The notes under the pieces were generated by a model. It did no database searches. It had not been told where the DNA came from and worked only from the letters and a program-made list of their open reading frames with translations. Of a DNA stretch of 64,000 nucleotides, positions 1 through 64,000 are shown piece after piece. The DNA is from a virus. The position numbers and the translations under genes were made by a program. Location of the stretch: positions 20,770-84,769 of the IMG/VR virus record IMGVR_UViG_3300046318_000144; one strand, written 5' to 3'. Position 1 is the first letter of the stretch. Each line of letters starts with the position of its first letter.

Positions 1-2
1 CT

Positions 3-3000
3 GGCGCGACGGGGGCAACTGGTCTAACTGGTGCGACGGGTGCAACGGGAGCTACTGGAGCTCAAGGTGCAACTGGACCACAGGGTGCAACGGGAGCTAC
101 AGGTCCAACTGGTGCTACGGGTGCAACGGGAGCTACAGGTCCAACAGGTGCTACGGGTGCAACGGGAGCCACAGGTGCGCAAGGTATATCTATAACCTAT
201 GTAGGTTCAGTATCTACTGAATCTGCACTACCAACTGACGGGGTATCTGTAAATGACGCTTATATAGTTGATGATATCGGGGATTTATTTGTTTGGGGAA
301 ACTCTGGATGGACTAATGTTGGACAAATTGTTGGTCCAACTGGTTCTCAGGGTATTCAAGGACCGACAGGTGCAACTGGTGCAGTTGGAGCTACTGGAGC
401 TACTGGACCTCAGGGAGCAGTAGGCCCAACAGGGGCAACAGGGGCAACAGGAAGTACTGGCGCTATTGGAGCTACGGGAGCTACTGGAGCTACTGGACCT
501 CAGGGAGCAGTAGGCCCAACAGGTTCAGTTGGAGCAACTGGTGCAACTGGTGCAACGGGTGCTATAGGTGCTACGGGTGCAACAGGTCCACAGGGAACAG
601 AAGGTCCAACTGGACCTCAAGGGTTAGTTGGGTATACTGGACCAACAGGTGCTAATGGTGTAGACGGAGCTACTGGCCCCACAGGTGCAACGGGAGCAAC
701 GGGCGCAACGGGTCCAACAGGAGCTGCTTCAACGGTAACTGGTCCTACGGGTGCGCAAGGTACGACAGGTGCAACGGGCGCGACGGGTGCTACTGGACTT
801 CAAGGTGCAACTGGAGCAACTGGAGCAACTGGTGCTTCTGGTCCTACGGGCGCGACTGGAGCAGTTGGAGCTACGGGTGCTACGGGACCGACTGGTCCTC
901 AGGGGGCAACGGGAGCTACGGGTGCATCAAGCACAGTACCTGGACCTACTGGTTCACAAGGCGTTCAAGGTGTTCAGGGTCCAACTGGCGCACAAGGTGC
1001 TACTGGGGCTACTGGGCCTACGGGACCCATAGGACAGACTGGCCCAACTGGTGCAGCCTCGACAGTCACAGGTCCGACTGGTGCTACTGGACCGACAGGT
1101 CCTACTGGAGCTGACTCAACTGTCACTGGCCCAACGGGCTCGACTGGACCATTAGGAGCTCAGGGACCAACTGGACCAACTGGCTCGCAGGGGCCAACTG
1201 GTGCTACAGGTGAGCGCGGTGGCCTTCACTACACTTTCAGTACAACAACAACAATGTCAGACCCAGGTAATGGGTTTATAAGATTTAACAACGCAACAAT
1301 ATCTTCAGTAACTGCTATAGCAATAGATGATCTAACTAAAGAAGGTACTGATCTATCAAACTATCTACTAACGTTTGATGACTCTACTGCTACATCAGTA
1401 AAAGGTCACTTAATAATTCAAAGTAATACTGCATCAGATGCAACTTACTGCATATTTGCATTAACAGCTTTAACTGATAACGTGGGATGGACTCAGTTTG
1501 CTGTTTCATATGTTTCTGGAACTCTTCCCAGTAACGCAGAAGTAATTTCACTATCCTTTAGCAGATTAGGTGATGTAGGAGCCACTGGTGCTACTGGAGC
1601 TTCTGGTGCAACTGGGCCCACTGGACCATCTGGTGGTCCTACGGGACCCACTGGTGCGACTGGAGCACAAGGTCCACAAGGTCCACAGGGTATTCAAGGT
1701 GTAGAAGGTCCAACTGGACCTGCAGGTGCTGACGGAATTATCGGTGTTGACGGTGCAACTGGTCCTACAGGCCCTACTGGTCCAACAGGTGCTATGGGTG
1801 CAGCTAGCACCGTAACTGGTCCTACAGGTGCAACTGGGCCTACAGGTCCTGCAGGTACCGATGGAATTATCGGTGTTGACGGTGCAACTGGTCCTACAGG
1901 TGCAACTGGTGCGACTGGACCGACTGGAGCTACAGGTGCAACTGGAGCTGACTCAACTGTCACAGGCCCAACTGGTGCGACTGGAGCTACAGGTCCGAGT
2001 GCTACACTATCTGCAACTAATACTGTAGTTGTTGGTAAGTTATCTAGTGATCAATCAATTGCTTCAGCTACTAATGACATACTTATCTCATTCGTAGATG
2101 ATATTGATCCCAATAACTGGTGGGACCCAACAGCTAAGCAATTTAAACCAAACATTGCAGGATACTACAACGTCACTCTACAGGTGTGGTGGACTGCTGC
2201 TGGAACTACAACAAACCAGTACAACGTTCAAATTAGAAAGAATAGCAGCACCTCCGCTATCTTTCAGAACCAGACAGTAACAGGCTCTGGTACATCTCAA
2301 GGTGGAAGCAGGATTATCTACCTCGACGGTTCGACTGACTACATAGATTTCACTGCATACAATGGTGACTCATCATCTAGAAGCCTCCAATGGGGTGGCG
2401 CTGGTCAGGGAACTTGGTTCTCTGCATCACTAACAACTGTAGGTGTCGGAGCAACTGGTCCAACGGGGCCAGCTGGAACTAACGGCACTATTGGTGTTGA
2501 CGGTGCAACTGGACCAACTGGTGCTACAGGACCGACTGGACCATCTGGACATTACACAGTATCTGAAACGGCTCCATCTAGTCCTTCAGTCGGAGATATT
2601 TGGTTTGATTCAGCTACTGGAAGAACTTACATCTACTACGACAGCTACTGGGTAGAATCTTTCTCTAACTTGGTAGGACCCACTGGTCCTCAAGGCCCTA
2701 GTGGCTCTTATTGGAGTAGAGTAGTACTCTCTACATCTATAGCAAACTCCAACGCTACTGCCAACACTCTTGCAGATTTAACTGGTCTAGAGTTTGCAGT
2801 AGTTACAGGAAATACCTACTATTTCAAAGGCATTTTCCAATATACTGCTGCAGCCAATACTACTGGATCTAGGTGGACTATTACTGGCCCAGCTTCTCCT
2901 ACATACCTATCCTTCGAGTCATCAGTTGTAGCCGCCACTACTGGTTCGTACAATATCTTCACTAACAATGCCTACGGGTCACCAGCTGTATCAGCTGCAT

Positions 3001-3149
3001 CACTCACGACAGGCAACATAGCAGTGCTAGAAGGATTTATAAAACCATCTGCTGATGGTACAGTTAAGTTCCAATTCTCTTCAGAAATCTCAAACTCTGC
3101 TATTACAGCACTACCAGGCTCATTCATCGAGTATGGTCAAGTATTATAG
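3..3149 (+). CDS. Collagen-like tail fibre, 5'-truncated by the window edge
   Basis: The frame is open from the first bases of the window without a stop, so the gene starts upstream; the ATG at 1254 is internal. The visible ~1,048 codons hold long Gly-X-Y runs (GAT, GPT, GPQ repeats) that should form a collagen-type triple helix. These runs are broken by globular inserts: a small domain around 186-330, a domain beginning at about 1227, a C1q/TNF-like jelly-roll candidate around 2000-2440 (aromatic GYY pattern), a short insert at 2550-2680, and a non-collagen C-terminal domain from about 2700. Phage collagen-like proteins are usually trimeric side fibres. Adsorption is the inferred role. The next gene is another fibre 13 bases downstream, suggesting one operon. 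The fibre identity is strong; the receptor is unknown. Confidence 0.88.
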
Positions 3150-3162
3150 GAATAGATAACAC

Positions 3163-4422
3163 ATGACAGCAATAGATTTTCCTAATAGCCCCTCCGTCGG
3201 TAATACCCACAGTGCTGGAGGTAGAACTTGGATATGGACTGGGTCAGTTTGGAACGCAGTAGAGACTACTTCAGTTGGAGGTGCGACTGGACCGACTGGC
3301 CCTACTGGTCCACAATCTACAGTAACTGGCCCCACGGGTGCAACTGGCGCGACTGGACCTACTGGCCCCTACCTAACTAGTGCTTATACATTTTCAGCTA
3401 CAACTACTAACTCTGACCCTGGAAATGGTATTTTTAGATTAAATACTGCAAATGCTAGCCTAACTACTGCTATTTATATTGATAATCAAGATATAGGAAC
3501 TACTAGCCGAACTGCTTGGTACGATACTTGGGATGACTCTAGTAGCACTATAAAAGGTATTCTAAATATAACTAATACAGTATCTCCTAGTGATTCTGTC
3601 ACATTTACCATAACTGGGTCAGTCGGGGCTGGAGCTGGATACTACTCAATACCAGTTAGCTATCTCGCTGGTAACACTCCAACAGGATCAGCAGTATATG
3701 CAATAAGTTTTTATAGGTATGGAGACCTAGGATCTACAGGACCTCAGGGCTCTCAGGGAGTTACAGGACCGTCAGGAGCTACTGGTCCGACAGGTCCACT
3801 CGGTCTAGGTCTAAATATTTTAGACTATTACGCAAATTTAACTGCACTCCAATCAGCGCATCCTACTGGATCAGCTGGGCAAATGTACTTAGTATCAGAC
3901 ACTGTATACATCTGGGATACTGGAACATCAGCCTGGGTAGCATCTAATTTCGTATACCCATCGCTAACTTCTTATGTAACCTTAACTGGTACAGAAACTT
4001 TAACTAATAAAACCCTACAATCACCATCATTAACTGGACAAGCAAAAGAAACAATAACCACTGTTGGTACAGGATTTGCAACTTCTTATAACTTTGATGT
4101 AGCTACTTCAGCTGTTGTATACATAACTGCAAACTCTACTGCAAATGGAACTGTAAACTTTAGAGCTAGCTCAGGGGCCTCGCTAGATTCATTCATGTCC
4201 ACGGGGCAATCAGTTACATGTACACTACTTTTAACAAATTCAAGCCCAGCTTATTACCCAAATGCTTTTCAAATAGATGGAAGTTCAGTAACCCCTAAAT
4301 GGGCTGGAGGAACTGCACCAACATCTGGAAATGCTTCATCAGTTGATATGTACTCATTCACTATTGTAAAAACTGCTAGTGCTACTTTTACAGTATTAGC
4401 TACTCAGTTGAAGTACGCATAA
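3163..4422 (+). CDS. Second collagen-like tail fibre / receptor-binding protein
   Basis: This 419-residue protein starts with a short N-terminal head (SPSVGNTHSAGGRTW pattern) common in phage fibre proteins. Two short Gly-Pro-Thr collagen stretches and a globular domain follow. The domain at about residues 75-195 (YTFS, SDPGNG) is paralogous to the one beginning near 1227 in the preceding fibre. A TLTNKTL motif, frequent in phage fibres, lies at about residue 283. The last ~120 residues resemble a C-terminal domain seen in many aquatic phage fibres (AYYP, TPKWAGG, FTIVKTA). It is probably trimeric and exposed at the tail tip or side. A weak purine-rich site precedes the ATG. It is most likely co-expressed with its neighbours. 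Confidence 0.85.
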   Translation: MTAIDFPNSPSVGNTHSAGGRTWIWTGSVWNAVETTSVGGATGPTGPTGPQSTVTGPTGATGATGPTGPYLTSAYTFSATTTNSDPGNGIFRLNTANASLTTAIYIDNQDIGTTSRTAWYDTWDDSSSTIKGILNITNTVSPSDSVTFTITGSVGAGAGYYSIPVSYLAGNTPTGSAVYAISFYRYGDLGSTGPQGSQGVTGPSGATGPTGPLGLGLNILDYYANLTALQSAHPTGSAGQMYLVSDTVYIWDTGTSAWVASNFVYPSLTSYVTLTGTETLTNKTLQSPSLTGQAKETITTVGTGFATSYNFDVATSAVVYITANSTANGTVNFRASSGASLDSFMSTGQSVTCTLLLTNSSPAYYPNAFQIDGSSVTPKWAGGTAPTSGNASSVDMYSFTIVKTASATFTVLATQLKYA

Positions 4423-4423
4423 T

Positions 4424-5089
4424 ATGCCTATATTAAGTTCAATAGCAAATGCCAGTAGAGCACTAAAAGGTAAATTTGTTTTTCTTAATTACACTAGTTT
4501 TTCTACTTTTCAAAATGATGGAATAGCTTATTTCGGAGCACCATACGAGCCACAAATAATAAATAACTACATATACCTAACACGTCTTAATTTTGGTAAT
4601 GCTGCTACTGTTTATTTTAAAAATAGTAGAAATTTTGATAGAAGTTTTTCTCTAAGTTGCAATATTGAAGCATCTGGTGCCACCGTTGAAGCAGATGGAT
4701 TTTGCATTCAATGGACTGCAACAAATAATAGCTATGGAACTGGTGGTTCCAATGCTGGTCGTATTGCAGATGCTGCTACAATACATGCAATATCATTTAG
4801 AACATACCAAACTGACTCTATAGTTTGGCATAAAAATAACGTACAACAAGCTACAGCGACTCCAGCTATAGGAATTGGAACTAACCTATACGTATGGCTA
4901 GATTACGTACATGAGACTCAGACTGCTTACCTTTACTACAGTACAACTAGTACTAAGCCAGGTTCAGCACAGCAAACATATACTTCTTTTGTTTTTGATA
5001 CTGGATCTTACTATTTTAGTATTGGTGCTGGTAGTGGTACATACTCAGATAATCAATTTGTTAAAACAATTAATTTAACTTTTAACTAG
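4424..5089 (+). CDS. L-type (legume-like) lectin domain protein, putative adhesin
   Basis: The protein has 221 residues. The pattern ADGFCIQWTA near residue 84, followed by a VWLDYVHETQTAYLYYS-like strand pair near residue 165, matches the concanavalin A-like/legume lectin sandwich, in which an ADG(F) segment leads into the carbohydrate-binding site and a V-W-x-D-Y strand follows. There is no signal peptide. The start lies one base after the stop of the upstream fibre, so translation is probably coupled, and no clear Shine-Dalgarno is visible. Together with the two collagen fibres it suggests that the receptor is a surface glycan. It could also be a fibre chaperone or decoration. Lectin fold is inferred from motif pattern only. 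Confidence 0.65.
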   Translation: MPILSSIANASRALKGKFVFLNYTSFSTFQNDGIAYFGAPYEPQIINNYIYLTRLNFGNAATVYFKNSRNFDRSFSLSCNIEASGATVEADGFCIQWTATNNSYGTGGSNAGRIADAATIHAISFRTYQTDSIVWHKNNVQQATATPAIGIGTNLYVWLDYVHETQTAYLYYSTTSTKPGSAQQTYTSFVFDTGSYYFSIGAGSGTYSDNQFVKTINLTFN

Positions 5090-5242
5090 AACTCTCATGT
5101 TTCTTCTCGCAATCTCTCGCAAGAACAGTGACCACGTATAGCTTTTTACAGACACTACACATATAGGGGTCTGGTTTTCTAGTATTCTGTTGCAATAGAG
5201 TTCTTTCGGTCAAATGACTTATATCTAATTATCTCACGAAAG

Positions 5243-5267
5243 AAAAAAGACGAGCCTTAGCTCGTCT
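5243..5267 (-). terminator. Intrinsic terminator of the primase-helicase gene
   Basis: A perfect 8-bp stem (5248-5255 with 5260-5267) encloses a 4-base loop, and on the minus strand it is followed by a run of six T (5243-5248). It begins six bases past the stop codon of the minus-strand primase gene. On the plus strand the T-tract is lacking, so it should act mainly on minus-strand transcripts, although the hairpin also separates the converging plus-strand fibre operon. Confidence 0.85.
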
Positions 5268-5272
5268 ATTCT

Positions 5273-7870
5273 CTAGAAGTTTCTAGCAAATCTAGTTGCT
5301 TCTCCCCAGTTTACTTCTGCTGATGGCACTGGTCTAGGGATAAGTAGTCGGTTATGAATATCAGCTCTAGCACCTTGCCCCTCAATCTTTAGACCACGGT
5401 CTGACAGTTTACGCTGAAACCCAATCTGAGATAGCGGACGCTCTCCACGCTCTTCTGACCACATGCGGTATACAGAATATAGAGATTTAACCGAAATTGA
5501 AGCTCCCTCTGATTCCAAAGTTTCTTCATCCAAGAACATACCAATACGGTCTTCATTCTTTCGATAGATTTCAGCCGCGTCTTTTACAGCGGCACACCAG
5601 CCAAGAGGATCTCTAGCTCCAGAGTTTAGATACTTAATTGCACCCTCTACTGCCCAAGCAAGTACCGCTGGAAGACCACCCTCTGGGTCAGCTAAGTAAG
5701 CCTTCAAATCTGGATCTGGGTTCTCAGCAACATAACTCCAAGGAATCGGGCGAAGACGACGCCACATAGCTTCATCATTAATGATAGGTCGGTGGTTAGT
5801 AGTAACCCACAGCTTACCCTGAGCCTTAAAAGTAAATGGCTTTTCACCAGGAGAACGGCCTTGAATAGTAGATGAACCAGTAAGTTGCTTGATTTGATTC
5901 TCATTGATACGCTCTGACTCTGGCAACTCATCTACCCAAATCATACGCTTACCACGGAGTTCAGCTAGGTAGTACTGGTGAGACGAGTTATTACTATTAG
6001 CAGCAGCTAGCATCTCAGATGGTAGAGTTCCAGCGTATTGCTCAGTACCTAGAGCTTCAACTACAGTTTCAACAAAAGTATTCTTACCAGAACCAGCTGG
6101 ACCATACACAAGGAATAGTACATCCTGATTACTCATACCAGTTAGTGAATAACCAACTGCACGCTGAATCCAGTCCTGAAGTTCCTTGTCTCCACCAGTA
6201 GCAAAGTCAATAAACTGCTCCCAGCGGACATTTCTAATTCCAGGGGTATAGGCAACAGGGGCACGCTTAGTGATGTATAGCTCTGGCTTACCTTTAACTA
6301 GCTCTCCAGTGCGTAGATCAATAACACCATTAGCAACACCTAGCAGGTTCAAGTCACCATCCCACTGCTCTACACCAACAATAATACGTGGGTCAGAGAT
6401 AGCACTACGAACCATACCACTTAGACGAGTGTTAGATTTAGCTTGATTAGCCCATTTGACTAAGTCTTGCTTTTTCTGCTGGTCACTTTCTCCCCAGTTT
6501 GCAGTCTCAGCTGCAATCATTGGAGAGATACGCTTAGCTAACTCAGACATTTCTAGTTCTTCTTGATCTGGCTTCCAATATGTTCCATTCCAGTGGAACC
6601 AGCCAAGACCAACGCTGTAGCGGATAGCAGAACCATAAGCATCAACTAGACGACGACCATTACCGACATCAGTAAGAGTACGTTTACCAGGGATACCACC
6701 ATCATCTTCCGATACAGCATCGACGTCACTAGGGATATCAATGTTTCCGTTACTAGATGCGTCTCGAACTGATAAACCATCACTCACCAACTGCGAAATA
6801 GCATCTCCATAGTTGGTTGGCTTTGACTGCTCCGACTTACTAACTCCCTCATTCTGAGACTGTTCAGCCCACTTCTGACCCTGCTCCCAGTCAGATAGCC
6901 CTGGCCACATTCTGTCAGTTTTAGGGTTTTCGGCAACAAAATCCATAGCACGTCGAACATGCATTAGTAAAGAGTTTGGTCCCTCCAGCTCCATTGGTGG
7001 ACGGACCTTCTCGTAGTTAAATCGAATCATCATTGTTTCGACCATCATACGAGCATCTGAAGATGTTCCATATTTATTAGCTAAAGCGCACCCTAGTTTA
7101 TAGATATCTACAGCACGAGAACCCTCATCGATTCCCTCTTCAATAAACTTCTCGATATTGACTTTTTCGCCACGATATTCGAGACCAGTCATCCAGTCCC
7201 AGGTGCCATCGCCATATGAAGATGAACCAGACTTTTTATTACCTTTACGGAGAGCTTCTAAAAGTTCTTCAGGGGCTTCCGCCATTTCAAGCTCCCATGG
7301 AGCATGACCTGGCTTCCAATCATAAATATTCCCAGAGAAGTGGCGCGACGGGGAGATTAGCACATACCCATTGTGCTTAATGTCAATACCTTTTAGACCG
7401 CTTTTTTGTAGGTTACCTACTAGCTGCTCATCTGGACTGCACTTGTAGTAGAGGTGACGACCACGAACTACTTTACCACCGATGTTGTACTCACCAGTAA
7501 GGGCCTCGACTGTGGGCGGGAGGTTTCCATCTACAAGATTTTCAAAAATTTCAAAAGAGTTTTCACCATCAGAGCGTGGGTCAATATCTATTACTAGGAA
7601 TCCAGACGGTGCGCAAAAAACACCAATGTTATAGTCAGGATTCTGGTCCCACCACGTGGAAACTAAATAACGGTCATCAGTAGCTTTATCGTTCCACTGG
7701 CCAATAGCTGGGTGCTTACCAACATCTTTTGGCTCATTGTGAGGACTGTTACAGGTGCAGCGACCTCCAGCATCGATACCGTGGCACGGCATAATCTTCC
7801 AGCCTTGACTGGCATACCAAGATGCACCTTTAACAAGTCGACCATTGCCTGCGGACTCCCATGAAGACAT
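5273..7870 (-). CDS. Bifunctional prim-pol primase / SF3 (D5-type) helicase
   Basis: This 865-residue replication protein has two enzymatic parts. The N-terminal ~200 residues are an archaeo-eukaryotic primase (prim-pol) domain: Cys/His-rich lead (GGRCTC, GKHP), catalytic acids D95 and D97 in VIDIDPR, and the conserved His139 in GRHLYY. The C-terminal half is an SF3/D5-like ATPase with Walker A GPAGSGKNT (K596), Walker B WVDE (D647-E648) and a TTNHRP sensor followed by the arginine-rich MWRRLR. It would unwind and prime phage DNA at the fork. It is the only gene of its transcription unit except a possible 12-codon leader, and is followed directly by a hairpin terminator. Polymerase, SSB and recombinases lie in a separate minus-strand block. 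Confidence 0.92.
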   Translation of the reverse strand: MSSWESAGNGRLVKGASWYASQGWKIMPCHGIDAGGRCTCNSPHNEPKDVGKHPAIGQWNDKATDDRYLVSTWWDQNPDYNIGVFCAPSGFLVIDIDPRSDGENSFEIFENLVDGNLPPTVEALTGEYNIGGKVVRGRHLYYKCSPDEQLVGNLQKSGLKGIDIKHNGYVLISPSRHFSGNIYDWKPGHAPWELEMAEAPEELLEALRKGNKKSGSSSYGDGTWDWMTGLEYRGEKVNIEKFIEEGIDEGSRAVDIYKLGCALANKYGTSSDARMMVETMMIRFNYEKVRPPMELEGPNSLLMHVRRAMDFVAENPKTDRMWPGLSDWEQGQKWAEQSQNEGVSKSEQSKPTNYGDAISQLVSDGLSVRDASSNGNIDIPSDVDAVSEDDGGIPGKRTLTDVGNGRRLVDAYGSAIRYSVGLGWFHWNGTYWKPDQEELEMSELAKRISPMIAAETANWGESDQQKKQDLVKWANQAKSNTRLSGMVRSAISDPRIIVGVEQWDGDLNLLGVANGVIDLRTGELVKGKPELYITKRAPVAYTPGIRNVRWEQFIDFATGGDKELQDWIQRAVGYSLTGMSNQDVLFLVYGPAGSGKNTFVETVVEALGTEQYAGTLPSEMLAAANSNNSSHQYYLAELRGKRMIWVDELPESERINENQIKQLTGSSTIQGRSPGEKPFTFKAQGKLWVTTNHRPIINDEAMWRRLRPIPWSYVAENPDPDLKAYLADPEGGLPAVLAWAVEGAIKYLNSGARDPLGWCAAVKDAAEIYRKNEDRIGMFLDEETLESEGASISVKSLYSVYRMWSEERGERPLSQIGFQRKLSDRGLKIEGQGARADIHNRLLIPRPVPSAEVNWGEATRFARNF

Positions 7871-7908
7871 TAGTCACTCACCTTAATTTCGTCATTTTCG
7901 ATACTCAT
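7870..7908 (-). CDS. Possible 12-codon leader peptide upstream of primase
   Basis: A 12-codon reading frame (starts MSIENDEIK) begins at 7908 behind a GGGAGA Shine-Dalgarno-like box. Its TAA overlaps the ATG of the primase-helicase gene by one base (TAATG). The arrangement suggests translational coupling. The primase also has its own weaker GGTGAG site inside the leader, so the leader may be fortuitous. Confidence 0.35.
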   Translation of the reverse strand: MSIENDEIKVSD

Positions 7909-8095
7909 AATTCTCCCAAATATGTAGTAATAGATTACAGCAAAAGTCGACAAATGTAAAACTTAAGCCAAAAATTTTTAAACTGACCGAAAATAGCTGA
8001 CCTAACAGCTTGCCGAAATCAGGGCGACCCAGATGGGGTAAAATTATAGGAACGAACCTAATCGATTCTCTACACAGTAAGAACTATTATAGACC

Positions 8096-8461
8096 ATGTC
8101 AGTGGAACTTATATTAACCATAGCAGCTGTAATTACAGCTCTAGGTGTAATCATCGGATCAATTGTGGCTATCTACCGAGTAGCCAGACGCATTGGTGAT
8201 GCTATCGGCGTTGACCGCTCTGGAAGAACTCTATCAGAAAGATTAGAGCGAGTAGAGCACCAACTTTGGGAAAATGGTGGAAGCTCGTTGGCTGATAGAG
8301 TAAACAACATTGACACTGCAGTTATTAAAATTTCAGCAGAAGTAGAGTTCATAAAAAATTTAGTAGTAGCGGCAGCGCAGATTCCAGCTCCGCAAGTCCA
8401 TCTAGTAGAGGAATCGACGACACAACCAGTACGTAAAACACGTGCAAAAAAGGCTAGTTAG
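8096..8461 (+). CDS. Small membrane-anchored coiled-coil protein
   Basis: The 121-residue protein has one strong N-terminal transmembrane helix (residues ~4-28), then a basic stretch, a short helical segment with an ENGGSSLADRV motif (residues ~60-70), and a Lys/Arg-rich tail. Small phage proteins with one TM helix followed by an NGGSSL-type motif are common in actinophages, where they are annotated as DUF2746-like or holin candidates; the function is unproved. It is the first gene of the plus-strand island. There is no Shine-Dalgarno before the ATG, but a TATTAT box ends five bases upstream, so a leaderless or near-leaderless transcript is possible. It might be a holin or an anchor for membrane complexes. 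Confidence 0.7.
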   Translation: MSVELILTIAAVITALGVIIGSIVAIYRVARRIGDAIGVDRSGRTLSERLERVEHQLWENGGSSLADRVNNIDTAVIKISAEVEFIKNLVVAAAQIPAPQVHLVEESTTQPVRKTRAKKAS

Positions 8462-8516
8462 TTTTAGTTTTATACGCTAGAATAAAAAAGACAAATGACA
8501 TATGAAGGAGTACGGC

Positions 8517-8789
8517 TTGTCCTCTCTATCTCAGAAGCTTACACAAGCATCGGAAGAGTCATCAACACTACTATGCAAACTGGGTAACTTACTAACTCCA
8601 AAAAGTAAGCTTAACAAAGAAGAAAAATCCCAGCTTCAAGAAATCCTAAACGCCCCTAGTGACGACCCAACGAGAGTGTCAAACTCGACGCTGGCTCAGG
8701 TGTTACGGGAAGAGGGTTTTGACATATCAAATAGTTCTGTCGATAGACATCGACGAAAAACCTGTTCTTGTTATCGGAAGGTAAAGTAA
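8517..8789 (+). CDS. Small putative HTH DNA-binding protein (TTG start preferred)
   Basis: I prefer the TTG at 8517 because AAGGAG (8505-8510) sits six bases upstream; the in-frame ATG at 8502 contains that box and has no ribosome site of its own. The product has about 90 residues. Its C-terminal half (TLAQVLREEGFDISNSSVDRH) has the rhythm of a helix-turn-helix, with the second helix followed by a basic RHRRK segment and a CSC pair. Similar small proteins sit before phosphoesterase genes in actinophages. The stop directly abuts the ATG of the phosphoesterase, so the two are translationally coupled. It could be a local repressor or a nucleic-acid adaptor for its neighbour; no target site was identified. 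Confidence 0.6.
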   Translation: MSSLSQKLTQASEESSTLLCKLGNLLTPKSKLNKEEKSQLQEILNAPSDDPTRVSNSTLAQVLREEGFDISNSSVDRHRRKTCSCYRKVK

Positions 8790-9983
8790 ATGAGCTTGGG
8801 AGAGCGATTAAGTAAACTGGCTAGTCCAGGAGTTACTGGTTCGGACATTAAAAGTTTAAACATTCCAGAAGATTGGCGTCCAAGAATGGATGTTGATACT
8901 TCAAAGGGCGGGTTTGTTATCTCAAAACCCAGACCATCCGCAGAAATACCAGACGCTACTGCCATCTTAGAAGAGTTTGGGTTGGACCCAAATGACTGGA
9001 TAGTCTCCTCCATGAGAAGAGGTAAATGGCAGAAGTATGATGGAGAGTTTTTAGAATCCGTAAGAGTAAATCTAACTCCAGCTGGTGTTAATTATAGGGA
9101 CCAGTTAGATGCTGAACAACTTATAGATGAAATTAAAAAGTGGCGTCCAGAGCGCGGAGTAAAGAGTTCTACAGGAAAAGGTGCATATCTTATTGCACCT
9201 AGCGACCAGCAGATTGGTAAGAAGGCTGGAGATGGTGGAACTGAACAGTCTATAGAGCGAATCCTTAATCTAACTCAGGGAGCAGTGAATAAGTATGAAA
9301 GTTATCGCAAGATTGGTCTCGACATTGGAACTATTGTTCTTGCTCTTCCTGGTGACCACGTGGAGGGAATCGTCAGCCAAAATGGACGACTCCAAGGACA
9401 AGCAGCCTCGGACTTAGGTCTAACCGAGCAAGTACGTGTTGCACGTCGTCTATTGATGGCTCAGATTAAAGCGTTTGCTCCACTAGCCGAGAACATGGTT
9501 GTTCCAGTAGTAAATGGTAACCACGACGAGGTAACTCGTCAGGTTGCTGCAGACCCAGCTGACGGTTGGAACGTAGAGATTGCTTCGGCAGTACAAGACG
9601 CTTGCGCTGAGAACCCATCACTACAGCACGTACAGTTTAGATATCCATCATCTGGACATCAAACATTGGCAGTAGACATCTGCGGCACTACCTTAGGGCT
9701 ATTTCATGGACATCAGTCACGCGACGCTGTGAAGTATCTATCAGGACAAGCAGCAGGTCAAACTGCACTTGGTATGGCAGATGTTTGGATCTCTGGACAC
9801 TTTCACAACTTTACATGTAAAGATATTGGCCACCGCCTATGGGTACAAGCTCCTACCACCGATCCTGGATCAGATTGGTATAGAGACTTTTCTGGAATGC
9901 AATCTAAGCCAGGACTATTGACTATGGTTTTAGGTGGAGACTTTGACCCACGAGAATTTATTAACGTACTCCCGACTAAGTAG
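8790..9983 (+). CDS. Calcineurin-like metallophosphoesterase
   Basis: All five motif blocks of a binuclear metallophosphoesterase are visible in 397 residues: D139-x-Q141 (SDQQIG), G188-D189-H-x-E-G, N244-H245-D246 (GNHDE), FHGH, and G336-H337-F-H339. The first ~130 residues are family-specific and unassigned. Substrate could be nucleic acid (SbcD/Mre11-like exonuclease or 2',3'-cyclic phosphodiesterase) or a small phosphodiester. The position in a short operon with a small HTH-like protein and a glycosyltransferase gives no decisive clue. The start is adjacent to the upstream stop. The fold assignment is firm, the substrate is not. Confidence 0.85.
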   Translation: MSLGERLSKLASPGVTGSDIKSLNIPEDWRPRMDVDTSKGGFVISKPRPSAEIPDATAILEEFGLDPNDWIVSSMRRGKWQKYDGEFLESVRVNLTPAGVNYRDQLDAEQLIDEIKKWRPERGVKSSTGKGAYLIAPSDQQIGKKAGDGGTEQSIERILNLTQGAVNKYESYRKIGLDIGTIVLALPGDHVEGIVSQNGRLQGQAASDLGLTEQVRVARRLLMAQIKAFAPLAENMVVPVVNGNHDEVTRQVAADPADGWNVEIASAVQDACAENPSLQHVQFRYPSSGHQTLAVDICGTTLGLFHGHQSRDAVKYLSGQAAGQTALGMADVWISGHFHNFTCKDIGHRLWVQAPTTDPGSDWYRDFSGMQSKPGLLTMVLGGDFDPREFINVLPTK

Positions 9984-9988
9984 GAATT

Positions 9989-11062
9989 ATGAAAATAGCT
10001 GTATATACAATTGCATTAAATGAAGAGCAGTTTGTTCAATCATGGTTTGACAGTGCTAAAGAAGCTGACTATCTGTTAATAGCTGATACAGGTTCTACCG
10101 ATAAAACTGTAAAGAAAGCTAAAGCCCTCGGGATTAATGTAATCAATGTTGTAGTAAAGCCTTGGCGATTTGATATGGCTAGAAATGCTTCATTAGCAGC
10201 TATACCAGCTGATATAGATTACTGTATTGCTTTAGATATGGATGAAGTACTGCTACCAGGGTGGAGAGAAGAGCTCGAAAAAGCGTTATCTCAGGGAGCA
10301 ACCAGACCTAGATACCAGTACACATGGTCCTGGGAAGATGAAGAAAAGGGCATACCTGGACTTCAATACGGCGGAGATAAGATCCATGCTAGAAATGGCT
10401 ATAGATGGAAGCACCCAGTGCATGAGGTACTGACATCTTACGGTGACTTGCAAGAGACCCAGGTTTGGGTTGACCTAGAGATACACCACCACCCAGATAA
10501 CTCAAAGTCTAGATCCCAGTACATGCCGCTGCTAGCGCAGGCTGTAGCTGAGGATTTATCAGACGATAGAAATGCTTTCTACTATGCTAGAGAGCTGTAC
10601 TTCTACGGAATGTATGAAGATGCTATCAAAGAATTTAACAGACACTTACAGTTACCGAGAGCAGTTTGGCCTCCAGAGAGAGCAGCATCTATGCGATATC
10701 TTGGTAAAATTTATGAGACCTACGGTAATTTTGAAGAAGCTAAACTCTGGTATACCCGCGCTGTAGAACAATCTCCAGGGCGTAGAGAGCCTTTTGTAGA
10801 TTTAGCTAAGCACTATTATGCCGTCCGCGACTGGGAAAACTGCCTAAAAGCCTCGGAGGCTGCGTTAGAGATTCAAGAAAAACCATTAGAATACTTATGC
10901 GAAGCTGAGTCTTGGGGAGCACTGCCTTACGATTTGGCAGCACTATCTTGCTATAACCTTGGCAATAATCCTAAGGCTTTGGAGTATAACGAAGAAGCTC
11001 TTAAATTAGATCCAAGTAATCTAAGACTTATAGAAAACCATCAGTTTTATTCTGCCGATTAG
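9989..11062 (+). CDS. GT2 glycosyltransferase with C-terminal TPR-like repeats
   Basis: The N-terminal domain (~1-190) is a GT-A family 2 fold: NEEQ after the first strand, D33-T-G-S-T-D, and the metal-binding D83-M-D85-E triad. An HHHPDNSKSR segment lies near residue 165. The C-terminal half is built of TPR-like helical hairpins (for example EAKLWYTRAVEQSP near residue 250 and a final NNPKALEYNEEALKLDP near 335). The layout resembles SPbeta SunS-type glycosyltransferases, where the helical part holds an acceptor peptide. It may glycosylate a virion protein, modified DNA or a host surface component. It ends 35 bases inside the convergent WhiB gene, so the two 3' ends overlap antisense. Confidence 0.85.
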   Translation: MKIAVYTIALNEEQFVQSWFDSAKEADYLLIADTGSTDKTVKKAKALGINVINVVVKPWRFDMARNASLAAIPADIDYCIALDMDEVLLPGWREELEKALSQGATRPRYQYTWSWEDEEKGIPGLQYGGDKIHARNGYRWKHPVHEVLTSYGDLQETQVWVDLEIHHHPDNSKSRSQYMPLLAQAVAEDLSDDRNAFYYARELYFYGMYEDAIKEFNRHLQLPRAVWPPERAASMRYLGKIYETYGNFEEAKLWYTRAVEQSPGRREPFVDLAKHYYAVRDWENCLKASEAALEIQEKPLEYLCEAESWGALPYDLAALSCYNLGNNPKALEYNEEALKLDPSNLRLIENHQFYSAD

Positions 11063-11549
11063 ATTTACGTAAAGCTTCTATTTCTTTTCTATTACGTGAT
11101 ACTTTTTCAGCCCACTGAGCTTTATAGACATCAATAGCATTAGCACTTGTCCTGCTCTGCCATGTAAAATCACATATTGAACATTCGACTACTCTCATGG
11201 TTGCCCATCGACCACCACCAGGTCTATCAACAGTCTTAGTCATTAAATCCAAAGTACTGGCTGCGCATAGCGGACATCTTGGAGGTTTAATCCTTCTAAC
11301 TTCTTGACCTTCCCAGTTGACAGATAGAGTCTTTTTTATTTCTCTCTCATCATTTCCGCCCCACACTCCCCATATTTGTTTATTTTCGAGAGCCCAGTTT
11401 AGACAAGCATCTTGCACTGGGCATTTAAAACACAACTCTTTGGCTGCTAACTTATCACTAATTTTATTAGAGAAAAATAATTCCATTTTGTCATTATTCT
11501 CTGACTTGGCGCATTCAGCACTATCGCCCCAACTAGGGTCATATATCAT
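11028..11549 (-). CDS. WhiB-family regulator fused to a C-terminal zinc ribbon
   Basis: Residues 1-75 carry the WhiB signature: four cysteines C13, C40, C43, C49 (C-x26-C-xx-C-x5-C) for a [4Fe-4S] cluster, then the GVWGG turn at residues 61-65. WhiB proteins are confined to actinobacteria and their phages, so this is the best host marker in the window. After the GVWGG turn the protein does not end as short phage WhiBs do: it continues with C92-P-x-C95 and C123-S-x-C126, a probable zinc ribbon, and a basic C-terminal helix. TM4 phage WhiB is known to interfere with host WhiB2 and septation; a takeover or phage-promoter role is inferred here. The gene starts in a 4-base overlap (ATGA) with the upstream gene. 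Confidence 0.9.
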   Translation of the reverse strand: MIYDPSWGDSAECAKSENNDKMELFFSNKISDKLAAKELCFKCPVQDACLNWALENKQIWGVWGGNDEREIKKTLSVNWEGQEVRRIKPPRCPLCAASTLDLMTKTVDRPGGGRWATMRVVECSICDFTWQSRTSANAIDVYKAQWAEKVSRNRKEIEALRKSNRQNKTDGFL

Positions 11550-11896
11550 AGTGGTGATACCTCTACCATAGTGATTGCAAGTACCTCATCTACGGTATCC
11601 CCCGAATGAGTAAGACCATCTGCGTCACATATAGTTAGAACTACGTCACCATCTATATATCCAGCATACGTCTGCGAGCTGTGACCAGTATCAACCATAA
11701 TAAATCCCTGGTTGAGAGACGATGCAGAACCACTTCGCTGTATTGAAGAAGCTAATGCCCTTCGTACAATTTCATTTTCCATATCAATATGCTCTTCGGT
11801 GTAAAAAACTAAGCTATTGTCTGGATATAGAGTTTGATCAAAATTATAGCCGTCCCACTCTAGCCAGAGTGCTTCGCCTTTTCTAGAATCTTTCAT
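11546..11896 (-). CDS. Hypothetical protein, 116 aa
   Basis: I do not recognise this protein. It has 116 residues and is acidic, with no membrane segment. The C-terminal half alternates hydrophobic strands (GFIMVDTGHSS, GYIDGDVVLTI, VLAITMVEVS) and looks beta-rich. It overlaps the WhiB gene by four bases, so the pair is probably expressed together and may act together. A TAAAAT box lies six bases before the ATG and there is no Shine-Dalgarno, which is the same spacing as in the leaderless candidate at 12444, but no matching -35 box is visible. Confidence 0.6.
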   Translation of the reverse strand: MKDSRKGEALWLEWDGYNFDQTLYPDNSLVFYTEEHIDMENEIVRRALASSIQRSGSASSLNQGFIMVDTGHSSQTYAGYIDGDVVLTICDADGLTHSGDTVDEVLAITMVEVSPL

Positions 11897-11955
11897 AGAA
11901 AGATTTTATCTTGACTATTCAAATAATATACGAAAAATACCGTTAATTACAAAAG

Positions 11956-12444
11956 TTATACAGGCCAAATATATTCGTAAGTTTCTGGACGTACTCCAGT
12001 ATCTTCAGGCCACTTAAACTGTGAATACCACTCATAGTCTTTATTTAGTAGCGCAGTTCTATGGCTAGATGCTATGAGTGAGAAGTCATTCATATTTGAC
12101 ATCCAGTATGGGTTTGTTGTTGGACGTGAGAGTAGCTCGAGTTCTATAGCACGCGCGATAGTTGCTTTTGCTTTATCACCAATAGTGGACTTATAGCCAC
12201 GACGCTTCCACTCAGTAACCATTGCTTGGATATATAGATACAAAGTCATCTCATGCCCGCGCCACATTTTTACAGCTGGATGATTTACCCAACCTTTGGG
12301 GATACGATGATTTCCCTGAGGATCTAGCTCAAGTAGGGTCATTAGGATTTGCCAGCCTTCAAGGGCTTGCTTGTTGAGACGGGCACGGTCTAGCGTGCGA
12401 GCGATGTCGTCAAAAGACGAAGTAAGCGGTACAAATGTTTGCAT
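11956..12444 (-). CDS. MSMEG_6728-like protein, probable pyrimidine-dimer DNA glycosylase
   Basis: The 162-residue protein follows a known actinobacterial pattern: MQTF start, ARTLDRARLNKQ (residues ~15-26), WQIL, then GWVNHPAVKMWRGHE (residues ~51-65) and WKRRGY. Proteins of this family are commonly annotated as MSMEG_6728 family or endonuclease V-like pyrimidine-dimer glycosylases; I recall that name from general knowledge and have not tested it by search. A UV-damage repair role would suit a phage of sunlit water. The gene has its own strong promoter, appears leaderless, and its start codon is the centre of a 12-bp palindrome (see the regulatory entry). Confidence 0.7.
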   Translation of the reverse strand: MQTFVPLTSSFDDIARTLDRARLNKQALEGWQILMTLLELDPQGNHRIPKGWVNHPAVKMWRGHEMTLYLYIQAMVTEWKRRGYKSTIGDKAKATIARAIELELLSRPTTNPYWMSNMNDFSLIASSHRTALLNKDYEWYSQFKWPEDTGVRPETYEYIWPV

Positions 12445-12479
12445 ATAAACACTGTACCGCTTACTTTTTATTTTGTCAA
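12421..12479 (-). promoter_or_regulatory. Leaderless promoter with palindromic operator over the start codon
   Basis: On the minus strand a perfect -35 TTGACA (12474-12479) and a -10 TACAGT (12451-12456) are separated by 17 bases. The ATG at 12444 begins seven bases after the -10, where transcription should start, so the mRNA would be leaderless. Two perfect 12-base arms (12421-12432 and 12454-12465) flank it, and the palindrome centre (12443) is the middle base of the ATG. One arm covers the -10 and spacer and the other lies in codons 5-8. It could be an operator or, in any longer read-through RNA, a hairpin exposing the start codon in its loop. Confidence 0.7.
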
Positions 12480-12482
12480 GTA

Positions 12483-12740
12483 TTAAAGAGAATATGTTGT
12501 AGTGATTGAGGGTGGTCGTACAACCGAGTTCTTAAGGTTAGCCTGAGCAGTGATTTGATATAGGTTATCACCACTAGCTACAGTTTCTTCAAAACTATTG
12601 GTTACTGACATTTCTAAGTCCAACATAACTTTAGCATCTTCAACACTAACCATAAGAAATTTACTAGCTTCTACATATACAGACTCTTTAGCAGACACTA
12701 AATCATTCGCATAAACTGTTAGTTTAAAATGTACTCTCAT
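12483..12740 (-). CDS. Hypothetical protein, 85 aa
   Basis: I do not recognise this small protein. It has 85 residues, begins with a strand-like MRVHFKLTVYA segment, and contains alternating helix and strand patterns without cysteines, membrane segments or enzymatic motifs. The start overlaps the stop of the upstream gene by one base (TAATG), which argues for real coupled translation. It ends just beyond the -35 box of the glycosylase promoter, so no spacer remains between the two units. Confidence 0.6.
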   Translation of the reverse strand: MRVHFKLTVYANDLVSAKESVYVEASKFLMVSVEDAKVMLDLEMSVTNSFEETVASGDNLYQITAQANLKNSVVRPPSITTTYSL

Positions 12741-13168
12741 TACTTAACTCGCTTCTCTAATTTGTATGGGGAGTAGTGGGTACCACTCAGGTCTGGTTTC
12801 TTTCCATCAGTTGACTTAAAAATTACGTCACCATATCGAATAGCAATAACCTTACCTCGTCTACCGTTATGTAGAACCCCAGTCTTGTCAGAGAAGGCAT
12901 CCAGTAACACTCTTACCTCGTCACCTACGTTAATCTGCCCAGGCTGAGCCTGAACCCACACTTCCTCAGTGGCTGAATCTTCTGGAGCAATGATGGCAGT
13001 GCTTAATGCTAATTTGCAGAATACATTTATAACGTCCTTAGACATTTTTTCGGAGAGTGGCATCTCTTCCCATGTCTCCAGCAGTTTTAGTACGGCATTG
13101 CCAGCACCTATCTTTACACCAGCTTCTGTAAGCTGTTGCTTTACCCATTCATAATTTACTTCTGGCAT
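12740..13168 (-). CDS. Hypothetical protein with C-terminal SH3/KOW-like barrel
   Basis: The 142-residue protein has a helical N-terminal half (residues ~1-75). Its C-terminal part (PGQINVGDEVRVLLDAF, then NGRRGKVIAIRYGDVIFK) has the GDxVRV...GRRGxV...GDV rhythm of an SH3-like or KOW barrel. Proteins with this tail occur in actinophage early regions with no assigned function. It abuts the GT-B-like gene upstream and overlaps the next gene by one base. A nucleic-acid or protein-docking role is a guess. Confidence 0.65.
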   Translation of the reverse strand: MPEVNYEWVKQQLTEAGVKIGAGNAVLKLLETWEEMPLSEKMSKDVINVFCKLALSTAIIAPEDSATEEVWVQAQPGQINVGDEVRVLLDAFSDKTGVLHNGRRGKVIAIRYGDVIFKSTDGKKPDLSGTHYSPYKLEKRVK

Positions 13169-14182
13169 TTATTCTCCTAGATTGATTAGATTGTTTAGTT
13201 TTTTTATGGAGTCTTCGTACTTTGAGATGGAAGATAGATACGTTAATTTCTGCTCTAGAGAAATTAAATGTCTTTGATATTGATCCATGGTCTCAAGTGT
13301 TGAAGCTAAAATACCCCACTGCGGAGATACCGACTGAGCTTCCCTCCACTCAGTAACTACAGGCGTGTGCGTATTCATTGAGTGGACATACAAGAATGAC
13401 CACCAAGTACCCCCACCACGCTTCTGAGGGGGGATTAGAGCACCAATTGCACCAGTTAGTGCCTCTACTGTGTCAGAGTCACCATGAGCCTTTGATGGCC
13501 TTATAGGCAGTACTTTTGATTCAATAGTTTTAGATACTGATAGCACCCACGGATTACTAGGGTCATCGGATAGAAAGGTATTCTGCCTATCTACTGGATT
13601 ACTAAATGACTTAATAATGTACTTTTCATCAAAATTAAAACCAACTAATGAGCTCATAGCTCCTGGTGGAAGATTAGCTACGATAGATTTCTCGTCTGAC
13701 CACGGCAACTCTGGGTAGACTGTCTTAGGCCACTCCATAGTTAGAAGCTTATTGCAGGCAGACACTAACTTAGCTAGGTTCTTAGGATTACAGGCTAAGA
13801 CATACTGGTATCTTTTTTGGTTAAATTCTTTAATTAACTGGTCTGGATTAGACACTATAGTTTTTAGACTTGGCTCTATAAGCCAATATTGCTGGGTATC
13901 AACTACTAAATTTAATTTTTCAGATGAAAACATTAAATCAATAACATTTAAGGCCCCGTATGACCTGTGAGCGCTCACGCTAGTAGGTGGCATAACTCCA
14001 ACAAAAATAGAGTCATATGTTTCTAGATAGTCTTTATCCCAATTTATGTCAGAAACAATCCAGCTCACGTCATGCCCAGCACTAGTTAGAGCTTCGTGTA
14101 GAGCTCCAAAAAATCCGAATGTCTTAGCATGAACTTTACTCGATGTATGTGCAGAAGACATACCTGTTAGCAAGATTTTCAT
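13169..14182 (-). CDS. Putative GT-B-type glycosyltransferase-like protein
   Basis: The N-terminus (MKILLTGMSSAHTSS, followed by FGALHEALTSAGHDVSWI near residue 28) reads like the first beta-alpha units of a GT-B Rossmann fold, where the sugar acceptor side binds. The C-terminal half has a VTEWREA segment near residue 277 that could be the second Rossmann unit. Length (337 residues) suits a compact GT-B enzyme. I see no diagnostic E-x7-E motif, so the assignment is tentative. Together with the GT2 enzyme on the plus strand it would give the phage two glycosyltransferases. It lies directly downstream of the SSB gene and a strong hairpin. Confidence 0.45.
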   Translation of the reverse strand: MKILLTGMSSAHTSSKVHAKTFGFFGALHEALTSAGHDVSWIVSDINWDKDYLETYDSIFVGVMPPTSVSAHRSYGALNVIDLMFSSEKLNLVVDTQQYWLIEPSLKTIVSNPDQLIKEFNQKRYQYVLACNPKNLAKLVSACNKLLTMEWPKTVYPELPWSDEKSIVANLPPGAMSSLVGFNFDEKYIIKSFSNPVDRQNTFLSDDPSNPWVLSVSKTIESKVLPIRPSKAHGDSDTVEALTGAIGALIPPQKRGGGTWWSFLYVHSMNTHTPVVTEWREAQSVSPQWGILASTLETMDQYQRHLISLEQKLTYLSSISKYEDSIKKLNNLINLGE

Positions 14183-14210
14183 AAATAAATCCTATCTTAA
14201 ATATTTGTAA

Positions 14211-14237
14211 AGGGGGACACCAAAAAGGTGTCCCCCT
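14211..14237 (-). terminator. Strong GC-rich hairpin after the SSB gene
   Basis: A perfect 11-bp stem (14211-14221 with 14227-14237) with a five-base loop lies 12 bases past the SSB-like stop codon. On the minus strand it is followed by TTTAC and an AT-rich stretch rather than a full T-run. Actinobacterial terminators often lack a long U-tail, so it may end or attenuate transcription before the GT-B-like gene. An mRNA-stabilising role is an alternative. Confidence 0.6.
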
Positions 14238-14249
14238 CCAACATTCGAC

Positions 14250-14831
14250 TTAGAATGGAGCTTCGTCAGTCGAGAGTGCAACTGCAGGAGCAGGAGCTGG
14301 AGCCACTGCAGGAGCAGGAGCTGGAGCTGGAGCTGGAGCAGGTGCAGCAGCTACAGGAGCTGCAGCAGGGGCTGGTGCAGGGGCTGGAGCGGCAGCAGCT
14401 ACAGGAGCTGCAGCAGCTGATGGTGCAACGAGAGGGAAGTAATCCTTAATCTCGTTACGCTTCTGACCCTGCCAGGTACGAGAACCAATACGTCCACGGA
14501 AAGGACGGTTCAAAAGAGCCGCCTCAATCTGTGCATTAGTAGGGTTCTGGTCGAAGTAGCTACGTGGTAGTCCAAGAGCTTCCATCTTCTTAAAGAAGAT
14601 AGCGAGTGCAGTAGAGTTGCCAGTGCTTACTACTAGGTTGTCCCAGATGAGACGCTTGTTGTGCGCTCCACCCTGAACTTCAGCCTTCACAGAGAACATC
14701 TGCTTGCCTGACTGAGATAGCTTTGAAGAAGCTTCCAAGACCTTTAGGTCATAGTCGCCATCTGGAAGAGGCTCGTAAGAGCTTGTCTCTCCAGCTTCCT
14801 TGATGATGTCGCTCCAATTGAGTGAACTCAT
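14250..14831 (-). CDS. Single-stranded DNA-binding protein-like, Ala/Pro linker and acidic tip
   Basis: Residues ~20-135 form a probable OB-fold of the phage SSB/DUF669-like type (DGDYDLKVLEA, SGKQMFSVKAEV, RLIWDNLVV). This is followed by a ~50-residue Ala/Pro-only linker and an acidic tip ending in DEAPF. The architecture OB fold, flexible linker, acidic hydrophobic tip parallels bacterial SSB, whose D-D-I-P-F end recruits partner enzymes. The placement at the head of the Sak4-nuclease-helicase-polymerase block supports this. It probably coats phage ssDNA during replication and recombination. The linker is low complexity at the DNA level and produces misleading antisense frames. Confidence 0.75.
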   Translation of the reverse strand: MSSLNWSDIIKEAGETSSYEPLPDGDYDLKVLEASSKLSQSGKQMFSVKAEVQGGAHNKRLIWDNLVVSTGNSTALAIFFKKMEALGLPRSYFDQNPTNAQIEAALLNRPFRGRIGSRTWQGQKRNEIKDYFPLVAPSAAAAPVAAAAPAPAPAPAAAPVAAAPAPAPAPAPAPAVAPAPAPAVALSTDEAPF

Positions 14832-14845
14832 AGTTTTTCTAGCTC

Positions 14846-15619
14846 CTAACTAGTTTGTTTGGTTTGTTTTGGTTGGGTTTTAGGCTTCTCACCGAATACC
14901 ATATCTAGCATTCGTTCGATACCTAAGTCTTGCTGCTCGACAATTTTGCCGAGTCGTCCTTGCACGCGCTCTCCAGCTTCGTATTCTGTAGTTCGTTCTA
15001 CATACATACGGCGAACCTTATAAGGTGGCTGCATTGGATCTGGGTTTGGAACTGTTTCCACAGTTACCGCTCCAAGAATGTCGTAGAAGTATGGTGCTTG
15101 AATTGCAAGCTGACCCTGTAGGTAAGGACGGTATACGCCATCCTGACCCTTACGAGCCATTGCGGTCAACACTACAGCCTCTAGAGGCTGAGTTGGGTGC
15201 ATCGTTAGGTCACGGAGGTCACGAAGTAGTGCACCCATGTGGCGAAGTAGCTCGCCCCACTGCTGCATCTTCATCTGCTCTGTGCCAGCGATGTTGTCCA
15301 TGCACTTCACCTGCAACTCCGAAATGGAGTCGATGATGAGGGACTTGAACTGGTGTTTTCCAGTCTGAAGCCATTGGAATGCCTTTAGAACAACGTCATA
15401 GTCACGTACATTGACTACAACAGTGTCCCAGGTTCCATCAGCAACTGGAGGCTCTTCGCGGATAGGGTCCCAGTACTTAACCGTAATTGGTAAGAAGCGG
15501 TGACCGCCTTCCACATCGAGCATTAGGCGTGGGTACGGTGCTGTTACTGCCAAGGTTGATTTACCAACTTTGGATTCGCCATAGACCATTAGTGTCAAAC
15601 TGCGTAGTACATCAGACAT
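14846..15619 (-). CDS. Sak4/RecA-like recombinase ATPase
   Basis: The 257-residue single-domain ATPase has Walker A GESKVGKST (K20) and a Walker B strand SLIID (D97). The overall pattern (VYGESKVGKSTLA, short RecA core, no DNA-repair C-terminal domain) fits phage Sak4-type annealing ATPases, which work with an SSB during single-strand annealing. The SSB-like gene lies directly downstream in the transcript and the Fe-S nuclease directly upstream, with one-base overlap at 15619. This forms an exonuclease, annealase and SSB recombination cassette. Confidence 0.82.
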   Translation of the reverse strand: MSDVLRSLTLMVYGESKVGKSTLAVTAPYPRLMLDVEGGHRFLPITVKYWDPIREEPPVADGTWDTVVVNVRDYDVVLKAFQWLQTGKHQFKSLIIDSISELQVKCMDNIAGTEQMKMQQWGELLRHMGALLRDLRDLTMHPTQPLEAVVLTAMARKGQDGVYRPYLQGQLAIQAPYFYDILGAVTVETVPNPDPMQPPYKVRRMYVERTTEYEAGERVQGRLGKIVEQQDLGIERMLDMVFGEKPKTQPKQTKQTS

Positions 15620-16557
15620 TACTCACTTCCTTTCTTCTCTGTGTTGTTGTAATAACCGTAAGGGTCGGCGACCTCAAACGCATCGCTAATCGCTGCTTCA
15701 GCTGCCGAACCATCGTCAACTAGCGGGCAAATAGCGAAGAATGGACACTTCCACTTACAGTCTCTACTGGGGCGTGGATAGGCTACTAGTTGGTGGCTAA
15801 TTCCATCATCTAGAGCCTTACGAACGTTCATGAGGTCACTGATAGTGCCAGTGAGACGCTGCCAGAACGCACGTAGTGCAAAAATATTGTGTCTAACTTC
15901 AATCTGCTGGTAGAACGGTGGTCGAGCACTAGCAGAGCGCTTTACTTTGCGAAGCATAGTAAAGATACCACCATCAGAGCGTTCACCCTCCTTGTTCTGA
16001 GCAGCTTCTAGGGTCATATAAGTTAGAATCTGCTCATTCATGTGGGCAGTAGAACCAAAGTCAGCAAATGAGCCACCAACGGTTTTAAAGTCACGGAATA
16101 GTCGAGCACCATCAGCCTTACGACGAACACGCATGTCGATCTTACCTTGTAGCTCAACCGACCCATCCAGCATAGGCATGGAGATAATCTCCTCATTAGA
16201 GATACGCTCTAGCTCGATGTCGATACCCTCGTCCTCTACCCACTCTAGATATCCATCCAGCATTAGGTGTCCGAGCTCAGCCTCTGAGTCTAAGTCAGAT
16301 GTATCACGATAAGCATCCATGAGAAGCTTTCGGTCATTAGCAACCAGCTGAGAGTGGACCTCTAGTAGGTCTACAGTCATATCAGACGAGTAGTACTGGT
16401 CTAGAGCCTCGTGAACACGAGAACCTAGAGCAAGAGCACCAGTGTAGTCTTTTTGCTTTGGCTGAAGTCGTCGATAGTAAACAAACCACCAGCGGCGACG
16501 GCAATCTTTAAATGTTTGGATCTCTGAATTAGAGATGCGAATTGGTTCTGTTGTCAT
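15619..16557 (-). CDS. PD-(D/E)XK exonuclease with Fe-S cluster (Cas4/AddB-like)
   Basis: The catalytic core is readable: H49 in GSRVHEAL, D141 in GKIDMRV, and D156-F-K158 in RDFKT, the D...(D/E)xK signature of RecB-type nucleases. Four cysteines, C19 near the N-terminus and C267, C271, C277 near the C-terminus, match the split Fe-S cluster of Cas4/AddB/Csa1 nucleases. There is no CRISPR array in the window, so a role in phage recombination or end resection is likely, together with the Sak4-like ATPase it overlaps by one base. The length of 312 residues is normal for phage members. Confidence 0.87.
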   Translation of the reverse strand: MTTEPIRISNSEIQTFKDCRRRWWFVYYRRLQPKQKDYTGALALGSRVHEALDQYYSSDMTVDLLEVHSQLVANDRKLLMDAYRDTSDLDSEAELGHLMLDGYLEWVEDEGIDIELERISNEEIISMPMLDGSVELQGKIDMRVRRKADGARLFRDFKTVGGSFADFGSTAHMNEQILTYMTLEAAQNKEGERSDGGIFTMLRKVKRSASARPPFYQQIEVRHNIFALRAFWQRLTGTISDLMNVRKALDDGISHQLVAYPRPSRDCKWKCPFFAICPLVDDGSAAEAAISDAFEVADPYGYYNNTEKKGSE

Positions 16558-18383
16558 TATGGATTTACCTTATCATCCTTGAGCAACTTAAGCAACTGAT
16601 CTTTGTCACGAACAATCTGCTCAAAGTTATCTGCCTTGGTATCTAGAGCCTGGATAACACGCTCTTCGATAGTTCCTTCAGTCACGTAATCAGTAATAAT
16701 AACTGAATCGTGGATCTCTGAACCGATACGGTGTACACGGTCCAAAGCTTGCTTGTGGTCTACAAGTGACCACGGTCTCTGTAGCATAACAAGACGACGA
16801 GCTGTTGTCAATGTCACACCAACTCCACCAGCCTGAGCAGTGAAAAGAATCCACTTAGTCTTACCAGACTGGAAGTCATCAATAGCCTGCTGACGCTCAT
16901 CTTCATTCTGAGCACCAGTAATCAAGCCATGAGCAATCTTATTCTTAGTTAGGCGAGCACTCAATAGCTCAATGAGCTGACGAGATACCGCACAGACTGC
17001 GACAGAATCATCTCCAAAATCGCCATTGTCAATATCATCCATAAGAGCATCTACCTTACATGAAGGTTCTGCTAGCAAAATCTTCTCTAGTCCAGTAGTT
17101 TCGTCTACAGTTACTTCAGCATAAGAACTTGCTAACTGCAATAGACGCAAAGTCTGAGTAAGAGGGTTAGGAGCAACTACAACATCTTCTACAGTTCCGC
17201 TACCAGCTTCTCCACGCTCAATCATTGCAATCATGTTATCTCGCATCTGCTTATAAGCTTTTTGCTGTTTAGTAGACATTTCGATATCACGTCGCTCGTT
17301 AATGACCTCTGGCAGCCATGGAAGAACTACAGACTTCAACATTCTACGCATACGTGGGTTAATGGCAGCATAGAATTCATCTTCCATCTGAGGCTTAACA
17401 CCAAGAACCATCATTCCACCGAAAGCATTGAGCATAGTGTTTACCATGCGGTCAATCCACTTGGTCTTGCTAGGCCACTCTTCAGGGGATAGCCAGTGGA
17501 GGATAGCCCATAAGTCTAGAACGTTATTAGCGATTGGAGTACCAGTAAGTGCGAATCTAATATCAGCATCACCAGTAGCAGAGAATAGAGCACGACTCTG
17601 CTTAGACTTAGGGTCTTTGGAGCGGTGAATCTCATCCGCAATAACAGACTTGAAGTCAATAACATTAAGTTCACGCTCGTGTACTTCGCATCGGGTTGGG
17701 GTTACTTTAGTGTCGTGACCGCCACAATCGGGGCAGCGAGCCAATCCAATAGAGCCATACGGGGCTAGTCGCGAATGAGAGCGTAGAGATTCCCAGTTAA
17801 TTACATAAACCTGAGCTTCGTCTTCAAAGACTTTACGACGCTGTACAGCACTACCCTTAATGACTGAGACATTTATGCCTGGCCACCACTTATCAAACTC
17901 ACGTTCCCAATTCTTCTTTAGAGTGTTTGGGCAGACAATAAGTAGTGGAAATACATCTTCGCCACGGTCATGTAGTTCTTTGATTGCACGAATAGCCTGA
18001 GCAGTCTTACCAAGACCTGGCTCATCAGCTAGAAGTGCGCGACGTGCAGTTGCTAAAAACTGCACTCCAGCACGCTGGTGTGGGAATAAGTCTGCATCGC
18101 CATCCTCCATCATCTCTATTTCACGGAGAGCATTAGCTGGGTTAATACGGTTTAGAACCTCGCTAGTCGCCCAAGCAGTAAGCCCAGGGCCAATAACTAA
18201 GTCCTGTCTAAAAGTTGATCGAAGAGCTAGACAACTAGCCCACGAGGTGGGAATCTTCCAAATCTGCTCTTTAGCAGACCAAGAAGCTCCAGGAAGACTT
18301 TTGCATAGTTCTTTTAAACGCCACTCGGCGTTGATGATGATGTGTTTGCCCGTTGCATCGAGCTCTACATGTACTGTCATCAC
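16557..18383 (-). CDS. SNF2-family (SF2) DNA helicase/translocase
   Basis: The 608-residue protein carries motif I DEPGLGKT (K126), motif II DEIH (residues 250-253), motif III LTGTP, and a C-terminal helicase domain with QAGGVGVTLT and the DRVHRIGS motif VI typical of SNF2 proteins. A CPDC...CEVH zinc-finger-like insert (C217, C220, C232, H235) sits just before motif II. Single-module phage SNF2 enzymes act in fork remodelling or replication restart (UvsW/SMARCAL1-like role, inferred). It overlaps the nuclease gene by one base. The 80-base AT-rich gap upstream could hold a promoter but shows no convincing -35. Confidence 0.9.
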   Translation of the reverse strand: MMTVHVELDATGKHIIINAEWRLKELCKSLPGASWSAKEQIWKIPTSWASCLALRSTFRQDLVIGPGLTAWATSEVLNRINPANALREIEMMEDGDADLFPHQRAGVQFLATARRALLADEPGLGKTAQAIRAIKELHDRGEDVFPLLIVCPNTLKKNWEREFDKWWPGINVSVIKGSAVQRRKVFEDEAQVYVINWESLRSHSRLAPYGSIGLARCPDCGGHDTKVTPTRCEVHERELNVIDFKSVIADEIHRSKDPKSKQSRALFSATGDADIRFALTGTPIANNVLDLWAILHWLSPEEWPSKTKWIDRMVNTMLNAFGGMMVLGVKPQMEDEFYAAINPRMRRMLKSVVLPWLPEVINERRDIEMSTKQQKAYKQMRDNMIAMIERGEAGSGTVEDVVVAPNPLTQTLRLLQLASSYAEVTVDETTGLEKILLAEPSCKVDALMDDIDNGDFGDDSVAVCAVSRQLIELLSARLTKNKIAHGLITGAQNEDERQQAIDDFQSGKTKWILFTAQAGGVGVTLTTARRLVMLQRPWSLVDHKQALDRVHRIGSEIHDSVIITDYVTEGTIEERVIQALDTKADNFEQIVRDKDQLLKLLKDDKVNP

Positions 18384-18463
18384 TTCTTCTTTCTGTATAT
18401 AAACATACTAACACATTTTTTATAGCAATAGTTGTTTTTTGCTAGTATTTTTTAAAAAGTTTT

Positions 18464-18937
18464 TTATTTGAGTAGATTAAGTGGCTTCCAACCACTCTTA
18501 ACTAAACGTAGCAGACCATGGCGTATTGCGTCAAGTGCATGCCCTTCGCCGCCTTTATGCCAGTATTCAATCTTCTTTAGAGACTCATTAGAAAACATAG
18601 CCTTAGCGTCTGCTGGAGATTGAAAATAAATGTCATCAGGCTTCATACCGATGTCCATCATTATCTGCTTAAGAATGCCAATCTGCTCTAGAGAAAAAGG
18701 AGCTTGAGAGTTACGTACAGTCTGAGCATTGATAGTGAATCGCTCACACACAATCTCGATTGGTGTACCAGTCATGACTGCAGTACCTATTGCATCTCTA
18801 ATAGGTGCTGCATATTCATCTTGCTGATACTCACCAGACATTAAAAGCTCTGGCTCTTGACCTACGGCATAGTGGAATAGTGCAATACCACTAGCCTTTC
18901 CTGGATCAACTGCAAGTATTAAACGATTATCAGACAT
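18464..18937 (-). CDS. RuvC-like Holliday junction resolvase
   Basis: The 157-residue protein has the RNase H-fold catalytic acids of RuvC: D11 in LAVDPGKASG, E65 in EIVCERF, and H133-x-x-D136 with R139-H140 in GHALDAIRH. Phage RuvC-like resolvases cut Holliday or Y junctions before packaging. The gene overlaps the DNA polymerase gene by eight bases, in the same replication/recombination unit. Confidence 0.88.
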   Translation of the reverse strand: MSDNRLILAVDPGKASGIALFHYAVGQEPELLMSGEYQQDEYAAPIRDAIGTAVMTGTPIEIVCERFTINAQTVRNSQAPFSLEQIGILKQIMMDIGMKPDDIYFQSPADAKAMFSNESLKKIEYWHKGGEGHALDAIRHGLLRLVKSGWKPLNLLK

Positions 18938-20747
18938 ATTTCTGTCCCCAGTTCTCTAGTGGTCCATCAACATCAGCAGTAAGTGGTACTGCCCAACCTT
19001 CGGTAGTTGTCATACATTCACGGACTATTTTTTGAATTTCTAGTGCATCTTTACGTGGAGCATTTAGAACAATTTCATCGTGCACTGGCACAATTAAAAG
19101 CTCTGTTAGGTCAGCTTGGTCAAGTTTAATTAGATTAGATTTAAACACCTCAGCTGCACCTCCTTGGATTAGGTAATTTACTAGAGTATACACACGATCC
19201 TCATCACAAGGCAAGCGACGTCCAGTCCAAGTATTCACATAACCCTGACCAGTCTCACGTAAACGACGCATTCCTACATCTTCTACCTTTTTCTGGAATA
19301 ATGCCATACCAGGGAAACGCTCATCAAAAGCATTAGATACTGAACGCATCTGCTCTTCTGGAACACCAGCAGTAAGAGCCTGCTTTGCTACACCTGCACC
19401 ATATAGACGTCCATAAACTACACCCTTGATAAGGCCACGACGTTTATCTGACTTCTGCATTGTAGGGTCTTGATAAATCTCACGACCAATCTCAGTAAAC
19501 GGGTCTGAGCCAGTAGCATCCGCAAGATTAAATAGGCTAATAAGATTAGGGTCCTGTGATAGTGAAGAGAACATACGGAACTCAACCTGGTCAAGGTCCG
19601 AGGTAATGATTACGTGGTCATCATCCTTAGGCAAGAACGCACGACGAACAGTGTCATCACCTTTGGGGAGAGTCTGTAGTGCTGGGTTAGTAATAGACAT
19701 ACGTCCAGTACGGGCTCCCATAGTCTTCACGGACGGGTGTACAAAACCATTCACGTTATCATTAATGAAGTTAGAAAAATAGGTATTAGCTATTTTGTCA
19801 GCTTTACGTTGCTTTAGTGCAGTAGCTGCTAATTCTTGAACTGCTGGAGAGCCATTTATAGTCAAAAGCTTGAGCTGGTCAGCTGAAGCAGACTTGGCAC
19901 CAGATGGCGTAGTTTCAGTAATAATTGCACCCATGGACTCAAACTGTCGAACTAGCTGGGCATTACTGGTAATAGAGAATCCATAAGATGTCTTGGCCCA
20001 AGCCTTAACCTGCTCCGTGTAGTCGATGAGGTCTTGATACTTCTGCTTTGAGTACTCCAAGTCAAGACGTGCACCATTTAACTCCATACGAGTTACGATA
20101 CGGCGAGTAGACATTTCTAGCTCGTATGCACGATTATATGGTTGTCCAGGACCACACTTTTCCCAGAACTGCTCAAATAGACGCATGGTCAAAATAGTAT
20201 CTAGAGCACCATAAGACCAATAGGGCTCATAGTCAACTGGAACTGTTCCCCAGGTCCAACCATTCTTAGATAGGCCAGCATCTAACCCCTCTTGAAGAGC
20301 AGCAGCCATGGGGTCAACATACTGAGCAGTAAGTTTCTTCAAAGCACCAGAGCCCAGTGGGTCAATAAGCTGAGCCATAATCATGGTGTCATGGGAACGA
20401 TGCCAAGGCATACTCCAGCGAGAACAAATCTCAAACCACTTAGCTTCGAAAGCAATGTTATGACAGACAATTAAACCATCAAACTTAGACATGGCTTCAT
20501 AAAAAACACCAGACCAGTCATCCCATGGGATAGCCCAACCAGTGAGCCCATCCCCAACCTGTACTAGACGAAGTTGTCCATGCCAAGGAGATAGTGCATC
20601 TTGTCTATGACCACCAGGAAGCTCCCCAGTTTCAGTATCAATTGCAATTGCATTATGTGGGCGGCGTTCACCTAGCCAGCGTATAAACTTTTCAGCTTGT
20701 TCAACACTGTCTACAAGCTCCAGTCTTACATTTTCTAGTCCTGGCAT
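18930..20747 (-). CDS. polA: DNA polymerase A family with 3'-5' exonuclease
   Basis: This compact 605-residue family A polymerase keeps proofreading: exo I D37-T-E39, exo II NIAFEAKW and exo III YGALD. Polymerase motif A is SDLDQVEFR, motif B has K441, Y445 and Y449 (KGVVYGRLYG), and motif C is VPVHDEIV. Tyr445 is the equivalent of E. coli Phe762. There is no 5'-3' exonuclease domain. AAGGA lies six bases before the ATG. The first 47 bases overlap the 3' end of the deaminase gene in another frame, which is long for an overlap, but the start has the good ribosome site and exo I follows at normal distance. Confidence 0.93.
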   Translation of the reverse strand: MPGLENVRLELVDSVEQAEKFIRWLGERRPHNAIAIDTETGELPGGHRQDALSPWHGQLRLVQVGDGLTGWAIPWDDWSGVFYEAMSKFDGLIVCHNIAFEAKWFEICSRWSMPWHRSHDTMIMAQLIDPLGSGALKKLTAQYVDPMAAALQEGLDAGLSKNGWTWGTVPVDYEPYWSYGALDTILTMRLFEQFWEKCGPGQPYNRAYELEMSTRRIVTRMELNGARLDLEYSKQKYQDLIDYTEQVKAWAKTSYGFSITSNAQLVRQFESMGAIITETTPSGAKSASADQLKLLTINGSPAVQELAATALKQRKADKIANTYFSNFINDNVNGFVHPSVKTMGARTGRMSITNPALQTLPKGDDTVRRAFLPKDDDHVIITSDLDQVEFRMFSSLSQDPNLISLFNLADATGSDPFTEIGREIYQDPTMQKSDKRRGLIKGVVYGRLYGAGVAKQALTAGVPEEQMRSVSNAFDERFPGMALFQKKVEDVGMRRLRETGQGYVNTWTGRRLPCDEDRVYTLVNYLIQGGAAEVFKSNLIKLDQADLTELLIVPVHDEIVLNAPRKDALEIQKIVRECMTTTEGWAVPLTADVDGPLENWGQKYV

Positions 20748-21213
20748 CTTTGTCCTTTATCGTCTCTACATCTATACCGCAAGCTTTTAGGTAATCTAAA
20801 ACAACTTCTGGATTGCGGTGAGAATCCTTTTCAGTTACTACTGCTACAACCTTAGCAAGTCCCGAGTTAGAAATCAACTTAGCACATTGCATGCACGGGG
20901 CAGCTGTGACATATATAGTACCACCCTCTACTGCAGATCTGTCAACATATAGTAGAGCATTAGCTTCTGCATGGATAGCAGGACAAGCGTCATACATATT
21001 ATCTAGAGGAGCTTCCCCACGAGCCCTGGGACACCAATTAGAGCATTCACCCTTTACAGGGTAGTTTGCAGCTGGACCATTATATCCAGTAGCACAGATA
21101 CGACCATTCTTATCTACAATGACAGCACCTATCTGGGCACGAGAGCATCTAGCTCTAAGACCAACAGTTTCAGCTACTGACATCCAGGTTTCTTGCCAAG
21201 ATTGTCTGCACAT
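20701..21213 (-). CDS. dCMP deaminase-like protein
   Basis: The zinc site of the cytidine/deoxycytidylate deaminase superfamily is complete: H81-A-E83 (AIHAEANAL) and P-C107-M-Q-C110. The insert between strands with several cysteines (GECSNWC, YDACPA) fits dCMP deaminases, which convert dCMP to dUMP for dTTP synthesis. The product would feed the nearby polymerase; no thymidylate synthase is seen in the window. The 170-residue length is typical. It abuts the upstream Cys-rich gene with a one-base overlap and overlaps the polymerase gene by 47 bases at its 3' end. Confidence 0.9.
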   Translation of the reverse strand: MCRQSWQETWMSVAETVGLRARCSRAQIGAVIVDKNGRICATGYNGPAANYPVKGECSNWCPRARGEAPLDNMYDACPAIHAEANALLYVDRSAVEGGTIYVTAAPCMQCAKLISNSGLAKVVAVVTEKDSHRNPEVVLDYLKACGIDVETIKDKDARTRKCKTGACRQC

Positions 21214-21683
21214 TATGGGATTATTTCTACCTTATAGATATTTGAAATATTCTGGTCAGCCTTGCCAGCTGTATCAAGTAGTCTTTGAGCAACATTAGTT
21301 AGGTAGCGTGCTCCGCCGTCATCGTACTTATATAAAGCATCTAGCACAGCGGTGGCTTCTTCACTAACCTGAGCCCAGTATCTACTTTTTTCTGGAAAAA
21401 CTAAAGCAGCCGAGTGGTCAGGGCAGCACTCTTCACAAGGCAAGGCATCACTTCTGAGTTCTTGGCATTCAATCTCTTGAAGTCCATATCTCTTCACAAG
21501 AGGACACGTTGAACCGTGGAATATAAGCGATACCCCAACCCTAGACAGAATGTAAGAGCCACTTTCTGTTTTATAGAGTTTAAACTCGATCCATCTAGTG
21601 GATCCTTTTTTCCAAGAAGTAGACTCGCCTAGAAGAGTTCCGTTAAATTGGAGCGTTCTTGCTCCATCACGAACTTCTAGCAT
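21213..21683 (-). CDS. Cys-rich hypothetical protein
   Basis: I chose the ATG at 21683 (MLEVRDG...), one base after the stop of the coiled-coil gene, instead of the upstream ATG at 21764 that would overlap that gene completely for 80 bases. The 156-residue product has strand-like segments and a cysteine cluster (TCPL, ECQEL, then CEECCPDH at about residues 106-113) that could bind zinc. The family is not recognised. The cluster and the position beside the deaminase suggest a small nucleotide- or DNA-related protein, without further evidence. Confidence 0.6.
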   Translation of the reverse strand: MLEVRDGARTLQFNGTLLGESTSWKKGSTRWIEFKLYKTESGSYILSRVGVSLIFHGSTCPLVKRYGLQEIECQELRSDALPCEECCPDHSAALVFPEKSRYWAQVSEEATAVLDALYKYDDGGARYLTNVAQRLLDTAGKADQNISNIYKVEIIP

Positions 21684-21684
21684 T

Positions 21685-21879
21685 TTACTTATCTGACTGC
21701 TCTGACTTACCTGAAAGCTCTGCAACCTTGCTTGTAAGTTCTTCAGTCTTCTTGCGCTCTGCAACTAGCAGGGCCTCAAGCTCTGCTGCAAGACTCATGG
21801 CTTTAGACAACTGCTCACGAGTAATTGCAAGGACATTGTCATAGACAGTTGGCTGGTTATTCTGATTTTGAGTAGACAT
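21685..21879 (-). CDS. Small coiled-coil hypothetical protein, 64 aa
   Basis: The ATG at 21879 (MSTQNQNN) follows an AAGAG stretch and gives 64 residues. A further upstream start at 21921 would add a poor 14-residue leader that runs over another small gene. After a Gln/Asn-rich lead, residues ~20-55 form one amphipathic helix (LSKAMSLAAELEALLVAERK, KVAEL) likely to coil. The function is unknown. Its stop is one base from the next start, so it belongs to the operon. Confidence 0.6.
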   Translation of the reverse strand: MSTQNQNNQPTVYDNVLAITREQLSKAMSLAAELEALLVAERKKTEELTSKVAELSGKSEQSDK

Positions 21880-21994
21880 ATATTTCTCTTTTCGTCTTGT
21901 AGTGTATTTCAATAATACCACTAATTACAGCTATGGATGTAGCTAACAGCATAGGAATAGTTAGTAAATCTATCCATTTCTCTTTTAGTAACAC
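21857..21994 (-). CDS. Possible 45-aa single-pass membrane protein (GTG start)
   Basis: A frame from GTG 21994 encodes a Lys/Trp-containing start, a hydrophobic segment (IPMLLATSIAVISGII) and a Lys/Arg-Tyr tail, typical of a tiny single-pass membrane protein. It overlaps the preceding 59-residue frame over its 3' end and the following coiled-coil gene over 23 bases. The ribosome site is weak. The regular TM pattern is the only support, so it may be chance. Confidence 0.35.
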   Translation of the reverse strand: MLLKEKWIDLLTIPMLLATSIAVISGIIEIHYKTKREIYVYSKSE

Positions 21995-22100
21995 TGTCCA
22001 TAACTACAAAGTAGGTTAACACTTCTGGCTCCCACTTTTTGGAAACTTCGTTAAATACTTCTCCACCAGAGGAGTCTTCTATTTTTTCAATATAGTACAT
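21921..22100 (-). CDS. Small hypothetical protein, 59 aa
   Basis: The ATG at 22100 lies five bases behind AAGGA and opens a 59-codon frame (MYYIEKIEDSS...) ending in TAG at 21921. The protein is charged, Tyr-rich and has no membrane segment or known motif. It begins eight bases after the large tail protein gene, so it is probably co-transcribed with the end of the tail operon. The good ribosome site argues for it being real despite its size. Confidence 0.5.
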   Translation of the reverse strand: MYYIEKIEDSSGGEVFNEVSKKWEPEVLTYFVVMDSVTKREMDRFTNYSYAVSYIHSCN

Positions 22101-22108
22101 ATTATTCC

Positions 22109-25100
22109 TTAAGCTATCGGAGTTACAGACAGTGATCGTCTAGAAACGGTTGCTGTATCGGAGTTAGTCTTAACTGCATGCACCAATACATATGAGGTAT
22201 TAGCTAGACCATTAAATATCCAGAAGCCGCTATTGGATGTAGCCACATTTCCAGCGAGTATCACCGATCTAGAGTCATCAGCAGCAACTACTGGAGTAGC
22301 TGGTAGAGATGCATGACTATCAGTGTATACACCTGAATACTTCCAGATCTCAAACGACGTGGTTAAAGTATTTGTAGAGTTTGTACCATATCCCTCTGTC
22401 CCAAAGGATATCTGAGCAGCACCCGTCGGACCAGTTTTGAAGTAGACATAGCAAGAATCATCAGTTAAGCGATAATCATCTGGATAAACGCCAGTAAAGA
22501 AATTAGCGTAAGCCGTGTCAGTAAATGCTTTAGTGTAACTGTAGTTAAAGTACACTGCATGGTATCTAGTAGCTATAGAACTAACCACATCATTTATTGG
22601 TTTATCAGTTCCTTGATAGGTTTTTGTTGAATAATTTAAATCAAAAATAGGCTGATTAGTGTTGCTAGATAGACTGAATGAGTCAGTATTTATAACCACT
22701 GAGTCAGAAGAAATTACTACCTCACCTAGGCTTGACCTAGCATCGTACCAAAGAGAGATGTAGTTATTATCTTTAGTAGTTACCGTACTAGAACCAGAGT
22801 AGTCATACAGGTGTTTTCTAGCTACTAGCTCGATTCCAGAAGATCCATTAGTTGTATATGTACCTACGTAAGGCTTTACATAGCTGTGAATCTGGTTATC
22901 GTCAGTACCATAAGAGTACTCAGGGCCAGAAAATACAGCAGACCAAGTGCTGTAGTATGGCTGGGTACGCTGTATGGGGTCTATAGAAAGATCGGCTACC
23001 GATACGTTGGCATTATTAAATAACCCATAAGACTCTTCATCAACTACTAGTGAATCTACTCGCAGGTAGGAAGTTTGAGTACTTAAGTCAACGTCAATCC
23101 AACGCTTACCAGATTTTACTGATGCTGTATTTGGATCAGTAACTTCCTCAGCTGCCTCTAGACCATACCAAGAATAAAAGTCTTCATTGCTAGATGCTCC
23201 AAAGAAAAAATCATCCTCTGTACTTAGATAAACATTATCAATAATGTATCCAGAAGTAGATTTAACATTGGTCTTACTGCCTACAGCAGACACCCAAGCT
23301 GGATTTAGAGAAGCCTGACCATTAGGAACTCCAGACATTCTATATAACCAACCAGGAAATACTACATAGATTGGGACTTCCGCGGCGTATTCATCGGGAG
23401 AAAGTTCTTGATATTTTGCATCTATTTTTACAGGGTCAAGTTCTAATCCTGGACTCTCTCTGTGAACCCCATTTACACTATCCCACATCATTAGGGGGAT
23501 GTCATTTCTATAAATATTAGAGGATACTTTATATTTTTGATCAGGTTTAGAAGTAAAGTTATAAACCATCAGATCTTCAATAGATACTCTATTTGATGTA
23601 CTACTGCCAAATTGGATTTTAATTTCACTAAGATCCATAGCGACGTTAGCGCCTTGTCTAGCTAAAAGACCATAGTGTGCGATATAAGAAGCTGATACTT
23701 CTCTATCAGGCTCTAAAGTAAACTCCACATCAGGGCCTGGTGATGTCCAGGATATTGTTCTATTATCTGCACCAGTAGTGTCTAAAATTACATCGTTAAG
23801 AATATCAAAACTAGTATCCTGTTCGATACTTATAGCAATCTTATCTCCCTTACTAAATATCTTATAGTCAGAGTATCTTTCAGGTTGCTGAGGGAGAGTT
23901 ATATAAGCTATGTTATCTACTCGTTTTATAACTAACCCACCGAGATTTACATAGTCAGAAGTAACTAAGCCCCAGGGTTTGGTAGGGTCATTATCTAGTG
24001 AGTTAGGAAGGTCTGCAAAAAAACTATCCTCTCTATAGCCATTTACAGCCATATACTGTACACAATGGTAGGAACCACCAAACTCTCTACCATTATTTAT
24101 AACTAGCGTATTTCCACTAACTGATTCAACAAACATAATGTCAGTAAGTGGCAATGAACCAAAGTTAAGCCAATCAGCAACTCCATCGTCCCACTGAGGG
24201 AAAGTACCATTGCTATCATACTGAGCGGTTAGATAGTCACTTGAACCATATAGTGCAAAAAATTTATTAAAGACAATAGGGTCACCAGCTTCAAAAGTAT
24301 GACCAGACGGAACTGTAACATAGATATAGTTGTCACCCTGAGTGTACTCTATTCCAGGTACTGAAGTATATAGTCCACTACCAGTAAAGTTCCACTCGCT
24401 ATAAGTATCACCTAAGTAGAGATATTTATTATTGTAATTAGCAAAGACATCAAAGTTCAGGTATAAAGATTTTCTACCAGAAACAATACCAAATTTCTTG
24501 GTAACTTCCCAGTCAACTGTAGCCACTACATAATCATTCTTATCTCCTGACCACGTGACAGCTAGTCCGTACTCACTGGAGCTCTGTAGTGGGGGAGTTA
24601 TGGTAGTTAGCTGCTTAGTTGCAATAGCAATATTTGTAGTACCAGTGACTGATGTTGACCACCCAGAAGTACTAGAAATAGGGCTATAAGTAGCTGTATT
24701 GAATTGTTTATATTCAAAACTTGGATTATTTATCAGGTTTAGAGAGCTAGCAGCTACATATTTAACACCTTGACTAGAAAAGTACCCGTAGTCTAGATAT
24801 GCCCTACCGTAGTCTTGAATGTATAAACCAGCTATGTCGAGTAGCGACTGAGACACAAGCCCAAAATACTCATCTTCATCAGTTTCGTAGAGGATATCGG
24901 CTGATGTCCCTAGAATACTGTATTTAATATAATCGTCAGAAGTTTCAATAACCTGTACGGCAACATTTCCAGTACTAAATATAGTGTCATCATCAATATC
25001 GACATATACATAGTCATTCACCTCGAAGGTGTGGCCTGGTATGTGAATAGTTGCTATATTATTTGTTAGAGATCTTCCAGTAATAGGTACGGTATCTTTA

Positions 25101-25525
25101 GGAGCAACTTTAAAAAGACCTACATAGAGTCCGCTAGTCTTACCATCATCACTATCACCTAAGTCTTCACTCTCTAGATATGTTCCAAATAGAGTTTCTC
25201 CACCTATGACTCGCTCTACACCGCCAGAGCTAATATTCCAGTTTCCAATACTTCCAGACTCGGCGTTTATGTCACCGCGAACTAGTACATTTGCAAACTC
25301 GGCGTTGCCAGATCCCGATATCCTCCAACCAGCTAAACCTTCTTGGTAGTTTTCACTCTGAAGAATTGAAGTTGATAGTATTAGCTCGTTAGATAGCGAG
25401 GCCCCAGTTATTGAGCCATCAGCTATTGCTGGTGCTGGTTGGTTCTTTAGTGTTTTTACATCGTGATTTACGGCAGCAATGTATGAACTAAAGCTTCTAG
25501 TTCTTCTTACTCTTTTATTCGCCAA
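22109..25525 (-). CDS. Large minor tail protein / tail tip component
   Basis: This 1,138-residue beta-rich protein follows the hub genes. Near residues 60-100 it has GWRISGSGNAEFANVLVRG and SGSIGNWNIS, a pattern of tail-tip proteins that connect hub and fibres (central-fibre type). A segment around residues 155-220 (HIPGHTFEVNDYVYVDI) and another near 390 (VTVPSGHTFEAGDPIVF) are copies of the SH3/FCCH-like module found in neighbouring tail proteins. Much of the remainder could carry carbohydrate-binding modules. It overlaps the upstream gene by 11 bases and is last in the large tail operon. The receptor-contact role is inferred from position. Confidence 0.75.
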   Translation of the reverse strand: MANKRVRRTRSFSSYIAAVNHDVKTLKNQPAPAIADGSITGASLSNELILSTSILQSENYQEGLAGWRISGSGNAEFANVLVRGDINAESGSIGNWNISSGGVERVIGGETLFGTYLESEDLGDSDDGKTSGLYVGLFKVAPKDTVPITGRSLTNNIATIHIPGHTFEVNDYVYVDIDDDTIFSTGNVAVQVIETSDDYIKYSILGTSADILYETDEDEYFGLVSQSLLDIAGLYIQDYGRAYLDYGYFSSQGVKYVAASSLNLINNPSFEYKQFNTATYSPISSTSGWSTSVTGTTNIAIATKQLTTITPPLQSSSEYGLAVTWSGDKNDYVVATVDWEVTKKFGIVSGRKSLYLNFDVFANYNNKYLYLGDTYSEWNFTGSGLYTSVPGIEYTQGDNYIYVTVPSGHTFEAGDPIVFNKFFALYGSSDYLTAQYDSNGTFPQWDDGVADWLNFGSLPLTDIMFVESVSGNTLVINNGREFGGSYHCVQYMAVNGYREDSFFADLPNSLDNDPTKPWGLVTSDYVNLGGLVIKRVDNIAYITLPQQPERYSDYKIFSKGDKIAISIEQDTSFDILNDVILDTTGADNRTISWTSPGPDVEFTLEPDREVSASYIAHYGLLARQGANVAMDLSEIKIQFGSSTSNRVSIEDLMVYNFTSKPDQKYKVSSNIYRNDIPLMMWDSVNGVHRESPGLELDPVKIDAKYQELSPDEYAAEVPIYVVFPGWLYRMSGVPNGQASLNPAWVSAVGSKTNVKSTSGYIIDNVYLSTEDDFFFGASSNEDFYSWYGLEAAEEVTDPNTASVKSGKRWIDVDLSTQTSYLRVDSLVVDEESYGLFNNANVSVADLSIDPIQRTQPYYSTWSAVFSGPEYSYGTDDNQIHSYVKPYVGTYTTNGSSGIELVARKHLYDYSGSSTVTTKDNNYISLWYDARSSLGEVVISSDSVVINTDSFSLSSNTNQPIFDLNYSTKTYQGTDKPINDVVSSIATRYHAVYFNYSYTKAFTDTAYANFFTGVYPDDYRLTDDSCYVYFKTGPTGAAQISFGTEGYGTNSTNTLTTSFEIWKYSGVYTDSHASLPATPVVAADDSRSVILAGNVATSNSGFWIFNGLANTSYVLVHAVKTNSDTATVSRRSLSVTPIA

Positions 25526-26750
25526 CTCGGTCTACCTGCCAATCAACTATCAAAGTCAATGATACTTCTTCGGGGAAAGCTGGATTATTAGGTACTGTCA
25601 CTGATACGGAGTCTATCTTCCTAACAAATATATCTTTTCTCGGCTCTAATACCGTGTTTAGACGCTGCTTTATAAACTCATCATTAACAACGATGGAGCA
25701 CCAGTTTCCTGGTTTGTATGTACCAATCAACGGGCTTATAGACCCATTAACAGTAATTGATATGTCACTAATCGGTGGTCTAGACTCATACAGATATCTC
25801 CTAGCAGTGTTGTGGAAGTCCAACTCGCTATCATAGTTACCCCAGCGGTCTACTATGGCTTCTTGACTATTAGTAACGGACCACTCTACATTTTCTGCTC
25901 TATCTAAGATAGGCCAGCCATCTCTAAGTAAATCGGTGGCAGATGCTGCTGAATAGGTAGCATCTCCACCACCAGACTCATTGCTAGTACCACTTATGAA
26001 CATTCTTGTAGCAGCATTTTCAGAGCTTTCCGCAAGACTCAGGTCGATAATATTTCCAGGATATTCAAATACAATTTTGTCAGCACCTAAAATAGATGGG
26101 TCAACTACTTGACCAGTAGCTAAGCCTCGATATGTAACCCCTGTAGTGTAGTCTAGGCGCTCAGGGAGTGAGTCAAGATACTCTGTAAGACTCTTAGGCT
26201 TGGTAGGGCTTAGTACAAATGTTCTGGTGAAATAGGAATCTCCTGCACCGTCAACTACTCTGTTGCACTCTATTCGGTAATCAAAACCATTGAGAGAGTT
26301 AGAATACTTCTCTACTACATCTGAAATGGTAGTTAGCTCAGATCCTCTAATTATTTCATTTTTTGCAACGTCAGAGCTGTAGTCAGTAGTGGAGAAGTCC
26401 ATACCACCAATACCAGCACTCTGAGTAAACTCTCCATAGCTTGCAACAAATAGTGTAGGTTCTACAGAAACCATAGGGGATGGGATTATAACTCCGTTAT
26501 AGTCTTCATCTATAGCATTGTATGAGTATGGGGCAGCCTTTTCGCTACCAGTAAGTCTGGCTCGAGCAGTATCAGCTATGCCAGTAGCTACTTTTATAGT
26601 CCTGGCTCCAATCAAAGTTATAGTTTTTACACCATTCAAAGATGAATAAGTGCTAGTAAACCCAGACAAGGTAATTTGATCGCCTACACAGTAGTTGTGG
26701 AGCCTGTTTTCTTTAATCCACAGCTGGGCAATTCCATTATCGATTTGCAC
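25515..26750 (-). CDS. C-terminal part of baseplate hub (Gp37-like), likely frameshifted from the upstream gene
   Basis: The frame codes 411 residues from a GTG at 26750 but is open upstream to 26870, where it overlaps the preceding tail gene by 46 bases in the -1 frame. The upstream codons read naturally as beta-strand protein and complete the first SH3/FCCH-like module, while the GTG falls inside its first strand and has no ribosome site. The body (ISDVVEKYSNSLNGFDYRIE, then SLTEYLDSLPERLDYTTGV) matches the C-terminal half of actinophage minor tail hub proteins of the ReqiPepy6 Gp37-like kind, normally joined to the N-terminal half seen in the neighbour. A single-base loss in a T-run, or frameshifting, best explains the split. 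Confidence 0.65.
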   Translation of the reverse strand: MQIDNGIAQLWIKENRLHNYCVGDQITLSGFTSTYSSLNGVKTITLIGARTIKVATGIADTARARLTGSEKAAPYSYNAIDEDYNGVIIPSPMVSVEPTLFVASYGEFTQSAGIGGMDFSTTDYSSDVAKNEIIRGSELTTISDVVEKYSNSLNGFDYRIECNRVVDGAGDSYFTRTFVLSPTKPKSLTEYLDSLPERLDYTTGVTYRGLATGQVVDPSILGADKIVFEYPGNIIDLSLAESSENAATRMFISGTSNESGGGDATYSAASATDLLRDGWPILDRAENVEWSVTNSQEAIVDRWGNYDSELDFHNTARRYLYESRPPISDISITVNGSISPLIGTYKPGNWCSIVVNDEFIKQRLNTVLEPRKDIFVRKIDSVSVTVPNNPAFPEEVSLTLIVDWQVDRVGE

Positions 26751-26824
26751 ATATTCGATATCTAAATTGACATTATTTATAGATGCAATTCCACCAGAGA
26801 CAAATACTGAGGTCTCCGAACTGG

Positions 26825-29800
26825 CTACAGTAAAACTACTCGTGTCAGCTGCGTGATAGTGGCTGATGCACTATTGTATCCAGATGGTTCTATGTCATAT
26901 ATGGCTACTTTATCGCCTACTGCAAAATCATTGTATGCGTAATAGGTAACAGATGACCCGTCACCAACTGCGGAAGTTATTGTAGCACCCTTAGCTACAG
27001 CATATGTAATAGTGTCTTCAGTAGTTTTTACTACTCTCCTAGGGCTATTATTGTGACCATAGAATATGCCACCGCGAGTGTATACCCAAACATTGATGTA
27101 GTCATTTGCCTCCACACCGTGCGCTGGGCTGGTGAGCTTGACTAGGTTTGGTCTATCATTGGCTCTATAAACGTTAGCAATATCCTTTACGGTCTGCGAG
27201 GAAGATAGATAGTCTAGGTATGCTGTTCCAGGAGCTTTTTGATACTTATATCCAGAAACTACTTCAGTAGATGTGATACTAGTTCTATCTGGATATACAG
27301 CACCAATATTATTCTTCACTACAAAGAACGTAGCCTGAGCTGATCCATAGGTTCCCGTAGATGAAGACACTACAGTCCATGTTTTGTTTAGCTTAGAGTA
27401 GTACTTTCTACTAATATTCTTAAAACCACTAATATCTATCAGATCATTTTTAGATATAGAAGGTCTAGCAGTTGTAGTCTGTCGAGGGGTGATATCTACA
27501 GTAACAGTCTCTGCGGACACATCAATGCTAGAAAAATCATATGATATTAGATCATTCTTTATGTAGAACTTTGTAGAGGATTCTACATAAACTACGCTAG
27601 CTGTTCCGTTATACATTGATAGGTTTTGGCTTGTCTCAACTTGAGTTTTTGTTGGGAAGTACACTTCTGCAGCAGGAGTAGCTGGAGTCCAAGACCATGG
27701 CTTAGACCATAAATCAGTTTTTATCGAAAAAGAATAGGTACTAAGTGGCGCGGCATACGCATCATCAGCATCGTAGTAAATATTCCAGTTACCGTTTACA
27801 ACTGATAAATCTATATTTTTAGGAGATCCGTTGTATGTACCAGAGACTGTTTCTAAGCCAGATAATTTAATTTTAGCAGCAGATGTCCCAATGTCAGAAG
27901 TATCTAATCTATGCCAATCTTCTACAGTCACTACTAAGAATCCACTAGCGTAGGTCATATTGGTTATTTTTGAAGTTCTAGCAGGTAGTACGGTAGAGGT
28001 AGACGTAGCAGCTGGAAGACCATTTACACTTACAACGCTTCCAACTGTTGCATTGTTGGTAGACGCTGTAGTAATTCCCAGAACTCTTTGGTACTTTTTA
28101 CCGTCACCTAAAGTAGCTTCTAAAGTTCCAGTTATTGAATTAACATCGTAATTTACAGAACTGCCATATGTATAGTCTCCTACTGCTGTAAATTTTATAA
28201 ACTTACCTTTAGTAGTCTTATAGAAATCAACAGCCTTTATTCTCATCTGCGTACCAGCTGGTGATGCTCCTGCTTGAAGCGGATAGCTGAATGTGTTACT
28301 GGTAGCTTCTACAATTTTTACTGGTGCCTGTTCTGTAGCATAACTGTCAAAGTTAGTACCGTCAAAAGACAATGCCACATAGTCACCAATATTGAAGTCG
28401 TGGTCTATGGCAGAAACTTTAGTTAGAGACCCTACTGTCCTAATCCCACTGAATGGGACCTCTACGATATCCGTGTAACCAATCCTTGACTTGGTGCGGA
28501 CTATAGTTCCAGTCTTAGCTTTAGCTTTAAAAGATTTACTAGGACCCTTACTACTGGAGATATTATATGAAATCTCGTCGTAATCAGAAATACTAGTTAT
28601 GGTTTTACTTCCACCATAAGTTTTATTGTCTGATTTATCAGCTGCACCAACTGTAACCTTAACTATGTCACCAACCGACATATTGTGCCTAGCACCAGTC
28701 TCTAAAGTTATAGTTTTCTTTTTGTTCTTAACTTTCATAGAGAGCTTAGAAATATTTGAAACAGCATCAGGCTCTACGGCTTTAGACGATAGCTGCATAT
28801 TTTCTGGCAGGTAAGTAAACCACCCCATACCATCACGAGATGCCGTTGACCCAGATGGGGCATTTTGAATGGCTACATCATCTAACTGTTTACTAAAGCT
28901 GACATACCAATACGACCCAGAGACTTCTGGCTCAGCAAGAATCGGGTACTCTCCATTTAAAAGGCTTATACCAGATATGGAGATGTAATCACCGTCATTG
29001 AACTTAGGATTATCATTAAAGTACAAGTAGCATATCTCATCTAAAACTTTATACTTAACAATAGTTTTGGGCGATCCCATGGAGACCTGGTCAACCACAT
29101 GGTATCCGTTATATAGTGGATATTGCCAGTTTACAGAGTCTACACCGCTAACTTTAATAGTCTCTCCAGCGTAAAAACCATGCCCGTCCGACTGGGGAGT
29201 TAGCATAAACTGGGTTATTGGGTATGAAAGTTTTACAGTATTTTTCTTAGAGTCTTTTACCTTTGACTCTTTAACATTGTACTTTTTCTGAGCATGGTCA
29301 GTAATTGGATCAACAAACGTAATAGTTTTATTTTTTTGATCTACAGAAGTTAAAACTATGGCATCAATTCCAGATTTTGAGTAATCAAAAGTATTTTTAC
29401 CACTCTTCCTAGCAGGAGGTTGGTTTTGGATAGTTAACTTCACCTTATCGCCTACCTCAAAGGTGTGAGGGGTAGTTAGGGTTAGAGTTACTGTTCCTAG
29501 AGTTCTTTTAATTTTTTGTACATTTTTTACAATGTACTGAACTATTTCTCTGTAATTTATTAAAGTATTTTTATTGTAAAGATATGTTAAAGGAATCTCT
29601 TCTACAACCAGTGCAGTTACTTTATCAGACTGATTTATTGGGTTTATTAGCTCAAATTTGATAGTTGTATCGTTAGGTACCTCGGACACAACATGAGAAC
29701 CGTCGAGTAGTTCATCTACGTTAGCTATTGTAAATTTTTGACCCTGCACTAAATTATGAGGGGTGTCAGTAGTGATGGTAGCTAAGCCAGAACGAGCTCC

Positions 29801-30610
29801 AGTAACTTCAAGTTGCTTACTTTGGATATTAATTCCAGTCTTAATTCCTGGAGCCAATACCTCATTAGCAAATGATATGCCAGAGAAGTCTTGAAAAGCC
29901 TCTTGAATAAGTTCTCTTATGTAGGAGTATGTATCAATCTGAGTAGTTACAGTTACATTACTGTAGTAGCTGCTAGTTTTTGGTACAGGCAGAGTTGGCA
30001 TATTTACATATAAGAATGTCTTAGTTGGGTCACTAAGCGCAGGTGGGGTGGATGCTTCATCCACAACTTCATAAAATCCACTGTACTTTTTAACTGATTC
30101 CTGGACAAATCCAACGTAAACTTTTACTGCTTTTCCATCTGAATCTCTAGAAGCAATAGGTTTTGGCAAAACTCTATTTTCTAAGGTAAGTAGTACATAT
30201 CCGCTAGAGGTTTTCTTAGTTGCTGTAGCTTCGTAGTTGTACGAGTAAGTCTTCCAAATAATTCTACGGCTGAGGTAGCTAGTAAATTCTTGACCTGATA
30301 CTTCAATACTTCTATCTACTAGAGCATAAGTTCTATTCCAAATTAAACCGCCCCAGACGCACTCATCTCCGCGCATAATGTAGAGGGCAGTTTTACCTGG
30401 AAGTGTTGCAGTGTATAGATCTAAGTTTTCAGTTTCTGGTGTTATGTATATGGTTCCAGAAAACTCTCCAGGCTCTTTTAGAGATTGACTATAAGAGACA
30501 TCCTGAAATGGCAACTCATTAAGTACCTTGTTAGTAGAAATGTCTACTACAAAGTATCTATAAATTGGAGCAGTAATAGTACTCGTAGGTGCTAAATTAC
30601 TGTCTGGCAT
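26825..30610 (-). CDS. Baseplate hub / minor tail protein with many SH3/FCCH-like modules
   Basis: Residues 1-110 look like the N-terminal domain of siphophage hub proteins (YRYFVVDISTNKVLNELPF, WGGLIWNR, then VSGQEFTSYLSRR). After that the 1,261 residues consist mostly of repeated ~50-70 residue modules of the type H-x-F-x-x-G-D-x-V...NG...V...F-x-Y (for example TPHTFEVGDKVKL, DHDFNIGDYVALSF, HGVEANDYINVWV). I count about eight. The gene stops at 26825, in the middle of the expected protein, while the C-terminal half continues in the -1 frame in the next gene. Intact, the fused protein would be about 1,670-1,690 residues. It sits after the distal tail gene. Confidence 0.75.
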   Translation of the reverse strand: MPDSNLAPTSTITAPIYRYFVVDISTNKVLNELPFQDVSYSQSLKEPGEFSGTIYITPETENLDLYTATLPGKTALYIMRGDECVWGGLIWNRTYALVDRSIEVSGQEFTSYLSRRIIWKTYSYNYEATATKKTSSGYVLLTLENRVLPKPIASRDSDGKAVKVYVGFVQESVKKYSGFYEVVDEASTPPALSDPTKTFLYVNMPTLPVPKTSSYYSNVTVTTQIDTYSYIRELIQEAFQDFSGISFANEVLAPGIKTGINIQSKQLEVTGARSGLATITTDTPHNLVQGQKFTIANVDELLDGSHVVSEVPNDTTIKFELINPINQSDKVTALVVEEIPLTYLYNKNTLINYREIVQYIVKNVQKIKRTLGTVTLTLTTPHTFEVGDKVKLTIQNQPPARKSGKNTFDYSKSGIDAIVLTSVDQKNKTITFVDPITDHAQKKYNVKESKVKDSKKNTVKLSYPITQFMLTPQSDGHGFYAGETIKVSGVDSVNWQYPLYNGYHVVDQVSMGSPKTIVKYKVLDEICYLYFNDNPKFNDGDYISISGISLLNGEYPILAEPEVSGSYWYVSFSKQLDDVAIQNAPSGSTASRDGMGWFTYLPENMQLSSKAVEPDAVSNISKLSMKVKNKKKTITLETGARHNMSVGDIVKVTVGAADKSDNKTYGGSKTITSISDYDEISYNISSSKGPSKSFKAKAKTGTIVRTKSRIGYTDIVEVPFSGIRTVGSLTKVSAIDHDFNIGDYVALSFDGTNFDSYATEQAPVKIVEATSNTFSYPLQAGASPAGTQMRIKAVDFYKTTKGKFIKFTAVGDYTYGSSVNYDVNSITGTLEATLGDGKKYQRVLGITTASTNNATVGSVVSVNGLPAATSTSTVLPARTSKITNMTYASGFLVVTVEDWHRLDTSDIGTSAAKIKLSGLETVSGTYNGSPKNIDLSVVNGNWNIYYDADDAYAAPLSTYSFSIKTDLWSKPWSWTPATPAAEVYFPTKTQVETSQNLSMYNGTASVVYVESSTKFYIKNDLISYDFSSIDVSAETVTVDITPRQTTTARPSISKNDLIDISGFKNISRKYYSKLNKTWTVVSSSTGTYGSAQATFFVVKNNIGAVYPDRTSITSTEVVSGYKYQKAPGTAYLDYLSSSQTVKDIANVYRANDRPNLVKLTSPAHGVEANDYINVWVYTRGGIFYGHNNSPRRVVKTTEDTITYAVAKGATITSAVGDGSSVTYYAYNDFAVGDKVAIYDIEPSGYNSASATITQLTRVVLL

Positions 30611-30651
30611 AGGTCAAATCCCTTACGTACAAGCGTCTTTATACTACTAGT

Positions 30652-31989
30652 TTACCCTAACCAGCCAGGTCGGTATTTTACAGTAACAGTCGGTGTTCCA
30701 CCAGTTTTTGATACAGTAAAGTTATTCGCACCAGAGGTTAGTTTAATCCAGTCAGAGGTAGGGTCTAGTACAGCTCTAGCACCAGTAGAGATTCCTCTAT
30801 ACAGGGTTACATTGTTGTAGGTATCTAGCTCTAGAGTGTCAGTGTCTTGAAGTTCCACGGTTCCTGCAGTAACAGTCTGACTATTAATCTGAAGATGTAG
30901 CTGTCCTCCATAAGAAGTTGTATCTGCATAGTACATAGAAACTTCAAATGTGGTTGTATCTACAACAGAGGTTACAGTGTGGATACCGTTAAATACTGGG
31001 ATACTAGAGTTTGATATAGAGCACATATCATCTAGCGTCAACCCATGAGGATCCGCAGTAGTTACAGTAGCAACTCCCCCAGATAGAACAATATCTACAA
31101 TGTCTGAAGTTGGGTTTGTATAGCTAAAGGTATTCAACGTTGTACTAGTTATTAGTATGTCAGTCCCATCAAATGGAGCACCGATATCTGAAATTGTTAC
31201 TAGATCATTCTCCAAGAAACTGTGATTATTTAAAGTTACAGTGGCTACACCAGAACGGTATACAACATTAGAGACACCTGTCTCAGTAAACCCAGCTGCT
31301 CTCAAATCTTTTACAATTTTTATTGACTTACCAGTGGTTACATTATTGATATATGCTGGCTGAGTTAGCGGTCCAGTTATACTGAATGTAGCACTAACAT
31401 CAGCAGTACCAACATTTGAGGCATTAACTTGAGTAGTACCGTTAGTATTTAACGATACTGATGTGTAACCATTCGAGTCTCCAGTATTCCAACCATATTT
31501 AATTGGATCAGCTGCCCTAAGTTGGATAGAAAAATCAATTCTTCCCCTTGGAAGATCATTCGTCACGGACGGAATATCTACCATTCGCACATAACATGAT
31601 TTAGTTGGAGACTCGTCAACATACATCCAACCACCAGTGTGAACTAAAGTTATAGCATTTAATAGTGTATTTCTAGCGGCAGCTGCTAAATCTGGACTTG
31701 GGGGCAGTATTGACCCAGTGAGGACTATATCTCTAGGAAGCCATCTACCTCTAGTGTCGTAGTTTCCATCACCAAGACCTCTTGACAACTCTGGGAACTC
31801 TGAAGCTGGAAGGTTCCACCAACCCTCTATATCGCTAACTACCCATATGACGCCATTAGCATCTATGGTATTTAGAGTTAACCCATTTATACGTATATCA
31901 CCAGCAAGTTTTAGTCCAGTTATTTCTGGATATGGTAGCGGAGTTAACGCTCTACGTACATACGTTGTTTCATAGGACTGATCTACCAT
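30652..31989 (-). CDS. Distal tail protein (Dit-like) with module insertion
   Basis: This 445-residue protein sits between the tape measure and the hub, the usual Dit position. The N-terminal part (GWWNLPASEFPELSRGLGDG, then PRDIVLTGSI) and the ITLVHTGGWMYVDE segment near residue 115 follow siphophage phage-tail-family proteins that cap the tube. Residues ~235-355 hold two copies of the SH3/FCCH-like module (VATVTLNNHSFLENDLVTIS and VATVTTADPHGLTLDDM), apparently inserted between the N- and C-terminal Dit-like halves. The start overlaps the tape-measure stop by one base. The ring-forming role is inferred from family and order. Confidence 0.75.
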   Translation of the reverse strand: MVDQSYETTYVRRALTPLPYPEITGLKLAGDIRINGLTLNTIDANGVIWVVSDIEGWWNLPASEFPELSRGLGDGNYDTRGRWLPRDIVLTGSILPPSPDLAAAARNTLLNAITLVHTGGWMYVDESPTKSCYVRMVDIPSVTNDLPRGRIDFSIQLRAADPIKYGWNTGDSNGYTSVSLNTNGTTQVNASNVGTADVSATFSITGPLTQPAYINNVTTGKSIKIVKDLRAAGFTETGVSNVVYRSGVATVTLNNHSFLENDLVTISDIGAPFDGTDILITSTTLNTFSYTNPTSDIVDIVLSGGVATVTTADPHGLTLDDMCSISNSSIPVFNGIHTVTSVVDTTTFEVSMYYADTTSYGGQLHLQINSQTVTAGTVELQDTDTLELDTYNNVTLYRGISTGARAVLDPTSDWIKLTSGANNFTVSKTGGTPTVTVKYRPGWLG

Positions 31990-34900
31990 TATGCTGTTAT
32001 ACCTTTACGTAGTTCGAAATTAAGTCGAGAAGTAATAAGCTTAGTTAAAGCTTGGTGGTCCATACCCTGAGGAGCATTAACGGTTAGATTTACGGTTACC
32101 CCACTACCGCCACCGCCAGAAAGCTCTCTAACAATAGCTTTATCTCTATCAGATAATCCATTCTTATCCAAAGGCTCTACTCGCTCTGGCTTTCCAGCCT
32201 CTGCAACTCTAATGACATGACCGCCAGCTCTAGGGTAGATAGTCCCACCATCAGCGTACCCATTTACAGGACTATACCCTATAGATGTATTACTAGGGCT
32301 ATTAAGTTGTTTAGCAACGCCGCTCCAGTACTTATCTATATCCTTAGATGTGGAAGATTTTTCTCCACCAAAAATACTCTCTACTAGCCACAAGAGGCCC
32401 TTAGATATCCAGTCATTAAATGGTTGGAATACTTCACTTATCTTTCTACCAATAGTGTCAAAACGAGCAGTTATCTTATCGTTAGCATCAGCATTCTTCT
32501 CTGCATAGCCACCATATTTATCAGTTAGGGTCTGTAGTAGGTAGTCCTGAGCCTCGGCTGCACCATTAGAAGCAAGTATTTGATCATACTTTTTCTTTTC
32601 CTGGTCAGTAAAGTTAATACCAGCACCAGTTAATGTATCTAAGGCGGTAGCTGGGTCAGCCATAGCATCAGCCATAACCTGTGCTGCTGATGGTGCATCA
32701 GTATTAAATACACTAGCTAGATCTAGAGCTAGTCCAGTCATCTTGTCAAATTTACCGTTAACCTTGCCAGCTTCCGTAGCTAACGACGGGTACTTGAGCA
32801 GAAGTTCTTGGACGCTCTTCACATTGTCATAGTTTTGACCAGTAAGTCCACCCATGTTATCGGCAACTTCAGTCAATCTATCTGCTACCTTTTTAGCTGA
32901 CTTACCAAAGCCACCATTGGCTCTAGCTAATCCTTCTAATCTCTTTGTAGATACCCTAGCCTTATCAGCTGCTTCTGACGCAGCATCGACAATAACTGGT
33001 ACAGCAGCAACTACGGCTCCAACTATTCCAAGTTTTCCAACAGGACTCTTAAGTAATTTACTGCCCATTTCGGCAATCTTCCCGCCACCACCAGGTAGAA
33101 TAGTTAACCCACCACCTGGCATCTCCCCGCCTCCGCCAGCTCCAGGCATACCGCTACCAGACATACCAACTTTAGGTACACCCTTAGCTCTACCTAGTTT
33201 ATTGATTTCATCTTTAGCTTCTTTAGCCTTTTTTCTAACATGCTCTAGGGAGGTCTTAGTCTTATCTAACTTACCCTTGAGAGTTCCCATCTTGGTGCTA
33301 GTGGTTTTAGCATTATTGGCAAGATTTCTCATCTGGGTATTTGCATTTTGAGAAGATGTTTTGATAGCATTTAGCTTTGTAACAACAGTACCAAGCTTAT
33401 CTCTCATAATAATGAGAGCTTTATTTACCTTTAAAATAATAGCGTGTAATTTTTTAAAGTTTTTCTCTGACTCTAAAATACGCTTATTCATAAGCTTGAG
33501 TTGTTTTTCAACTTTTTCTAAGCCATCATCAAGTTTATCTGCATCTTTTTTGGCATTCTTTGAATCTTTTTTCATGATTCCAAAGAACTTAAGAGTCATG
33601 ACAACAGCCTTTTTTAGAATATTAAATACACCAACTAATACTCTAAATAAGAACTTAAATCCTTTAAATAATAGACCAACTGCAGATGCTACTGCTAATA
33701 TTGGAGCAACAAATTTAAATATACCACTCATCGCCTGGATTATCGGGGCTAAGATTTTGAAAGCTCCTGCAAGAATTTTGAAGAACATTTGGACACCATC
33801 AGTCTCGCTCAGGGTCTTTATTATCTTCATAATTGCAATAACCGCATCAGCTACATCTGGCAGTGCATCAGCAGCTCCTTGAAAAGCTTTCTGCATATCT
33901 GGAGCATTTTTATGTAATGTCTCCCAAAATTTTGTAGTATTTGGATCAGAAGCAAATCCTAAAAATAAACCTAAAACATCTCCAAAAGTTTGGAGCATAG
34001 CTTTGGTTCCCTTAGCAGATTCTCTAAACATATCGCCAAAGCCTTCTTGTTTACCAATATCGGCAAATCCAGCAGTAGCGTCTTTTAGCCAAACTAATAG
34101 GTTATTTCCACCACTACCTGGTTTGACATTTTCATCAATTATTGCTCCAAATCCTGTAAGAACATTCCATATAATATCACCTAGTAATTTTGCACTATCT
34201 GCGGCATTTTTAAAGAATTCCTGAGTTTTTTTATCATTACCTAAATCTTTAAATTTTTCACTAATACCTACTAGCCAAGGTAAAAGACCTGATTTTCCAT
34301 CCTCCCCCTGAGTAATCCCAGCGGCTGCATTAGATAGGTTTACAAAACCAGTAACTACGTTACCTAAAATAGTCCCGATGCTTGGGAGCCATTTACCAAT
34401 ATTAGATAAAAACTTATCAATAGCCTTTAAATTATTCTCCTTGAGAATTACATCAGTAAAATTTTCTACAGCCTTGCCAAGACCAGAACTTATTTTCTTA
34501 AATCCACCAACTAGGGAATCGAATAACCCTCCTTTGAGCATCCTACCCATCTGAGTCTGGAGTGCTGGTAGAAATCCAGATGCAGCAGCTTCTTTAAGCT
34601 CTGACATCCTACCCTTGATACTTACAAGATATTGAGCAAACTTCTTTTGGCTCTTTGTTAGACCAGCATACGGGTCAGTTCCAGTTTTGTTTTTCTTTTT
34701 TGGATTATTAATCTCTTCATTGAGATCTTTAGCTCTATCCTTAGCTTTTCTATAGTTAAGCTCAGCGTGCTGAAATGCTAACTCTGCTTCTCTACGAGTT
34801 CTATTATCTGGTGGAAGATCTTGAACGCGAGCTAAAGCTTCTCTAGCTTTCTCTAACCCTAGAGCAGCATCTTGCTCATTGAGAGCAGCTTCCTCAGCAT

Positions 34901-35435
34901 CAAATGCAAGTTGCTGCATCTCTTCTCTTAGTTGTTTTACAGTTTTAGCTGCTGCTCCACTAGCTTTACCTGCTGCGGATACCGCTTGGCCTATACCACC
35001 CATGGCCATTTTTCCAACGGCAGAGCCTATTTTTATGGCTGCAAATACGTTAACAAGAGCCATACCAGATGCTATAGCACCAACTACTGCACCACCAAGA
35101 GCTCCAATGGAAGTGACTAGCTGAGCTATAGTTCCAATGAGGACTTGAAAACCTACAGACATGAAGTGGCTAGTCCTAATTATCTTAACCATAGCCGCTC
35201 TAGAGGCTTCCGCTTGCTGTTCTATGCTTTTAAAAGCATCACCGAGCTTACCCATGAAGTTATCTTTGGTACTATTTAAAAATCCTTCTCGAAAACCACT
35301 ACCAGTAGCTTTTCCTAGATTTTTTCCAGCTGCACCACCAATACCTTCAGCCTTTTGAAAGCCATTACGGATGTCACGTTCGACACCGCTAGTAATCGCC
35401 TTAACAATAATCTGGGCTTCACCTATGATAGGCAT
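31989..35435 (-). CDS. Tail tape measure protein
   Basis: The 1,148-residue protein lies directly after the gpG/gpGT chaperones and before the distal tail gene. It is Ala/Lys-rich and mostly helical, with long coiled-coil runs (residues ~155-240 and ~620-740), hydrophobic stretches (~110-140, ~540-600 and ~795-815) and a C-terminal end rich in Gly and charged residues. This is the tape-measure pattern. By the usual scale of about 1.5 Angstrom per residue the tail would be near 170 nm, a siphovirus length. I see no lysozyme or peptidase motif. The C-terminal part may interact with the hub. Confidence 0.92.
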   Translation of the reverse strand: MPIIGEAQIIVKAITSGVERDIRNGFQKAEGIGGAAGKNLGKATGSGFREGFLNSTKDNFMGKLGDAFKSIEQQAEASRAAMVKIIRTSHFMSVGFQVLIGTIAQLVTSIGALGGAVVGAIASGMALVNVFAAIKIGSAVGKMAMGGIGQAVSAAGKASGAAAKTVKQLREEMQQLAFDAEEAALNEQDAALGLEKAREALARVQDLPPDNRTRREAELAFQHAELNYRKAKDRAKDLNEEINNPKKKNKTGTDPYAGLTKSQKKFAQYLVSIKGRMSELKEAAASGFLPALQTQMGRMLKGGLFDSLVGGFKKISSGLGKAVENFTDVILKENNLKAIDKFLSNIGKWLPSIGTILGNVVTGFVNLSNAAAGITQGEDGKSGLLPWLVGISEKFKDLGNDKKTQEFFKNAADSAKLLGDIIWNVLTGFGAIIDENVKPGSGGNNLLVWLKDATAGFADIGKQEGFGDMFRESAKGTKAMLQTFGDVLGLFLGFASDPNTTKFWETLHKNAPDMQKAFQGAADALPDVADAVIAIMKIIKTLSETDGVQMFFKILAGAFKILAPIIQAMSGIFKFVAPILAVASAVGLLFKGFKFLFRVLVGVFNILKKAVVMTLKFFGIMKKDSKNAKKDADKLDDGLEKVEKQLKLMNKRILESEKNFKKLHAIILKVNKALIIMRDKLGTVVTKLNAIKTSSQNANTQMRNLANNAKTTSTKMGTLKGKLDKTKTSLEHVRKKAKEAKDEINKLGRAKGVPKVGMSGSGMPGAGGGGEMPGGGLTILPGGGGKIAEMGSKLLKSPVGKLGIVGAVVAAVPVIVDAASEAADKARVSTKRLEGLARANGGFGKSAKKVADRLTEVADNMGGLTGQNYDNVKSVQELLLKYPSLATEAGKVNGKFDKMTGLALDLASVFNTDAPSAAQVMADAMADPATALDTLTGAGINFTDQEKKKYDQILASNGAAEAQDYLLQTLTDKYGGYAEKNADANDKITARFDTIGRKISEVFQPFNDWISKGLLWLVESIFGGEKSSTSKDIDKYWSGVAKQLNSPSNTSIGYSPVNGYADGGTIYPRAGGHVIRVAEAGKPERVEPLDKNGLSDRDKAIVRELSGGGGSGVTVNLTVNAPQGMDHQALTKLITSRLNFELRKGITA

Positions 35436-35454
35436 ACTCTATGCTTCCTTAAAT

Positions 35455-36176
35455 CTATAGTGGCGCGTCTAATAATCCGTTAAAAGGATTAGTAGAGTCT
35501 GGGTTAAAATTCGTAGGTGGGACATAAGGTTTAGTTTCCTTAATATCATCACCAAACGGATCTAAATCAGTATCAAAGTCGTCACTATCGAAATTTCTTG
35601 ACCTATCAGGTTGTCTAGAAACAGCATATTTATATGTAGTGTTGTACATAGTCTTATAGAGACTAGTCCTGAGGTTACTTCTGGTATCAGATTGGATTTC
35701 ACTTAGGTAGTGAGAATCTTCCTCAAAAAAGTAGTGTAGAACATCCACCATATCTGCAGCATTCATGGTTTTCAGGTCTAATCCACTCACTAGAGCTTTT
35801 CCGTTCACATAGGGCCAGAGGTCTATTGCCCAGGAGATGAGACCTCTGGCTGCTGATTTGGGCGTTCAGTATATTCTTCCATTAGCCATGCAGTGATCTC
35901 AGCTAAAGTGTCTACTGACACGATCTTCTCTGGATCCTTAAGAAGATTTTCAAATCTAACTTGGCTCTCGGGAAGTAAGACTCGATCAAAAAACTTTACA
36001 ACTACTTCAGTAGCCTTAACTGGGTCATCGCTAGATGAATCAGCAATCAGAGAAAGCATAAAACTTCCCTGTACCGCTGGGTAGCAGTGAAAATCTTCAC
36101 CGTAAAGCTTAAAAGATAGCGGAGTCTTCTCTACAGGTCCGCTTCCTTCTCCAAAATCTTTAAATCTCGAAGTCAT
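35455..36176 (-). CDS. Tail assembly chaperone gpGT fusion made by -1 frameshift
   Basis: The second frame (coded to 35455) has no good independent start: its first candidate is a GTG at 35808, but it is open upstream past the slippery site and reads protein-like there (ARGLISWAIDLWPYVNG). Shifting back one base at CCCAAAT (35856-35862) joins residues 1-106 of gpG to 134 residues from the other frame, about 240 in total. GpG and gpGT are produced in a fixed ratio in many siphophages and coat the tape measure before tube assembly. The location just before the tape measure gene fits exactly. The C-terminal part ends in a Pro/Asn/Asp-rich tail. Confidence 0.85.
35823..36176 (-). CDS. Tail assembly chaperone gpG
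   Basis: This is the non-frameshifted product, 117 residues, beginning MTSRFKDFG. It is a small acidic protein with strand-helix character (TPLSFKLYGEDFHCYP, FMLSLIADSS, then a long helical region) as in other actinophage gpG proteins. It terminates at a TAG 33 bases after the slippery heptamer. Position after the neck genes and before the tape measure supports the call. It works with gpGT as a chaperone of the tape measure. Confidence 0.82.
   Translation of the reverse strand: MTSRFKDFGEGSGPVEKTPLSFKLYGEDFHCYPAVQGSFMLSLIADSSSDDPVKATEVVVKFFDRVLLPESQVRFENLLKDPEKIVSVDTLAEITAWLMEEYTERPNQQPEVSSPGQ
35856..35862 (-). promoter_or_regulatory. Programmed -1 ribosomal frameshift slippery site CCCAAAT
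   Basis: On the minus strand the heptamer C CCA AAT stands in the X-XXY-YYZ phase of the gpG frame (CCC then AAA re-pairing). Downstream, the 0-frame runs 33 bases to its stop, while the -1 frame is open into the gpT part. I see a GC-richer stretch right after it, but no clear pseudoknot by eye. Confidence 0.85.
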
Positions 36177-36237
36177 GTTGTACTCTTTCTATAAATGTCA
36201 TTGAAATACTTTGATTTCAATAGCTATTTTACCCTAT

Positions 36238-36762
36238 CTATAGACGAACGTGTTTTTCCATAGGCTCTGTTAGGTATCTATTTGGCTTAGTTCCAGGGTG
36301 GTGGACTAGTTTAGTAACAATAACTCTAGGACCTTTTCTAAAAACTAGATTAGGTGCTTTGTTCGGAGTTATTATATGAGCCCTAGAACCTTCGTGGTGT
36401 AGGTAAGCATATGAAAGCTTAGAGCCTATCCGTAATTTATGACCATACTTATGAGTGCTATGTTGCATAGTGATAGAGTCTCTAAGTTTTCCAGTTTTAA
36501 CACCCACTTGTAGTTTGGCATCAAAAACAATAGCCCTTCCGACTCTTTTAACATAGCGACCAACCATACCATTCTCACCGATTGTCATGGTTTCAAATTG
36601 TGGGTGGTATAGCTTTAAACCACCAAACTTGTACGTGAGAGTCATTGTACGGAGTCCACCAACGGCAGACCCCATGCTATTTACGTTTCCTCTACGACCT
36701 ACGTATCTAAATGTTCTTCTAGCTGCCCATACACCCCAGCTATCGGGTAAACCATATGGCAT
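36238..36762 (-). CDS. HK97 gp10-like neck/tail-completion protein
   Basis: The 174-residue basic protein contains a KLQVGVKTGKLRDSITMQHS segment near residue 85 followed by YAYLHHEGSRAHII, which is the HK97 gp10/tail completion pattern (VxTGxLRDS...YAxxxxxG). Such proteins occupy the head-tail joint. The start overlaps the upstream gene stop by one base, so I keep the first ATG. It lies before the tail chaperones, with a 61-base AT-rich gap between them. Confidence 0.7.
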   Translation of the reverse strand: MPYGLPDSWGVWAARRTFRYVGRRGNVNSMGSAVGGLRTMTLTYKFGGLKLYHPQFETMTIGENGMVGRYVKRVGRAIVFDAKLQVGVKTGKLRDSITMQHSTHKYGHKLRIGSKLSYAYLHHEGSRAHIITPNKAPNLVFRKGPRVIVTKLVHHPGTKPNRYLTEPMEKHVRL

Positions 36763-37268
36763 TATGGAACCGCCATGGTGATAGTCATAGTTGTAGTCTG
36801 AAAACCACCCTCTGGTGGTGCAGAGTCTAGAGTTGCAACTACACCTATACCGTAGCCAGTCTCATCCCACTGGTCAAGCAAGTTTATAGATTCCATAAGG
36901 ACCCATGCGTCAACAGCACAGATAGCAGATGCTTGCTCTATTTTGTCTGCTGATGGTGGTCTACCATTTTGACCAACCGTAGGTACTACTCTAGATATTT
37001 GAATATTTAAAGTTGCACTTCTCGGTACATGGCAACGCTGTGGCTCTCCAACTTGAGCACCAGGAGATCCTAAGAACATCTGCATAAAAGAAACGACCAG
37101 CTGTTCGCAGTCAGTTGCAGGTGTTCCCATAGTCCAGTACTGTCTAGCTGGTAGCGGAACGTTATATGACTGAAAGACAGTAGCTACTCTTGCGAGTACA
37201 CCATCCATCATGTCTTTTAGATGCAGAGCATCTTCTGTCATTCCTGTAGCGTCAATTTGATATGTCAT
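36762..37268 (-). CDS. Neck / tail terminator-like protein
   Basis: The 168-residue protein, with many Met, Gln and Cys residues, sits between the adaptor-like gene and the gp10-like gene. Segments such as LPARQYWTMG, CEQLVVSF and LNIQISRVVPTV are shared in style with actinophage tail terminator or minor head-tail proteins. No independent motif proves it. Role by position: closing the tail tube at the head side. Confidence 0.55.
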   Translation of the reverse strand: MTYQIDATGMTEDALHLKDMMDGVLARVATVFQSYNVPLPARQYWTMGTPATDCEQLVVSFMQMFLGSPGAQVGEPQRCHVPRSATLNIQISRVVPTVGQNGRPPSADKIEQASAICAVDAWVLMESINLLDQWDETGYGIGVVATLDSAPPEGGFQTTTMTITMAVP

Positions 37269-37281
37269 TTAATACTCCCTA

Positions 37282-38400
37282 TTAATACATTCTTGTCGAG
37301 ATATTTCCAGAAACTAGAGTAACTATCTCCTCTATACCATCAACAGTTTTAACTGCATATAATGTCCAAGTTCCAGGGTCAATCATCCCTAAAGCAGATA
37401 GTCCCGCCGAGTAAGGGATCGTAACTACTGCAAAATCATTAGCTCCGCTAATGTAGTCAACATTAGAAGCATCTAACTCCACATTTTTTGAACCAGAGTA
37501 GTTATACACAGATACTCTAGGTACATAATCAGGGTCAGAGAAAATTCCAACATCAACTGTAGTATCACTTGAATCCCATGTGGCTCCAGCGGTTGTTAGG
37601 TATATGTCAGTACCATCTACGTAGTTAGAGTCAGTCGTAGCTATTACTGGAGATTTTGGTGTATATCTACGAGCACGAGGCTGGTCAGGTGAGAATACCT
37701 TAGCCTTACGTCTAGCATTGTCTGGGTTAGTTACCTTTAGAAAAAGGTCAATTTCGTAGAGTCCAGTACGAAGTTCATCGATAAATTCTTGATTATCAAG
37801 AATTGTGTATGACACTCCTTGACGTGATACTGATGTAACTCGCTGGGGAAGTGCGCAGTCGTCGTCACCTGCCCAGAGTTTAGCAAACTCCATAGCAAGT
37901 TTACGAGCTGCCATCTTTCCAGCAACTGGTACTGGGGTCCCATATGAGTAGGTAACTTCAGTATTACATGGGGTCCAAGGAGTTCCAGCTTTAATGTGGA
38001 TTGTCGAGTGGTCTACTAAATAATAGCTAGACGGGTCGAGTACATCACCTTTTCTATTTCTTATGGTATGTACCTGGGTTACTGGTCTTCCTCTAAGTCT
38101 AAGTCTAGAGTCTGGAGACATTCCATCAGAGGTAAGTTCTGAATACTCGTCGTAGTCCCCAGATGGGATGTTATAAACATCTCCACCAAACAAAACTGGT
38201 GAGTTTGTCTTAGTAGAAGGACCTAATCGATTATTACGGAGAACACAGGTATAGCGTTCTGTTACGGTGGTTATTCCAGTGTATTTTCTACCAGACATAG
38301 CCCATAAAAGGTACGACGCAGTTTGAGCTGCTTCAGTGGCAAACTCGGTGTATGCATAGTCTCCAAGCTCTTCTGGCTGGATCCATAAATTATTAGTCAT
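37282..38400 (-). CDS. Head-tail adaptor-like protein with C-terminal extension
   Basis: The N-terminal ~210 residues are helical and include YLLWAMSGRKYTGI near residue 29 and KMAARKLAMEFAKLWAG near 162, resembling head-tail adaptor proteins of actinophages. The remaining ~150 residues form a beta-rich extension (YVDGTDIYLTTAG, VSVYNYSG) not needed for the usual ~150-220 residue adaptor, perhaps a surface or decoration domain. It is preceded by a GAGGA site and a terminator, so this unit may start anew after the major tail gene. Confidence 0.65.
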   Translation of the reverse strand: MTNNLWIQPEELGDYAYTEFATEAAQTASYLLWAMSGRKYTGITTVTERYTCVLRNNRLGPSTKTNSPVLFGGDVYNIPSGDYDEYSELTSDGMSPDSRLRLRGRPVTQVHTIRNRKGDVLDPSSYYLVDHSTIHIKAGTPWTPCNTEVTYSYGTPVPVAGKMAARKLAMEFAKLWAGDDDCALPQRVTSVSRQGVSYTILDNQEFIDELRTGLYEIDLFLKVTNPDNARRKAKVFSPDQPRARRYTPKSPVIATTDSNYVDGTDIYLTTAGATWDSSDTTVDVGIFSDPDYVPRVSVYNYSGSKNVELDASNVDYISGANDFAVVTIPYSAGLSALGMIDPGTWTLYAVKTVDGIEEIVTLVSGNISTRMY

Positions 38401-38418
38401 TAGTCCTCGTAGAGATAG

Positions 38419-38463
38419 AAAAAAGCGACGCGTCTAGGTTAATTTTACCACAGACGCGCCGCT
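38419..38463 (-). terminator. Intrinsic terminator after the major tail gene
   Basis: A 12-base stem with one mismatch (38424-38435 with 38452-38463) and an AT-rich loop is followed on the minus strand by six T (38419-38424). It starts 15 bases past the stop of the major tail protein, before the adaptor gene. It probably sets a higher transcript level for the capsid and major tail genes than for the neck and tail-tip genes, assuming partial read-through. Confidence 0.85.
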
Positions 38464-38477
38464 CCTTTATTTAGCTA

Positions 38478-39530
38478 TTAGTCCTCTGTAGAGCGAATTA
38501 CGCGGTCAACAGTAACGTCTGGGTTGAAGTTAACGTTTCCAGGTACGTTGTACTGAGTAGCCGATGTTGAAGCACTAATCGATACACTGGTAGATGCTGA
38601 AGCACCAGCCGATAGAGTACTCTCGGTAACATCAGCAGCAGTCTTAGCGTAGCTGATGGTGTTAGTAGTTACGCCAGTAAGGGTGTAAGTACCATTGAAG
38701 GTGGTGTCAACTCCAGCAACAACAACCGACTCTCCAGTAGTAAATCCGTGACCCTGAGGTCCCTCAAGTGTAAGAGTTGCAACGTTGCTAGTAAGAGACT
38801 TCTTGGTTACGTTGAAGGTTGGTGAAGCATCAAGGTCAGTAACCTCAGTGTATGCTCCAGTTGTAGAGTTCCACTGAACGAAGCCATTGATCCCCTGAGG
38901 AGCCCATGTAGCGCGTGCATATGAGTATGGACGCTCTGCTGCAGTCGGGAACTCCCAACGGCCATCTGGTCCAGAACCGAACTGAGTATTACCCAATCCG
39001 TAGCCCTCGAAGGTGTTAGCCAATAGACCGTTTTCAATAACACGGTCGCCTGACTGACGCATCTTCACGAATGGGAATACCCAGTAGAAGTAAGGAAGAG
39101 TTGAAGACTTCTTACCGCTCTTTACAGCGTGTGACCAAGCTTCGATCGCAACACCGTATCCAGCAGGGTCATCGCCAACACCTGGTGAAGCCCAACCAAT
39201 ACTCTGATCTCCAGCACCAGCTACATCCTTACGGAGTAGCAGACCGCCCGAGATAAGTGAGGTGAGCTCTGGGTCTGGCTCACAGATAGCCAGCTCCATG
39301 GTAATACGCTTCAGAGTGTCTGGTGACTTGTAAGTCACGCATACAACACCGTTAGCGCCCTTTTCGGTAATTTCGTCACCTTCCTCGTATTCAGGTGTAA
39401 ACGATACACGCATGAATGCTGAGGTTGTGTAGCTGTCAGATGGACCTGTCAGCAAGTTGCCAGCGGCGTCCAGACGGGTGACACGAATCGACACACCCTG
39501 GATGCTAGCAGCATATTCTTGAGTAGCCAA
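38478..39530 (-). CDS. Major tail protein with C-terminal module
   Basis: Residues ~1-210 follow the actinophage tail-tube pattern: IQGVSIRVTRLDAAGN near the start, then VSFTPEYEEGDEITEKGANG near residue 43 and TLKRITMELAICEPDPEL near residue 72. The C-terminal third has one SH3/FCCH-like module (VATLTLEGPQGHGFTTGES, with DTTFNGTYTLT) and a Ser/Thr/Ala-rich segment, likely exposed on the tube surface. The tail tube function is well supported. The gene order is unusual because it precedes the neck genes. It ends 15 bases before a strong terminator. Confidence 0.82.
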   Translation of the reverse strand: MATQEYAASIQGVSIRVTRLDAAGNLLTGPSDSYTTSAFMRVSFTPEYEEGDEITEKGANGVVCVTYKSPDTLKRITMELAICEPDPELTSLISGGLLLRKDVAGAGDQSIGWASPGVGDDPAGYGVAIEAWSHAVKSGKKSSTLPYFYWVFPFVKMRQSGDRVIENGLLANTFEGYGLGNTQFGSGPDGRWEFPTAAERPYSYARATWAPQGINGFVQWNSTTGAYTEVTDLDASPTFNVTKKSLTSNVATLTLEGPQGHGFTTGESVVVAGVDTTFNGTYTLTGVTTNTISYAKTAADVTESTLSAGASASTSVSISASTSATQYNVPGNVNFNPDVTVDRVIRSTED

Positions 39531-39547
39531 AGCTATTCTCCTTAGGT

Positions 39548-40423
39548 TTAGGCTGTTAGATCGACTCTAACAGCGAGGTGGATGGATGTGTCAAAGTAAG
39601 CCGCAACAGGGCGGATTGCCTTTAACCTCATGTCATTTTGGTTTCCCGACACATCGTATGCTTGCGCTAGATTGTCGTTTACGACATCAACATCGCCCAC
39701 GTAGGTGCGGACAGTGCCTGTTGCGTAAATCCATTTGTTGGTGGCTGATGCTGTAGCACCAGTAGCACCATCTGGCCCAGTACCTGAGTAACCAGAACCA
39801 ACGATAACTGGGGTTCCACCTAGAGTCTGTAGGTGTTCTTTACCAGCTTCGTGAAAAAGCATGTTTGAGTTGCTAGCAAGAAGTGCTGCAACGTCGCGAG
39901 TCATGTGAATAAATCCCTGCTCGCCACCATCTGAAACCTGACCAATTTCGTGCTCTAGAAGAGCTAAAGCACGACGTGGAGAAAGCGCTGTCCCTGAGTT
40001 TAGAATGGTTGCAGTGGATGAAGATAGTGCTACGTTTGCGTGACTCTCACCCTTACGAATAGCTCCATCCCAGATCTCAACTTCCATGGCGTGCTGAGTA
40101 ACGCCTTCTAGCTGACGCTTTAAACGTGCAAGTCTGTCTAGACCTAAGAAACCTAGGCCAGAGCGAAGCTCTTCTGCCTCAATGAACCAAGGCTTAATTT
40201 CTGTGTAGTAGGTTGGTGTACCAGCTACTACTACTTCGCCATCTGTAGAGTCAGTATCGTCCCAGTTAGTTGCTGAGTAGAGAGTTGTCTCCCATTCCTG
40301 GGAGAATCCACGTACCCACTGGTTCTCGCCAGCAGAATTCTCGGGCTTGACTACAGCAAGTAGGCCAAAGGCGGAGGGCACGATCGGTGGTGCCTCTACA
40401 ACGCCAGTTCTTGGGAAAGCCAT
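39548..40423 (-). CDS. Second capsid-region structural protein
   Basis: The 291-residue protein lies between the major capsid gene and the major tail gene. It has an ALALLEHEIG helix near residue 153, an IHMTRDVAALLASN segment near 172, then GTPVIVGSGYSGTGPDG near 204 and a C-terminal VRTYVGDVDVVND stretch. This rhythm (late GTPV-GxGY-GTGP, then ATG-V) is found in capsid-associated proteins of actinophages, sometimes as a second major-capsid (pentamer) or minor head protein. I cannot decide between pentamer, decoration or another shell role. AAGGA precedes the ATG by ten bases. Confidence 0.6.
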   Translation of the reverse strand: MAFPRTGVVEAPPIVPSAFGLLAVVKPENSAGENQWVRGFSQEWETTLYSATNWDDTDSTDGEVVVAGTPTYYTEIKPWFIEAEELRSGLGFLGLDRLARLKRQLEGVTQHAMEVEIWDGAIRKGESHANVALSSSTATILNSGTALSPRRALALLEHEIGQVSDGGEQGFIHMTRDVAALLASNSNMLFHEAGKEHLQTLGGTPVIVGSGYSGTGPDGATGATASATNKWIYATGTVRTYVGDVDVVNDNLAQAYDVSGNQNDMRLKAIRPVAAYFDTSIHLAVRVDLTA

Positions 40424-40463
40424 CTTCTAAATCCTTAAAGTGTAAGTTTTTATTTTTGTGTTA

Positions 40464-40485
40464 GGGGGCCTGTTTCCAGGCCCCC
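40464..40485 (-). terminator. GC-rich hairpin after the major capsid gene
   Basis: A perfect 9-bp stem (40464-40472 with 40477-40485) with four-base loop is placed 15 bases after the major capsid stop. No T-run follows on the minus strand (an A-rich tract does), so it may be a U-less actinobacterial terminator or a transcript-stabilising hairpin that gives high capsid expression. Confidence 0.5.
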
Positions 40486-40499
40486 CTCCACTAGAGTTT

Positions 40500-42497
40500 T
40501 TAGTACTCTACAGCAGCTGCGGTAGCGCCACCAGTGGTGTCGCGAAGTGCTGCAGCAACACCGTTAACCGAGATGCTTGAGGTGATCTTGAGAGACTCAA
40601 TACCAACCTTAGCCACGTTCTCGAAGGTCTCAACGAACATCTTGTAGTCGTTGGTGCCAACCAGTGACGAGTCACGGATGATACCAAGGTCAAGAGTTCC
40701 ACCGTCAAGGAACAAGAATGTTCCCTCGGCGAAGAGATACCAGCTGAATGTGTCTGGGAACTCAAGCAGACCAGTTGCACCCTGAGCACCGAAGTAGTTC
40801 AGGTCTGGAGAAGCAACGAGTGAAACGTTGCTGTGCGATAGGTAGCCGTCAATCTCAGCCTTCGATACTGACAGAGTACCATCACCAGGCATAGCCAGGG
40901 TGAGGTCAGCTGCCATTGCATCGTATACCCACTGAGGAACAATAGCCTTCAGCTGAGTAGTTGCAGAGATGCGGTGACGTGAGCGGTAAGCAACTGCAGC
41001 ACGACGGATCTGTACTAGGAAGTCACGACCGAAACCGATAAGTGACGAAGTAGTAACAGCGGTTGAAGCGTCACCAATCTTGGTAAGAAGGTTTACTTCA
41101 GCCTCGCGTGCGTGCTGTACAAGAGCTAGCTCGTTGTGACGAGCAATCAACTCTGGGTAAGCACGAGTCATCAAGTTACCGAACTGGAGCTGTAGGGTTA
41201 CAGCGTCAGTTGAAACAGTCTGCTCTGCAGCAGCTGAAACGGCGAGTGATGACTTAGTTGCTGTATCAGGGTCTGCGTCAACTGCAGCAGTCCAGATACC
41301 AACGGCGTCAGCGTAGTCACCCGAAGCAAAGCTTGGAGGAGTTACGAAGCGGATACCGCCACGGTCAGCCTGGAAGCGAGGGAGTGAGTCACGGATTGGA
41401 CGCTCGGTGGTTGAACCAAGACCGAAGATGTCATACTTAACCTCGAAAGGTGCAGCGTGACCACCAGAAGCAACAAGTGCTTCCTGGCCAGAAACGGCAC
41501 TAATCTTCAGCTGGTTTGCCTCTGAATCGGTTGTCAGAGTGCGTGACTCTGGGAACTGAGTGGTGATAGATGCAACAATGTGCTGCTCTCCATCTCCACC
41601 GTTGACACGACGAAGCGAGTGGATACGCTTTTCCATAGCCGAAGCTACTTCGTTCATGTCGTTAATTGTGCTTCCCGCTGTGTAACCAGGGATGTCAGCA
41701 CCAGCAGTAATTGCAACTGGGGCCTCTGTTACCTGAATTACAGGCTGACGGTCAGCTGGAGCCTCGAAAGGCTGTTCTGCTGCGGCGGTCACGGTTGCCT
41801 GCTCTTCCTGCTCTTCTGGAGCAATAGTGTTTTCTTGGGTTGATGCCTCTGAGCCTTCAACAGCTTCTGCTGCAGTTTCTGAAGTTTCTTCGGCGGAGAA
41901 TTCTGCCACTGTGGCAGATGCCTCGGTTGATTCTTCAGTAGATTCCTCTACTGCGTCTTCTGGGTCGCTAGTCGACAGTTCTGATCCGTCTTCTTCGATT
42001 GTTGATGCTGTTTCAGTTTCCGAAGCGAAAGCCTTTTTAGGTTCCTTCTCTTCTTCTTCTTGGGTCTCTCCGATTTCCTCTTCAGTGGTCTCGGGCTCTT
42101 GGCCTTCGATCTCTGCAGGAGCTTCCTCTACTGGAGCTGCCTCTTCAGGCATCTCTTCAGTAGGGGTCATTTCCTCTGCAGGAGTTTCCTCTTCTGGGGT
42201 CATATCGGCTAGTTCCTCTCCATCAGTTGCGACGTCTTCGGTGCTTTCGCCCTTAACGCGTGAGATAGCCTCAGCAGCCTTGGCAGCTAGCTCTGCAGCT
42301 AGTGCCTCGCGGCGTGAAAGCTCACCTCGCACTGTGTCAAGTGCATTAGCAAGTGACGTCATAGCATCAACCGTCTCAGGAGTCGGCTCTTCGCCTTCGA
42401 CCGATTCAAACTCGCTAACGATCTGTGACTGAAGTTCGCCGACTTGTTCGTCGGTTAGCTCCGCCATAGCGTCAAGCTGGGTATTGATGTGGTCCAC
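40500..42497 (-). CDS. HK97-fold major capsid protein with long acidic N-terminal (scaffold/delta) domain
   Basis: The start is a GTG at 42497 with an ideal AAGGAGGT four bases upstream. The 665 residues divide in two. Residues ~1-260 are very rich in Glu, Ala, Thr and Pro, with an N-terminal helical region and long EEE/PEE runs, and are probably a delta/scaffold-like domain. The C-terminal ~375 residues follow the actinophage major capsid pattern (FRxRHR-like segment IRRAAVAYRSRHRISATTQL near residue 510, VPQWVYDAMAADL, late FETFENVAKVGI region). The N-terminal part is presumably cleaved by the large maturation protease encoded upstream. The strong ribosome site and hairpin signals match high expression. 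Confidence 0.88.
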   Translation of the reverse strand: MDHINTQLDAMAELTDEQVGELQSQIVSEFESVEGEEPTPETVDAMTSLANALDTVRGELSRREALAAELAAKAAEAISRVKGESTEDVATDGEELADMTPEEETPAEEMTPTEEMPEEAAPVEEAPAEIEGQEPETTEEEIGETQEEEEKEPKKAFASETETASTIEEDGSELSTSDPEDAVEESTEESTEASATVAEFSAEETSETAAEAVEGSEASTQENTIAPEEQEEQATVTAAAEQPFEAPADRQPVIQVTEAPVAITAGADIPGYTAGSTINDMNEVASAMEKRIHSLRRVNGGDGEQHIVASITTQFPESRTLTTDSEANQLKISAVSGQEALVASGGHAAPFEVKYDIFGLGSTTERPIRDSLPRFQADRGGIRFVTPPSFASGDYADAVGIWTAAVDADPDTATKSSLAVSAAAEQTVSTDAVTLQLQFGNLMTRAYPELIARHNELALVQHAREAEVNLLTKIGDASTAVTTSSLIGFGRDFLVQIRRAAVAYRSRHRISATTQLKAIVPQWVYDAMAADLTLAMPGDGTLSVSKAEIDGYLSHSNVSLVASPDLNYFGAQGATGLLEFPDTFSWYLFAEGTFLFLDGGTLDLGIIRDSSLVGTNDYKMFVETFENVAKVGIESLKITSSISVNGVAAALRDTTGGATAAAVEY

Positions 42498-42521
42498 TGT
42501 ACCTCCTTAGGCCAGTTAATT

Positions 42522-42559
42522 TAATAAACGCGATTTACGTTTATTAGGTGAACAGTCAA
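42522..42559 (-). promoter_or_regulatory. Candidate capsid promoter with inverted repeat over the -10
   Basis: On the minus strand TTGACT (42554-42559) and TAAATC (42532-42537) are spaced by 16 bases. A perfect 9-base inverted repeat (42522-42530 and 42538-42546) brackets the -10-like box with a 7-base spacer, as an operator would. It lies between the protease gene and the capsid ribosome site. The -10 match is poor, so the promoter is a suggestion; the inverted repeat is clear. Confidence 0.4.
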
Positions 42560-42621
42560 GGCTGAGGGACTCTACGCTCGAGGCGCGAGGCGCTCCACCT
42601 ATCATAATTGTACCTTACTTT

Positions 42622-45600
42622 TTAGGTAAGGAGTCGGAGCAGTTTGCTCATCTCAGATTGAACTTCACCCTGAGAGTAAACATCTGCTCCAGACATGTAG
42701 GATTTCAGATTAGCGGTGGCAACATCTGCATCCTCTTTACCGATCTTGTCTTCGACTCTAGAAATCATCTGATCGATGAGATCCTTAAGTCCCGACGGTA
42801 GATCGCTAAATCTTAGTTTTTGCGCTTCCTGACCAAAAGGTAGTGGTAGGTTGGCAATTACACGGCCCAGTTCGCGAGCAGTGTTTTGGACATTCTCCAA
42901 AGCCTTAGGATTAAGTGCTTTACTATCCAAACGGTCAATCATTCCGAGTAGCTCGGAGCTAGCCTTCGCTGAGTCAACATAGTTTCCAGCAAACTCCATA
43001 TCTTCAGCAGCCTGAACCTTATTAAGAGCATCCTGTAGACCAGCAACACCTAGGTCTTGCTTTAGACGAGCGAGAACTTTACGGTACTTACCCTTAGCAT
43101 CACGAGGCTGAGTCACACCAGAGATGTACTTGGTACGACCCTCTTCGTCGTAGGCATCCTTAGCAGTAGTCTTACCAGCTTTAATGTCTTCAGCTAGTTT
43201 GATCTCTTCTTCAGTCTGCTTGTCAGCTTCTATTTTCGCTTCTTCAAGCTTCTTAAGATCTTCTTCAGATATTTGGTCATCAGGACCCGCTGCAGTGAGG
43301 CTAGAGATTCTAGAACGCATGCTAGCAATCATTGCCTCTGCATCCATAGAGCCAGCTGCCTTCCAGTTTTCTGGGATAAGGTCAGCCTTACCTAGAGCAC
43401 GAGCACGCTTGCGAATGTGTGTACGAACCTTTGCACGATCTTTAGGAGTTGATCGACCATATGCCTTAATAGCATTCTTTAGGTCTGACTCGTTACGGAT
43501 TGGGTAAGAACCATCTGGAAGAGCGTGACCCTTTTCAGCTAGATCCTTACGCTCTTCTTCCGAGATAGATGCAAGCTCTGCAACAGCAGATGCCACTAGA
43601 GCACGCTCTCTCAGTTCCTCTGCCTTAGCTGCAGCAGCTGTAATAGCGTATGTACGGGCTGCTTTCTTAGCATCCTTAATACGAGAACGTAGGTCTGGAG
43701 CGTTAGAAGCCAGTTCCGACAAGTTCTGGGCACGGATAGCTAAAGTAGTGAAGGCTTGGCTTCTAAGGATAGCCATATCCTGAGCACCAGCAGCCACAAG
43801 AGCCATAATCTTTCCAGATGCAACTAGAGCACGAGCAATTGGGAATCCTGGAACGTTAACCTGACATACAGCAACTAGCTCTAGTGAGCCACCGATTGGA
43901 CGCCAGTCACCAGAAGGAGCAGATGCACGTAGGGCACGAATCTGAGCCTCGTTAGCATCTGGGCGTAGTGAACCAGCTACCCAAATACCGTACTCGTCTT
44001 CACCAGCATGAACATCAGCGATAGCAGATGCAGTGTCGTCGTAGTGCTTAGCAGCCTGAGCAGCATCCGCACGCAACGATGCGTGTCCACCAGCGAGGGT
44101 TAGCTGACCAACTGGAACATCTCGTCCCGCATCAGTACGGCAAACGCCAGTGTGGAAGTAAGCATACTTGCTACGTGAGCGAGGAGGCTTAGTTGCGCTA
44201 GGCATACCAATGTGGTTTACATGCCATGCAGCAATGTGACCATAGATACGACCACTAGGGTCTACAGTCAGTGGTGTTGCCTTGCCAAGGTTTGGGTTAT
44301 TGAACCACTCGTCTGGTGGAGTCATTGGAATAGCTGACTCTAAGAATCCAGAACCAGAAGCGGTTAAAGCTTCAGCTGTTGCGAAAGAATCGAACGACTC
44401 TTCCTCATAGACTCCGTCTTCTGGAATCAATGTGTCCTCCTGGTCTCCCGCATTGTTTTCATCAATATTGATGACGCATTCTTGGAATGCTGGCTTAGCT
44501 ACAATTGTAGCAGCCATTACACGGGCGTGATTTATGATGAGTTTTTGCTTGCCCATTTCGGTTTCTTTTTTATCTAATTCCGAAGCGGTGTCGTCTTTAT
44601 GATTCTCTTCAGTTGCCTCAAACTGATCTAGATCAGCAGAAACTCCACGAATAAATCCGTGTCTGACTAGTCGTTCTGCTTCCCTACCGTAAGGCCCAGT
44701 ATCAAATACACCACGAGCATTACCAATGCCACCGTCGATACGCTCTACGTAATCAATTCGACCAACTACTACAGATCCTTCGTGACCGTCACCAGTCTTA
44801 ATCTGCCACAGTAGTGGTAGTGGTAATTCACGAATCTCTATAGATTCGTTATTGAATTTTCTTCCGTCTCCAGATTCAACATTCTCTGGTAGAAGTAGTG
44901 GAATGGTGAAAGCTGAACCATAACCCATTGGGATAGCACCAGCAGTTATGGCAAATCTAGAACGTGCAACATCTGCAGTCGCAGTTAGAACTGCCTTAGA
45001 GATCATTGCTTCATCAAAAGCCTGTTCTGACTCAAACATTCCAAATGCTCGATTGTTTCTACGTCCAGGATTCATCCTGCTTCCAGTGTAAACACCAGTA
45101 GCATCCTTGTGACGGAGCTGGCAGTAACCCTTAGCACGAACACCCATGTACTTAGATAGGTGGCGAACGCAACGCTTCCAGTCGCCAGGAGTTCCCCAGC
45201 GGATTTTAGCAGCACCCTTGCCACGAGTCCAATACTGGCGAAGTTCCTCTGCATTACCACGGTTACGGTCTAAACCACCAGCAGCAATTAGTGCTTGGAA
45301 TTCATCATCTCCACACTTAGCTAACTCCTCTAGAGCATCTACTATCTCTAGGTCTGGAGTCCAAGATCCCTCATAGAGATCATCTTCCTCTGAGTGGATA
45401 TCTTCGATAGGCATAAGCATATCTTTGTCAGTAATATGGGTAGGCTCACCAATGTTCTCGCCCCACACTTCTTCCATTAGGAACTCTTCTGCCCCTAAGT
45501 TACGGTGTGATTTATCAAGCTTAGCGTGGGTAGATGTGTACATACCCAATGCGTCCTTGTGGCGAAGCTGGCAGTAGCCCTTCGCTCTAATACCAAGATA

Positions 45601-47592
45601 TTTACTTAGGTGACGAACGCAACGCTTCCAGTCTCCTGGCTGGCCCCAACGAATCTTAGCTGCACCCTTACCAACTGTCCAGTAGCGGCGAAGCTGCTCT
45701 GCTCTACCTCTATTACGGTCAACTCCACCTGCAGCGGTAATTGGATTACCGTACAAGAAGTTTAGGATGTAGTCAGTAGTTAGGATAGACGCTGTTACGT
45801 TCTTAATACCATCAACCTGCTGAAGAATGTTATTTAGGATGGTGTCATCCAGCTTTACAACAGGAGGAGGGGTAGCTGACTTTAGGTCAAGCAGAACCTG
45901 AGAATCTTCTACCCACTTGCCATCTTTTCTAACGTAAGTTATTGGTTCTGTAGTAGTTATGGTTTTAGGGACAATAGCTACTAAGTCCATAACTGCCTGA
46001 TTGTCGTCAGGAGATACGATAGCTAAGTACTTTGGTGGGACGTCTGATGTTTTAGGTGTTAGTTGCTTTTCTGGAGCAGCAGCTACAACTGATTCAATCG
46101 AATAGGTAGATTTTGACCTAGGCTTGTATTTGTTACGCTCGCTGGCTACCCATGAAGGCCAGTTGTTGAGCATCTCATGTAGCTGCTCTTTAGGCAGCTG
46201 AGGTAGCGTACCTGGGAGGTGCGCGATAGGGCTGTTAATAGGAGTTCTTGGCTCTCCCAGAATCCCTGAAGTATCTAGTGGCTTGGTAAAGTCCTGAGCT
46301 GGAGTTTGCGAGGTTTCCTCAAAGCTGTCCTCAGCCTGAGTTTGCTTGGCTGGTACAGCAATTTGTGTACCATTATCAAGCTTTACCTGAACATTACCTG
46401 TAGCCTTATCGACGCCAGTAATTTCTCCTCTACCGTTATTGCCATCTTTACCGACAACTACACGGCTTCCTGTAGAAGCAAATCTTCCATTAGCATCTCT
46501 TAGAGCACCCTTAGCGATGTTAGAACGCTCTTCAGGAGTGTACTCTCCGTCACCAGCCTGGGTAGTCTTCGGAGCTGTAGAGCCAGCAGCAGTAACCGAG
46601 TCAACTAGGTTCCAGTCTTCTTCAGCAAAAGCATTTACAACCAAAGCTGCTTCTTCAGGATCGATCTCGTCGATAGATACGTTAGAGTATGGCCTCTCCT
46701 GGAATAGTGCAGATACAACAGCAGCAGACGCTGGGTCTACGATGTAGTGGTCCTTTTCTACATTGTCATATGGGTCGTCTAAAGCTTTGTCATAGGTGTA
46801 GATATCTCCATCTACGTGACCTAAGTCATCCCAAGCGCAGTCGTCCCAGACGTAAACCTGACCATCCATGTCAATCTTGTAGAGGCGGTCAACTCCAGAA
46901 CCATCTAGCCTTATACGAATTAAAAATTCTGGACCATGTTCTGGGTCTAGTTCATAAGCAACTTTAAAAGAATTAATGTCGGAGTCATAGCCTTCATGTA
47001 TAGCTTCTGGCTCACCCTGCGGAATGATCAAGTAAGCATCTGCAGTTACAGGCTTCTTGTCTTCCCTGTCAACAATAGACTTAGCCCAACGCCATGCGGC
47101 ATCTCCACCCCATAGAGCCCAAGCAATGCGACCATTCGAGGGGAAGTTATCTTCCCCAGGAGTCCAGCCTTTACCCTTTTTATCAACTTCATGACGAGGG
47201 AAATAGCGAGCAATATGGCGGACTTTCTTTAAACCAATCTGACCACCTTCGGCAAGAATACGAGCAGTATTCATACCTACAGGAGTGCCACCACGGTGGT
47301 GCTCCTTGTGCCACTTAAGGGCTTTTCTAGCTTCGACAACTACACCATCTGGAATAGTATACATACGGCCAGCATCAGCTGTTAAAGCAATATTAGATAG
47401 AGAGTTTAGAGCAGCATCAGCAAGCTGAATGGTGTCAGTGTCTATGTCGTCTGAGGTAGACCACTCTTCACTTGTGTAGCTCGAAAGAGCTCCACTTTCA
47501 ACGACCATCGAGAGGTCGGTATTGACAAGGACAGCTTTTTCCCCGCTAGAGAAAAGAGCTACTGAACCTCTACTACCTAAATAGTCAGTCAT
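42622..47592 (-). CDS. Giant capsid maturation protease polyprotein
   Basis: This 1,656-residue protein has actinophage prohead protease features in its centre: H937 (GDGHEGSVVVGRID) and S985 (IRGVSADLDQ), the likely catalytic pair of a U35-type protease, then a second region (GHIAAWHVNHIG, PVGQLTLAGGHAS, GEDEYGIWVAGSLRPD) that always accompanies such proteases. Around it are extra modules: an N-terminal domain with GWTPGEDNFPSNGRIAWALW near residue 145, two copies of a ~70-residue module (about 624-693 and 772-838, with GKGAAKIRWG and GDWKRCVRHLSKY), a ~1370-1420 LPDGSYPIRN segment, and a coiled C-terminus. It probably also serves as internal scaffold. It is several times longer than usual (~200-600). 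Confidence 0.82.
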   Translation of the reverse strand: MTDYLGSRGSVALFSSGEKAVLVNTDLSMVVESGALSSYTSEEWSTSDDIDTDTIQLADAALNSLSNIALTADAGRMYTIPDGVVVEARKALKWHKEHHRGGTPVGMNTARILAEGGQIGLKKVRHIARYFPRHEVDKKGKGWTPGEDNFPSNGRIAWALWGGDAAWRWAKSIVDREDKKPVTADAYLIIPQGEPEAIHEGYDSDINSFKVAYELDPEHGPEFLIRIRLDGSGVDRLYKIDMDGQVYVWDDCAWDDLGHVDGDIYTYDKALDDPYDNVEKDHYIVDPASAAVVSALFQERPYSNVSIDEIDPEEAALVVNAFAEEDWNLVDSVTAAGSTAPKTTQAGDGEYTPEERSNIAKGALRDANGRFASTGSRVVVGKDGNNGRGEITGVDKATGNVQVKLDNGTQIAVPAKQTQAEDSFEETSQTPAQDFTKPLDTSGILGEPRTPINSPIAHLPGTLPQLPKEQLHEMLNNWPSWVASERNKYKPRSKSTYSIESVVAAAPEKQLTPKTSDVPPKYLAIVSPDDNQAVMDLVAIVPKTITTTEPITYVRKDGKWVEDSQVLLDLKSATPPPVVKLDDTILNNILQQVDGIKNVTASILTTDYILNFLYGNPITAAGGVDRNRGRAEQLRRYWTVGKGAAKIRWGQPGDWKRCVRHLSKYLGIRAKGYCQLRHKDALGMYTSTHAKLDKSHRNLGAEEFLMEEVWGENIGEPTHITDKDMLMPIEDIHSEEDDLYEGSWTPDLEIVDALEELAKCGDDEFQALIAAGGLDRNRGNAEELRQYWTRGKGAAKIRWGTPGDWKRCVRHLSKYMGVRAKGYCQLRHKDATGVYTGSRMNPGRRNNRAFGMFESEQAFDEAMISKAVLTATADVARSRFAITAGAIPMGYGSAFTIPLLLPENVESGDGRKFNNESIEIRELPLPLLWQIKTGDGHEGSVVVGRIDYVERIDGGIGNARGVFDTGPYGREAERLVRHGFIRGVSADLDQFEATEENHKDDTASELDKKETEMGKQKLIINHARVMAATIVAKPAFQECVINIDENNAGDQEDTLIPEDGVYEEESFDSFATAEALTASGSGFLESAIPMTPPDEWFNNPNLGKATPLTVDPSGRIYGHIAAWHVNHIGMPSATKPPRSRSKYAYFHTGVCRTDAGRDVPVGQLTLAGGHASLRADAAQAAKHYDDTASAIADVHAGEDEYGIWVAGSLRPDANEAQIRALRASAPSGDWRPIGGSLELVAVCQVNVPGFPIARALVASGKIMALVAAGAQDMAILRSQAFTTLAIRAQNLSELASNAPDLRSRIKDAKKAARTYAITAAAAKAEELRERALVASAVAELASISEEERKDLAEKGHALPDGSYPIRNESDLKNAIKAYGRSTPKDRAKVRTHIRKRARALGKADLIPENWKAAGSMDAEAMIASMRSRISSLTAAGPDDQISEEDLKKLEEAKIEADKQTEEEIKLAEDIKAGKTTAKDAYDEEGRTKYISGVTQPRDAKGKYRKVLARLKQDLGVAGLQDALNKVQAAEDMEFAGNYVDSAKASSELLGMIDRLDSKALNPKALENVQNTARELGRVIANLPLPFGQEAQKLRFSDLPSGLKDLIDQMISRVEDKIGKEDADVATANLKSYMSGADVYSQGEVQSEMSKLLRLLT

Positions 47593-47598
47593 TTACTA

Positions 47599-47997
47599 CT
47601 AAACCGCCTTAAAGTCTTCCTCTGTAGGGTAGTCATCTTCTGGTGCTTCGCCATTGAAAATGCAATACTTTTTTAGATCTTCTTCTGTCAAGGTGCCATC
47701 AGCATATTTTTGATAAACAATTGACTTATCATTCTCATCGAATGCTTCATCATTATTCCAATCAATTAGGTATGATGCATATTCATTTCTATACATGAAT
47801 AATCTGTCACCATCACCATTGTCAACTGGCACCCAGGCGTCAGCTTCAGGATCATATTCTGAAGTAACGAAAGGGCCGTAGGATATGATTGTCTCGATTT
47901 TACGAGACTCTGGCTCTAAATAGATATATACGCTAGTATTAAATGTTTTGAGCTCAGTGTTTGGCTTATCACCTGGTAGAAGATAATTTTTTGTCAT
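47599..47997 (-). CDS. Acidic hypothetical protein, 132 aa
   Basis: I do not recognise this protein. It is very acidic and Tyr-rich, with no membrane segment. It resembles its upstream neighbour in style: both contain a YLEPE/YLEPV-type segment in the N-terminal part followed by a strand-rich middle, so they could be distant paralogues. Position between the giant polyvalent protein and the maturation protease suggests a virion or assembly role. Confidence 0.55.
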   Translation of the reverse strand: MTKNYLLPGDKPNTELKTFNTSVYIYLEPESRKIETIISYGPFVTSEYDPEADAWVPVDNGDGDRLFMYRNEYASYLIDWNNDEAFDENDKSIVYQKYADGTLTEEDLKKYCIFNGEAPEDDYPTEEDFKAV

Positions 47998-48017
47998 TAG
48001 TTAACCTCTTTACTATA

Positions 48018-48392
48018 CTACCGTACAATTGGATTGTCGTTTTTATCATAGTTGCTCGCTGTGTCAAGACCAAAGTCTGTCATAGTAGGAGCTTCACCGA
48101 TAACTTTGATGTCTTTGGTACCATACAAAGTGTATAGAGCCCATACGACAGTATTTAGGTCCTTAGTTGTAGCGTCAAAGAATGGACCTTCAGGGGTAGC
48201 TGCAATTTCTCCAGACGGTCCCATTGCAAATATGAAGTCACGGACGCTTTGAGCAATAACATCAGCAGATCCTCTAGAACCATACAGGTAATCAACTTCT
48301 TCAGCCTGTGGGTTCCAGTTAACTTTTGAACCATTAACTACGAAAGTCACTGGCTCTAGGTAGATACCTAGAACCTCTTCTCTATCTTCCAT
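48018..48392 (-). CDS. Hypothetical protein, 124 aa
   Basis: The protein is acidic, with an N-terminal IYLEPVTFVVNG strand pair also reminiscent of the next gene (VYIYLEPESRK), then a helical segment near VIAQSVRDFIFAMGPSGE and a Thr/Tyr helix. No family is recognised. The start overlaps the stop of the giant protein gene by one base, so it is translated in tandem with it. Confidence 0.55.
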   Translation of the reverse strand: MEDREEVLGIYLEPVTFVVNGSKVNWNPQAEEVDYLYGSRGSADVIAQSVRDFIFAMGPSGEIAATPEGPFFDATTKDLNTVVWALYTLYGTKDIKVIGEAPTMTDFGLDTASNYDKNDNPIVR

Positions 48393-51300
48393 TACTTCTC
48401 CTCATTAGGGACTACAGCATTTCCTGGACCGAATCCTTCAGTAGGACTCCAATCATTCAATGCTAACAGCATTCCAGTAGCTAGGTGTTTAACGTTGAAG
48501 TCCGTACCCTCATCACGGTTACGTCCAAATACACCCTTGATACCCTCAATCTCGGTCTTCTTACTAGAACTTCTGTAATACTTACCAGTCTCTGGGTCAT
48601 AGAACGCTCCAGGATATAGTCTATCCTCGCCAGTCTCTGGGTCTAGTCCCATTACCGACAGTCCATATGCTCCAGATGCAATTCCAGGATTAGTGAATAG
48701 GTCCTGCATAGCCATAGTAGATACTTCAGATGCCTCATCATTAGGGTTTAGGAATGCTTTCCTATTCAAGAAAGGATAAGCCTTAGCCATATAAGGCTGT
48801 GACATTCCCTTAATTGCTAGAGCCTGCTCTGATCCACCCTTATTTAGGTTAATGATAGGAACTAATCTCTCATTATCGGTTCCAGCATCAACTACAGCTC
48901 TGTCATAAAGCCAAGCGTGCTCGATTGCTCTCTGGTTAGGGTCTAACTTCTGAGTAAAGTGAGTCAACTCGTGAAGTGCTACGTCAGTAGCTGGGTTTAG
49001 TCCCTCTTCCTTAGCAGCAATTCTACGGTCCTTACCTCTTCTATTAGATAGGTGGATTTCATAACCCTTACCATTCTTGAGAGGGGCAAAGTGACCTCGC
49101 TTTACACCAGCTTTAACCTCTAGCTTGAGATTATTCTCTTTTAGGTGCTCTATCATCTTAAGGATGTTAGATCTCGGCATGTGCTTAAACGCTTCTGACA
49201 ATGCTTCAGCAGCCTTTATAGTGCTCTTCGAGTTTAGAGGAGCCTTCTTACCAGCAGTGACTAGTAGTCCATCAAACTCATCTAATGACACGTTGTCGAA
49301 CTGAACTCCAGCAGCTTCTAAGGCTTCTTTAGCAGCTACTCGCTCAGCTTGGTGGACATCATCTAGGTAGTCAGTAGCCTTAGCACGCTCCTGAGCCTTA
49401 TCCTTCGAGTACTGGTCAAAGTAGACTTTCTTAGCCTCTTCTGTAACTGCAGGATCAGTCAGAGCTTTGTATGCAAAAGCTAGCATAGGCTTCTTAGCAC
49501 TAAAGTCACTATCTTCATCTTCTAGATAGTAAGGTAGTCCCTTTACTCCAGCTTTTCTTAGATCCTTACTGAGCTTGGCAACGTCAATAACCTCTTTGCC
49601 ATCTTCAGTCTTAACGTACCCAGCGGCACGCATCTCATTGAATACACCAGATACTCCAGACTTACTGTCTTTAATACCATTAATAGTATTTTCCTCTAGG
49701 TCCAGAGCTGCTCTTCTTGCCACGGCGTAGTCGTTTCCAACCTTTGCTAGCGAGTCTAGGGCAGCACGAGCAATGTCATCGTAGGTAGCATCGTCAGGAA
49801 TGTCATAACCTTTTTGACGAAGGATATCCTTCATTCTTTCAGGTACTCCAGACCAAACTTCTTCGCCCATCGCAACTACTTCATTTTTGATATTGGTAGC
49901 TTCTTCGGTAGGGGCAACTGCCCATGTGTTCTCTACATTTTTACCTGAGATAGGTTTGATTGCTTCAGCATTCTCTGGCGTATTATCTGCAGAGTTCTTA
50001 GATATAGTCTTTGAAGGTTTTCTACCCTGCTGTCCAGATGAAATACCGAGAGCTGCAGCACGCTTAGCTACGTCAGTAGTGGCAGCTGGGCTAGGAATGG
50101 CATCTCTATTTGAAACTTCTGGTTTTAGAGGAGATGTATTAACCTTGCTACCCTCTTTAACTACTAGAGTATCAGTAGCCCCGTTGCCTCCAGGTATTCT
50201 ATACTTAACTGCAGTTACACGGCTTCCATCTCTTGCAGTTCCAGACTTAGGCTTACCAACTACTTGACCTAGTAGATCTCCAGTATCGTTATAGATTTTT
50301 TGGTTTTCAGCTAAGTTTTCAGCTACTTCAGTCTGACCATAGGATTCAGTACCGACACCCTTGTATATAACGGTATTTGTGTCAAGGTCAAAAATCTGAC
50401 CAGATGCACGGTCTACACGATACTTATCTGGCTGCTGCTCAGCGCGGAAGAAGGTTAGGTCATCTTCGTACAACCAAGGAGCCGATGAAGTTGGCTTAGT
50501 GTCAGGGGCAGTCTTTGTCATCTTTTTAGATGCCATAGGTAGTACGCTACCGTTGGCAAACTCTACCTTAACGTAGTCACCATAGACGTAAGACTGCTGC
50601 TCCTCGTCGCCTTCTTCACCTTCTTCGCCTTCACCACTATTGATTGATGGCGTGTGCTCTTTAAGTTTTCTTACAACTGTTCCGACTGCAGTCTCTCCGA
50701 CGTTATTTTTGATAATTACTCGGTCTCCAACTTGGAGGTCTTGACCATTCTTATCAGTGTGAGGGCGGTGAGTAGTGATGTCATCCTGGGCAGGCATATT
50801 GCTGTCTAGGTAGCCGTTAAACTGCTCCATCATCTGGTCTAGCTCACGCTTACTGCTATTTACATAGCGCTGCTCCATAATTCCTCTAAGAACATCTCTA
50901 GCAGTATCGCGAGCCGCCTGAGTGTCGGGGAGTGAGCGTAGGTGTGTAGCTAGGAGTGAACGTGCTTCAGCATAGTCTCCTGAATCCAAAGATTCTAATA
51001 TAGAACCTACTTCAGATCTCTTCTGTCTTAAGAAGTTCTTACCGTCAGTGTGAGTTACCTGAGCTCTACCGTAGAGGGCAAGGCTAGTTTCTTCTTCTGG
51101 GGTTCTAAGCTTTAGAGTAGTGTCAGACTTACCAAGGCCAAGCTTTGCCATCTGCAAGAGTCGGTCATATCTACCAGCTCTTAGGAGCTCAATTTCACCA
51201 ATAATACCGCCGTAGTTCTCACGGTACTTCTTATCTTCTTTAGGGTTACTCTTGTACTTAGTCTTAGCTGGGTCACGAGTGATTTTACTGATAAGTGATT

Positions 51301-54300
51301 CTAGACCAGCAGTACTCTTACCTGGCTCACCAAATAGCGACTTCAAGCTCTTGTGTGCCGAGTAGTGCCAGTATTCCTGAGACTCTCCAGTTTCGGTATT
51401 AGTTACCTTTACCTTGACTCTCCAGCTATTATTCTTGGCTTCTTTAAATGAAAGCTCTAGAGTGTGCTCGTCCCCAGCACCAGGTCCAAACTCATCTAAG
51501 AATGTTTCACGGTAGTAGGTTACACTTCCGTCTTCTTGAACCTTTGCTCCTGGGACAATCTTTTCCAAGATGAGCTTAATGTCCTTAGATGCATCACCAG
51601 AACCTCCACCCCACTTGTCTAGTACCTCTTGGATATTTTCATTTCTACCAATATTAGAGGTTCCATCATCACGGCGGTCCTCTGGGACAGCCTTCCATAG
51701 AGCTGATGGCTCATTAGCTGGTGGCTGAGGGGTAGCAGTCTTCTTAGAGCTAATCTTACGAGTTCTCTTAGGAACTAGTCTCTTAACTTTGTTGCCACTG
51801 TTATAGCGTCGTAGGCCATGCTCTAAGGCAAGCTCGTTGATTTGACCATTTTCAATAGCATCGATTAGGTCTCCAGTAGCATTTAGAGCGTCGAAGATCT
51901 CCTCACCAGATGCACCATCCTCGATCATCTTAGCGATAGAGCCGTCCTTGTCAGCTGGACCAACAATCTTCTTTAGACGGTCCTTATTTACCTCTTTACC
52001 ACGACTAACCAGCGCTGGGAAGTCCGCAGCAAGTTCATCATAGTTTTTATAAACACGGCTACCTAGTACGTCTTCATTGCTACGAGCACGTAGGGTAATA
52101 CTTCCATCTTTATTCTCTTTGATGTTCCAACGGTTTCCACCAAATACACCAGTGTACCCGCCAGGAGTACTGAGCTGTTCAATCCAGTCTTTCAGGAACT
52201 TATGTGTACGCTTGTCGCCTCCAGGACCAGACTTAGCTACTGGTGCAGTTTCTGGTACATCAGTGTCAAAACTAATCTCGCCATTATCATCCATAGCATA
52301 TAGAGCATTAAGTACTCTATCTTCCTTAGGAATAGCGGCTTCTTTAGCAGCTGTCTGCTCCAGAATCTGAGACTGCTTCTTTTCCTCTGAATCAACAACA
52401 TCCATGTTGAAGTCAGGCTCGCGCTGCATTTCTTTATTAGCACGAGCGAGACCGTCTTTGCCCTGGTAATTTTCAGTCCACTTTAGTGACCCCATGAATA
52501 GGCGTTTCTTAGCACGTGTAAGTGCTACATAGGCCAAATCTAGTTCTTGGTCGTCAGGGAATGCTACTGCACCAGTTTCAGGGTCAGTAACCTTAGGGGA
52601 ACCAAAGTCATCACCAATAATGATGTTGTCCCACTCAAGACCCTTTGCTCTGTGAGCAGTTGTAACCAATACATCGAAGTCTTCGGTATCTCCAGTGTCT
52701 AGTTTGAATAGGTTAGCAATATTGTTTAGGTAGAGCTCTCTATCAGAGTCTTCATCAATAACTAGCTCGTACTTGGTATTACCATCTGCATTTCTCTTAG
52801 TCCTCCAAGTAGGTAAGTCCCCATCTGGTTTTAGGATACTAGGGTCATTTTTGCTGAATGAGTTTCCAGAACCATTATTCTTACCTCCGATAACTAGATC
52901 ACGGAAGGTGGCACCTTTTAGCCCAGTAAGCTCAGCGTCTAAATTGCCATCAAGAATGAGCTTGTTTCCATAAACTTCCCACTTAATACCAGCAAACTCT
53001 CCGCTATCACCATCTGCAGCAGATAGGTTAGTAATATCGGCAAGGTCAATGTGACGCTCTGGCTGAACGATAACTCTAGACATAATACTCTCTAGAGGTT
53101 TAAGGTCTTCCTCAAACTTAGTTACCAGTCTTGCCCAGTAGGCGGCTTTTCCAGTAGGGTTCCTATTCATCTCGGCGAATAGGCTTTCCTTACTGTAGAT
53201 ATCTTTAAGGTCTGGGTGTACTACGGATGGTTGCTTGTCTCGTGAGTCTTTATCTTCTAGAATCCACTTAAGGTTTTCTAGTGCATCATCAACATCCTGC
53301 TTAAGTACAGAAGTTACAGCTACTTTTTTGCCACGATCGAGGAACTTCTTCATCTGGGCAAATCCACCCATGTTATTTCTAACGACAACGGCAGTAGTTC
53401 CGTCTAGACCATCTATGTTGTCAGAGGTTAAGATTTCTCCCTCGCCGTAGCCTTCGTTAGTTGACTTTAGACGGTACTTCTCACCAAGCAAGTTCAAAAG
53501 TGAGTTGGCAGCAGTAGAGATTTTTGTACCAAAACGACGGGTAGTGCTTAGGTTTAGAGCTGCTTCAGATAGACCATCAGAGTAACGTCCAATAGCATTC
53601 TCTGCTCCCATGAATCGGTAAATAGACTGAGCATTGTCACCAACCATAGATAGCTTGATGTTTCCAGCCCTGACGTTGTCCATTAGGACTTTTTCAATGG
53701 CAGGAACCGTGTCCTGAGCCTCATCCATGAATACATGGGTAATTGGTCTACCATTGTGCTTAAAGTCAGCGATATTAGGGTTAGTTAGTGTCCACATCTT
53801 GGTAGCAACTGCTGGAGAAATCGCAGTCGCACCCTTAACTACAGCCATCTTAGGCTTAGGATTACCCTGAGCATCTACGGCTGGCTGACCAGTCTTTTTA
53901 TCAATAGATTGTTCATAGATCGGGTCACCCTTTTCATCAAAAAGCTTGACACCATCTTCGTTTTTAGCCTGAACCTTCTCCCACACAGGAACTGAGGTTA
54001 GGTCCTCCCAGTATTTATTAGCAGATTCTACAATCTTTGCCTTTGCTTTTGCCTCATCTTCTGGTGTCATGTCTGGCCCATTGATGTGGTCGAAGTTCAC
54101 ATGCTGTGGGCCAATCTTCTCGTCAGCACTGTTGCTGTAATTTTCTACAGCATTAATTACTAACTGACCGTGAGCCGCTGGGCCTTGGTTCTTGCCCTTG
54201 ATGTTTATATCGTCTAGTTCTAAGAATTTAGCTATAGCATTAGCACCACTCTTGTGGAAAGTCTCGATAGAGCGGTAGCGGGCTCCCATAGCTCTAGAGT

Positions 54301-56017
54301 CTTTACCAAATGCTGAGCGTAGGAATTTGTAACCAAACTGAGAAGCAGTGGTATTAGCTAATGTATTATCTGGAACCTTAGTCTTTGCTTCGTTAGCATT
54401 CTTTCGGTTGAACTGTAGGTATAGGACTCTAGCCTCTGGCTTGAGACGCTTAAGAGCTTTAGTAATTGCAACGAATACAGTGGTCTTACCAGCACCAGCA
54501 CCAGCAAGTACGGCAGTGTCTTTATCAGCTAGAACAATAGCTGCTGCAATATCACTCTGCTCCTGGCTTGGCTCGAAGCCGAAGTCCTCGGTCCAGTCTT
54601 CTGGCTTTGCCATCTTAGCTAGTTCTTCACTACTAATCTTGTCTCGAACTTCTTGTTCTGGACCAGTAAATGTGGCAACAGTTGCAGGGTCTACTTCTTC
54701 AGGATTGTCATCCTCTTCAGAAGCAACTACCTTAGGTTTCTTTTCAGGCTTAGCAGCTTTTTCAACCTTAGCCTTAGGGGCACGCTTTGGTTTCTCTGGA
54801 GTGGCAGGAGCTTCTGGAGTTACCTCGGCTGCAGGTGTAGCGTCAGGGGCAGCATCCTCATCAAAGACGATCTCATCTGGGTCAAAGTCAAGAGCATCAT
54901 TAAGTACCTGGTCTACATTTACATCTTCACCAGCACTTGCTTTTTCAAAAGCTTTAGCAGTGGCTTTCTCGAGAGCCTTAGCCTTTTTAGCCTCTGACTC
55001 GGCTGCCCACTGGTCTTGGCGTAGCTTTCTAAACTCATCTGGGGTTACTGGAGTTATACCATTTTCCTGAGTAGGGATGGTACCTTTATATGCACCAGGA
55101 CCTCTACCAGAGTCAATACTGTCAATGAGCTCGTATGGAGAACCTAGAGGTCTACCCTCTTCGTCCTGCTCGCTTTCGATGTATCTACCTTCATAGAGGT
55201 AACCATCACCACGAACGTGAGCCTGGACTAGCTTTCCAGTTCTAGGCATGCTGAGGAACAGCTCATCGCCTTCTTCTACATTTTCTAGCCAATTCTTGCT
55301 GGCAACAACAATTCTCTTAGGCTTCTTTGCCTTCTCTGTTTTAGCCTTAGCAGGTGCTTTAGCTGGAGCTTCTGCAGTAGGAGCCTCTGGAGCTTTCTTC
55401 TCTCCACCAGCAAAGTCATCAGGATTTACACCAGACTCTTCTAGGAGCTTCTTTGTTTCCTCTGGGTTAGTAGTCTCGTAACCGCCAGGCATCTTAGCGA
55501 TAGGTGACTCTTCGCGACCAGCCTTCTCGGCAGCACGCTCTTCTTCTGTAAGCTCGCCCTTAGCTAGACGCTCATCTTCAGGTGTAATGTCAGTGCGAGG
55601 AATCTCGTCAACATAAGGAACTTCATTGTCTGCAAGTTCATTTATTTCATTACCGAAGATATCTTTCTTAGGCCCTGTAGAGAGTCCCTGCTTCTCTAGA
55701 TATTCCTTAGGAATAAGACCTTCGAACTGCTCCATATTGTTGGAGTCAACTTCATAGACACCACTCTTGATACCCTTGTCATCCTGGCCCTGTACAAGAA
55801 TACGACCCTTACCTGGCTTACCAGCAGGACCGACGTACACACCGTGAATGGTAGCAGCAATTAAGCGACCACGGATTCGGATCTTGAATAGGGTCCCGCG
55901 ACCCATCTCCATCCACTGGCCGTATTTATCGCGAGGCTGAATTCTCCAGAAGCCTCTGTTGGCACCATCATTAGTACCAATCATGGCTAGCAGGGGGGAG
56001 AGTTGATCTTCAGACAT
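48392..56017 (-). CDS. Giant polyvalent protein: SF1 (UvrD/PcrA-like) helicase plus HExxH zincin
   Basis: I prefer the ATG at 56017, which follows AGAAGG, over a TTG 21 bases upstream; the product has 2,541 residues. The N-terminal ~480 residues contain two SH3-like segments, Ala/Pro/Lys-rich linkers and acidic stretches. An SF1 helicase follows: Walker A AGAGAGKTT (K511), motif II DEAQD (D765), QSIYRF, TAHRAKGLEW and motif VI YVALTRAKKR (R1168). The C-terminal third has an SH3-like GDRVIIKNN stretch and a zincin site HELTH (H2349-H2353) with acidic downstream candidates. This composition, among head genes, matches the polyvalent proteins described by Iyer and colleagues, thought to be packaged and injected to act on DNA and host proteins. 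Confidence 0.85.
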   Translation of the reverse strand: MSEDQLSPLLAMIGTNDGANRGFWRIQPRDKYGQWMEMGRGTLFKIRIRGRLIAATIHGVYVGPAGKPGKGRILVQGQDDKGIKSGVYEVDSNNMEQFEGLIPKEYLEKQGLSTGPKKDIFGNEINELADNEVPYVDEIPRTDITPEDERLAKGELTEEERAAEKAGREESPIAKMPGGYETTNPEETKKLLEESGVNPDDFAGGEKKAPEAPTAEAPAKAPAKAKTEKAKKPKRIVVASKNWLENVEEGDELFLSMPRTGKLVQAHVRGDGYLYEGRYIESEQDEEGRPLGSPYELIDSIDSGRGPGAYKGTIPTQENGITPVTPDEFRKLRQDQWAAESEAKKAKALEKATAKAFEKASAGEDVNVDQVLNDALDFDPDEIVFDEDAAPDATPAAEVTPEAPATPEKPKRAPKAKVEKAAKPEKKPKVVASEEDDNPEEVDPATVATFTGPEQEVRDKISSEELAKMAKPEDWTEDFGFEPSQEQSDIAAAIVLADKDTAVLAGAGAGKTTVFVAITKALKRLKPEARVLYLQFNRKNANEAKTKVPDNTLANTTASQFGYKFLRSAFGKDSRAMGARYRSIETFHKSGANAIAKFLELDDINIKGKNQGPAAHGQLVINAVENYSNSADEKIGPQHVNFDHINGPDMTPEDEAKAKAKIVESANKYWEDLTSVPVWEKVQAKNEDGVKLFDEKGDPIYEQSIDKKTGQPAVDAQGNPKPKMAVVKGATAISPAVATKMWTLTNPNIADFKHNGRPITHVFMDEAQDTVPAIEKVLMDNVRAGNIKLSMVGDNAQSIYRFMGAENAIGRYSDGLSEAALNLSTTRRFGTKISTAANSLLNLLGEKYRLKSTNEGYGEGEILTSDNIDGLDGTTAVVVRNNMGGFAQMKKFLDRGKKVAVTSVLKQDVDDALENLKWILEDKDSRDKQPSVVHPDLKDIYSKESLFAEMNRNPTGKAAYWARLVTKFEEDLKPLESIMSRVIVQPERHIDLADITNLSAADGDSGEFAGIKWEVYGNKLILDGNLDAELTGLKGATFRDLVIGGKNNGSGNSFSKNDPSILKPDGDLPTWRTKRNADGNTKYELVIDEDSDRELYLNNIANLFKLDTGDTEDFDVLVTTAHRAKGLEWDNIIIGDDFGSPKVTDPETGAVAFPDDQELDLAYVALTRAKKRLFMGSLKWTENYQGKDGLARANKEMQREPDFNMDVVDSEEKKQSQILEQTAAKEAAIPKEDRVLNALYAMDDNGEISFDTDVPETAPVAKSGPGGDKRTHKFLKDWIEQLSTPGGYTGVFGGNRWNIKENKDGSITLRARSNEDVLGSRVYKNYDELAADFPALVSRGKEVNKDRLKKIVGPADKDGSIAKMIEDGASGEEIFDALNATGDLIDAIENGQINELALEHGLRRYNSGNKVKRLVPKRTRKISSKKTATPQPPANEPSALWKAVPEDRRDDGTSNIGRNENIQEVLDKWGGGSGDASKDIKLILEKIVPGAKVQEDGSVTYYRETFLDEFGPGAGDEHTLELSFKEAKNNSWRVKVKVTNTETGESQEYWHYSAHKSLKSLFGEPGKSTAGLESLISKITRDPAKTKYKSNPKEDKKYRENYGGIIGEIELLRAGRYDRLLQMAKLGLGKSDTTLKLRTPEEETSLALYGRAQVTHTDGKNFLRQKRSEVGSILESLDSGDYAEARSLLATHLRSLPDTQAARDTARDVLRGIMEQRYVNSSKRELDQMMEQFNGYLDSNMPAQDDITTHRPHTDKNGQDLQVGDRVIIKNNVGETAVGTVVRKLKEHTPSINSGEGEEGEEGDEEQQSYVYGDYVKVEFANGSVLPMASKKMTKTAPDTKPTSSAPWLYEDDLTFFRAEQQPDKYRVDRASGQIFDLDTNTVIYKGVGTESYGQTEVAENLAENQKIYNDTGDLLGQVVGKPKSGTARDGSRVTAVKYRIPGGNGATDTLVVKEGSKVNTSPLKPEVSNRDAIPSPAATTDVAKRAAALGISSGQQGRKPSKTISKNSADNTPENAEAIKPISGKNVENTWAVAPTEEATNIKNEVVAMGEEVWSGVPERMKDILRQKGYDIPDDATYDDIARAALDSLAKVGNDYAVARRAALDLEENTINGIKDSKSGVSGVFNEMRAAGYVKTEDGKEVIDVAKLSKDLRKAGVKGLPYYLEDEDSDFSAKKPMLAFAYKALTDPAVTEEAKKVYFDQYSKDKAQERAKATDYLDDVHQAERVAAKEALEAAGVQFDNVSLDEFDGLLVTAGKKAPLNSKSTIKAAEALSEAFKHMPRSNILKMIEHLKENNLKLEVKAGVKRGHFAPLKNGKGYEIHLSNRRGKDRRIAAKEEGLNPATDVALHELTHFTQKLDPNQRAIEHAWLYDRAVVDAGTDNERLVPIINLNKGGSEQALAIKGMSQPYMAKAYPFLNRKAFLNPNDEASEVSTMAMQDLFTNPGIASGAYGLSVMGLDPETGEDRLYPGAFYDPETGKYYRSSSKKTEIEGIKGVFGRNRDEGTDFNVKHLATGMLLALNDWSPTEGFGPGNAVVPNEEK

Positions 56018-56091
56018 GTAAATCCTTCTGTATAGCAAAAAGCTCTAGAGTATCTAGTTAGAATTTTACCTGTCTTTTTAGATAGTGATTA

Positions 56092-56916
56092 TTACGACGC
56101 GTCTAGATCCTTGATAGAAGTGAGGACATCCTTGAACTTGTTCCAGGCTTCGTGCTGCTTCTTGCTACCGATCTCTACATCATTCTTGGTAATGAAGTCG
56201 TAAGCATCAGTGTTCCACTGCTCGACGTCCTTGAGAGATGTCAATACTTCAAATGATGTAGCTCCAGAGTCGATCATCTGACCGATAGAGCCATCAGCAT
56301 CGTATTTAGCAATCTTCTTCTTAGCGATAGCCTTAAGGTCAGGAGCTACTTCTGGGTCAACCAGACCATTGAGAGACTCCATAAGTGCCTCGAATTTAAA
56401 AACAGCAATTTTTAGGTCGTAGTTCTCTTCCTTGATGGTGTCCTTAGTGGAGAGTAGGTGCTCTTGCTCTTTGAAGTACTTATTACCTTTCAAGTAGTTA
56501 GTGATAGATTCTCTAGAATCTCCACGGTTAACCATACGAGTTAGTTTCCCACCCTTATCAAAAGGATTAACTAGAGTATCTGGGTCAGTGTATCCGTAAA
56601 CCTCTTGAAGGAAGTTATCTCTAGAAGTATTTAGTTCTGAAGCAGCAAGCATTTCTTCTAGAGACTTGCTCTGCTCTGTAGTGGCATCTGCCAACTCTGG
56701 AGAGATAGTTCCAGAAGATACTAGAGCATCAAGACGAGCCTGAGTATGAATATACTCGATGCTGTATCTATCGCTTAGTAGAGCTTCAACAATAAGGGAA
56801 GACTCTCGCTCATCGAGGGAGCTAAATTCCTGAAGTAGCTTGCGAGAAAGTTCTGAGTCTTTGTAAATAGCAAAAACTCTTTTTTCTAGCTTTTTGATTT
56901 TAGACTGATCTAGCAT
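56092..56916 (-). CDS. Helical head-region hypothetical protein
   Basis: The 274-residue protein is mainly alpha-helical and charged. It has a segment DADGSIGQMIDSGATSFEVL near residue 214 that recurs in the giant helicase protein (DKDGSIAKMIEDGASGEEIF) and, more loosely, in its own GGKLTRMVNRGDSRESITNYL region near residue 121. It lies between the Dps gene and the giant helicase gene. A structural or packaged-partner role is inferred from this shared module; no enzyme motif is seen. Confidence 0.6.
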   Translation of the reverse strand: MLDQSKIKKLEKRVFAIYKDSELSRKLLQEFSSLDERESSLIVEALLSDRYSIEYIHTQARLDALVSSGTISPELADATTEQSKSLEEMLAASELNTSRDNFLQEVYGYTDPDTLVNPFDKGGKLTRMVNRGDSRESITNYLKGNKYFKEQEHLLSTKDTIKEENYDLKIAVFKFEALMESLNGLVDPEVAPDLKAIAKKKIAKYDADGSIGQMIDSGATSFEVLTSLKDVEQWNTDAYDFITKNDVEIGSKKQHEAWNKFKDVLTSIKDLDAS

Positions 56917-56931
56917 TGAGACTCCTTAGTA

Positions 56932-57396
56932 TTAGCGAATGCCTAGTGTTGCACGTAGCTGCCAGTTCCACTTCTGATGAGCATCAATGCGCTCAGCTAG
57001 GAAGTTAGCAATGCCTTGCTGATTTACAGCGTTAGCTTCTTGGAAGGCTTCATCGAGACGTCCAAGTACAGCTTTATTGTTGTCGTACAGAGACTGAACC
57101 ATAAGCATCCCGTTACCGTCCGAGATTCTAGGCTGGTCGCATATGCATGACATGTCAATAAAGTCTTGTAGAAGATACGGGGCATCAAAGCCAAGCTTGA
57201 GGATATCCTCAGCTAGCGGGTCTATAGCACTGTCAACATCTTCATAGATTTCTGAGAAGAATCCATGCAGCTGGGTGAACTCTACTCCAGAGACGTTCCA
57301 GTGGTATCCCTGAGCTAGAGATTTAAAAATAACTAAGTCGCTAAGAACTTTAGCTAGCTTCTCGGCTAATTGGACGTTTCCATCAACTTCGTGCAT
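56932..57396 (-). CDS. Dps-family ferritin-like DNA-protection protein
   Basis: The 154-residue protein is a clear Dps by its ferroxidase motif: H32-W-N-V-S-G, H44, D59 and E63 (SAIDPLAEDI), aligned with the Listeria innocua H31, H43, D58, E62 ligands; the residue at Listeria D47 is Ser48 here. Dps proteins form dodecamers that bind DNA and detoxify Fe(II) and H2O2. It has no long basic N-terminal tail. It is encoded ten bases after the portal, with AAGGA before its ATG. It may protect DNA in the capsid or infected cell from oxidation, or be packaged with the genome. Confidence 0.9.
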   Translation of the reverse strand: MHEVDGNVQLAEKLAKVLSDLVIFKSLAQGYHWNVSGVEFTQLHGFFSEIYEDVDSAIDPLAEDILKLGFDAPYLLQDFIDMSCICDQPRISDGNGMLMVQSLYDNNKAVLGRLDEAFQEANAVNQQGIANFLAERIDAHQKWNWQLRATLGIR

Positions 57397-57405
57397 TTGA
57401 TTTCC

Positions 57406-59187
57406 TTATTGGGTTGGTTCCGCTAGAGGTGCAGCTGGAGCACCAGATGGTTGGATTGGTTCAGCAGGGGTTGGTTCCGCTAGAGGTGCAGCTGGAGCAG
57501 CACCCTCTGGTGCAGGCTGACCACCTTCAAGGATCTGCTGAATGTCTTCTGGAACTGGAGCACCACTTTCCTGCTGAGCTATATCACGAGTCAGGTTCAT
57601 AACATCTGGAGCGACTGCCTTAAGCATGCTCTCTGTCAGCTCTGGAGTGATCATACCCTTAGAGATAATTAGTCGAAGGGCTAGCTCTACTGGAGTAGGA
57701 GCATCTGCTTCAGAGAAGCCATGAGCCTTACGCCAAGTGTCGTAAGATACCGCCATCTTCTCGAACCCTGAGTCAGCGTCTGCAGCTCGGTCGTTACGGG
57801 TGGCAACCTGCGATGGGTCATACCATATGACTAGACGATCTACGTCAGCCTCTGGGTACCCATTAGCAGTCAGATATGGACGCAGGTATACAACTGTAAG
57901 AGCATCAGCAATCAGAAGCATCAGCGGTTCGATGTGTGCCTTGTAGAGTGACTCGTCAATCTGTAGAGCATTTGAGTACTTAACGTTGGCAAGACCTGTA
58001 ACGATGTCTTTTGGAACATCAAGACCCTGCATGATACGCTCTAGAACTCGGTCTGCACGCTGAGCCAAGGCAGGGTCAAAGCTACGCTCAAACTTAAACT
58101 GCTTAATCTTGTCGCCAAGCTCTGCAGGACCACGAATAATAAGTGGAACTACAGCGCTCGCCGAGTCTTCATCCTTAATAGGAGTAGTCATAGCATCGAT
58201 GAGCTGGTCTTCAAAGTCATCAGCAGCTTCTTCGGTGTTGTAGACCTCGTTGTACTCGCCATTTTCATCGTATGGATAGTCTGGGTCTGGAGACGCTGCT
58301 ACTGAAAGACCGTCAGGCAGGTACAGAGCACCCGCATTGAGGCGAGAACGGGCCGTAGCGCGGAAAGTACGGTTCAATAGCAGTAGTTCCGCACAAAGGT
58401 CCAAGAGGCCGCGTAGCGAGCTGTCAGCCTCTTGCGAATATCGTGGGTGAGCCTTCCAGATTCGACCAACAAACGCCCCCTTAGGGAGTCTGATTGCATC
58501 TGGGTTAGTGTTAGACATCATTGATGAGCCACCGCCACCGACCTCGCGGCGTGGGTTGATGATGTAGTTACCCTTTTGATCAACCTGAAGTTCATCAGTC
58601 GAGCGGATATCCCAAGTCTCTGGAAGTCCTGAACCAATACGTTCTGGAATCTGTACTAGGTAGCACTCGCCAGTAACCTGCAAGTTTAGAGCAGCGTCCT
58701 TAAGAAGACCAGCCTGGCCTCCATAAGCAGAGCTTAGACGTGCAAGTGCACGTTCAGCTGCCTGAGCAAGTCTTTCGTCAATCTTCTCTGATTTACGAAC
58801 TGAGACGGGAGCTTCAGCTGCATTATCAACTACCGCAGAGTAGAGACGAATGCGTGATACAACAGATGCTACTAAGTTGAAGGCGTACTTGACTTCACCA
58901 ATTGAGTCGTAATACTCCCAGGCCTCTGACTGCCAACTTGAAGATGCTGACTGTCTACGATTTTTGAAGATTGCAGCTTCGCCCTTGTCATCAAGTTTGA
59001 TCTGAGCAGCTGCGGCAGTAAGTGGGCGTGGTGTATTGAAGGCCAAGGCTTGTGGGTACGTAATACCAAACGAATCTAGCGAAGGTGGAGTTAGAGATTG
59101 TGCAGAAACAGGAGCGGATGCACGAATACCTGCAGAACCAACTGCTGGTCGTGCTCTGTTATTTTTTTGGCGCTTGAATATGCCCAA
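57406..59187 (-). CDS. Portal protein
   Basis: The start is a TTG at 59187 with AGGAG six bases upstream. The 593-residue product follows the HK97/actinophage portal pattern: SEAWEYYDSIGEVKYAFNLV near residue 86, YLVQIPERIGSG in the wing, a LLLNRTFRATARSRL crown/stem helix near 271, and the VPKDIVTGLANVKYSNALQID clip-to-stem transition near 390. The C-terminal ~40 residues are Ala/Pro-rich with a repeated APAAPLAEPT unit. It forms the dodecameric ring at the packaging vertex. Location: TerL, two small genes, portal, then Dps. Confidence 0.9.
   Translation of the reverse strand: MGIFKRQKNNRARPAVGSAGIRASAPVSAQSLTPPSLDSFGITYPQALAFNTPRPLTAAAAQIKLDDKGEAAIFKNRRQSASSSWQSEAWEYYDSIGEVKYAFNLVASVVSRIRLYSAVVDNAAEAPVSVRKSEKIDERLAQAAERALARLSSAYGGQAGLLKDAALNLQVTGECYLVQIPERIGSGLPETWDIRSTDELQVDQKGNYIINPRREVGGGGSSMMSNTNPDAIRLPKGAFVGRIWKAHPRYSQEADSSLRGLLDLCAELLLLNRTFRATARSRLNAGALYLPDGLSVAASPDPDYPYDENGEYNEVYNTEEAADDFEDQLIDAMTTPIKDEDSASAVVPLIIRGPAELGDKIKQFKFERSFDPALAQRADRVLERIMQGLDVPKDIVTGLANVKYSNALQIDESLYKAHIEPLMLLIADALTVVYLRPYLTANGYPEADVDRLVIWYDPSQVATRNDRAADADSGFEKMAVSYDTWRKAHGFSEADAPTPVELALRLIISKGMITPELTESMLKAVAPDVMNLTRDIAQQESGAPVPEDIQQILEGGQPAPEGAAPAAPLAEPTPAEPIQPSGAPAAPLAEPTQ
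57411..57499. repeat. 32-base direct repeat at the 3' end of the portal gene
   Basis: Two identical 32-base copies lie at 57411-57442 and 57468-57499, in the Ala/Pro-rich C-terminal coding part of the portal gene, in frame with each other (offset 57 bases). They encode the repeated APAAPLAEPT unit. The perfect identity indicates a recent tandem duplication. Confidence 0.95.
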
Positions 59188-59196
59188 ACCGAGCTC

Positions 59197-59487
59197 CTAA
59201 TCAATCCTTGAAGATATTATTCCAATAATAGTGGATATTGATAACACTAATGATACCACAAATGTTATGGAAGGTGCTAAAAGATAGCAGCCAAACACTA
59301 CAACTGACACCCAAAGCCCTAAGCACCAGTAGCAAGTGAGTAAATATCCAAATTTTGTACTTGGTGGGAACTTTTTCCAAATCTTTTCTCGAACTGATTC
59401 AAAGATAACGTCTTCAATAACTAGTCGAGTGATTCTAAACGCCGCTAAAGATAGAACAATGAGAGTGAACGGGGAAATATCAACCAT
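59197..59487 (-). CDS. DUF1360-like small membrane protein
   Basis: The 96-residue protein has an N-terminal hydrophobic LAAFRITRLVIEDVIF segment, a CYWCLGLW motif (residues ~53-60) and two following transmembrane stretches (VSVVVFGCYLLAPSITF and VVSLVLSISTIIGII). The pattern LAxxRxTRLxxxD...CxWCxGxW identifies the DUF1360 family found in phages and bacilli. The function is unknown. It overlaps the next upstream gene by eight bases and precedes the portal by nine bases. Confidence 0.8.
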   Translation of the reverse strand: MVDISPFTLIVLSLAAFRITRLVIEDVIFESVREKIWKKFPPSTKFGYLLTCYWCLGLWVSVVVFGCYLLAPSITFVVSLVLSISTIIGIISSRID

Positions 59488-59845
59488 TAGTACCCTTAAG
59501 ACCTATAGTTTTGTATGGATTCCAACTTCTGAGCCTAGAACCACACCCGCAAGCACTATCTACTCGGAAGGCAAGCATCTTTCCACTCTCGGTAAGCACC
59601 TTGTGGTCGTCTTTCTTTGATTCTGGACGCAGGTAGGTTGTATATCTCTCTTGGAAGATGATTTGAGGACCATCTGGACTATCTTTGGCAACAATAATCA
59701 TCTCGTCGGTGAGAATAACCCTAGTTGTGCCTACATAAGTTGAACCCTTAGTCCTAGGGTAGGTCGCTATGAGCTCCAAGGACTCTAAAAAGTCAGTTGG
59801 AACGACAACTAAGTGCGCTGGGAACACGTCTTGAAGTATTTTCAT
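59480..59845 (-). CDS. Small conserved head-region protein with CGCGSRL motif
   Basis: The 121-residue protein overlaps the terminase gene by four bases. It is beta-rich and ends with a DSACGCGSRLRSWNP segment (near residue 96), a motif seen in small phage proteins encoded between terminase and portal. The CGCG may bind a metal. The function is not known. Confidence 0.65.
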   Translation of the reverse strand: MKILQDVFPAHLVVVPTDFLESLELIATYPRTKGSTYVGTTRVILTDEMIIVAKDSPDGPQIIFQERYTTYLRPESKKDDHKVLTESGKMLAFRVDSACGCGSRLRSWNPYKTIGLKGTNG

Positions 59846-61242
59846 CGAATTCTAAACACGCTTCCACCCCTACTTGGGTTAATACCAGGGATTTTTCGGT
59901 CTGCAAAGCTCTTTGCACGGATTTTTCCACCAGAAAAGCCAGGTGGTGGCTTGATAAGTAGTGCTGTAAGGGCGTGAACCAGTGCGTCAACGCGGTCAGG
60001 TGACTTTCCTTCACCTGGCACCCAGGAGATCATCTGAGTCTCTAAATCGGCCAAATAGCCTACGTGGTGGACTCTTCCCTGCTCATAGGCGAGCGTAATT
60101 GGCTCTGCACGCAGTGCTTTTCCCTGTTTTGAGTGAACTTCAAGGACTTTAATGGTTGGATCGATGGTGTTGATGGCATTTCTAACCATTGCACCACCCT
60201 GGTTGATTTCAGCTACAACAGGGCAACCCCATTTACGAGCCATCTTTACAACCTGCTCTGCCCATACAGTAGGTGAGCCAAGAATAGAAGCGTCTTCGAG
60301 TACCCAAGCGTTACGTTTGTAGAGGTCACCCTCTGCGCTGGATGCAACTACAACAATTCCGCACTCGTCACGTGGGTTTTCAGCAACCGAAGGGTCAACT
60401 CCGATAAGTCTTAGTGGAGTGGAGAATGGGTACATGGCTTCACGACCAGCTTCGATGGACTCTTCAGTCCAGAGAGCACCTTCCATGGCTTCAAGCATTT
60501 CACCATAAAGCTCCTGACGAGCTAGAGAGGTTCCCTCGTAAACGCCAAGCATTGTGTCGAGGTATGCACCAGCAAGGTTTCCTGCGTTATCCATGGTAGA
60601 ACCACGAGTGATGGCAACTCGACCTGTACGTTCCTCTTCAATAAGTTTGTAGAGAAGCGGGGTACGCTTCGGGGTAGTAGTAACTAGAATCTTTGGCTGA
60701 GTTCCAAGACGTGTACCAACACGTAAGTTATCGAATGCGGTCATACCTGCAGCATCTGGAGTCTGACGCCATGCGGCAATCTCGTCACCCCAGGCGTGTG
60801 TAAACTGCGGACCACGGAGCGAGTCTGGCTCGTCAGCGGTGAAGAGTGAGGCAACGTTTCCATTGGGCCATGTAAGGCGTCGCTTGGAAGGCTCGTAGAG
60901 TGGACGTTCACTGGGAGGCGTGACGTTAAGGATTCCAGATTCACCTTCAACGATAACGTCACGCACATCACCAGCAGTACGAGCAACGAGTGCGAAACGT
61001 CGTTGCCCTGTGTTTGTATATCTGGCTTGCTCTCTCACCCATTCAGATGCGAGTCTTGTTTTACCAAAACCACGACCTGCAAGTACAAGCCAGACGTTCC
61101 AGTCTCCCTCTGGAGCTTGTTGCTCTGGACGACCCCATACGGACCAATCCCATAGCAGTGCCTCTGGGTCCATCCCTGCTAAGGCTTCAGCCCGCTCTGC
61201 CTCGGAAAGTAGAGCGAGCTGTTCCATAATGCTTTTTGACAT
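59842..61242 (-). CDS. terL: Terminase large subunit (TerL)
   Basis: The 466-residue protein has the N-terminal ATPase: Walker A AGRGFGKT (K61), adenine-binding lead WNVWLVL, and Walker B WGDE (D153-E154). The C-terminal nuclease has its first acid in IGVDPSV (near residue 289) and the late PDRVDALVHAL motif near residue 426. It translocates and cuts phage DNA at the portal. It is encoded after two small genes that include the TerS candidate and before the portal with two small genes between. A family-typical length and full motif set make this secure. Confidence 0.93.
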   Translation of the reverse strand: MSKSIMEQLALLSEAERAEALAGMDPEALLWDWSVWGRPEQQAPEGDWNVWLVLAGRGFGKTRLASEWVREQARYTNTGQRRFALVARTAGDVRDVIVEGESGILNVTPPSERPLYEPSKRRLTWPNGNVASLFTADEPDSLRGPQFTHAWGDEIAAWRQTPDAAGMTAFDNLRVGTRLGTQPKILVTTTPKRTPLLYKLIEEERTGRVAITRGSTMDNAGNLAGAYLDTMLGVYEGTSLARQELYGEMLEAMEGALWTEESIEAGREAMYPFSTPLRLIGVDPSVAENPRDECGIVVVASSAEGDLYKRNAWVLEDASILGSPTVWAEQVVKMARKWGCPVVAEINQGGAMVRNAINTIDPTIKVLEVHSKQGKALRAEPITLAYEQGRVHHVGYLADLETQMISWVPGEGKSPDRVDALVHALTALLIKPPPGFSGGKIRAKSFADRKIPGINPSRGGSVFRIR

Positions 61243-61275
61243 GCTACTATTCTAATCTTCTTTTGGAAGATATAG

Positions 61276-61527
61276 TTATTCAGACACCGACGGGCAGAAC
61301 TCTGACTGACTACTTACCTGACTTCTGATTTGACCACTCTCGTGGTACTTAGTCTCTTTGATAATCGTGTGCTGCCAAATTCCGTCTAGTCTGGAGTTGA
61401 CAACACTCTCTCCGCAGACAGAGCAAGTTCCAAACCAGAGATGATTATCCTTTCGGTAACCATCTACTGGGTTTAGAACAGTAAAGTTAGAGCCAATTCC
61501 CTGCTCTCGTACTTCCTTGATGGACAT
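61276..61527 (-). CDS. Hypothetical protein with CxxC zinc motif
   Basis: The 83-residue protein has a WFGTCSVCGESVVNS segment (C35 and C38) and an IWQHT segment, consistent with a small zinc-binding fold that also uses His and perhaps the late Cys. It lies between the HTH gene and the large terminase gene and overlaps the former by one base. Its role is unknown; an accessory packaging factor is possible. Confidence 0.55.
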   Translation of the reverse strand: MSIKEVREQGIGSNFTVLNPVDGYRKDNHLWFGTCSVCGESVVNSRLDGIWQHTIIKETKYHESGQIRSQVSSQSEFCPSVSE

Positions 61528-62111
61528 TACTTAGACGCTCCTGCCGTAGCTGGAGTCTTAGTTGAGATACGGTTCTCGGCAAGAATCGGAGTGTAGACCT
61601 TAGAAGTTGCAGTGATTGGATCCTTGTAGCCGTAGCGAACCAGACGGAAGCGAATAGCACCGTGAGTAATTCCTAGACGCTTAGCAAGACGATAAAGGGT
61701 GACACCCTCTACTCGGTGTGCGTAGTCGAGAAGCTCGGTATATTCCTCTGCCTCTTCACGGTACTTAGAACCGTTAGAGCGAACCTGCTGAGCGTAAGGC
61801 TGAAGCTCTAGTAGACGAGCTAAGGTGTCAGGGCTTGGCTCTACGTAAACAGGCTTTGGCTTTTCTGGCTTGATTGGTGGCTCTGGAACTTCATACTCGA
61901 TCGACAGAGAGGTAACAATACCTGTGTTCTTCGAAAGCTGACGTACTCGTTCACGAGTTAGGTGTGATGCGTTAGCGATTGCTTCGAGAGTCCATCCAGC
62001 TCGGCGGAGTTCGTAGATGTACGAGTCTCTAATCTCCGAGTCAACAATGCCTTCAAAGTTTTCGTAAACGAACTGTGGAAGAGTTTGATTCTTCTTGATG
62101 TAGTTTGTCAT
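61527..62111 (-). CDS. Two-HTH DNA-binding protein, terminase small subunit candidate
   Basis: The 194-residue protein has two helix-turn-helix units: GWTLEAIANASHLTRERVRQ at residues ~39-58, of the sigma region-4 type, and GVTLYRLAKRLGITHGAIRF at ~135-154. A Pro-rich linker (PEPPIKPEKPKP) separates them. Upstream of the large terminase in actinophages such proteins are likely TerS or a late regulator. It has the best promoter in the right part of the window just upstream, and an AAAGGA site. Confidence 0.65.
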   Translation of the reverse strand: MTNYIKKNQTLPQFVYENFEGIVDSEIRDSYIYELRRAGWTLEAIANASHLTRERVRQLSKNTGIVTSLSIEYEVPEPPIKPEKPKPVYVEPSPDTLARLLELQPYAQQVRSNGSKYREEAEEYTELLDYAHRVEGVTLYRLAKRLGITHGAIRFRLVRYGYKDPITATSKVYTPILAENRISTKTPATAGASK

Positions 62112-62138
62112 TTTTTTCCTTTATTCATAACTGTACTA

Positions 62139-62166
62139 ATGTTAGTGTCTTTTATTTTTTTGTCAA
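62139..62166 (-). promoter_or_regulatory. Candidate promoter of the packaging operon
   Basis: On the minus strand a perfect TTGACA (62161-62166) and TAACAT (62139-62144) are spaced by 16 bases in a very A/T-rich context. It lies 28 bases before the HTH/TerS-candidate ATG, giving a short 5' leader that contains a six-codon frame whose TGA overlaps the start (ATGA). Confidence 0.65.
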
Positions 62167-62185
62167 GGGTTTTTATTTTTATTTT

Positions 62186-62473
62186 TTATTTCGAGTCTTT
62201 TTTAGACTTACCCTCGGCAATGTGAATTGGAACCTCTTGGATGTCAACCTTGATTTGGTCGGTAGTGCTGCTAGTTGTGACAGCTACGTCAACAACATTA
62301 ATTACTCCTTCGAGAAGCCGTGTAATGCTATCGATCTCTTCAGTCGAGGTGTCGACAGGGCACTCGATATGCATCACGCAGTCCATGAAATCGAAAACGC
62401 CGCTATGAGCTAAAGCATCTCTAAACTGCTCCGAGTTATCAACTTTAAGTTTGATTCTGCTATTGGTATTCAT
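62186..62473 (-). CDS. Hypothetical protein, 95 aa
   Basis: I do not recognise this small protein. It has 95 residues, a hydrophobic/acidic core (FDFMDCVMHIECPV, then RLLEGVINVVDVAVTT) with helix-strand alternation, and a Lys-rich end. No membrane segment or enzymatic site is obvious. It follows the tiny membrane proteins and precedes the TerS-type gene; it may belong to the lysis or the packaging region. Confidence 0.55.
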   Translation of the reverse strand: MNTNSRIKLKVDNSEQFRDALAHSGVFDFMDCVMHIECPVDTSTEEIDSITRLLEGVINVVDVAVTTSSTTDQIKVDIQEVPIHIAEGKSKKDSK

Positions 62474-62491
62474 TTGGTGGTGTTACCTTTC

Positions 62492-62647
62492 TTAGTTCTT
62501 ATCTTGGTCATCGTAGTCCAGAAATATATCCTGGTCAAGTTCAGAGGTTAGTGGGCTGAACATAGCTGTAAGAGCTACAAAACCAAATAGAAGTATTAGA
62601 AAGAGTAGAACTAGCACTACAGCTACTAAAAGGATGATTGTAAGCAT
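62492..62647 (-). CDS. Tiny membrane protein, 51 aa (holin candidate)
   Basis: From the ATG at 62647 the frame encodes a very hydrophobic N-terminal helix (residues 2-30, LTIILLVAVVLVLL and so on) and an acidic tail (DQDIFLDYDDQDKN). AAGG stretches lie 12 bases upstream, a little far. The TM segment with a charged tail and the position beside a cell-wall hydrolase and two more tiny TM proteins suggest a holin or membrane-adaptor. Confidence 0.55.
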   Translation of the reverse strand: MLTIILLVAVVLVLLFLILLFGFVALTAMFSPLTSELDQDIFLDYDDQDKN

Positions 62648-62671
62648 TTTATTTTAAAACCTTCCTTGGAG

Positions 62672-62827
62672 TTAAAAGTTAGAAATTGTAAGCGCCGCTA
62701 TTGATGCAATAAGCGCTAGAGGCTGAGTGATCGGGAAAAAAGAAAGAATAGACGCTGCTACTAAGAGAGTAGACGCTAGTAATGGTTTCCAACGGAGAGA
62801 ACGAAAAAAGAGAAGGATGTTGATCAT
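62672..62827 (-). CDS. Tiny membrane protein, 51 aa
   Basis: From the ATG at 62827, adjacent to the stop of the preceding frame (TAAATG), 51 residues are encoded with a basic start (FFRSLRWK) and two hydrophobic stretches (LLASTLLVAASILSFF and PLALIASIAALTI). Two TM segments with a basic N-terminal part is a common holin layout. The AGGA site is about ten bases upstream. The direct coupling to the upstream frame is a good sign that both are genes. Confidence 0.55.
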   Translation of the reverse strand: MINILLFFRSLRWKPLLASTLLVAASILSFFPITQPLALIASIAALTISNF

Positions 62828-63004
62828 TTATTGGTTGTCCTTTTTGTCATGTGGATATACTACACCAAGAAGTGGTGTATTAGCAAGTTCGTCTTTTTTC
62901 TTGTTTTTAAGATCGTAGACGCGGATAGATTCAATGATGCTTAGAAGAATGGTAGCTACAAATATGGTAACTACTATGGTCGTGTGTACTGTGTCTGAGT
63001 TCAT
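62828..63004 (-). CDS. Tiny membrane protein, 58 aa
   Basis: From the ATG at 63004 the frame encodes a short polar start, one TM helix (residues ~9-25, TIVVTIFVATILLSII), then a Lys-rich region (KNKKKD) and a charged tail. It is the first of three tandem tiny membrane genes after the cell-wall hydrolase. A weak TTGACT (63036-63041) and TATGCT (63016-63021 or 63011-63016) are upstream, with poor spacing. A lysis or spanin-like role is possible. Confidence 0.55.
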   Translation of the reverse strand: MNSDTVHTTIVVTIFVATILLSIIESIRVYDLKNKKKDELANTPLLGVVYPHDKKDNQ

Positions 63005-63074
63005 AAAATAAGCATAGCATAAGTGGGCAGTTTAAAGTCAATGCCCAGGACTTGTTTCGTTTGTGTCTTTTTAT

Positions 63075-63710
63075 TTAGTTATCAAGGACGCGAGTAAACA
63101 CTACCTTGCTGTTGTTGTTTTTGGCGTAGCTATACGCGTTATCTATTCGGGTTAGGTGGCCCTTCTTAGGGGCGTGCACCATCTTCCCATTACCGATGTA
63201 GATTCCTACGTGGTAGGCAGACTTTGATCCCTTATACATGAAAGACACAATGTCTCCAGGCTTGGGATGCTTGGTTCTTACTCCAGCATTTGTCTGCTTG
63301 GACGCCCGATGTTCTAATTCCACATTCATCTGAGCGTAGGTCCAGAGAACCAGACCTGAACAATCCCATCCTGAGGGAGTTGTTCCTGAAAACACGTACC
63401 AAGTTTTTCCGACGTGTTTCTTAAGACTCTTCAGAGTCTTAGCTATCTTCGCTGAGTTCTTGTCTCTGATAGCTTGCAAAGCGAGTTTCGCTTCCACAAT
63501 CTTCTGAGCCTCAACGAAGCGGACTGCTGTTTCCAGAAAGTCCTGTTTCTTAGCTACCTTTAACGGAGCACTATGGGAGCCCTCCGAAGTTGTAGCTATG
63601 TTTACTGCTGCCTGTGCTTTAAATACTGGCGTCTGTTGTGTCGGACTGACACATCCAGTTGTAGTAAAAACACATGCTGTTGTTGCGACTATTCCTATTA
63701 GCCATTTCAT
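63075..63710 (-). CDS. NlpC/P60 cell-wall hydrolase with lipoprotein-like signal
   Basis: The C-terminal ~110 residues are an NlpC/P60 cysteine peptidase: C117 in GWDCSGLVLW, H167 in AYHVGIYIG, and H179 in MVHAP. They cleave peptide stems in the cell wall. The N-terminus is a hydrophobic signal peptide ending in TTTGC (C20), close to a lipobox although position -3 is Thr. A charged helical linker separates the two parts. A secreted, lipid-anchored hydrolase would need no holin for export, or could be a superinfection or remodelling enzyme. Next genes are the three tiny membrane proteins. Confidence 0.85.
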   Translation of the reverse strand: MKWLIGIVATTACVFTTTGCVSPTQQTPVFKAQAAVNIATTSEGSHSAPLKVAKKQDFLETAVRFVEAQKIVEAKLALQAIRDKNSAKIAKTLKSLKKHVGKTWYVFSGTTPSGWDCSGLVLWTYAQMNVELEHRASKQTNAGVRTKHPKPGDIVSFMYKGSKSAYHVGIYIGNGKMVHAPKKGHLTRIDNAYSYAKNNNSKVVFTRVLDN

Positions 63711-63803
63711 TTAGCGACCTACCTTTCCTGATTTGGGTGAGTTAGTACTCGGTCGTTTATTGTTACGGGGTTTAGTTTCGTTTTTAGTTATAAGGTGCGA
63801 AAA

Positions 63804-63837
63804 AGAGTGTATCAACTTTTATTGTCAGATACACTCT
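63804..63837 (-). terminator. Perfect 10-bp hairpin upstream of the hydrolase gene
   Basis: Ten-base perfect arms (63804-63813 and 63828-63837) enclose a 14-base loop, and on the minus strand four more T follow. It lies in the 63711-63991 non-coding stretch, between the hydrolase start and the right edge. It may end minus-strand transcripts from beyond the window, or be a leader attenuator or operator of the hydrolase gene: a TATATT box (63844-63849) lies just upstream of it. The remainder of the stretch is A/T-rich, with a T7 run at 63897-63903 and a G-rich patch near 63942-63952. Confidence 0.5.
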
Positions 63838-63991
63838 CCACTAAATATATTATCACAATACTGGCGTCCAAGATCTAAAACAAGGGTTTTGGACGATTTT
63901 TTTAAAAATTTGTGGAGCCGAATTTTGTATTTTTAAAAAGAGGGGGGTGGGGTATTTTTAGTCTTTTTTCTAATTGCAGAAGAGGAGGACT

Positions 63992-64000
63992 ATGCTATAT
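63992..64000 (+). CDS. Possible start of a plus-strand gene cut by the right edge
   Basis: AGGAGG (63983-63988) is followed after three bases by ATG at 63992 and two further codons before the window ends. The ribosome site is strong but close to the ATG. It would be divergent from the hydrolase gene. Only three codons are visible, so this is a weak call. Confidence 0.3.

Follow-up and report, generated by a model that had tools for sequence, protein, structure and literature searches.

The window analysed here, a stretch of 64,000 nucleotides, is taken from an IMG/VR viral contig of 84.8 kb (bases 20770-84769). The locus of interest lies on its minus strand, where a perfect palindrome spans the start codon of a gene of the pyrimidine dimer DNA glycosylase family; the same palindrome was found in nine other phage contigs (together the ten palindrome phages). 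The features of the locus, in window coordinates and in the order of transcription, are as follows.

12483..12740, minus strand: 85-aa co-directional upstream ORF, the likely source of read-through; an ORF of similar size stands there in 10/10 palindrome phages
12474..12479, minus strand: -35 hexamer TTGACA, directly after the stop codon of the upstream gene
12453..12466, minus strand: left (5') arm of the palindrome, AAGTAAGCGGTACA; non-coding; lies in the -35/-10 spacer, overlaps the -10 hexamer and falls outside the predicted leaderless transcript
12451..12456, minus strand: -10 hexamer TACAGT; TACANT in 10/10 palindrome phages
12447..12451, minus strand: inner left arm TGTTT, which pairs with AAACA at 12436-12440
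12442..12444, minus strand: ATG start codon, with the predicted +1 at 12444; apical loop of the predicted read-through hairpin
12420..12433, minus strand: right (3') arm of the palindrome, TGTACCGCTTACTT; coding, from the last base of codon 4 to the first base of codon 9
11956..12444, minus strand: 162-aa gene, Pfam PF03013 Pyr_excise (pyrimidine dimer DNA glycosylase family)

The 162-aa protein matched PF03013 with 63.7 bits against a gathering score of 23, and the family behind the "UV-repair enzyme" of the earlier note is thus clear, but the support stopped there: the NCBIfam model NF038085 (MSMEG_6728 family) scored below its cut-off, and no solved structure matched the protein by sequence. 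The T4 enzyme relies on a catalytic N-terminal threonine, Thr2; the protein studied here starts with M-Q-T, not M-T, in nearly all relatives, and a threonine at position 2 was not found. We would therefore use "UV-repair enzyme" as a family name only. The genome scan returned no bacterial homologues of the gene. The nearest isolate that carries it is Actinomycetia phage DSL-LC01, obtained from a lake, with 50% protein identity, in which the glycosylase, hypothetical protein and WhiB genes stand in the same order. In the window, a WhiB-family gene is located at 11028-11549, two genes downstream of the glycosylase-family gene, and positions 14250-14831 encode an SSB-like protein whose tail is a long Pro-Ala repeat (PAPAPA).

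The order of elements on the minus strand, namely TTGACA (12479-12474), a 17-nt spacer, TACAGT (12456-12451), 6 nt and ATG (12444-12442), confirmed the promoter that had been read from the sequence before. It was the best-scoring promoter-like site between 11000 and 14500, and a search of the whole window for TTGACA-16/18-TANNNT-3..9-ATG/GTG, with at most one mismatch in TTGACA and an ORF of at least 50 aa required, gave this promoter as its single match. A protein search of viral contigs with the gene product yielded 122 relatives, 80 of which were kept, and the window and its relatives, read around the start codon, provided 65 distinct promoters. Exactly 6 nt separated the -10 hexamer from ATG, without a Shine-Dalgarno (SD) sequence, in 29/65 (17-nt spacer in 28, 16-nt in one), while shuffled upstream regions gave about 0.1 such matches per set; in 21/65 the gap was 22-30 nt, and almost all of these had an SD-like sequence. 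After a wider DNA scan, the distinct leaderless starts of the gene numbered 49 in all. This geometry was almost exclusive to the glycosylase-family gene, being found at a handful of other ORFs in 1.2 Mb of loci (overlaps included). Leaderless genes are common in Actinobacteria, the presumed hosts, and in bacterial leaderless genes TANNNT precedes the start codon by about 12 bp (PMC3160421); likewise, TANNNT lies about 12 bp 5' of the start codon here, and no SD sequence precedes it. Because the promoter is conserved with a fixed spacing between -10 and ATG, +1 should fall at or next to the A of ATG, and the leaderless start proposed in the earlier note is strongly supported by the comparison of homologues. 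Unlike the leaderless genes described for Actinobacteria (PMC3160421), the promoter here has a conserved dyad across the start codon. A second leaderless promoter class of the gene, with a motif near TGCTAnnTTnTAGnT directly 5' of ATG (-16 to +3), was observed in L075, L108, L110, L112, L116, L123, L126, L128 and other contigs and was absent from the palindrome phages.

The palindrome has perfect arms of 14 nt and a loop of 19 nt, and its centre, position 12443, is the T of ATG; the perfect arms and their centring on the middle base of the start codon had been noticed earlier, with an arm length of 12 nt that needs correction. Relative to the inferred +1, the left arm spans -22 to -9 and the whole dyad -22 to +25. 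It was the top inverted repeat of the whole window. Among 60 windows simulated with a first-order Markov model, 8/60 contained perfect arms of at least 12 nt with a loop of at most 60 nt, and 1/60 contained arms of at least 14 nt, so the chance odds alone are modest evidence for the palindrome. Chance was ruled out by nine further contigs, in which this palindrome recurs at the corresponding position. A search of Rfam gave only sub-threshold, microRNA-like matches at the hairpin, of a kind that long hairpins in general may produce. Elsewhere in the window, an imperfect inverted repeat at 42515-42553, between two minus-strand ORFs and 18-56 nt upstream of a GTG at 42497, is a possible terminator.

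The viral contigs were searched for AAGCGGTACA-8..30-TGTACCGCTT, which gave nine relatives and three other contigs. In the nine relatives the palindrome stands at the same gene and the loop is always 19 nt, and the carriers make up 10/49 of the leaderless members (the window, L003, L004, L018, L019, L021, L022, L023, L028 and L033). The three others, L092 (intergenic), L093 (inside a 1526-aa ORF) and L094, contain similar hairpins with loops of 26, 12 and 22 nt and were judged unrelated. The earlier note had made conservation of the arms, where coding allows variation, a touchstone of its proposal, and this conservation was found. The 12-nt core of the left arm, GTAAGCGGTACA, was identical at 12/12 bases in 10/10 phages, with mean identities beside it of 54% in the adjacent spacer and 55% in the upstream gene; between the window and the more distant seven (L018-L033), the upstream gene was 46% identical. 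In the right arm, the pairwise synonymous difference of codons 4-8 was 0.000 among the ten phages, compared with 0.476 over the remaining codons and 0.424 at the same codons of non-palindromic leaderless relatives, and no other five-codon run was as low. The synonymous sites of codons 3-8 were frozen in the palindrome phages; codons 10-12 were nearly frozen too, and the freeze thus extends beyond the right arm. The inner left arm TGTTT was present in 9/10 palindrome phages and in 0/39 other leaderless homologues. We conclude that the palindrome is very probably a conserved element that regulates a leaderless promoter.

On the protein tree the palindrome is patchy, with non-palindromic members interspersed, and in the non-palindromic phages nothing more than stray arms with one mismatch, or the coding arm, was seen. 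The right arm, TGTACCGCTTAC, occurs without a left arm in the close relatives L024 and L031 and in the distant, SD-led L050 and L051. Both the lone right arm and the patchy distribution might be read as signs of a mutational relic, in which the left arm arose by template switching as an inverted copy of the coding arm and was kept, functionless, by quasi-palindrome correction or recent spread. We regard such an origin without function as improbable: the left-arm core is identical at every base, while flanks just a few bases from it have drifted, and a recent transfer would have brought the flanks along.

A protein operator is a more serious alternative, though a rather doubtful one. A phage or host regulator would bind both arms as double-stranded DNA and block the -10 and start region, and the hairpin potential would be a by-product. 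The base-specific conservation expected of an operator is present in the dyad, where both arms are frozen nearly base for base in ten phages, including the four-fold sites of codons 5, 6 and 8, and where the synonymous difference vanishes in codons 4-8 alone; an extent of -22 to +25 would also be ideal for steric blocking. However, each palindrome phage contig holds the full palindrome only once, and TAAGCGGTACA-17..21-TGTACCGCTTA had no match in a genome collection of 84,980 species. Neither further promoter copies nor a linked regulator was found in these searches, which single-site regulons and diverged host sites could escape. A rough ORF comparison by eye covered incomplete contigs of five palindrome and four non-palindrome phages and recognised no regulator gene peculiar to the palindrome phages, the ORFs obtained being structural-looking, unidentified or spurious-looking; the WhiB and HTH proteins named earlier as candidate binders were accordingly not implicated among these five. 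Moreover, an operator would require its half-site to coincide with a coding sequence found in relatives without the partner arm, arms of 12-14 bp that lie 31-33 bp apart are long for a single dimer site, and in L033 the inner TGTTT is shifted by one base relative to the outer arm.

The best explanation, to which we assign a probability of about 0.48, would be a fold-back element embedded in the promoter of a leaderless gene: a hairpin in read-through RNA would block the start, and only messages from the gene's own promoter would be translated. Read-through RNA from the upstream operon would hold both arms and form a hairpin (about -23 to -31 kcal/mol) whose loop contains the AUG and whose stem takes in codons 2-8. 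Ribosomes finishing the upstream gene 35-41 nt away, or landing internally, would be unable to start at the buried AUG. RNA from the gene's own promoter would start at the AUG without the left arm, stay unfolded and be translated by the leaderless route, and the glycosylase-family protein would thus be made only when this promoter fires. Since the left arm lies upstream of +1, only the read-through RNA would form the hairpin.

Several lines of evidence bear on this fold-back. In each of the ten phages, the left arm paired with the start region more strongly than in 300/300 shuffles (z -5.7 to -7.7), whereas the gene's own transcript had a predicted fold of only -1.2 to -1.5 kcal/mol. In the window the inner TGTTT/AAACA pair lengthens the hairpin, with a predicted fold of -31 kcal/mol (z = -8), and the inner stem is kept in two registers among the palindrome phages. 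In 10/10 the upstream gene has the same orientation, and its stop codon lies 35-41 nt away. Since relatives carry the coding arm by itself, the left arm seems to have been shaped to match the coding sequence, and this lone coding arm would favour pairing over a protein operator. Both mechanisms of the earlier note, a bound regulator and a read-through hairpin, still stand, with the hairpin now appearing the likelier.

Other findings speak against the fold-back. Its main weakness is that the read-through RNA has no SD sequence before this AUG and would be poorly translated in any case, so that the hairpin may be partly redundant; its value would then probably lie in preventing re-initiation by ribosomes leaving the upstream gene. 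Covariation is thin, with one compensatory cell (T-A to C-G in L023, both sides changed) and one G-U (an outer-arm G-C pair in L033), a level equalled by 49/500 shuffles. Furthermore, all 12 core bases are frozen, including free synonymous sites, as a protein site would show, and this freeze exceeds what a hairpin of -25 kcal/mol should need.

The hairpin may also help to stop read-through transcription, a T-rich stretch following the stem. In its strict form, this would make the palindrome an intrinsic terminator or attenuator that serves the upstream operon from within the beginning of the following gene, and the tail TTCKTCTTTT after the 12-bp stem in 10/10 palindrome phages, with codons 10-11 frozen as TCT TTT, agrees with it. 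We nevertheless think a terminator unlikely: the tail is interrupted and is also present in the non-palindromic L024 and L031, the non-palindromic relatives have no hairpin at that place, and a terminator scan did not report the palindrome, a result constrained by the scan's loop limit of 8 and its T-run rule. A terminator on the plus strand, with the hairpin followed by TTTTTATTTT, was rejected: most of the other nine phages do not conserve the T run, and the site is not the end of any plus-strand gene.

Three SD-led relatives, L005, L011 and L015, have a different hairpin, in which AACCCTTTCT between -35 and -10 pairs with AGAAAGGGTT over the SD sequence (L005:1899-1940; about 10-50 nt upstream of the gene start in L011 and L015). 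It is perfect and unrelated in sequence to the palindrome, with the same geometry, and the proteins of the three contigs are not each other's closest relatives on the protein tree. This hairpin could serve SD sequestration on read-through RNA, or it could be a terminator nested in the promoter. The hairpins of L011 and L015 end in GGGTTTTT, a point in favour of termination at the palindrome as well; as parallels of the fold-back the three are weakened by this resemblance to terminators and by similar hairpins elsewhere. It is a tentative proposal, somewhat less secure than the fold-back itself, that one DNA segment, the -10 with its preceding spacer, is complementary to the gene's first codons and acts both as promoter for a translatable 5'-AUG message and as lock on every read-through message, and that a similar geometry was reached separately in the SD-led relatives. 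Two further relatives may be mentioned: L076 has a hairpin upstream of the start, weak against shuffles (11/200), with its left arm GCCAGCTACT between -35 and -10 and its right arm AGTAGGCTGG adjoining the start codon, and L045 has a palindrome, TTAGGTTGTATAACCTAA, over the -10 region about 30 nt upstream of the start, a possible regulator site.

To our knowledge, it is not established how a phage silences a nested leaderless gene on polycistronic RNA. The T4 genes e, soc, 49 and I-TevI each lie within a longer transcription unit, and a hairpin over the start region forms only on long read-through transcripts (PMC3014915, PMC2988022). The palindrome would resemble the T4 gene e type in that its stem is predicted to sequester the AUG on longer transcripts and in that the promoter lies inside the region encoding the 5' strand, leaving a short transcript without it, given the +1 inferred here. 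It differs from the T4 cases in that the short transcript is predicted to be leaderless, the AUG and codons 2-8 rather than an SD sequence would be buried, the promoter is sigma-70-like and not a T4 late promoter, and phage and gene are unrelated. I-TevI also represses itself through an operator that overlaps its late promoter (PMC2988022). A fold-back hairpin and a DNA operator can thus overlap one phage promoter, and the two readings of the palindrome need not exclude each other, although here no regulator or second binding site is known.

If the operator were true, it would imply that a repair-family gene of freshwater actinophages, most of them uncultured, is controlled by a regulator not yet known. 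If the fold-back is true, which a natural series of homologues, ten with and 39 without the palindrome, makes testable, the principle of T4 gene e would have been moved to a leaderless start, and the leaderless and leadered RNAs of one gene would differ sharply in translation.

Follow-up and report, generated by a model that had tools for sequence, protein, structure and literature searches.

Why would a phage keep a single 2,541-residue protein, joining a DNA helicase to a putative metallopeptidase, among its head genes? We examined the window, a 64,000-nucleotide stretch corresponding to bases 20770-84769 of the 84,769-base virus record IMGVR_UViG_3300046318_000144, which comes with no completeness estimate and is probably a fragment. 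The source virus is a tailed phage of the type infecting soil and freshwater actinobacteria, and the hosts of its isolated relatives are Arthrobacter and Microbacterium. The open reading frame (hereafter the giant) runs from 56017 to 48392 on the minus strand, with an ATG at 56017, a stop at 48392-48394, and no internal stop; a TTG start further upstream would add 7 residues. The frame is intact, as an earlier note based on the letters of this DNA had claimed, and a chance or open reading frame artefact was rejected, as 4 other distinct phages encode the same four-part protein. Apart from the unusual size, nothing speaks for an assembly or frame-fusion artefact, and recurrence on 4 independent contigs leaves that explanation a negligible likelihood. 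The giant and its neighbors are arranged as follows.

57406..59187, minus strand: portal protein (phrog_776, E 5.8e-107)
56932..57396, minus strand: Dps/ferritin-like protein (PF00210, E 2.1e-15), seen also in L204, L073, L067, and L094
56092..56916, minus strand: orf274, 274 aa, upstream neighbor, position kept in L186, L200, L204, L214, L073, and L045
48392..56017, minus strand: polyvalent-type giant of 2,541 aa, whole open frame, with 4 distinct relatives of the same domain order (2485-2642 aa)
48018..48392, minus strand: orf124, conserved downstream neighbor by neighborhood comparison
47599..47997, minus strand: orf132, conserved downstream neighbor by neighborhood comparison
42622..47592, minus strand: capsid maturation protease polyprotein, 1,656 aa, matching head maturation proteases, with a motif like that of the giant's N-terminal tag (N-tag) at aa ~364, RDANGRFASTGSRVVVG
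40500-42497: major capsid protein, downstream of the protease polyprotein

This gene order agrees with the location given in the earlier note, between the portal/Dps genes and the capsid protease and apart from the replication genes, which lie ~28 kb or more from the giant.

5273-7870: primase-helicase
15619-16557: PD-(D/E)XK nuclease
16557-18383: SNF2 helicase
18930-20747: PolA

Several other features of the window were recorded. The Dps/ferritin-like protein encoded between the portal gene and the giant might be a packaged DNA-protecting protein, and the protease polyprotein is far above the usual protease size, with its first ~890 residues mostly lacking an assignment. The SNF2-type helicase adjoins an AAA protein as well as the PD-(D/E)XK nuclease and has a weak match to a DarB-like antirestriction PHROG. 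At 1254-4422 on the plus strand, 2 neighboring genes match collagen-like tail fiber families.

Within the giant, we identified the following segments.

55568..56017, minus strand: N-tag, aa 1-150, conserved in 30-35 slot proteins, model pLDDT > 90
54578..55570, minus strand: linker, aa 150-480, moderately acidic and Pro/Ala-rich (22% D+E, 15% K+R)
52298..54610, minus strand: SF1 UvrD/FBH1-like helicase cargo, aa 470-1240, by Pfam, PHROG, PDB profile, and motifs
50618..51580, minus strand: conserved core domain, aa 1480-1800, common to slot proteins with and without a helicase
50510..50722, minus strand: second SH3-like barrel, aa about 1766-1836, by AlphaFold2 model and Foldseek
50138..50275, minus strand: third SH3-like barrel, aa about 1915-1960, by AlphaFold2 model
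48395..49297, minus strand: zincin-like metallopeptidase domain, aa 2241-2541 (HELTH at 2349-2353, Glu 2431), by conservation and model

The N-tag carries the motif QxRDxxGxWxEMG, with Q27, R29, G39, and G63 invariant in the alignment, and was modeled (AlphaFold2-type, from an alignment leaving out the rows from annotated phages) as a 5-strand barrel at about residues 41-98, with pLDDT > 90 over most of it. Foldseek of the N-tag against the PDB returned no significant fold, and because its SH3-like neighbors there were nonsignificant, the label "SH3-like" refers to predicted topology. For the 2 later barrels, Foldseek returned the PHF1 Tudor domain with prob 1.0 and TMt 0.67-0.78, but with E about 0.3. 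The several SH3-like segments proposed earlier are thus represented by three modeled barrels, and the proposed acidic linker by residues 150-480, of which the first ~60 are conserved. Single-sequence scans of IMG/VR with the N-tag or the zincin gave no match, alignment queries did find relatives, and a profile search of a collection of genome contigs found no relative of the giant.

By its motifs and Pfam scores, the helicase region belongs to the SF1 UvrD/Rep helicases. Motifs I to VI are all present (I at K511, II at D765, V at about 1119-1128, VI at R1168), and the 3 residues named in the earlier note are exactly placed. Pfam UvrD-helicase (PF00580) matched at 492-808 (E 3.3e-18, 66.8 bits against a cut-off of 23) and UvrD_C (PF13361) at 1092-1176 (E 5e-10, 39.8 bits against 25.6); the giant also matched the PHROG helicase family phrog_1967 (E 3.6e-59), and the best PDB sequence match of the helicase was F-box DNA helicase 1 (E 1.3e-16). 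Human FBH1 and bacterial UvrD, Rep, and PcrA have the SF1 helicase core in common with the giant but are cellular proteins lacking its phage tag, core, and zincin. In the helicase tree, the slot helicases and 7 truncated or related giant helicases formed one clade of 23 rows (SH-aLRT 97), separate from 67 stand-alone phage helicases, and the window's helicase grouped with those of L186 and L204. A stand-alone (replicative or repair) phage SF1 helicase was rejected on this branching.

The C-terminal domain appears to be zincin-like, judging by conservation and model topology, in line with the HELTH zincin named in the earlier note. The HExxH motif and the downstream Glu do not vary across 10 diverged sequences, the 9 others being 29-40% identical to the window's, and these active-site residues are retained despite the low overall identity among relatives. 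The AlphaFold2 model predicts a helix, three strands, an HExxH helix, and a Glu helix, the element order given for zincin-like MPTases by Iyer et al. (PMC5512222). Neither single-sequence nor alignment-profile searches of this region against Pfam and PDB profiles gave a significant peptidase match, so catalysis is suggested by motif, conservation, and topology. Foldseek of the model found no zincin in the PDB, its single weak hit being a SprT-like viral match (E 0.008). Cousins with an HEFGH-type motif match metalloproteases weakly; hhalign aligned the 2 zincin types in a short local stretch at HExxH (P 0.003, probability 10%), which does not support treating HELTH and HEFGH types as one family.

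Searching IMG/VR through the portal, we found 36 other core-bearing open reading frames, some of them near-duplicates. The N-tag opens 35 of these 36, and in L059 it lies on an adjacent frame. The full order of N-tag, helicase, core, and zincin was found in 4 distinct metagenomic phages (L186, with L187 alike, L200, L204, and L214), whose giants measure 2,485-2,642 aa and in which the order orf274, giant, orf124, orf132, protease is kept wherever the locus extends that far. Many slot proteins are compact, at ~900 aa, with the N-tag and core alone; other combinations are N-tag, core, and zincin in L067 and N-tag and zincin in L180 and L181. Because full four-part forms coexist with the ~900-aa forms, the helicase can be seen as cargo in a backbone. 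On the portal tree, helicase presence requires 7 changes, at least 3 of them forced by well-supported branches, with the reservation that some "no helicase" states may be mistaken where a second giant is located beyond the fetched stretch. Sequence comparison thus shows the N-tag and core as a constant backbone and the helicase as a swappable insert, repeatedly gained or lost; this status as a removable insert was missed in the earlier note.

All 4 sibling phages encode a second N-tagged giant upstream, of 1,819-3,659 aa, between the portal gene and orf274.

L254:3507-14486: second N-tagged giant
L255:3646-14484: second N-tagged giant
L256:4278-12323: second N-tagged giant
L204:1558-7014: second N-tagged giant

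ADP-ribosyltransferase (ART) domains were identified in 3 of the 4 (E 5e-13, 3e-31, and 1e-42), with up to three such stretches per protein, a GNAT acetyltransferase in 1, and DUF3626 in 3; ART and GNAT are typical polyvalent effectors according to Iyer et al. (PMC5512222). The window's own record holds a single N-tagged protein. Larger and divergent forms were also seen. Two slot proteins of 5,183 and 5,188 aa (L091:2348-17896 and L118:2984-18547) carry the N-tag and a helicase between portal and protease, and giants in which no N-tag was found combine an SF1 helicase match with an HExxHWT or HExxHWS zincin-type motif (L095:2-14179, L121:1605-10547, L135:2477-12676, L136:2114-10975, and L146:5033-13780), some of them adjoining a protease match.

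Related proteins occur in isolated phages. Arthrobacter phages Mimi (gp77, 2,709 aa, L001:9727-17856) and Atuin (gp71, 3,113 aa, L006:2693-12034) encode proteins annotated as "DNA helicase", a plain label that conceals their giant size and head-operon position. Both resemble the giant in lying directly past the portal and ahead of the protease, in an N-tag with the same motif, and in a helicase of the same clade; a core-domain match to the giant is not detectable in either. At its C terminus, Mimi gp77 has an HEFGH zincin-type motif, of another type than the giant's HELTH, and Atuin gp71, unlike the giant, has no HExxH. Microbacterium phage proteins Cece gp68, Pumpernickel gp82, and A3Wally gp85 share the slot and the N-tag, at 33-36% identity, but have neither helicase nor HExxH, and their bodies differ from that of the giant.

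The N-tag ties these proteins to the head operon. In 5 complete isolate genomes (186-195 kb), its profile found 1-2 sites each, in the head operon only: the slot giant, joined in Mimi, Atuin, and Pumpernickel by a neighbor before or at the capsid protease. The neighbors with these related modules are Mimi gp79, Atuin gp74, and the Pumpernickel protease (E 8e-7 to 1e-5). For the protease encoded in the window itself, the likeness consists of the motif at aa 364 and an iterated-profile match, the latter being weaker evidence because the profile may include protease rows. A search of the open literature found no virion proteomics for any phage of this family.

P1 DarB joins an SNF2 (SF2) helicase to a methylase, whereas the giant has an SF1 helicase and no methylase; membership in the DarB family was rejected, as neither a methylase nor an SNF2 match was obtained for the giant by Pfam, PHROG, and profile searches. 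The 251-kDa DarB protein was found in the P1 head by mass spectrometry, requires an N-terminal packaging signal, and blocks EcoK/EcoB restriction as an antirestriction protein protecting entering DNA, and its gene is ORF 10, beside those of the portal (11) and the prohead protease (12) (PMC9024508). The giant resembles it in its great size, its helicase module, and the location of its gene next to those of the portal and prohead protease; presence in the head is established for DarB. The DarB signal falls within 30 residues, and no relation between it and the giant's N-tag is known. In the giant Salmonella phage SPN3US, the prohead protease cuts N-terminal propeptides of 124-125 residues, close to the tag in length, from the ejection proteins (PMC5694885, PMC7411985). 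A protein of the N4 virion RNA polymerase type was rejected, as no N4-like RNA polymerase module was matched in the giant with Pfam or PHROG. Because the N-tag is restricted to the head operon, related modules occur in head neighbors, and P1 DarB sets a precedent, the earlier suggestion of packaging alongside the DNA and injection is strengthened, and we infer both from sequence and analogy.

At least 2 disparate domains (helicase, zincin-like, and SH3-like) lie in one polypeptide, the gene stands at a late site among the virion genes, and the sister giants are N-tagged ART and GNAT proteins; the polyvalent type proposed in the earlier note fits all of these. Iyer et al. 2017 (PMC5512222) describe polyvalent proteins with disparate domains per chain, among them zincins and UvrD helicases, with a late-gene context for the phage type and a 12,242-aa Streptomyces plasmid protein with UvrD among the examples. 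There, UvrD is placed in conjugative-element contexts of a few actinomycetes, in contrast to the phage head slot here, and no tag-plus-core backbone was found in the sections consulted (PMC5512222). Our search of the open-access literature returned no description of this family. Polyvalent proteins are already known as a class; new here are the tag-plus-core backbone in the portal-protease slot, the cargo of that backbone, a dedicated clade of SF1 helicases, and the ART/GNAT sister giants in the same phages.

The evidence leans towards the giant being a phage-type polyvalent (ejection) protein, DarB-like in action but with an SF1 helicase, because the slot is kept in isolates and the 4 siblings, sister giants bear ART and GNAT domains, the helicases form their own clade, and DarB offers a parallel. 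It is likely to be one form of an interchangeable cargo protein, carried inside the virion and acting on the new host upon entry. The N-tag and core would dock the giant inside the prohead, and the roughly 280-kDa protein would be packaged alongside the DNA and enter the host together with it. The zincin may then cleave its own polypeptide, freeing the helicase, or cleave a host protein, and the helicase would translocate on the entering phage DNA in the first minutes, protecting or processing it against host nucleases, as DarB does for P1. Action of the helicase on incoming DNA is plausible; the tree places it apart from stand-alone phage helicases. By precedent, self-processing by the zincin seems at least as likely as attack on a host protein (PMC5512222). 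That the zincin of this packaged protein mainly attacks a host protein, a defense factor or other, is rather doubtful: Iyer et al. allow both roles and zincin domains differ among relatives, but self-processing of polyproteins is the general logic favored in that work (PMC5512222).

The slot between portal and capsid protease, the N-tag-like modules within protease/scaffold proteins, and the existence of the backbone without a helicase would also suit a factor for head assembly or DNA packaging that remains in the producing cell or capsid, with a scaffold-like N-tag and core, a zincin trimming head proteins, and a helicase clearing or remodeling DNA at the portal. We regard this as unlikely, since close relatives can do without the helicase and zincin or exchange them, unlike a core packaging part, with 7 changes on the portal tree and at least 3 of them forced, and since effector domains such as ART and GNAT mark the sister giants. 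An intracellular replication or recombination helicase merely located in the head operon, its zincin regulatory or degraded, would be expected to have intact helicase motifs, which the giant has, and would match the simple annotation of the Mimi and Atuin genes; it is nevertheless very improbable, as the replication genes sit elsewhere (5273-7870, 16557-18383, and 18930-20747), slot and giant helicases branch away from stand-alone phage helicases, and the helicase is fused to a tag restricted to the head operon.

Extending the ejection-protein reading, we tentatively propose, at a little under an even chance, that in actinophage-type viruses the folded SH3-like N-tag (with the core) may be a general head-loading cassette that packages and delivers any fused cargo, whether SF1 helicase, zincins, ADP-ribosyltransferases, or acetyltransferase, and that the dedicated SF1 helicase lineage may have evolved to escort phage DNA during the first minutes of entry. 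What had been a single odd open reading frame becomes a testable family, with a conserved backbone and swappable enzymes beside the portal gene, that includes phages of the Mimi, Atuin, and Cece types already isolated and cultured. Should the tag load cargo into heads, it would provide a sequence signature predicting ejected effectors in actinophages, where many candidates now carry "DNA helicase" or "hypothetical" labels, and would make it simple to test whether phage DNA is escorted by a helicase as it enters.

Follow-up and report, generated by a model that had tools for sequence, protein, structure and literature searches.

Phage-encoded Dps proteins, such as those gathered in PHROG 3636, have been described in Gratiaviridae (PMC8008677) and in Lactobacillus phages (PMC6669764), where the accessible parts of the two papers present them as aids to the oxidative-stress tolerance of the host; ferritin is also listed among the oxidative-stress genes of freshwater phages in the available part of PMC6802176. 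Eight named phages with a Dps gene were viewed. None had it beside the portal gene, and in 5 it lay among replication or nucleotide-metabolism genes; the gene of Comrade was situated among glycosyltransferase, ribonucleotide reductase, and tRNA genes, and those of S-SRM01 and BS162P1 among mostly hypothetical genes.

In the cellular protein PA0962 Dps (PDB 8ff9), the irons are held by H37, H49, D64, and E68 only, according to the available text of PMC10002758, and in E. coli Dps an additional acid, Asp67, is listed in the low-affinity site (PMC9140674, in the part accessible). In encapsulins with ferritin-like cargo, an HK97-type shell is proposed to enclose a ferritin-like protein (concept described in the accessible portion of PMC7762939). 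They differ from the locus reported here in that EncFtn is not Dps-like, no genome is packaged, and the link in the present case is to a capsid protease.

The Dps gene and its predicted protein

The window analysed, a stretch of 64,000 nt (bases 20770–84769 of an 84,769-base virus record), contained the one Dps copy of that record. The protein predicted for this gene matched Pfam Ferritin PF00210 (2e-15, 57.3 bits against a cut-off of 24.5) and phrog_3636 (9e-23). A monomer model from AlphaFold2 (pLDDT 96.5, pTM 0.91) fitted solved Dps structures with VIA Z values of 21–24 and a Foldseek TM of about 0.9, and the best rows in both searches were nearly all Dps; a ferritin-like four-helix fold with Dps topology is thus predicted. 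The nearest solved relatives by sequence were PA0962 Dps and V. cholerae Dps (3iq1). With PA0962 Dps, the protein shared the fold (TM 0.90, rmsd 1.4) and the four di-iron ligands, but overall identity was 28%, Glu53 of PA0962 was replaced by Ser48, and the gene resides in a phage head cluster. Host contamination was ruled out: phage genes are present on both flanks, and no Dps carrying the exact motif AQGYHWN was found in the genome collection.

The core of the protein had a net charge of -11 and a pI of 4.4, and the N-terminal tail, MHEVDGNV, possessed no Lys or Arg and two acidic residues, so that it was not of the Lys/Arg-rich kind; PA0962 likewise has no basic N-terminal tail in the available description (PMC10002758). 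Among 29 portal-linked relatives, this tail was net negative in 19 and net positive in 4. Against NCBIfam NF006975, the equivalog for the E. coli-type DNA-binding Dps, the protein scored 32.6 bits, below the cut-off of 114.

Gene organization around Dps

As shown in Table 1, Dps belongs to a same-strand series in the order terminase large subunit, 121-aa protein, DUF1360 protein, portal, Dps, 274-aa protein, and a giant ORF with UvrD domains, followed by two small genes, a capsid-protease polyprotein, the major head protein, phrog_779, the major tail protein, and a head-tail adaptor. The preliminary description had placed Dps between the portal and a giant helicase; the portal is indeed directly upstream, whereas the helicase ORF is not a direct neighbour, since the 274-aa gene intervenes. 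It had also proposed expression together with the head proteins, and the common strand, the 9 nt separating the portal stop from the Dps start codon, and the ribosome binding site-like sequence that overlaps the portal stop codon argue for this. The gene after Dps is preceded by AAGGAG, and no excess of promoters was found in nt 56000–61500, where 4 promoter-like sites were observed against a mean of 6.2 in shuffled sequences.

Table 1 Features of the head gene cluster in the window
Feature	Position (nt)	Strand	Remarks
Terminase large subunit	59842–61242	-	
121-aa protein, function unassigned	59480–59845	-	Place kept in relatives
DUF1360 protein	59197–59487	-	Kept directly ahead of portal
Portal protein, 593 aa	57406–59187	-	phrog_776, 6e-107
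RBS-like AAGGA for Dps	57403–57407	-	Overlaps portal stop codon 57406–57408; read in sequence
Dps/mini-ferritin	56932–57396	-	154 aa, ATG start
274-aa protein, no recognised family	56092–56916	-	Separates Dps from giant ORF
Giant ORF, 2548 aa	48392–56038	-	UvrD-type helicase domains; HELTH motif at residue 2356
Capsid-maturation-protease polyprotein, 1656 aa	42622–47592	-	Dps domain absent
Place where polyprotein of relatives holds Dps domain	43440–43558	-	Between protease and AMPDGSYPIRN-type domain; alignment A2; approximate, boundaries estimated
Major head protein	40500–42497	-	phrog_777

Searches of Pfam (at cut-off), PHROGs, and NCBIfam gave no hit for the 274-aa protein; its homologues (29% to 42%) sit behind Dps in loci L005, L016, L023, and L024. 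The UvrD domains of the giant ORF span residues 499–1183, separate from the HELTH motif, which resembles that of zinc proteases. The giant ORFs that follow Dps elsewhere (2016 to 3318 aa) are different: of the nine looked at, 3 have HExxH and none has GxGAGK. Some part of residues 1–700 of the protease polyprotein, a region that includes a phrog_2859 match (79–180), has counterparts about 0.7 to 1.3 kb past Dps in contigs that are unrelated in other respects, e.g. L051, L064, L068, L074, and L081. Elsewhere in the window, nt 9989–11062 encode a glycosyltransferase-like protein matching phrog_13126 (beta-1,4-glycosyltransferase) over nearly its full length (4e-119).

The closest named match of the portal protein was that of Actinomycetia phage DSL-LC01 from Dishui Lake (73.5%), followed by those of Microbacterium phages, and an actinobacterial host is therefore likely. 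Neither DSL-LC01 nor Pumpernickel, the nearest named relatives viewed, has a Dps gene behind the portal gene, indicating that Dps is dispensable.

Dps behind the portal gene in other viruses

Three motif-driven scans of viral contigs yielded 169 viral loci, with some contigs fetched repeatedly. An HMM built from the first 81 sequences called a Dps domain in 168 of them (L328, with none above the threshold, was left out of the counts), and from the 168 domains 108 distinct cores, each with over 110 match positions, were retained. The portal gene was directly upstream of Dps in 61 of the 169 loci, representing 40 distinct 500-nt contexts, with at most 98 nt between the portal stop and the start of the Dps domain; shares of this kind describe the sample rather than viruses in nature. 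Many of the records are short fragments. Since the first scan alone kept 80 viral loci with relatives, the recurrence is above chance. A Dps in a head operon, called unusual in the preliminary description, is so in comparison with the named phages but not within this environmental lineage. The refuting condition set in that description, a lack of Dps near portals in related phages, was thus not borne out.

Nevertheless, the ties of the viral Dps clade are not restricted to heads: 66 of the 108 distinct cores were neither portal-linked nor fused to a protease (see below), and several lay near ribonucleotide reductase, baseplate, or other genes. In a quick tree of 93 rows, computed without bootstrap and with long branches meeting among the outgroup rows, the 56 viral rows formed one group (SH-aLRT 100), as did the 26 portal-linked rows (SH-aLRT 95) and the 3 fused rows (96). 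A long C-terminal extension on Dps itself was observed in three portal-linked loci, L029, L036, and L040. In L036 (nt 3753–5972) and L040 (nt 4063–5220), a DUF5824-type domain is joined to the C-terminal end of Dps in this extension, and a domain of the same type occurs within about 1 kb behind Dps in the portal-linked contigs L010, L017, L023, and L248.

Dps domains within the capsid protease polyprotein

In 12 of the 169 loci, corresponding to 4 distinct sequences (L034, L037, L055, and L309), the Dps domain was inside the reading frame of the capsid maturation protease, ahead of the major capsid protein. In PHROGs, the hits obtained with the frames of L037 and L055 include head maturation protease; the Pfam S78 match of the L034 and L055 frames stayed below its cut-off. 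The domain is in frame between the protease and the C-terminal domains, the latter including one labelled here the AMPDGSYPIRN domain, which is presumably DUF6582. The polyprotein of the window shared 62% identity with that of L055 over the aligned part, Dps being the piece that is absent from the former.

The records with the fused form (L034, L037, L038, and L055, which cover three of the four distinct fused sequences) had one Dps each, as had all 14 records searched. Portal identity to the window was 69% to 70% for the L034 and L037 types, and behind the portal of the L034 record there was a different gene of 187 aa instead of Dps. Independent evidence came from a Foldseek search against BFVD, where three entries called "Prohead protease [uncultured Caudovirales phage]" showed a Dps fold (A0A6J7WPK9, A0A6J7XDU5, and A0A6J7WIS1; 42% to 46% identity to the Dps of the window); in these, a Dps domain is joined to a protein named as a capsid protease; they were matched by name and structure only, and differ from the window, where the two are separate genes. 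A structure prediction for the protease and Dps of L055 (alignment A2, 5 rows) reached a pLDDT of 33.6 and was left out of the analysis.

In HK97-like phages, the protease that matures the capsid works inside the prohead, as do scaffold regions attached to it. The fusion is, for this reason, the strongest pointer to the particle, and the suggestion in the preliminary description that the protein might be packaged gains support from it.

The di-iron site and position 48

The preliminary description had reported a Dps that keeps H32, H44, D59, and E63 but bears Ser at the column of Listeria Dps Asp47. The ORF, the Pfam match, and a phmmer alignment to PA0962 confirmed this reading: the four residues are equivalent to H37, H49, D64, and E68 of PA0962, and the fifth position, four residues past H44, is Ser48. 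Because the alignment is ungapped across the whole ligand region, no other acid falls on the Ser48 column, and the extra acid found at E. coli Asp67 and Listeria Asp47, a frequent though not general feature of Dps, is absent. The four ligands were conserved in all of the 108 distinct viral cores and were also invariant in the 81-sequence set, although this invariance is partly selected, H32 being inside the search patterns and H44 inside those of two scans; the patterns did not cover columns 48, 59, and 63.

At the Ser48 column, the 108 viral cores had G47 A21 E20 S13 Q6 D1, that is, an acid in 21, and the 81-sequence set had G47 A16 S7 Q5 E4 D2. By comparison, the residue was acidic in 60 of 66 cellular Dps domains, and also in 60 of the 64 that kept the other four ligands. 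This control consisted of domains from 65 loci (L175 to L239), among the matches listed, found with the viral profile; it spans two phyla, those of a Stutzerimonas and a Dulcicalothrix genome, and Actinobacteria are outside it. It replaced a narrower set of 80 loci, mostly from Pseudomonas, with Glu in 80 of 80. In seven aligned Dps proteins of named phages the acid was mostly kept (5 D, 1 E, and 1 G), and the solved Borrelia NapA (2pyb) had Gln in the alignment. In one group of viral Dps (L259, L261 to L265, L271, L277, L281, L283, and L290), this column holds Glu and the neighbours match no query protein used.

Grouped by context, the column was G14 A12 Q5 E4 S3 in portal-linked cores (n = 38) and G3 S1 in protease-fused cores (n = 4), and acidic in 17 of the 66 others. 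The Dps of cyanophage Synechococcus phage S-SRM01 (L082, nt 8004–8438), with no head gene annotated nearby, had Gly. A strict rule by which a place in the head cluster excludes an acid was rejected; these counts together with the Gly of S-SRM01 indicate that loss of the acid is characteristic of the viral clade more than of the gene's position. Fisher values for these groupings take no account of common descent and are not read as probabilities. Column 52, Glu52 in the window, was acidic in 88 of the 108 viral and 15 of the 66 cellular domains and would lie, as judged from helix geometry, one turn further from H44 toward the dimer axis. Glu52 is not claimed as a replacement acid for Ser48; there is no strict swap, both columns being acidic in 16 of the 21 cores with an acid at 48.

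Since the residue at this position is not used as a ligand in PA0962, as far as the available text of PMC10002758 goes, the extra acid was not taken as defining a Dps. Ser48 probably leaves the four-ligand site intact, the loss being limited to a carboxylate of low affinity or with a tuning role. Because the di-iron site of PA0962 uses only the four residues kept here, the protein is likely to be a working ferroxidase. The weaker ferroxidase considered in the preliminary description is less likely than was written there, the position not being an iron ligand in PA0962 and the change being common to most of the viral clade; Ser48 is read as a family trait that may tune rather than abolish iron oxidation.

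Possible functions

The chances are judged to be about even that the protein is a mini-ferritin incorporated into the head, where it would clear Fe2+ and H2O2 near the packaged DNA. Made together with the head proteins and presumably assembled as a dodecamer, it would most likely be taken into the procapsid and either stay with the packaged DNA or be ejected with it; removal of Fe2+ and H2O2 would keep hydroxyl radicals from forming beside the genome. This reading is supported by the recurrence of the portal slot in 40 contexts, the protease fusion, the invariant ligands, and the presence of phage Dps or ferritin-like proteins in purified particles. With respect to the last point, the Dps of Lactobacillus phage 521B (ORF156) was detected in CsCl-purified particles by 6 peptides with 48% coverage (Table 4 of PMC6563214, in the part available); it has the canonical Asp at the Ser48 column, its gene is in the replication module, and it could be a co-purified contaminant. 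CsCl-purified virions of Sajous1 contained the ferritin-like gp217 with 10 spectra, and its authors state, in the accessible part of PMC10892097, that proteins with low counts may be contaminants. Both phages are outside the lineage of the window, for which no virion proteomics was found in the literature, and a place in the virion is here inferred. The main rival, possible but judged less likely, is a late-expressed accessory protein that shields the infected host, and the DNA replicating in it, against oxidative damage, with the head operon setting only its timing and amount. Such protection of the host is the published view for the phage proteins cited at the outset, and the position of Dps among replication or nucleotide-metabolism genes in most of the named phages agrees with it, but neither the fusion into the capsid-protease polyprotein nor the slot directly behind the portal in so many distinct contexts would be explained.

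The fusion, with Dps in frame between the protease and the C-terminal domains, would also suit a structural part of the prohead core, in which the protease and scaffold chains would be arranged by a Dps cage whose metal site serves mainly to hold the dimer interface together; the available text of PMC10002758 reports that the PA0962 12-mer needs divalent cations or low pH, so that a metal site can serve assembly. This is nevertheless improbable, as most portal-linked relatives have a free Dps gene, the named relatives viewed have none, and four invariant catalytic ligands would not be strictly required if the role were purely structural. The packaged DNA-condensing protein proposed in the preliminary description is hardly credible for a protein this acidic, with a tail that is devoid of Lys and Arg and more often negative than positive in relatives, even though some bacterial Dps bind DNA and PHROG 3636 is labelled "DNA binding protein". 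Very little probability is likewise given to an iron carrier by which the particle would enter through iron uptake, the "Ferrojan horse" proposed for Sajous1 from its ferritin-like virion protein (PMC10892097): in the accessible part of the same paper the iron-uptake path was not needed in the one host tested, and Dps is associated here with portal and capsid protease rather than with genes of the tail.

Beyond incorporation of a mini-ferritin in this one phage, it is tentatively proposed, with somewhat less than even confidence, that a ferritin-like nanocage is a regular virion part that is brought in by the capsid-protease and scaffold machinery, as a domain in some lineages and as a portal-coupled free protein in others, with a four-ligand site without the usual extra acid. 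It would then be a genome-carrying counterpart of the encapsulin-ferritin systems.

Conclusions

Phage Dps itself was already known; in the literature searched, as far as its accessible text extends, no description was found of Dps fused to a capsid protease or portal, or in an operon with either. Phage Dps proteins have so far been read as helpers of the host cell, whereas the protease fusion, and the portal-adjoining gene found in dozens of phages from the environment, direct attention to the particle. If this is true, virions would have a chemical protection of their own for the DNA packaged in them, and the long-noted resemblance of phage capsids to encapsulins filled with ferritin would gain a second link.
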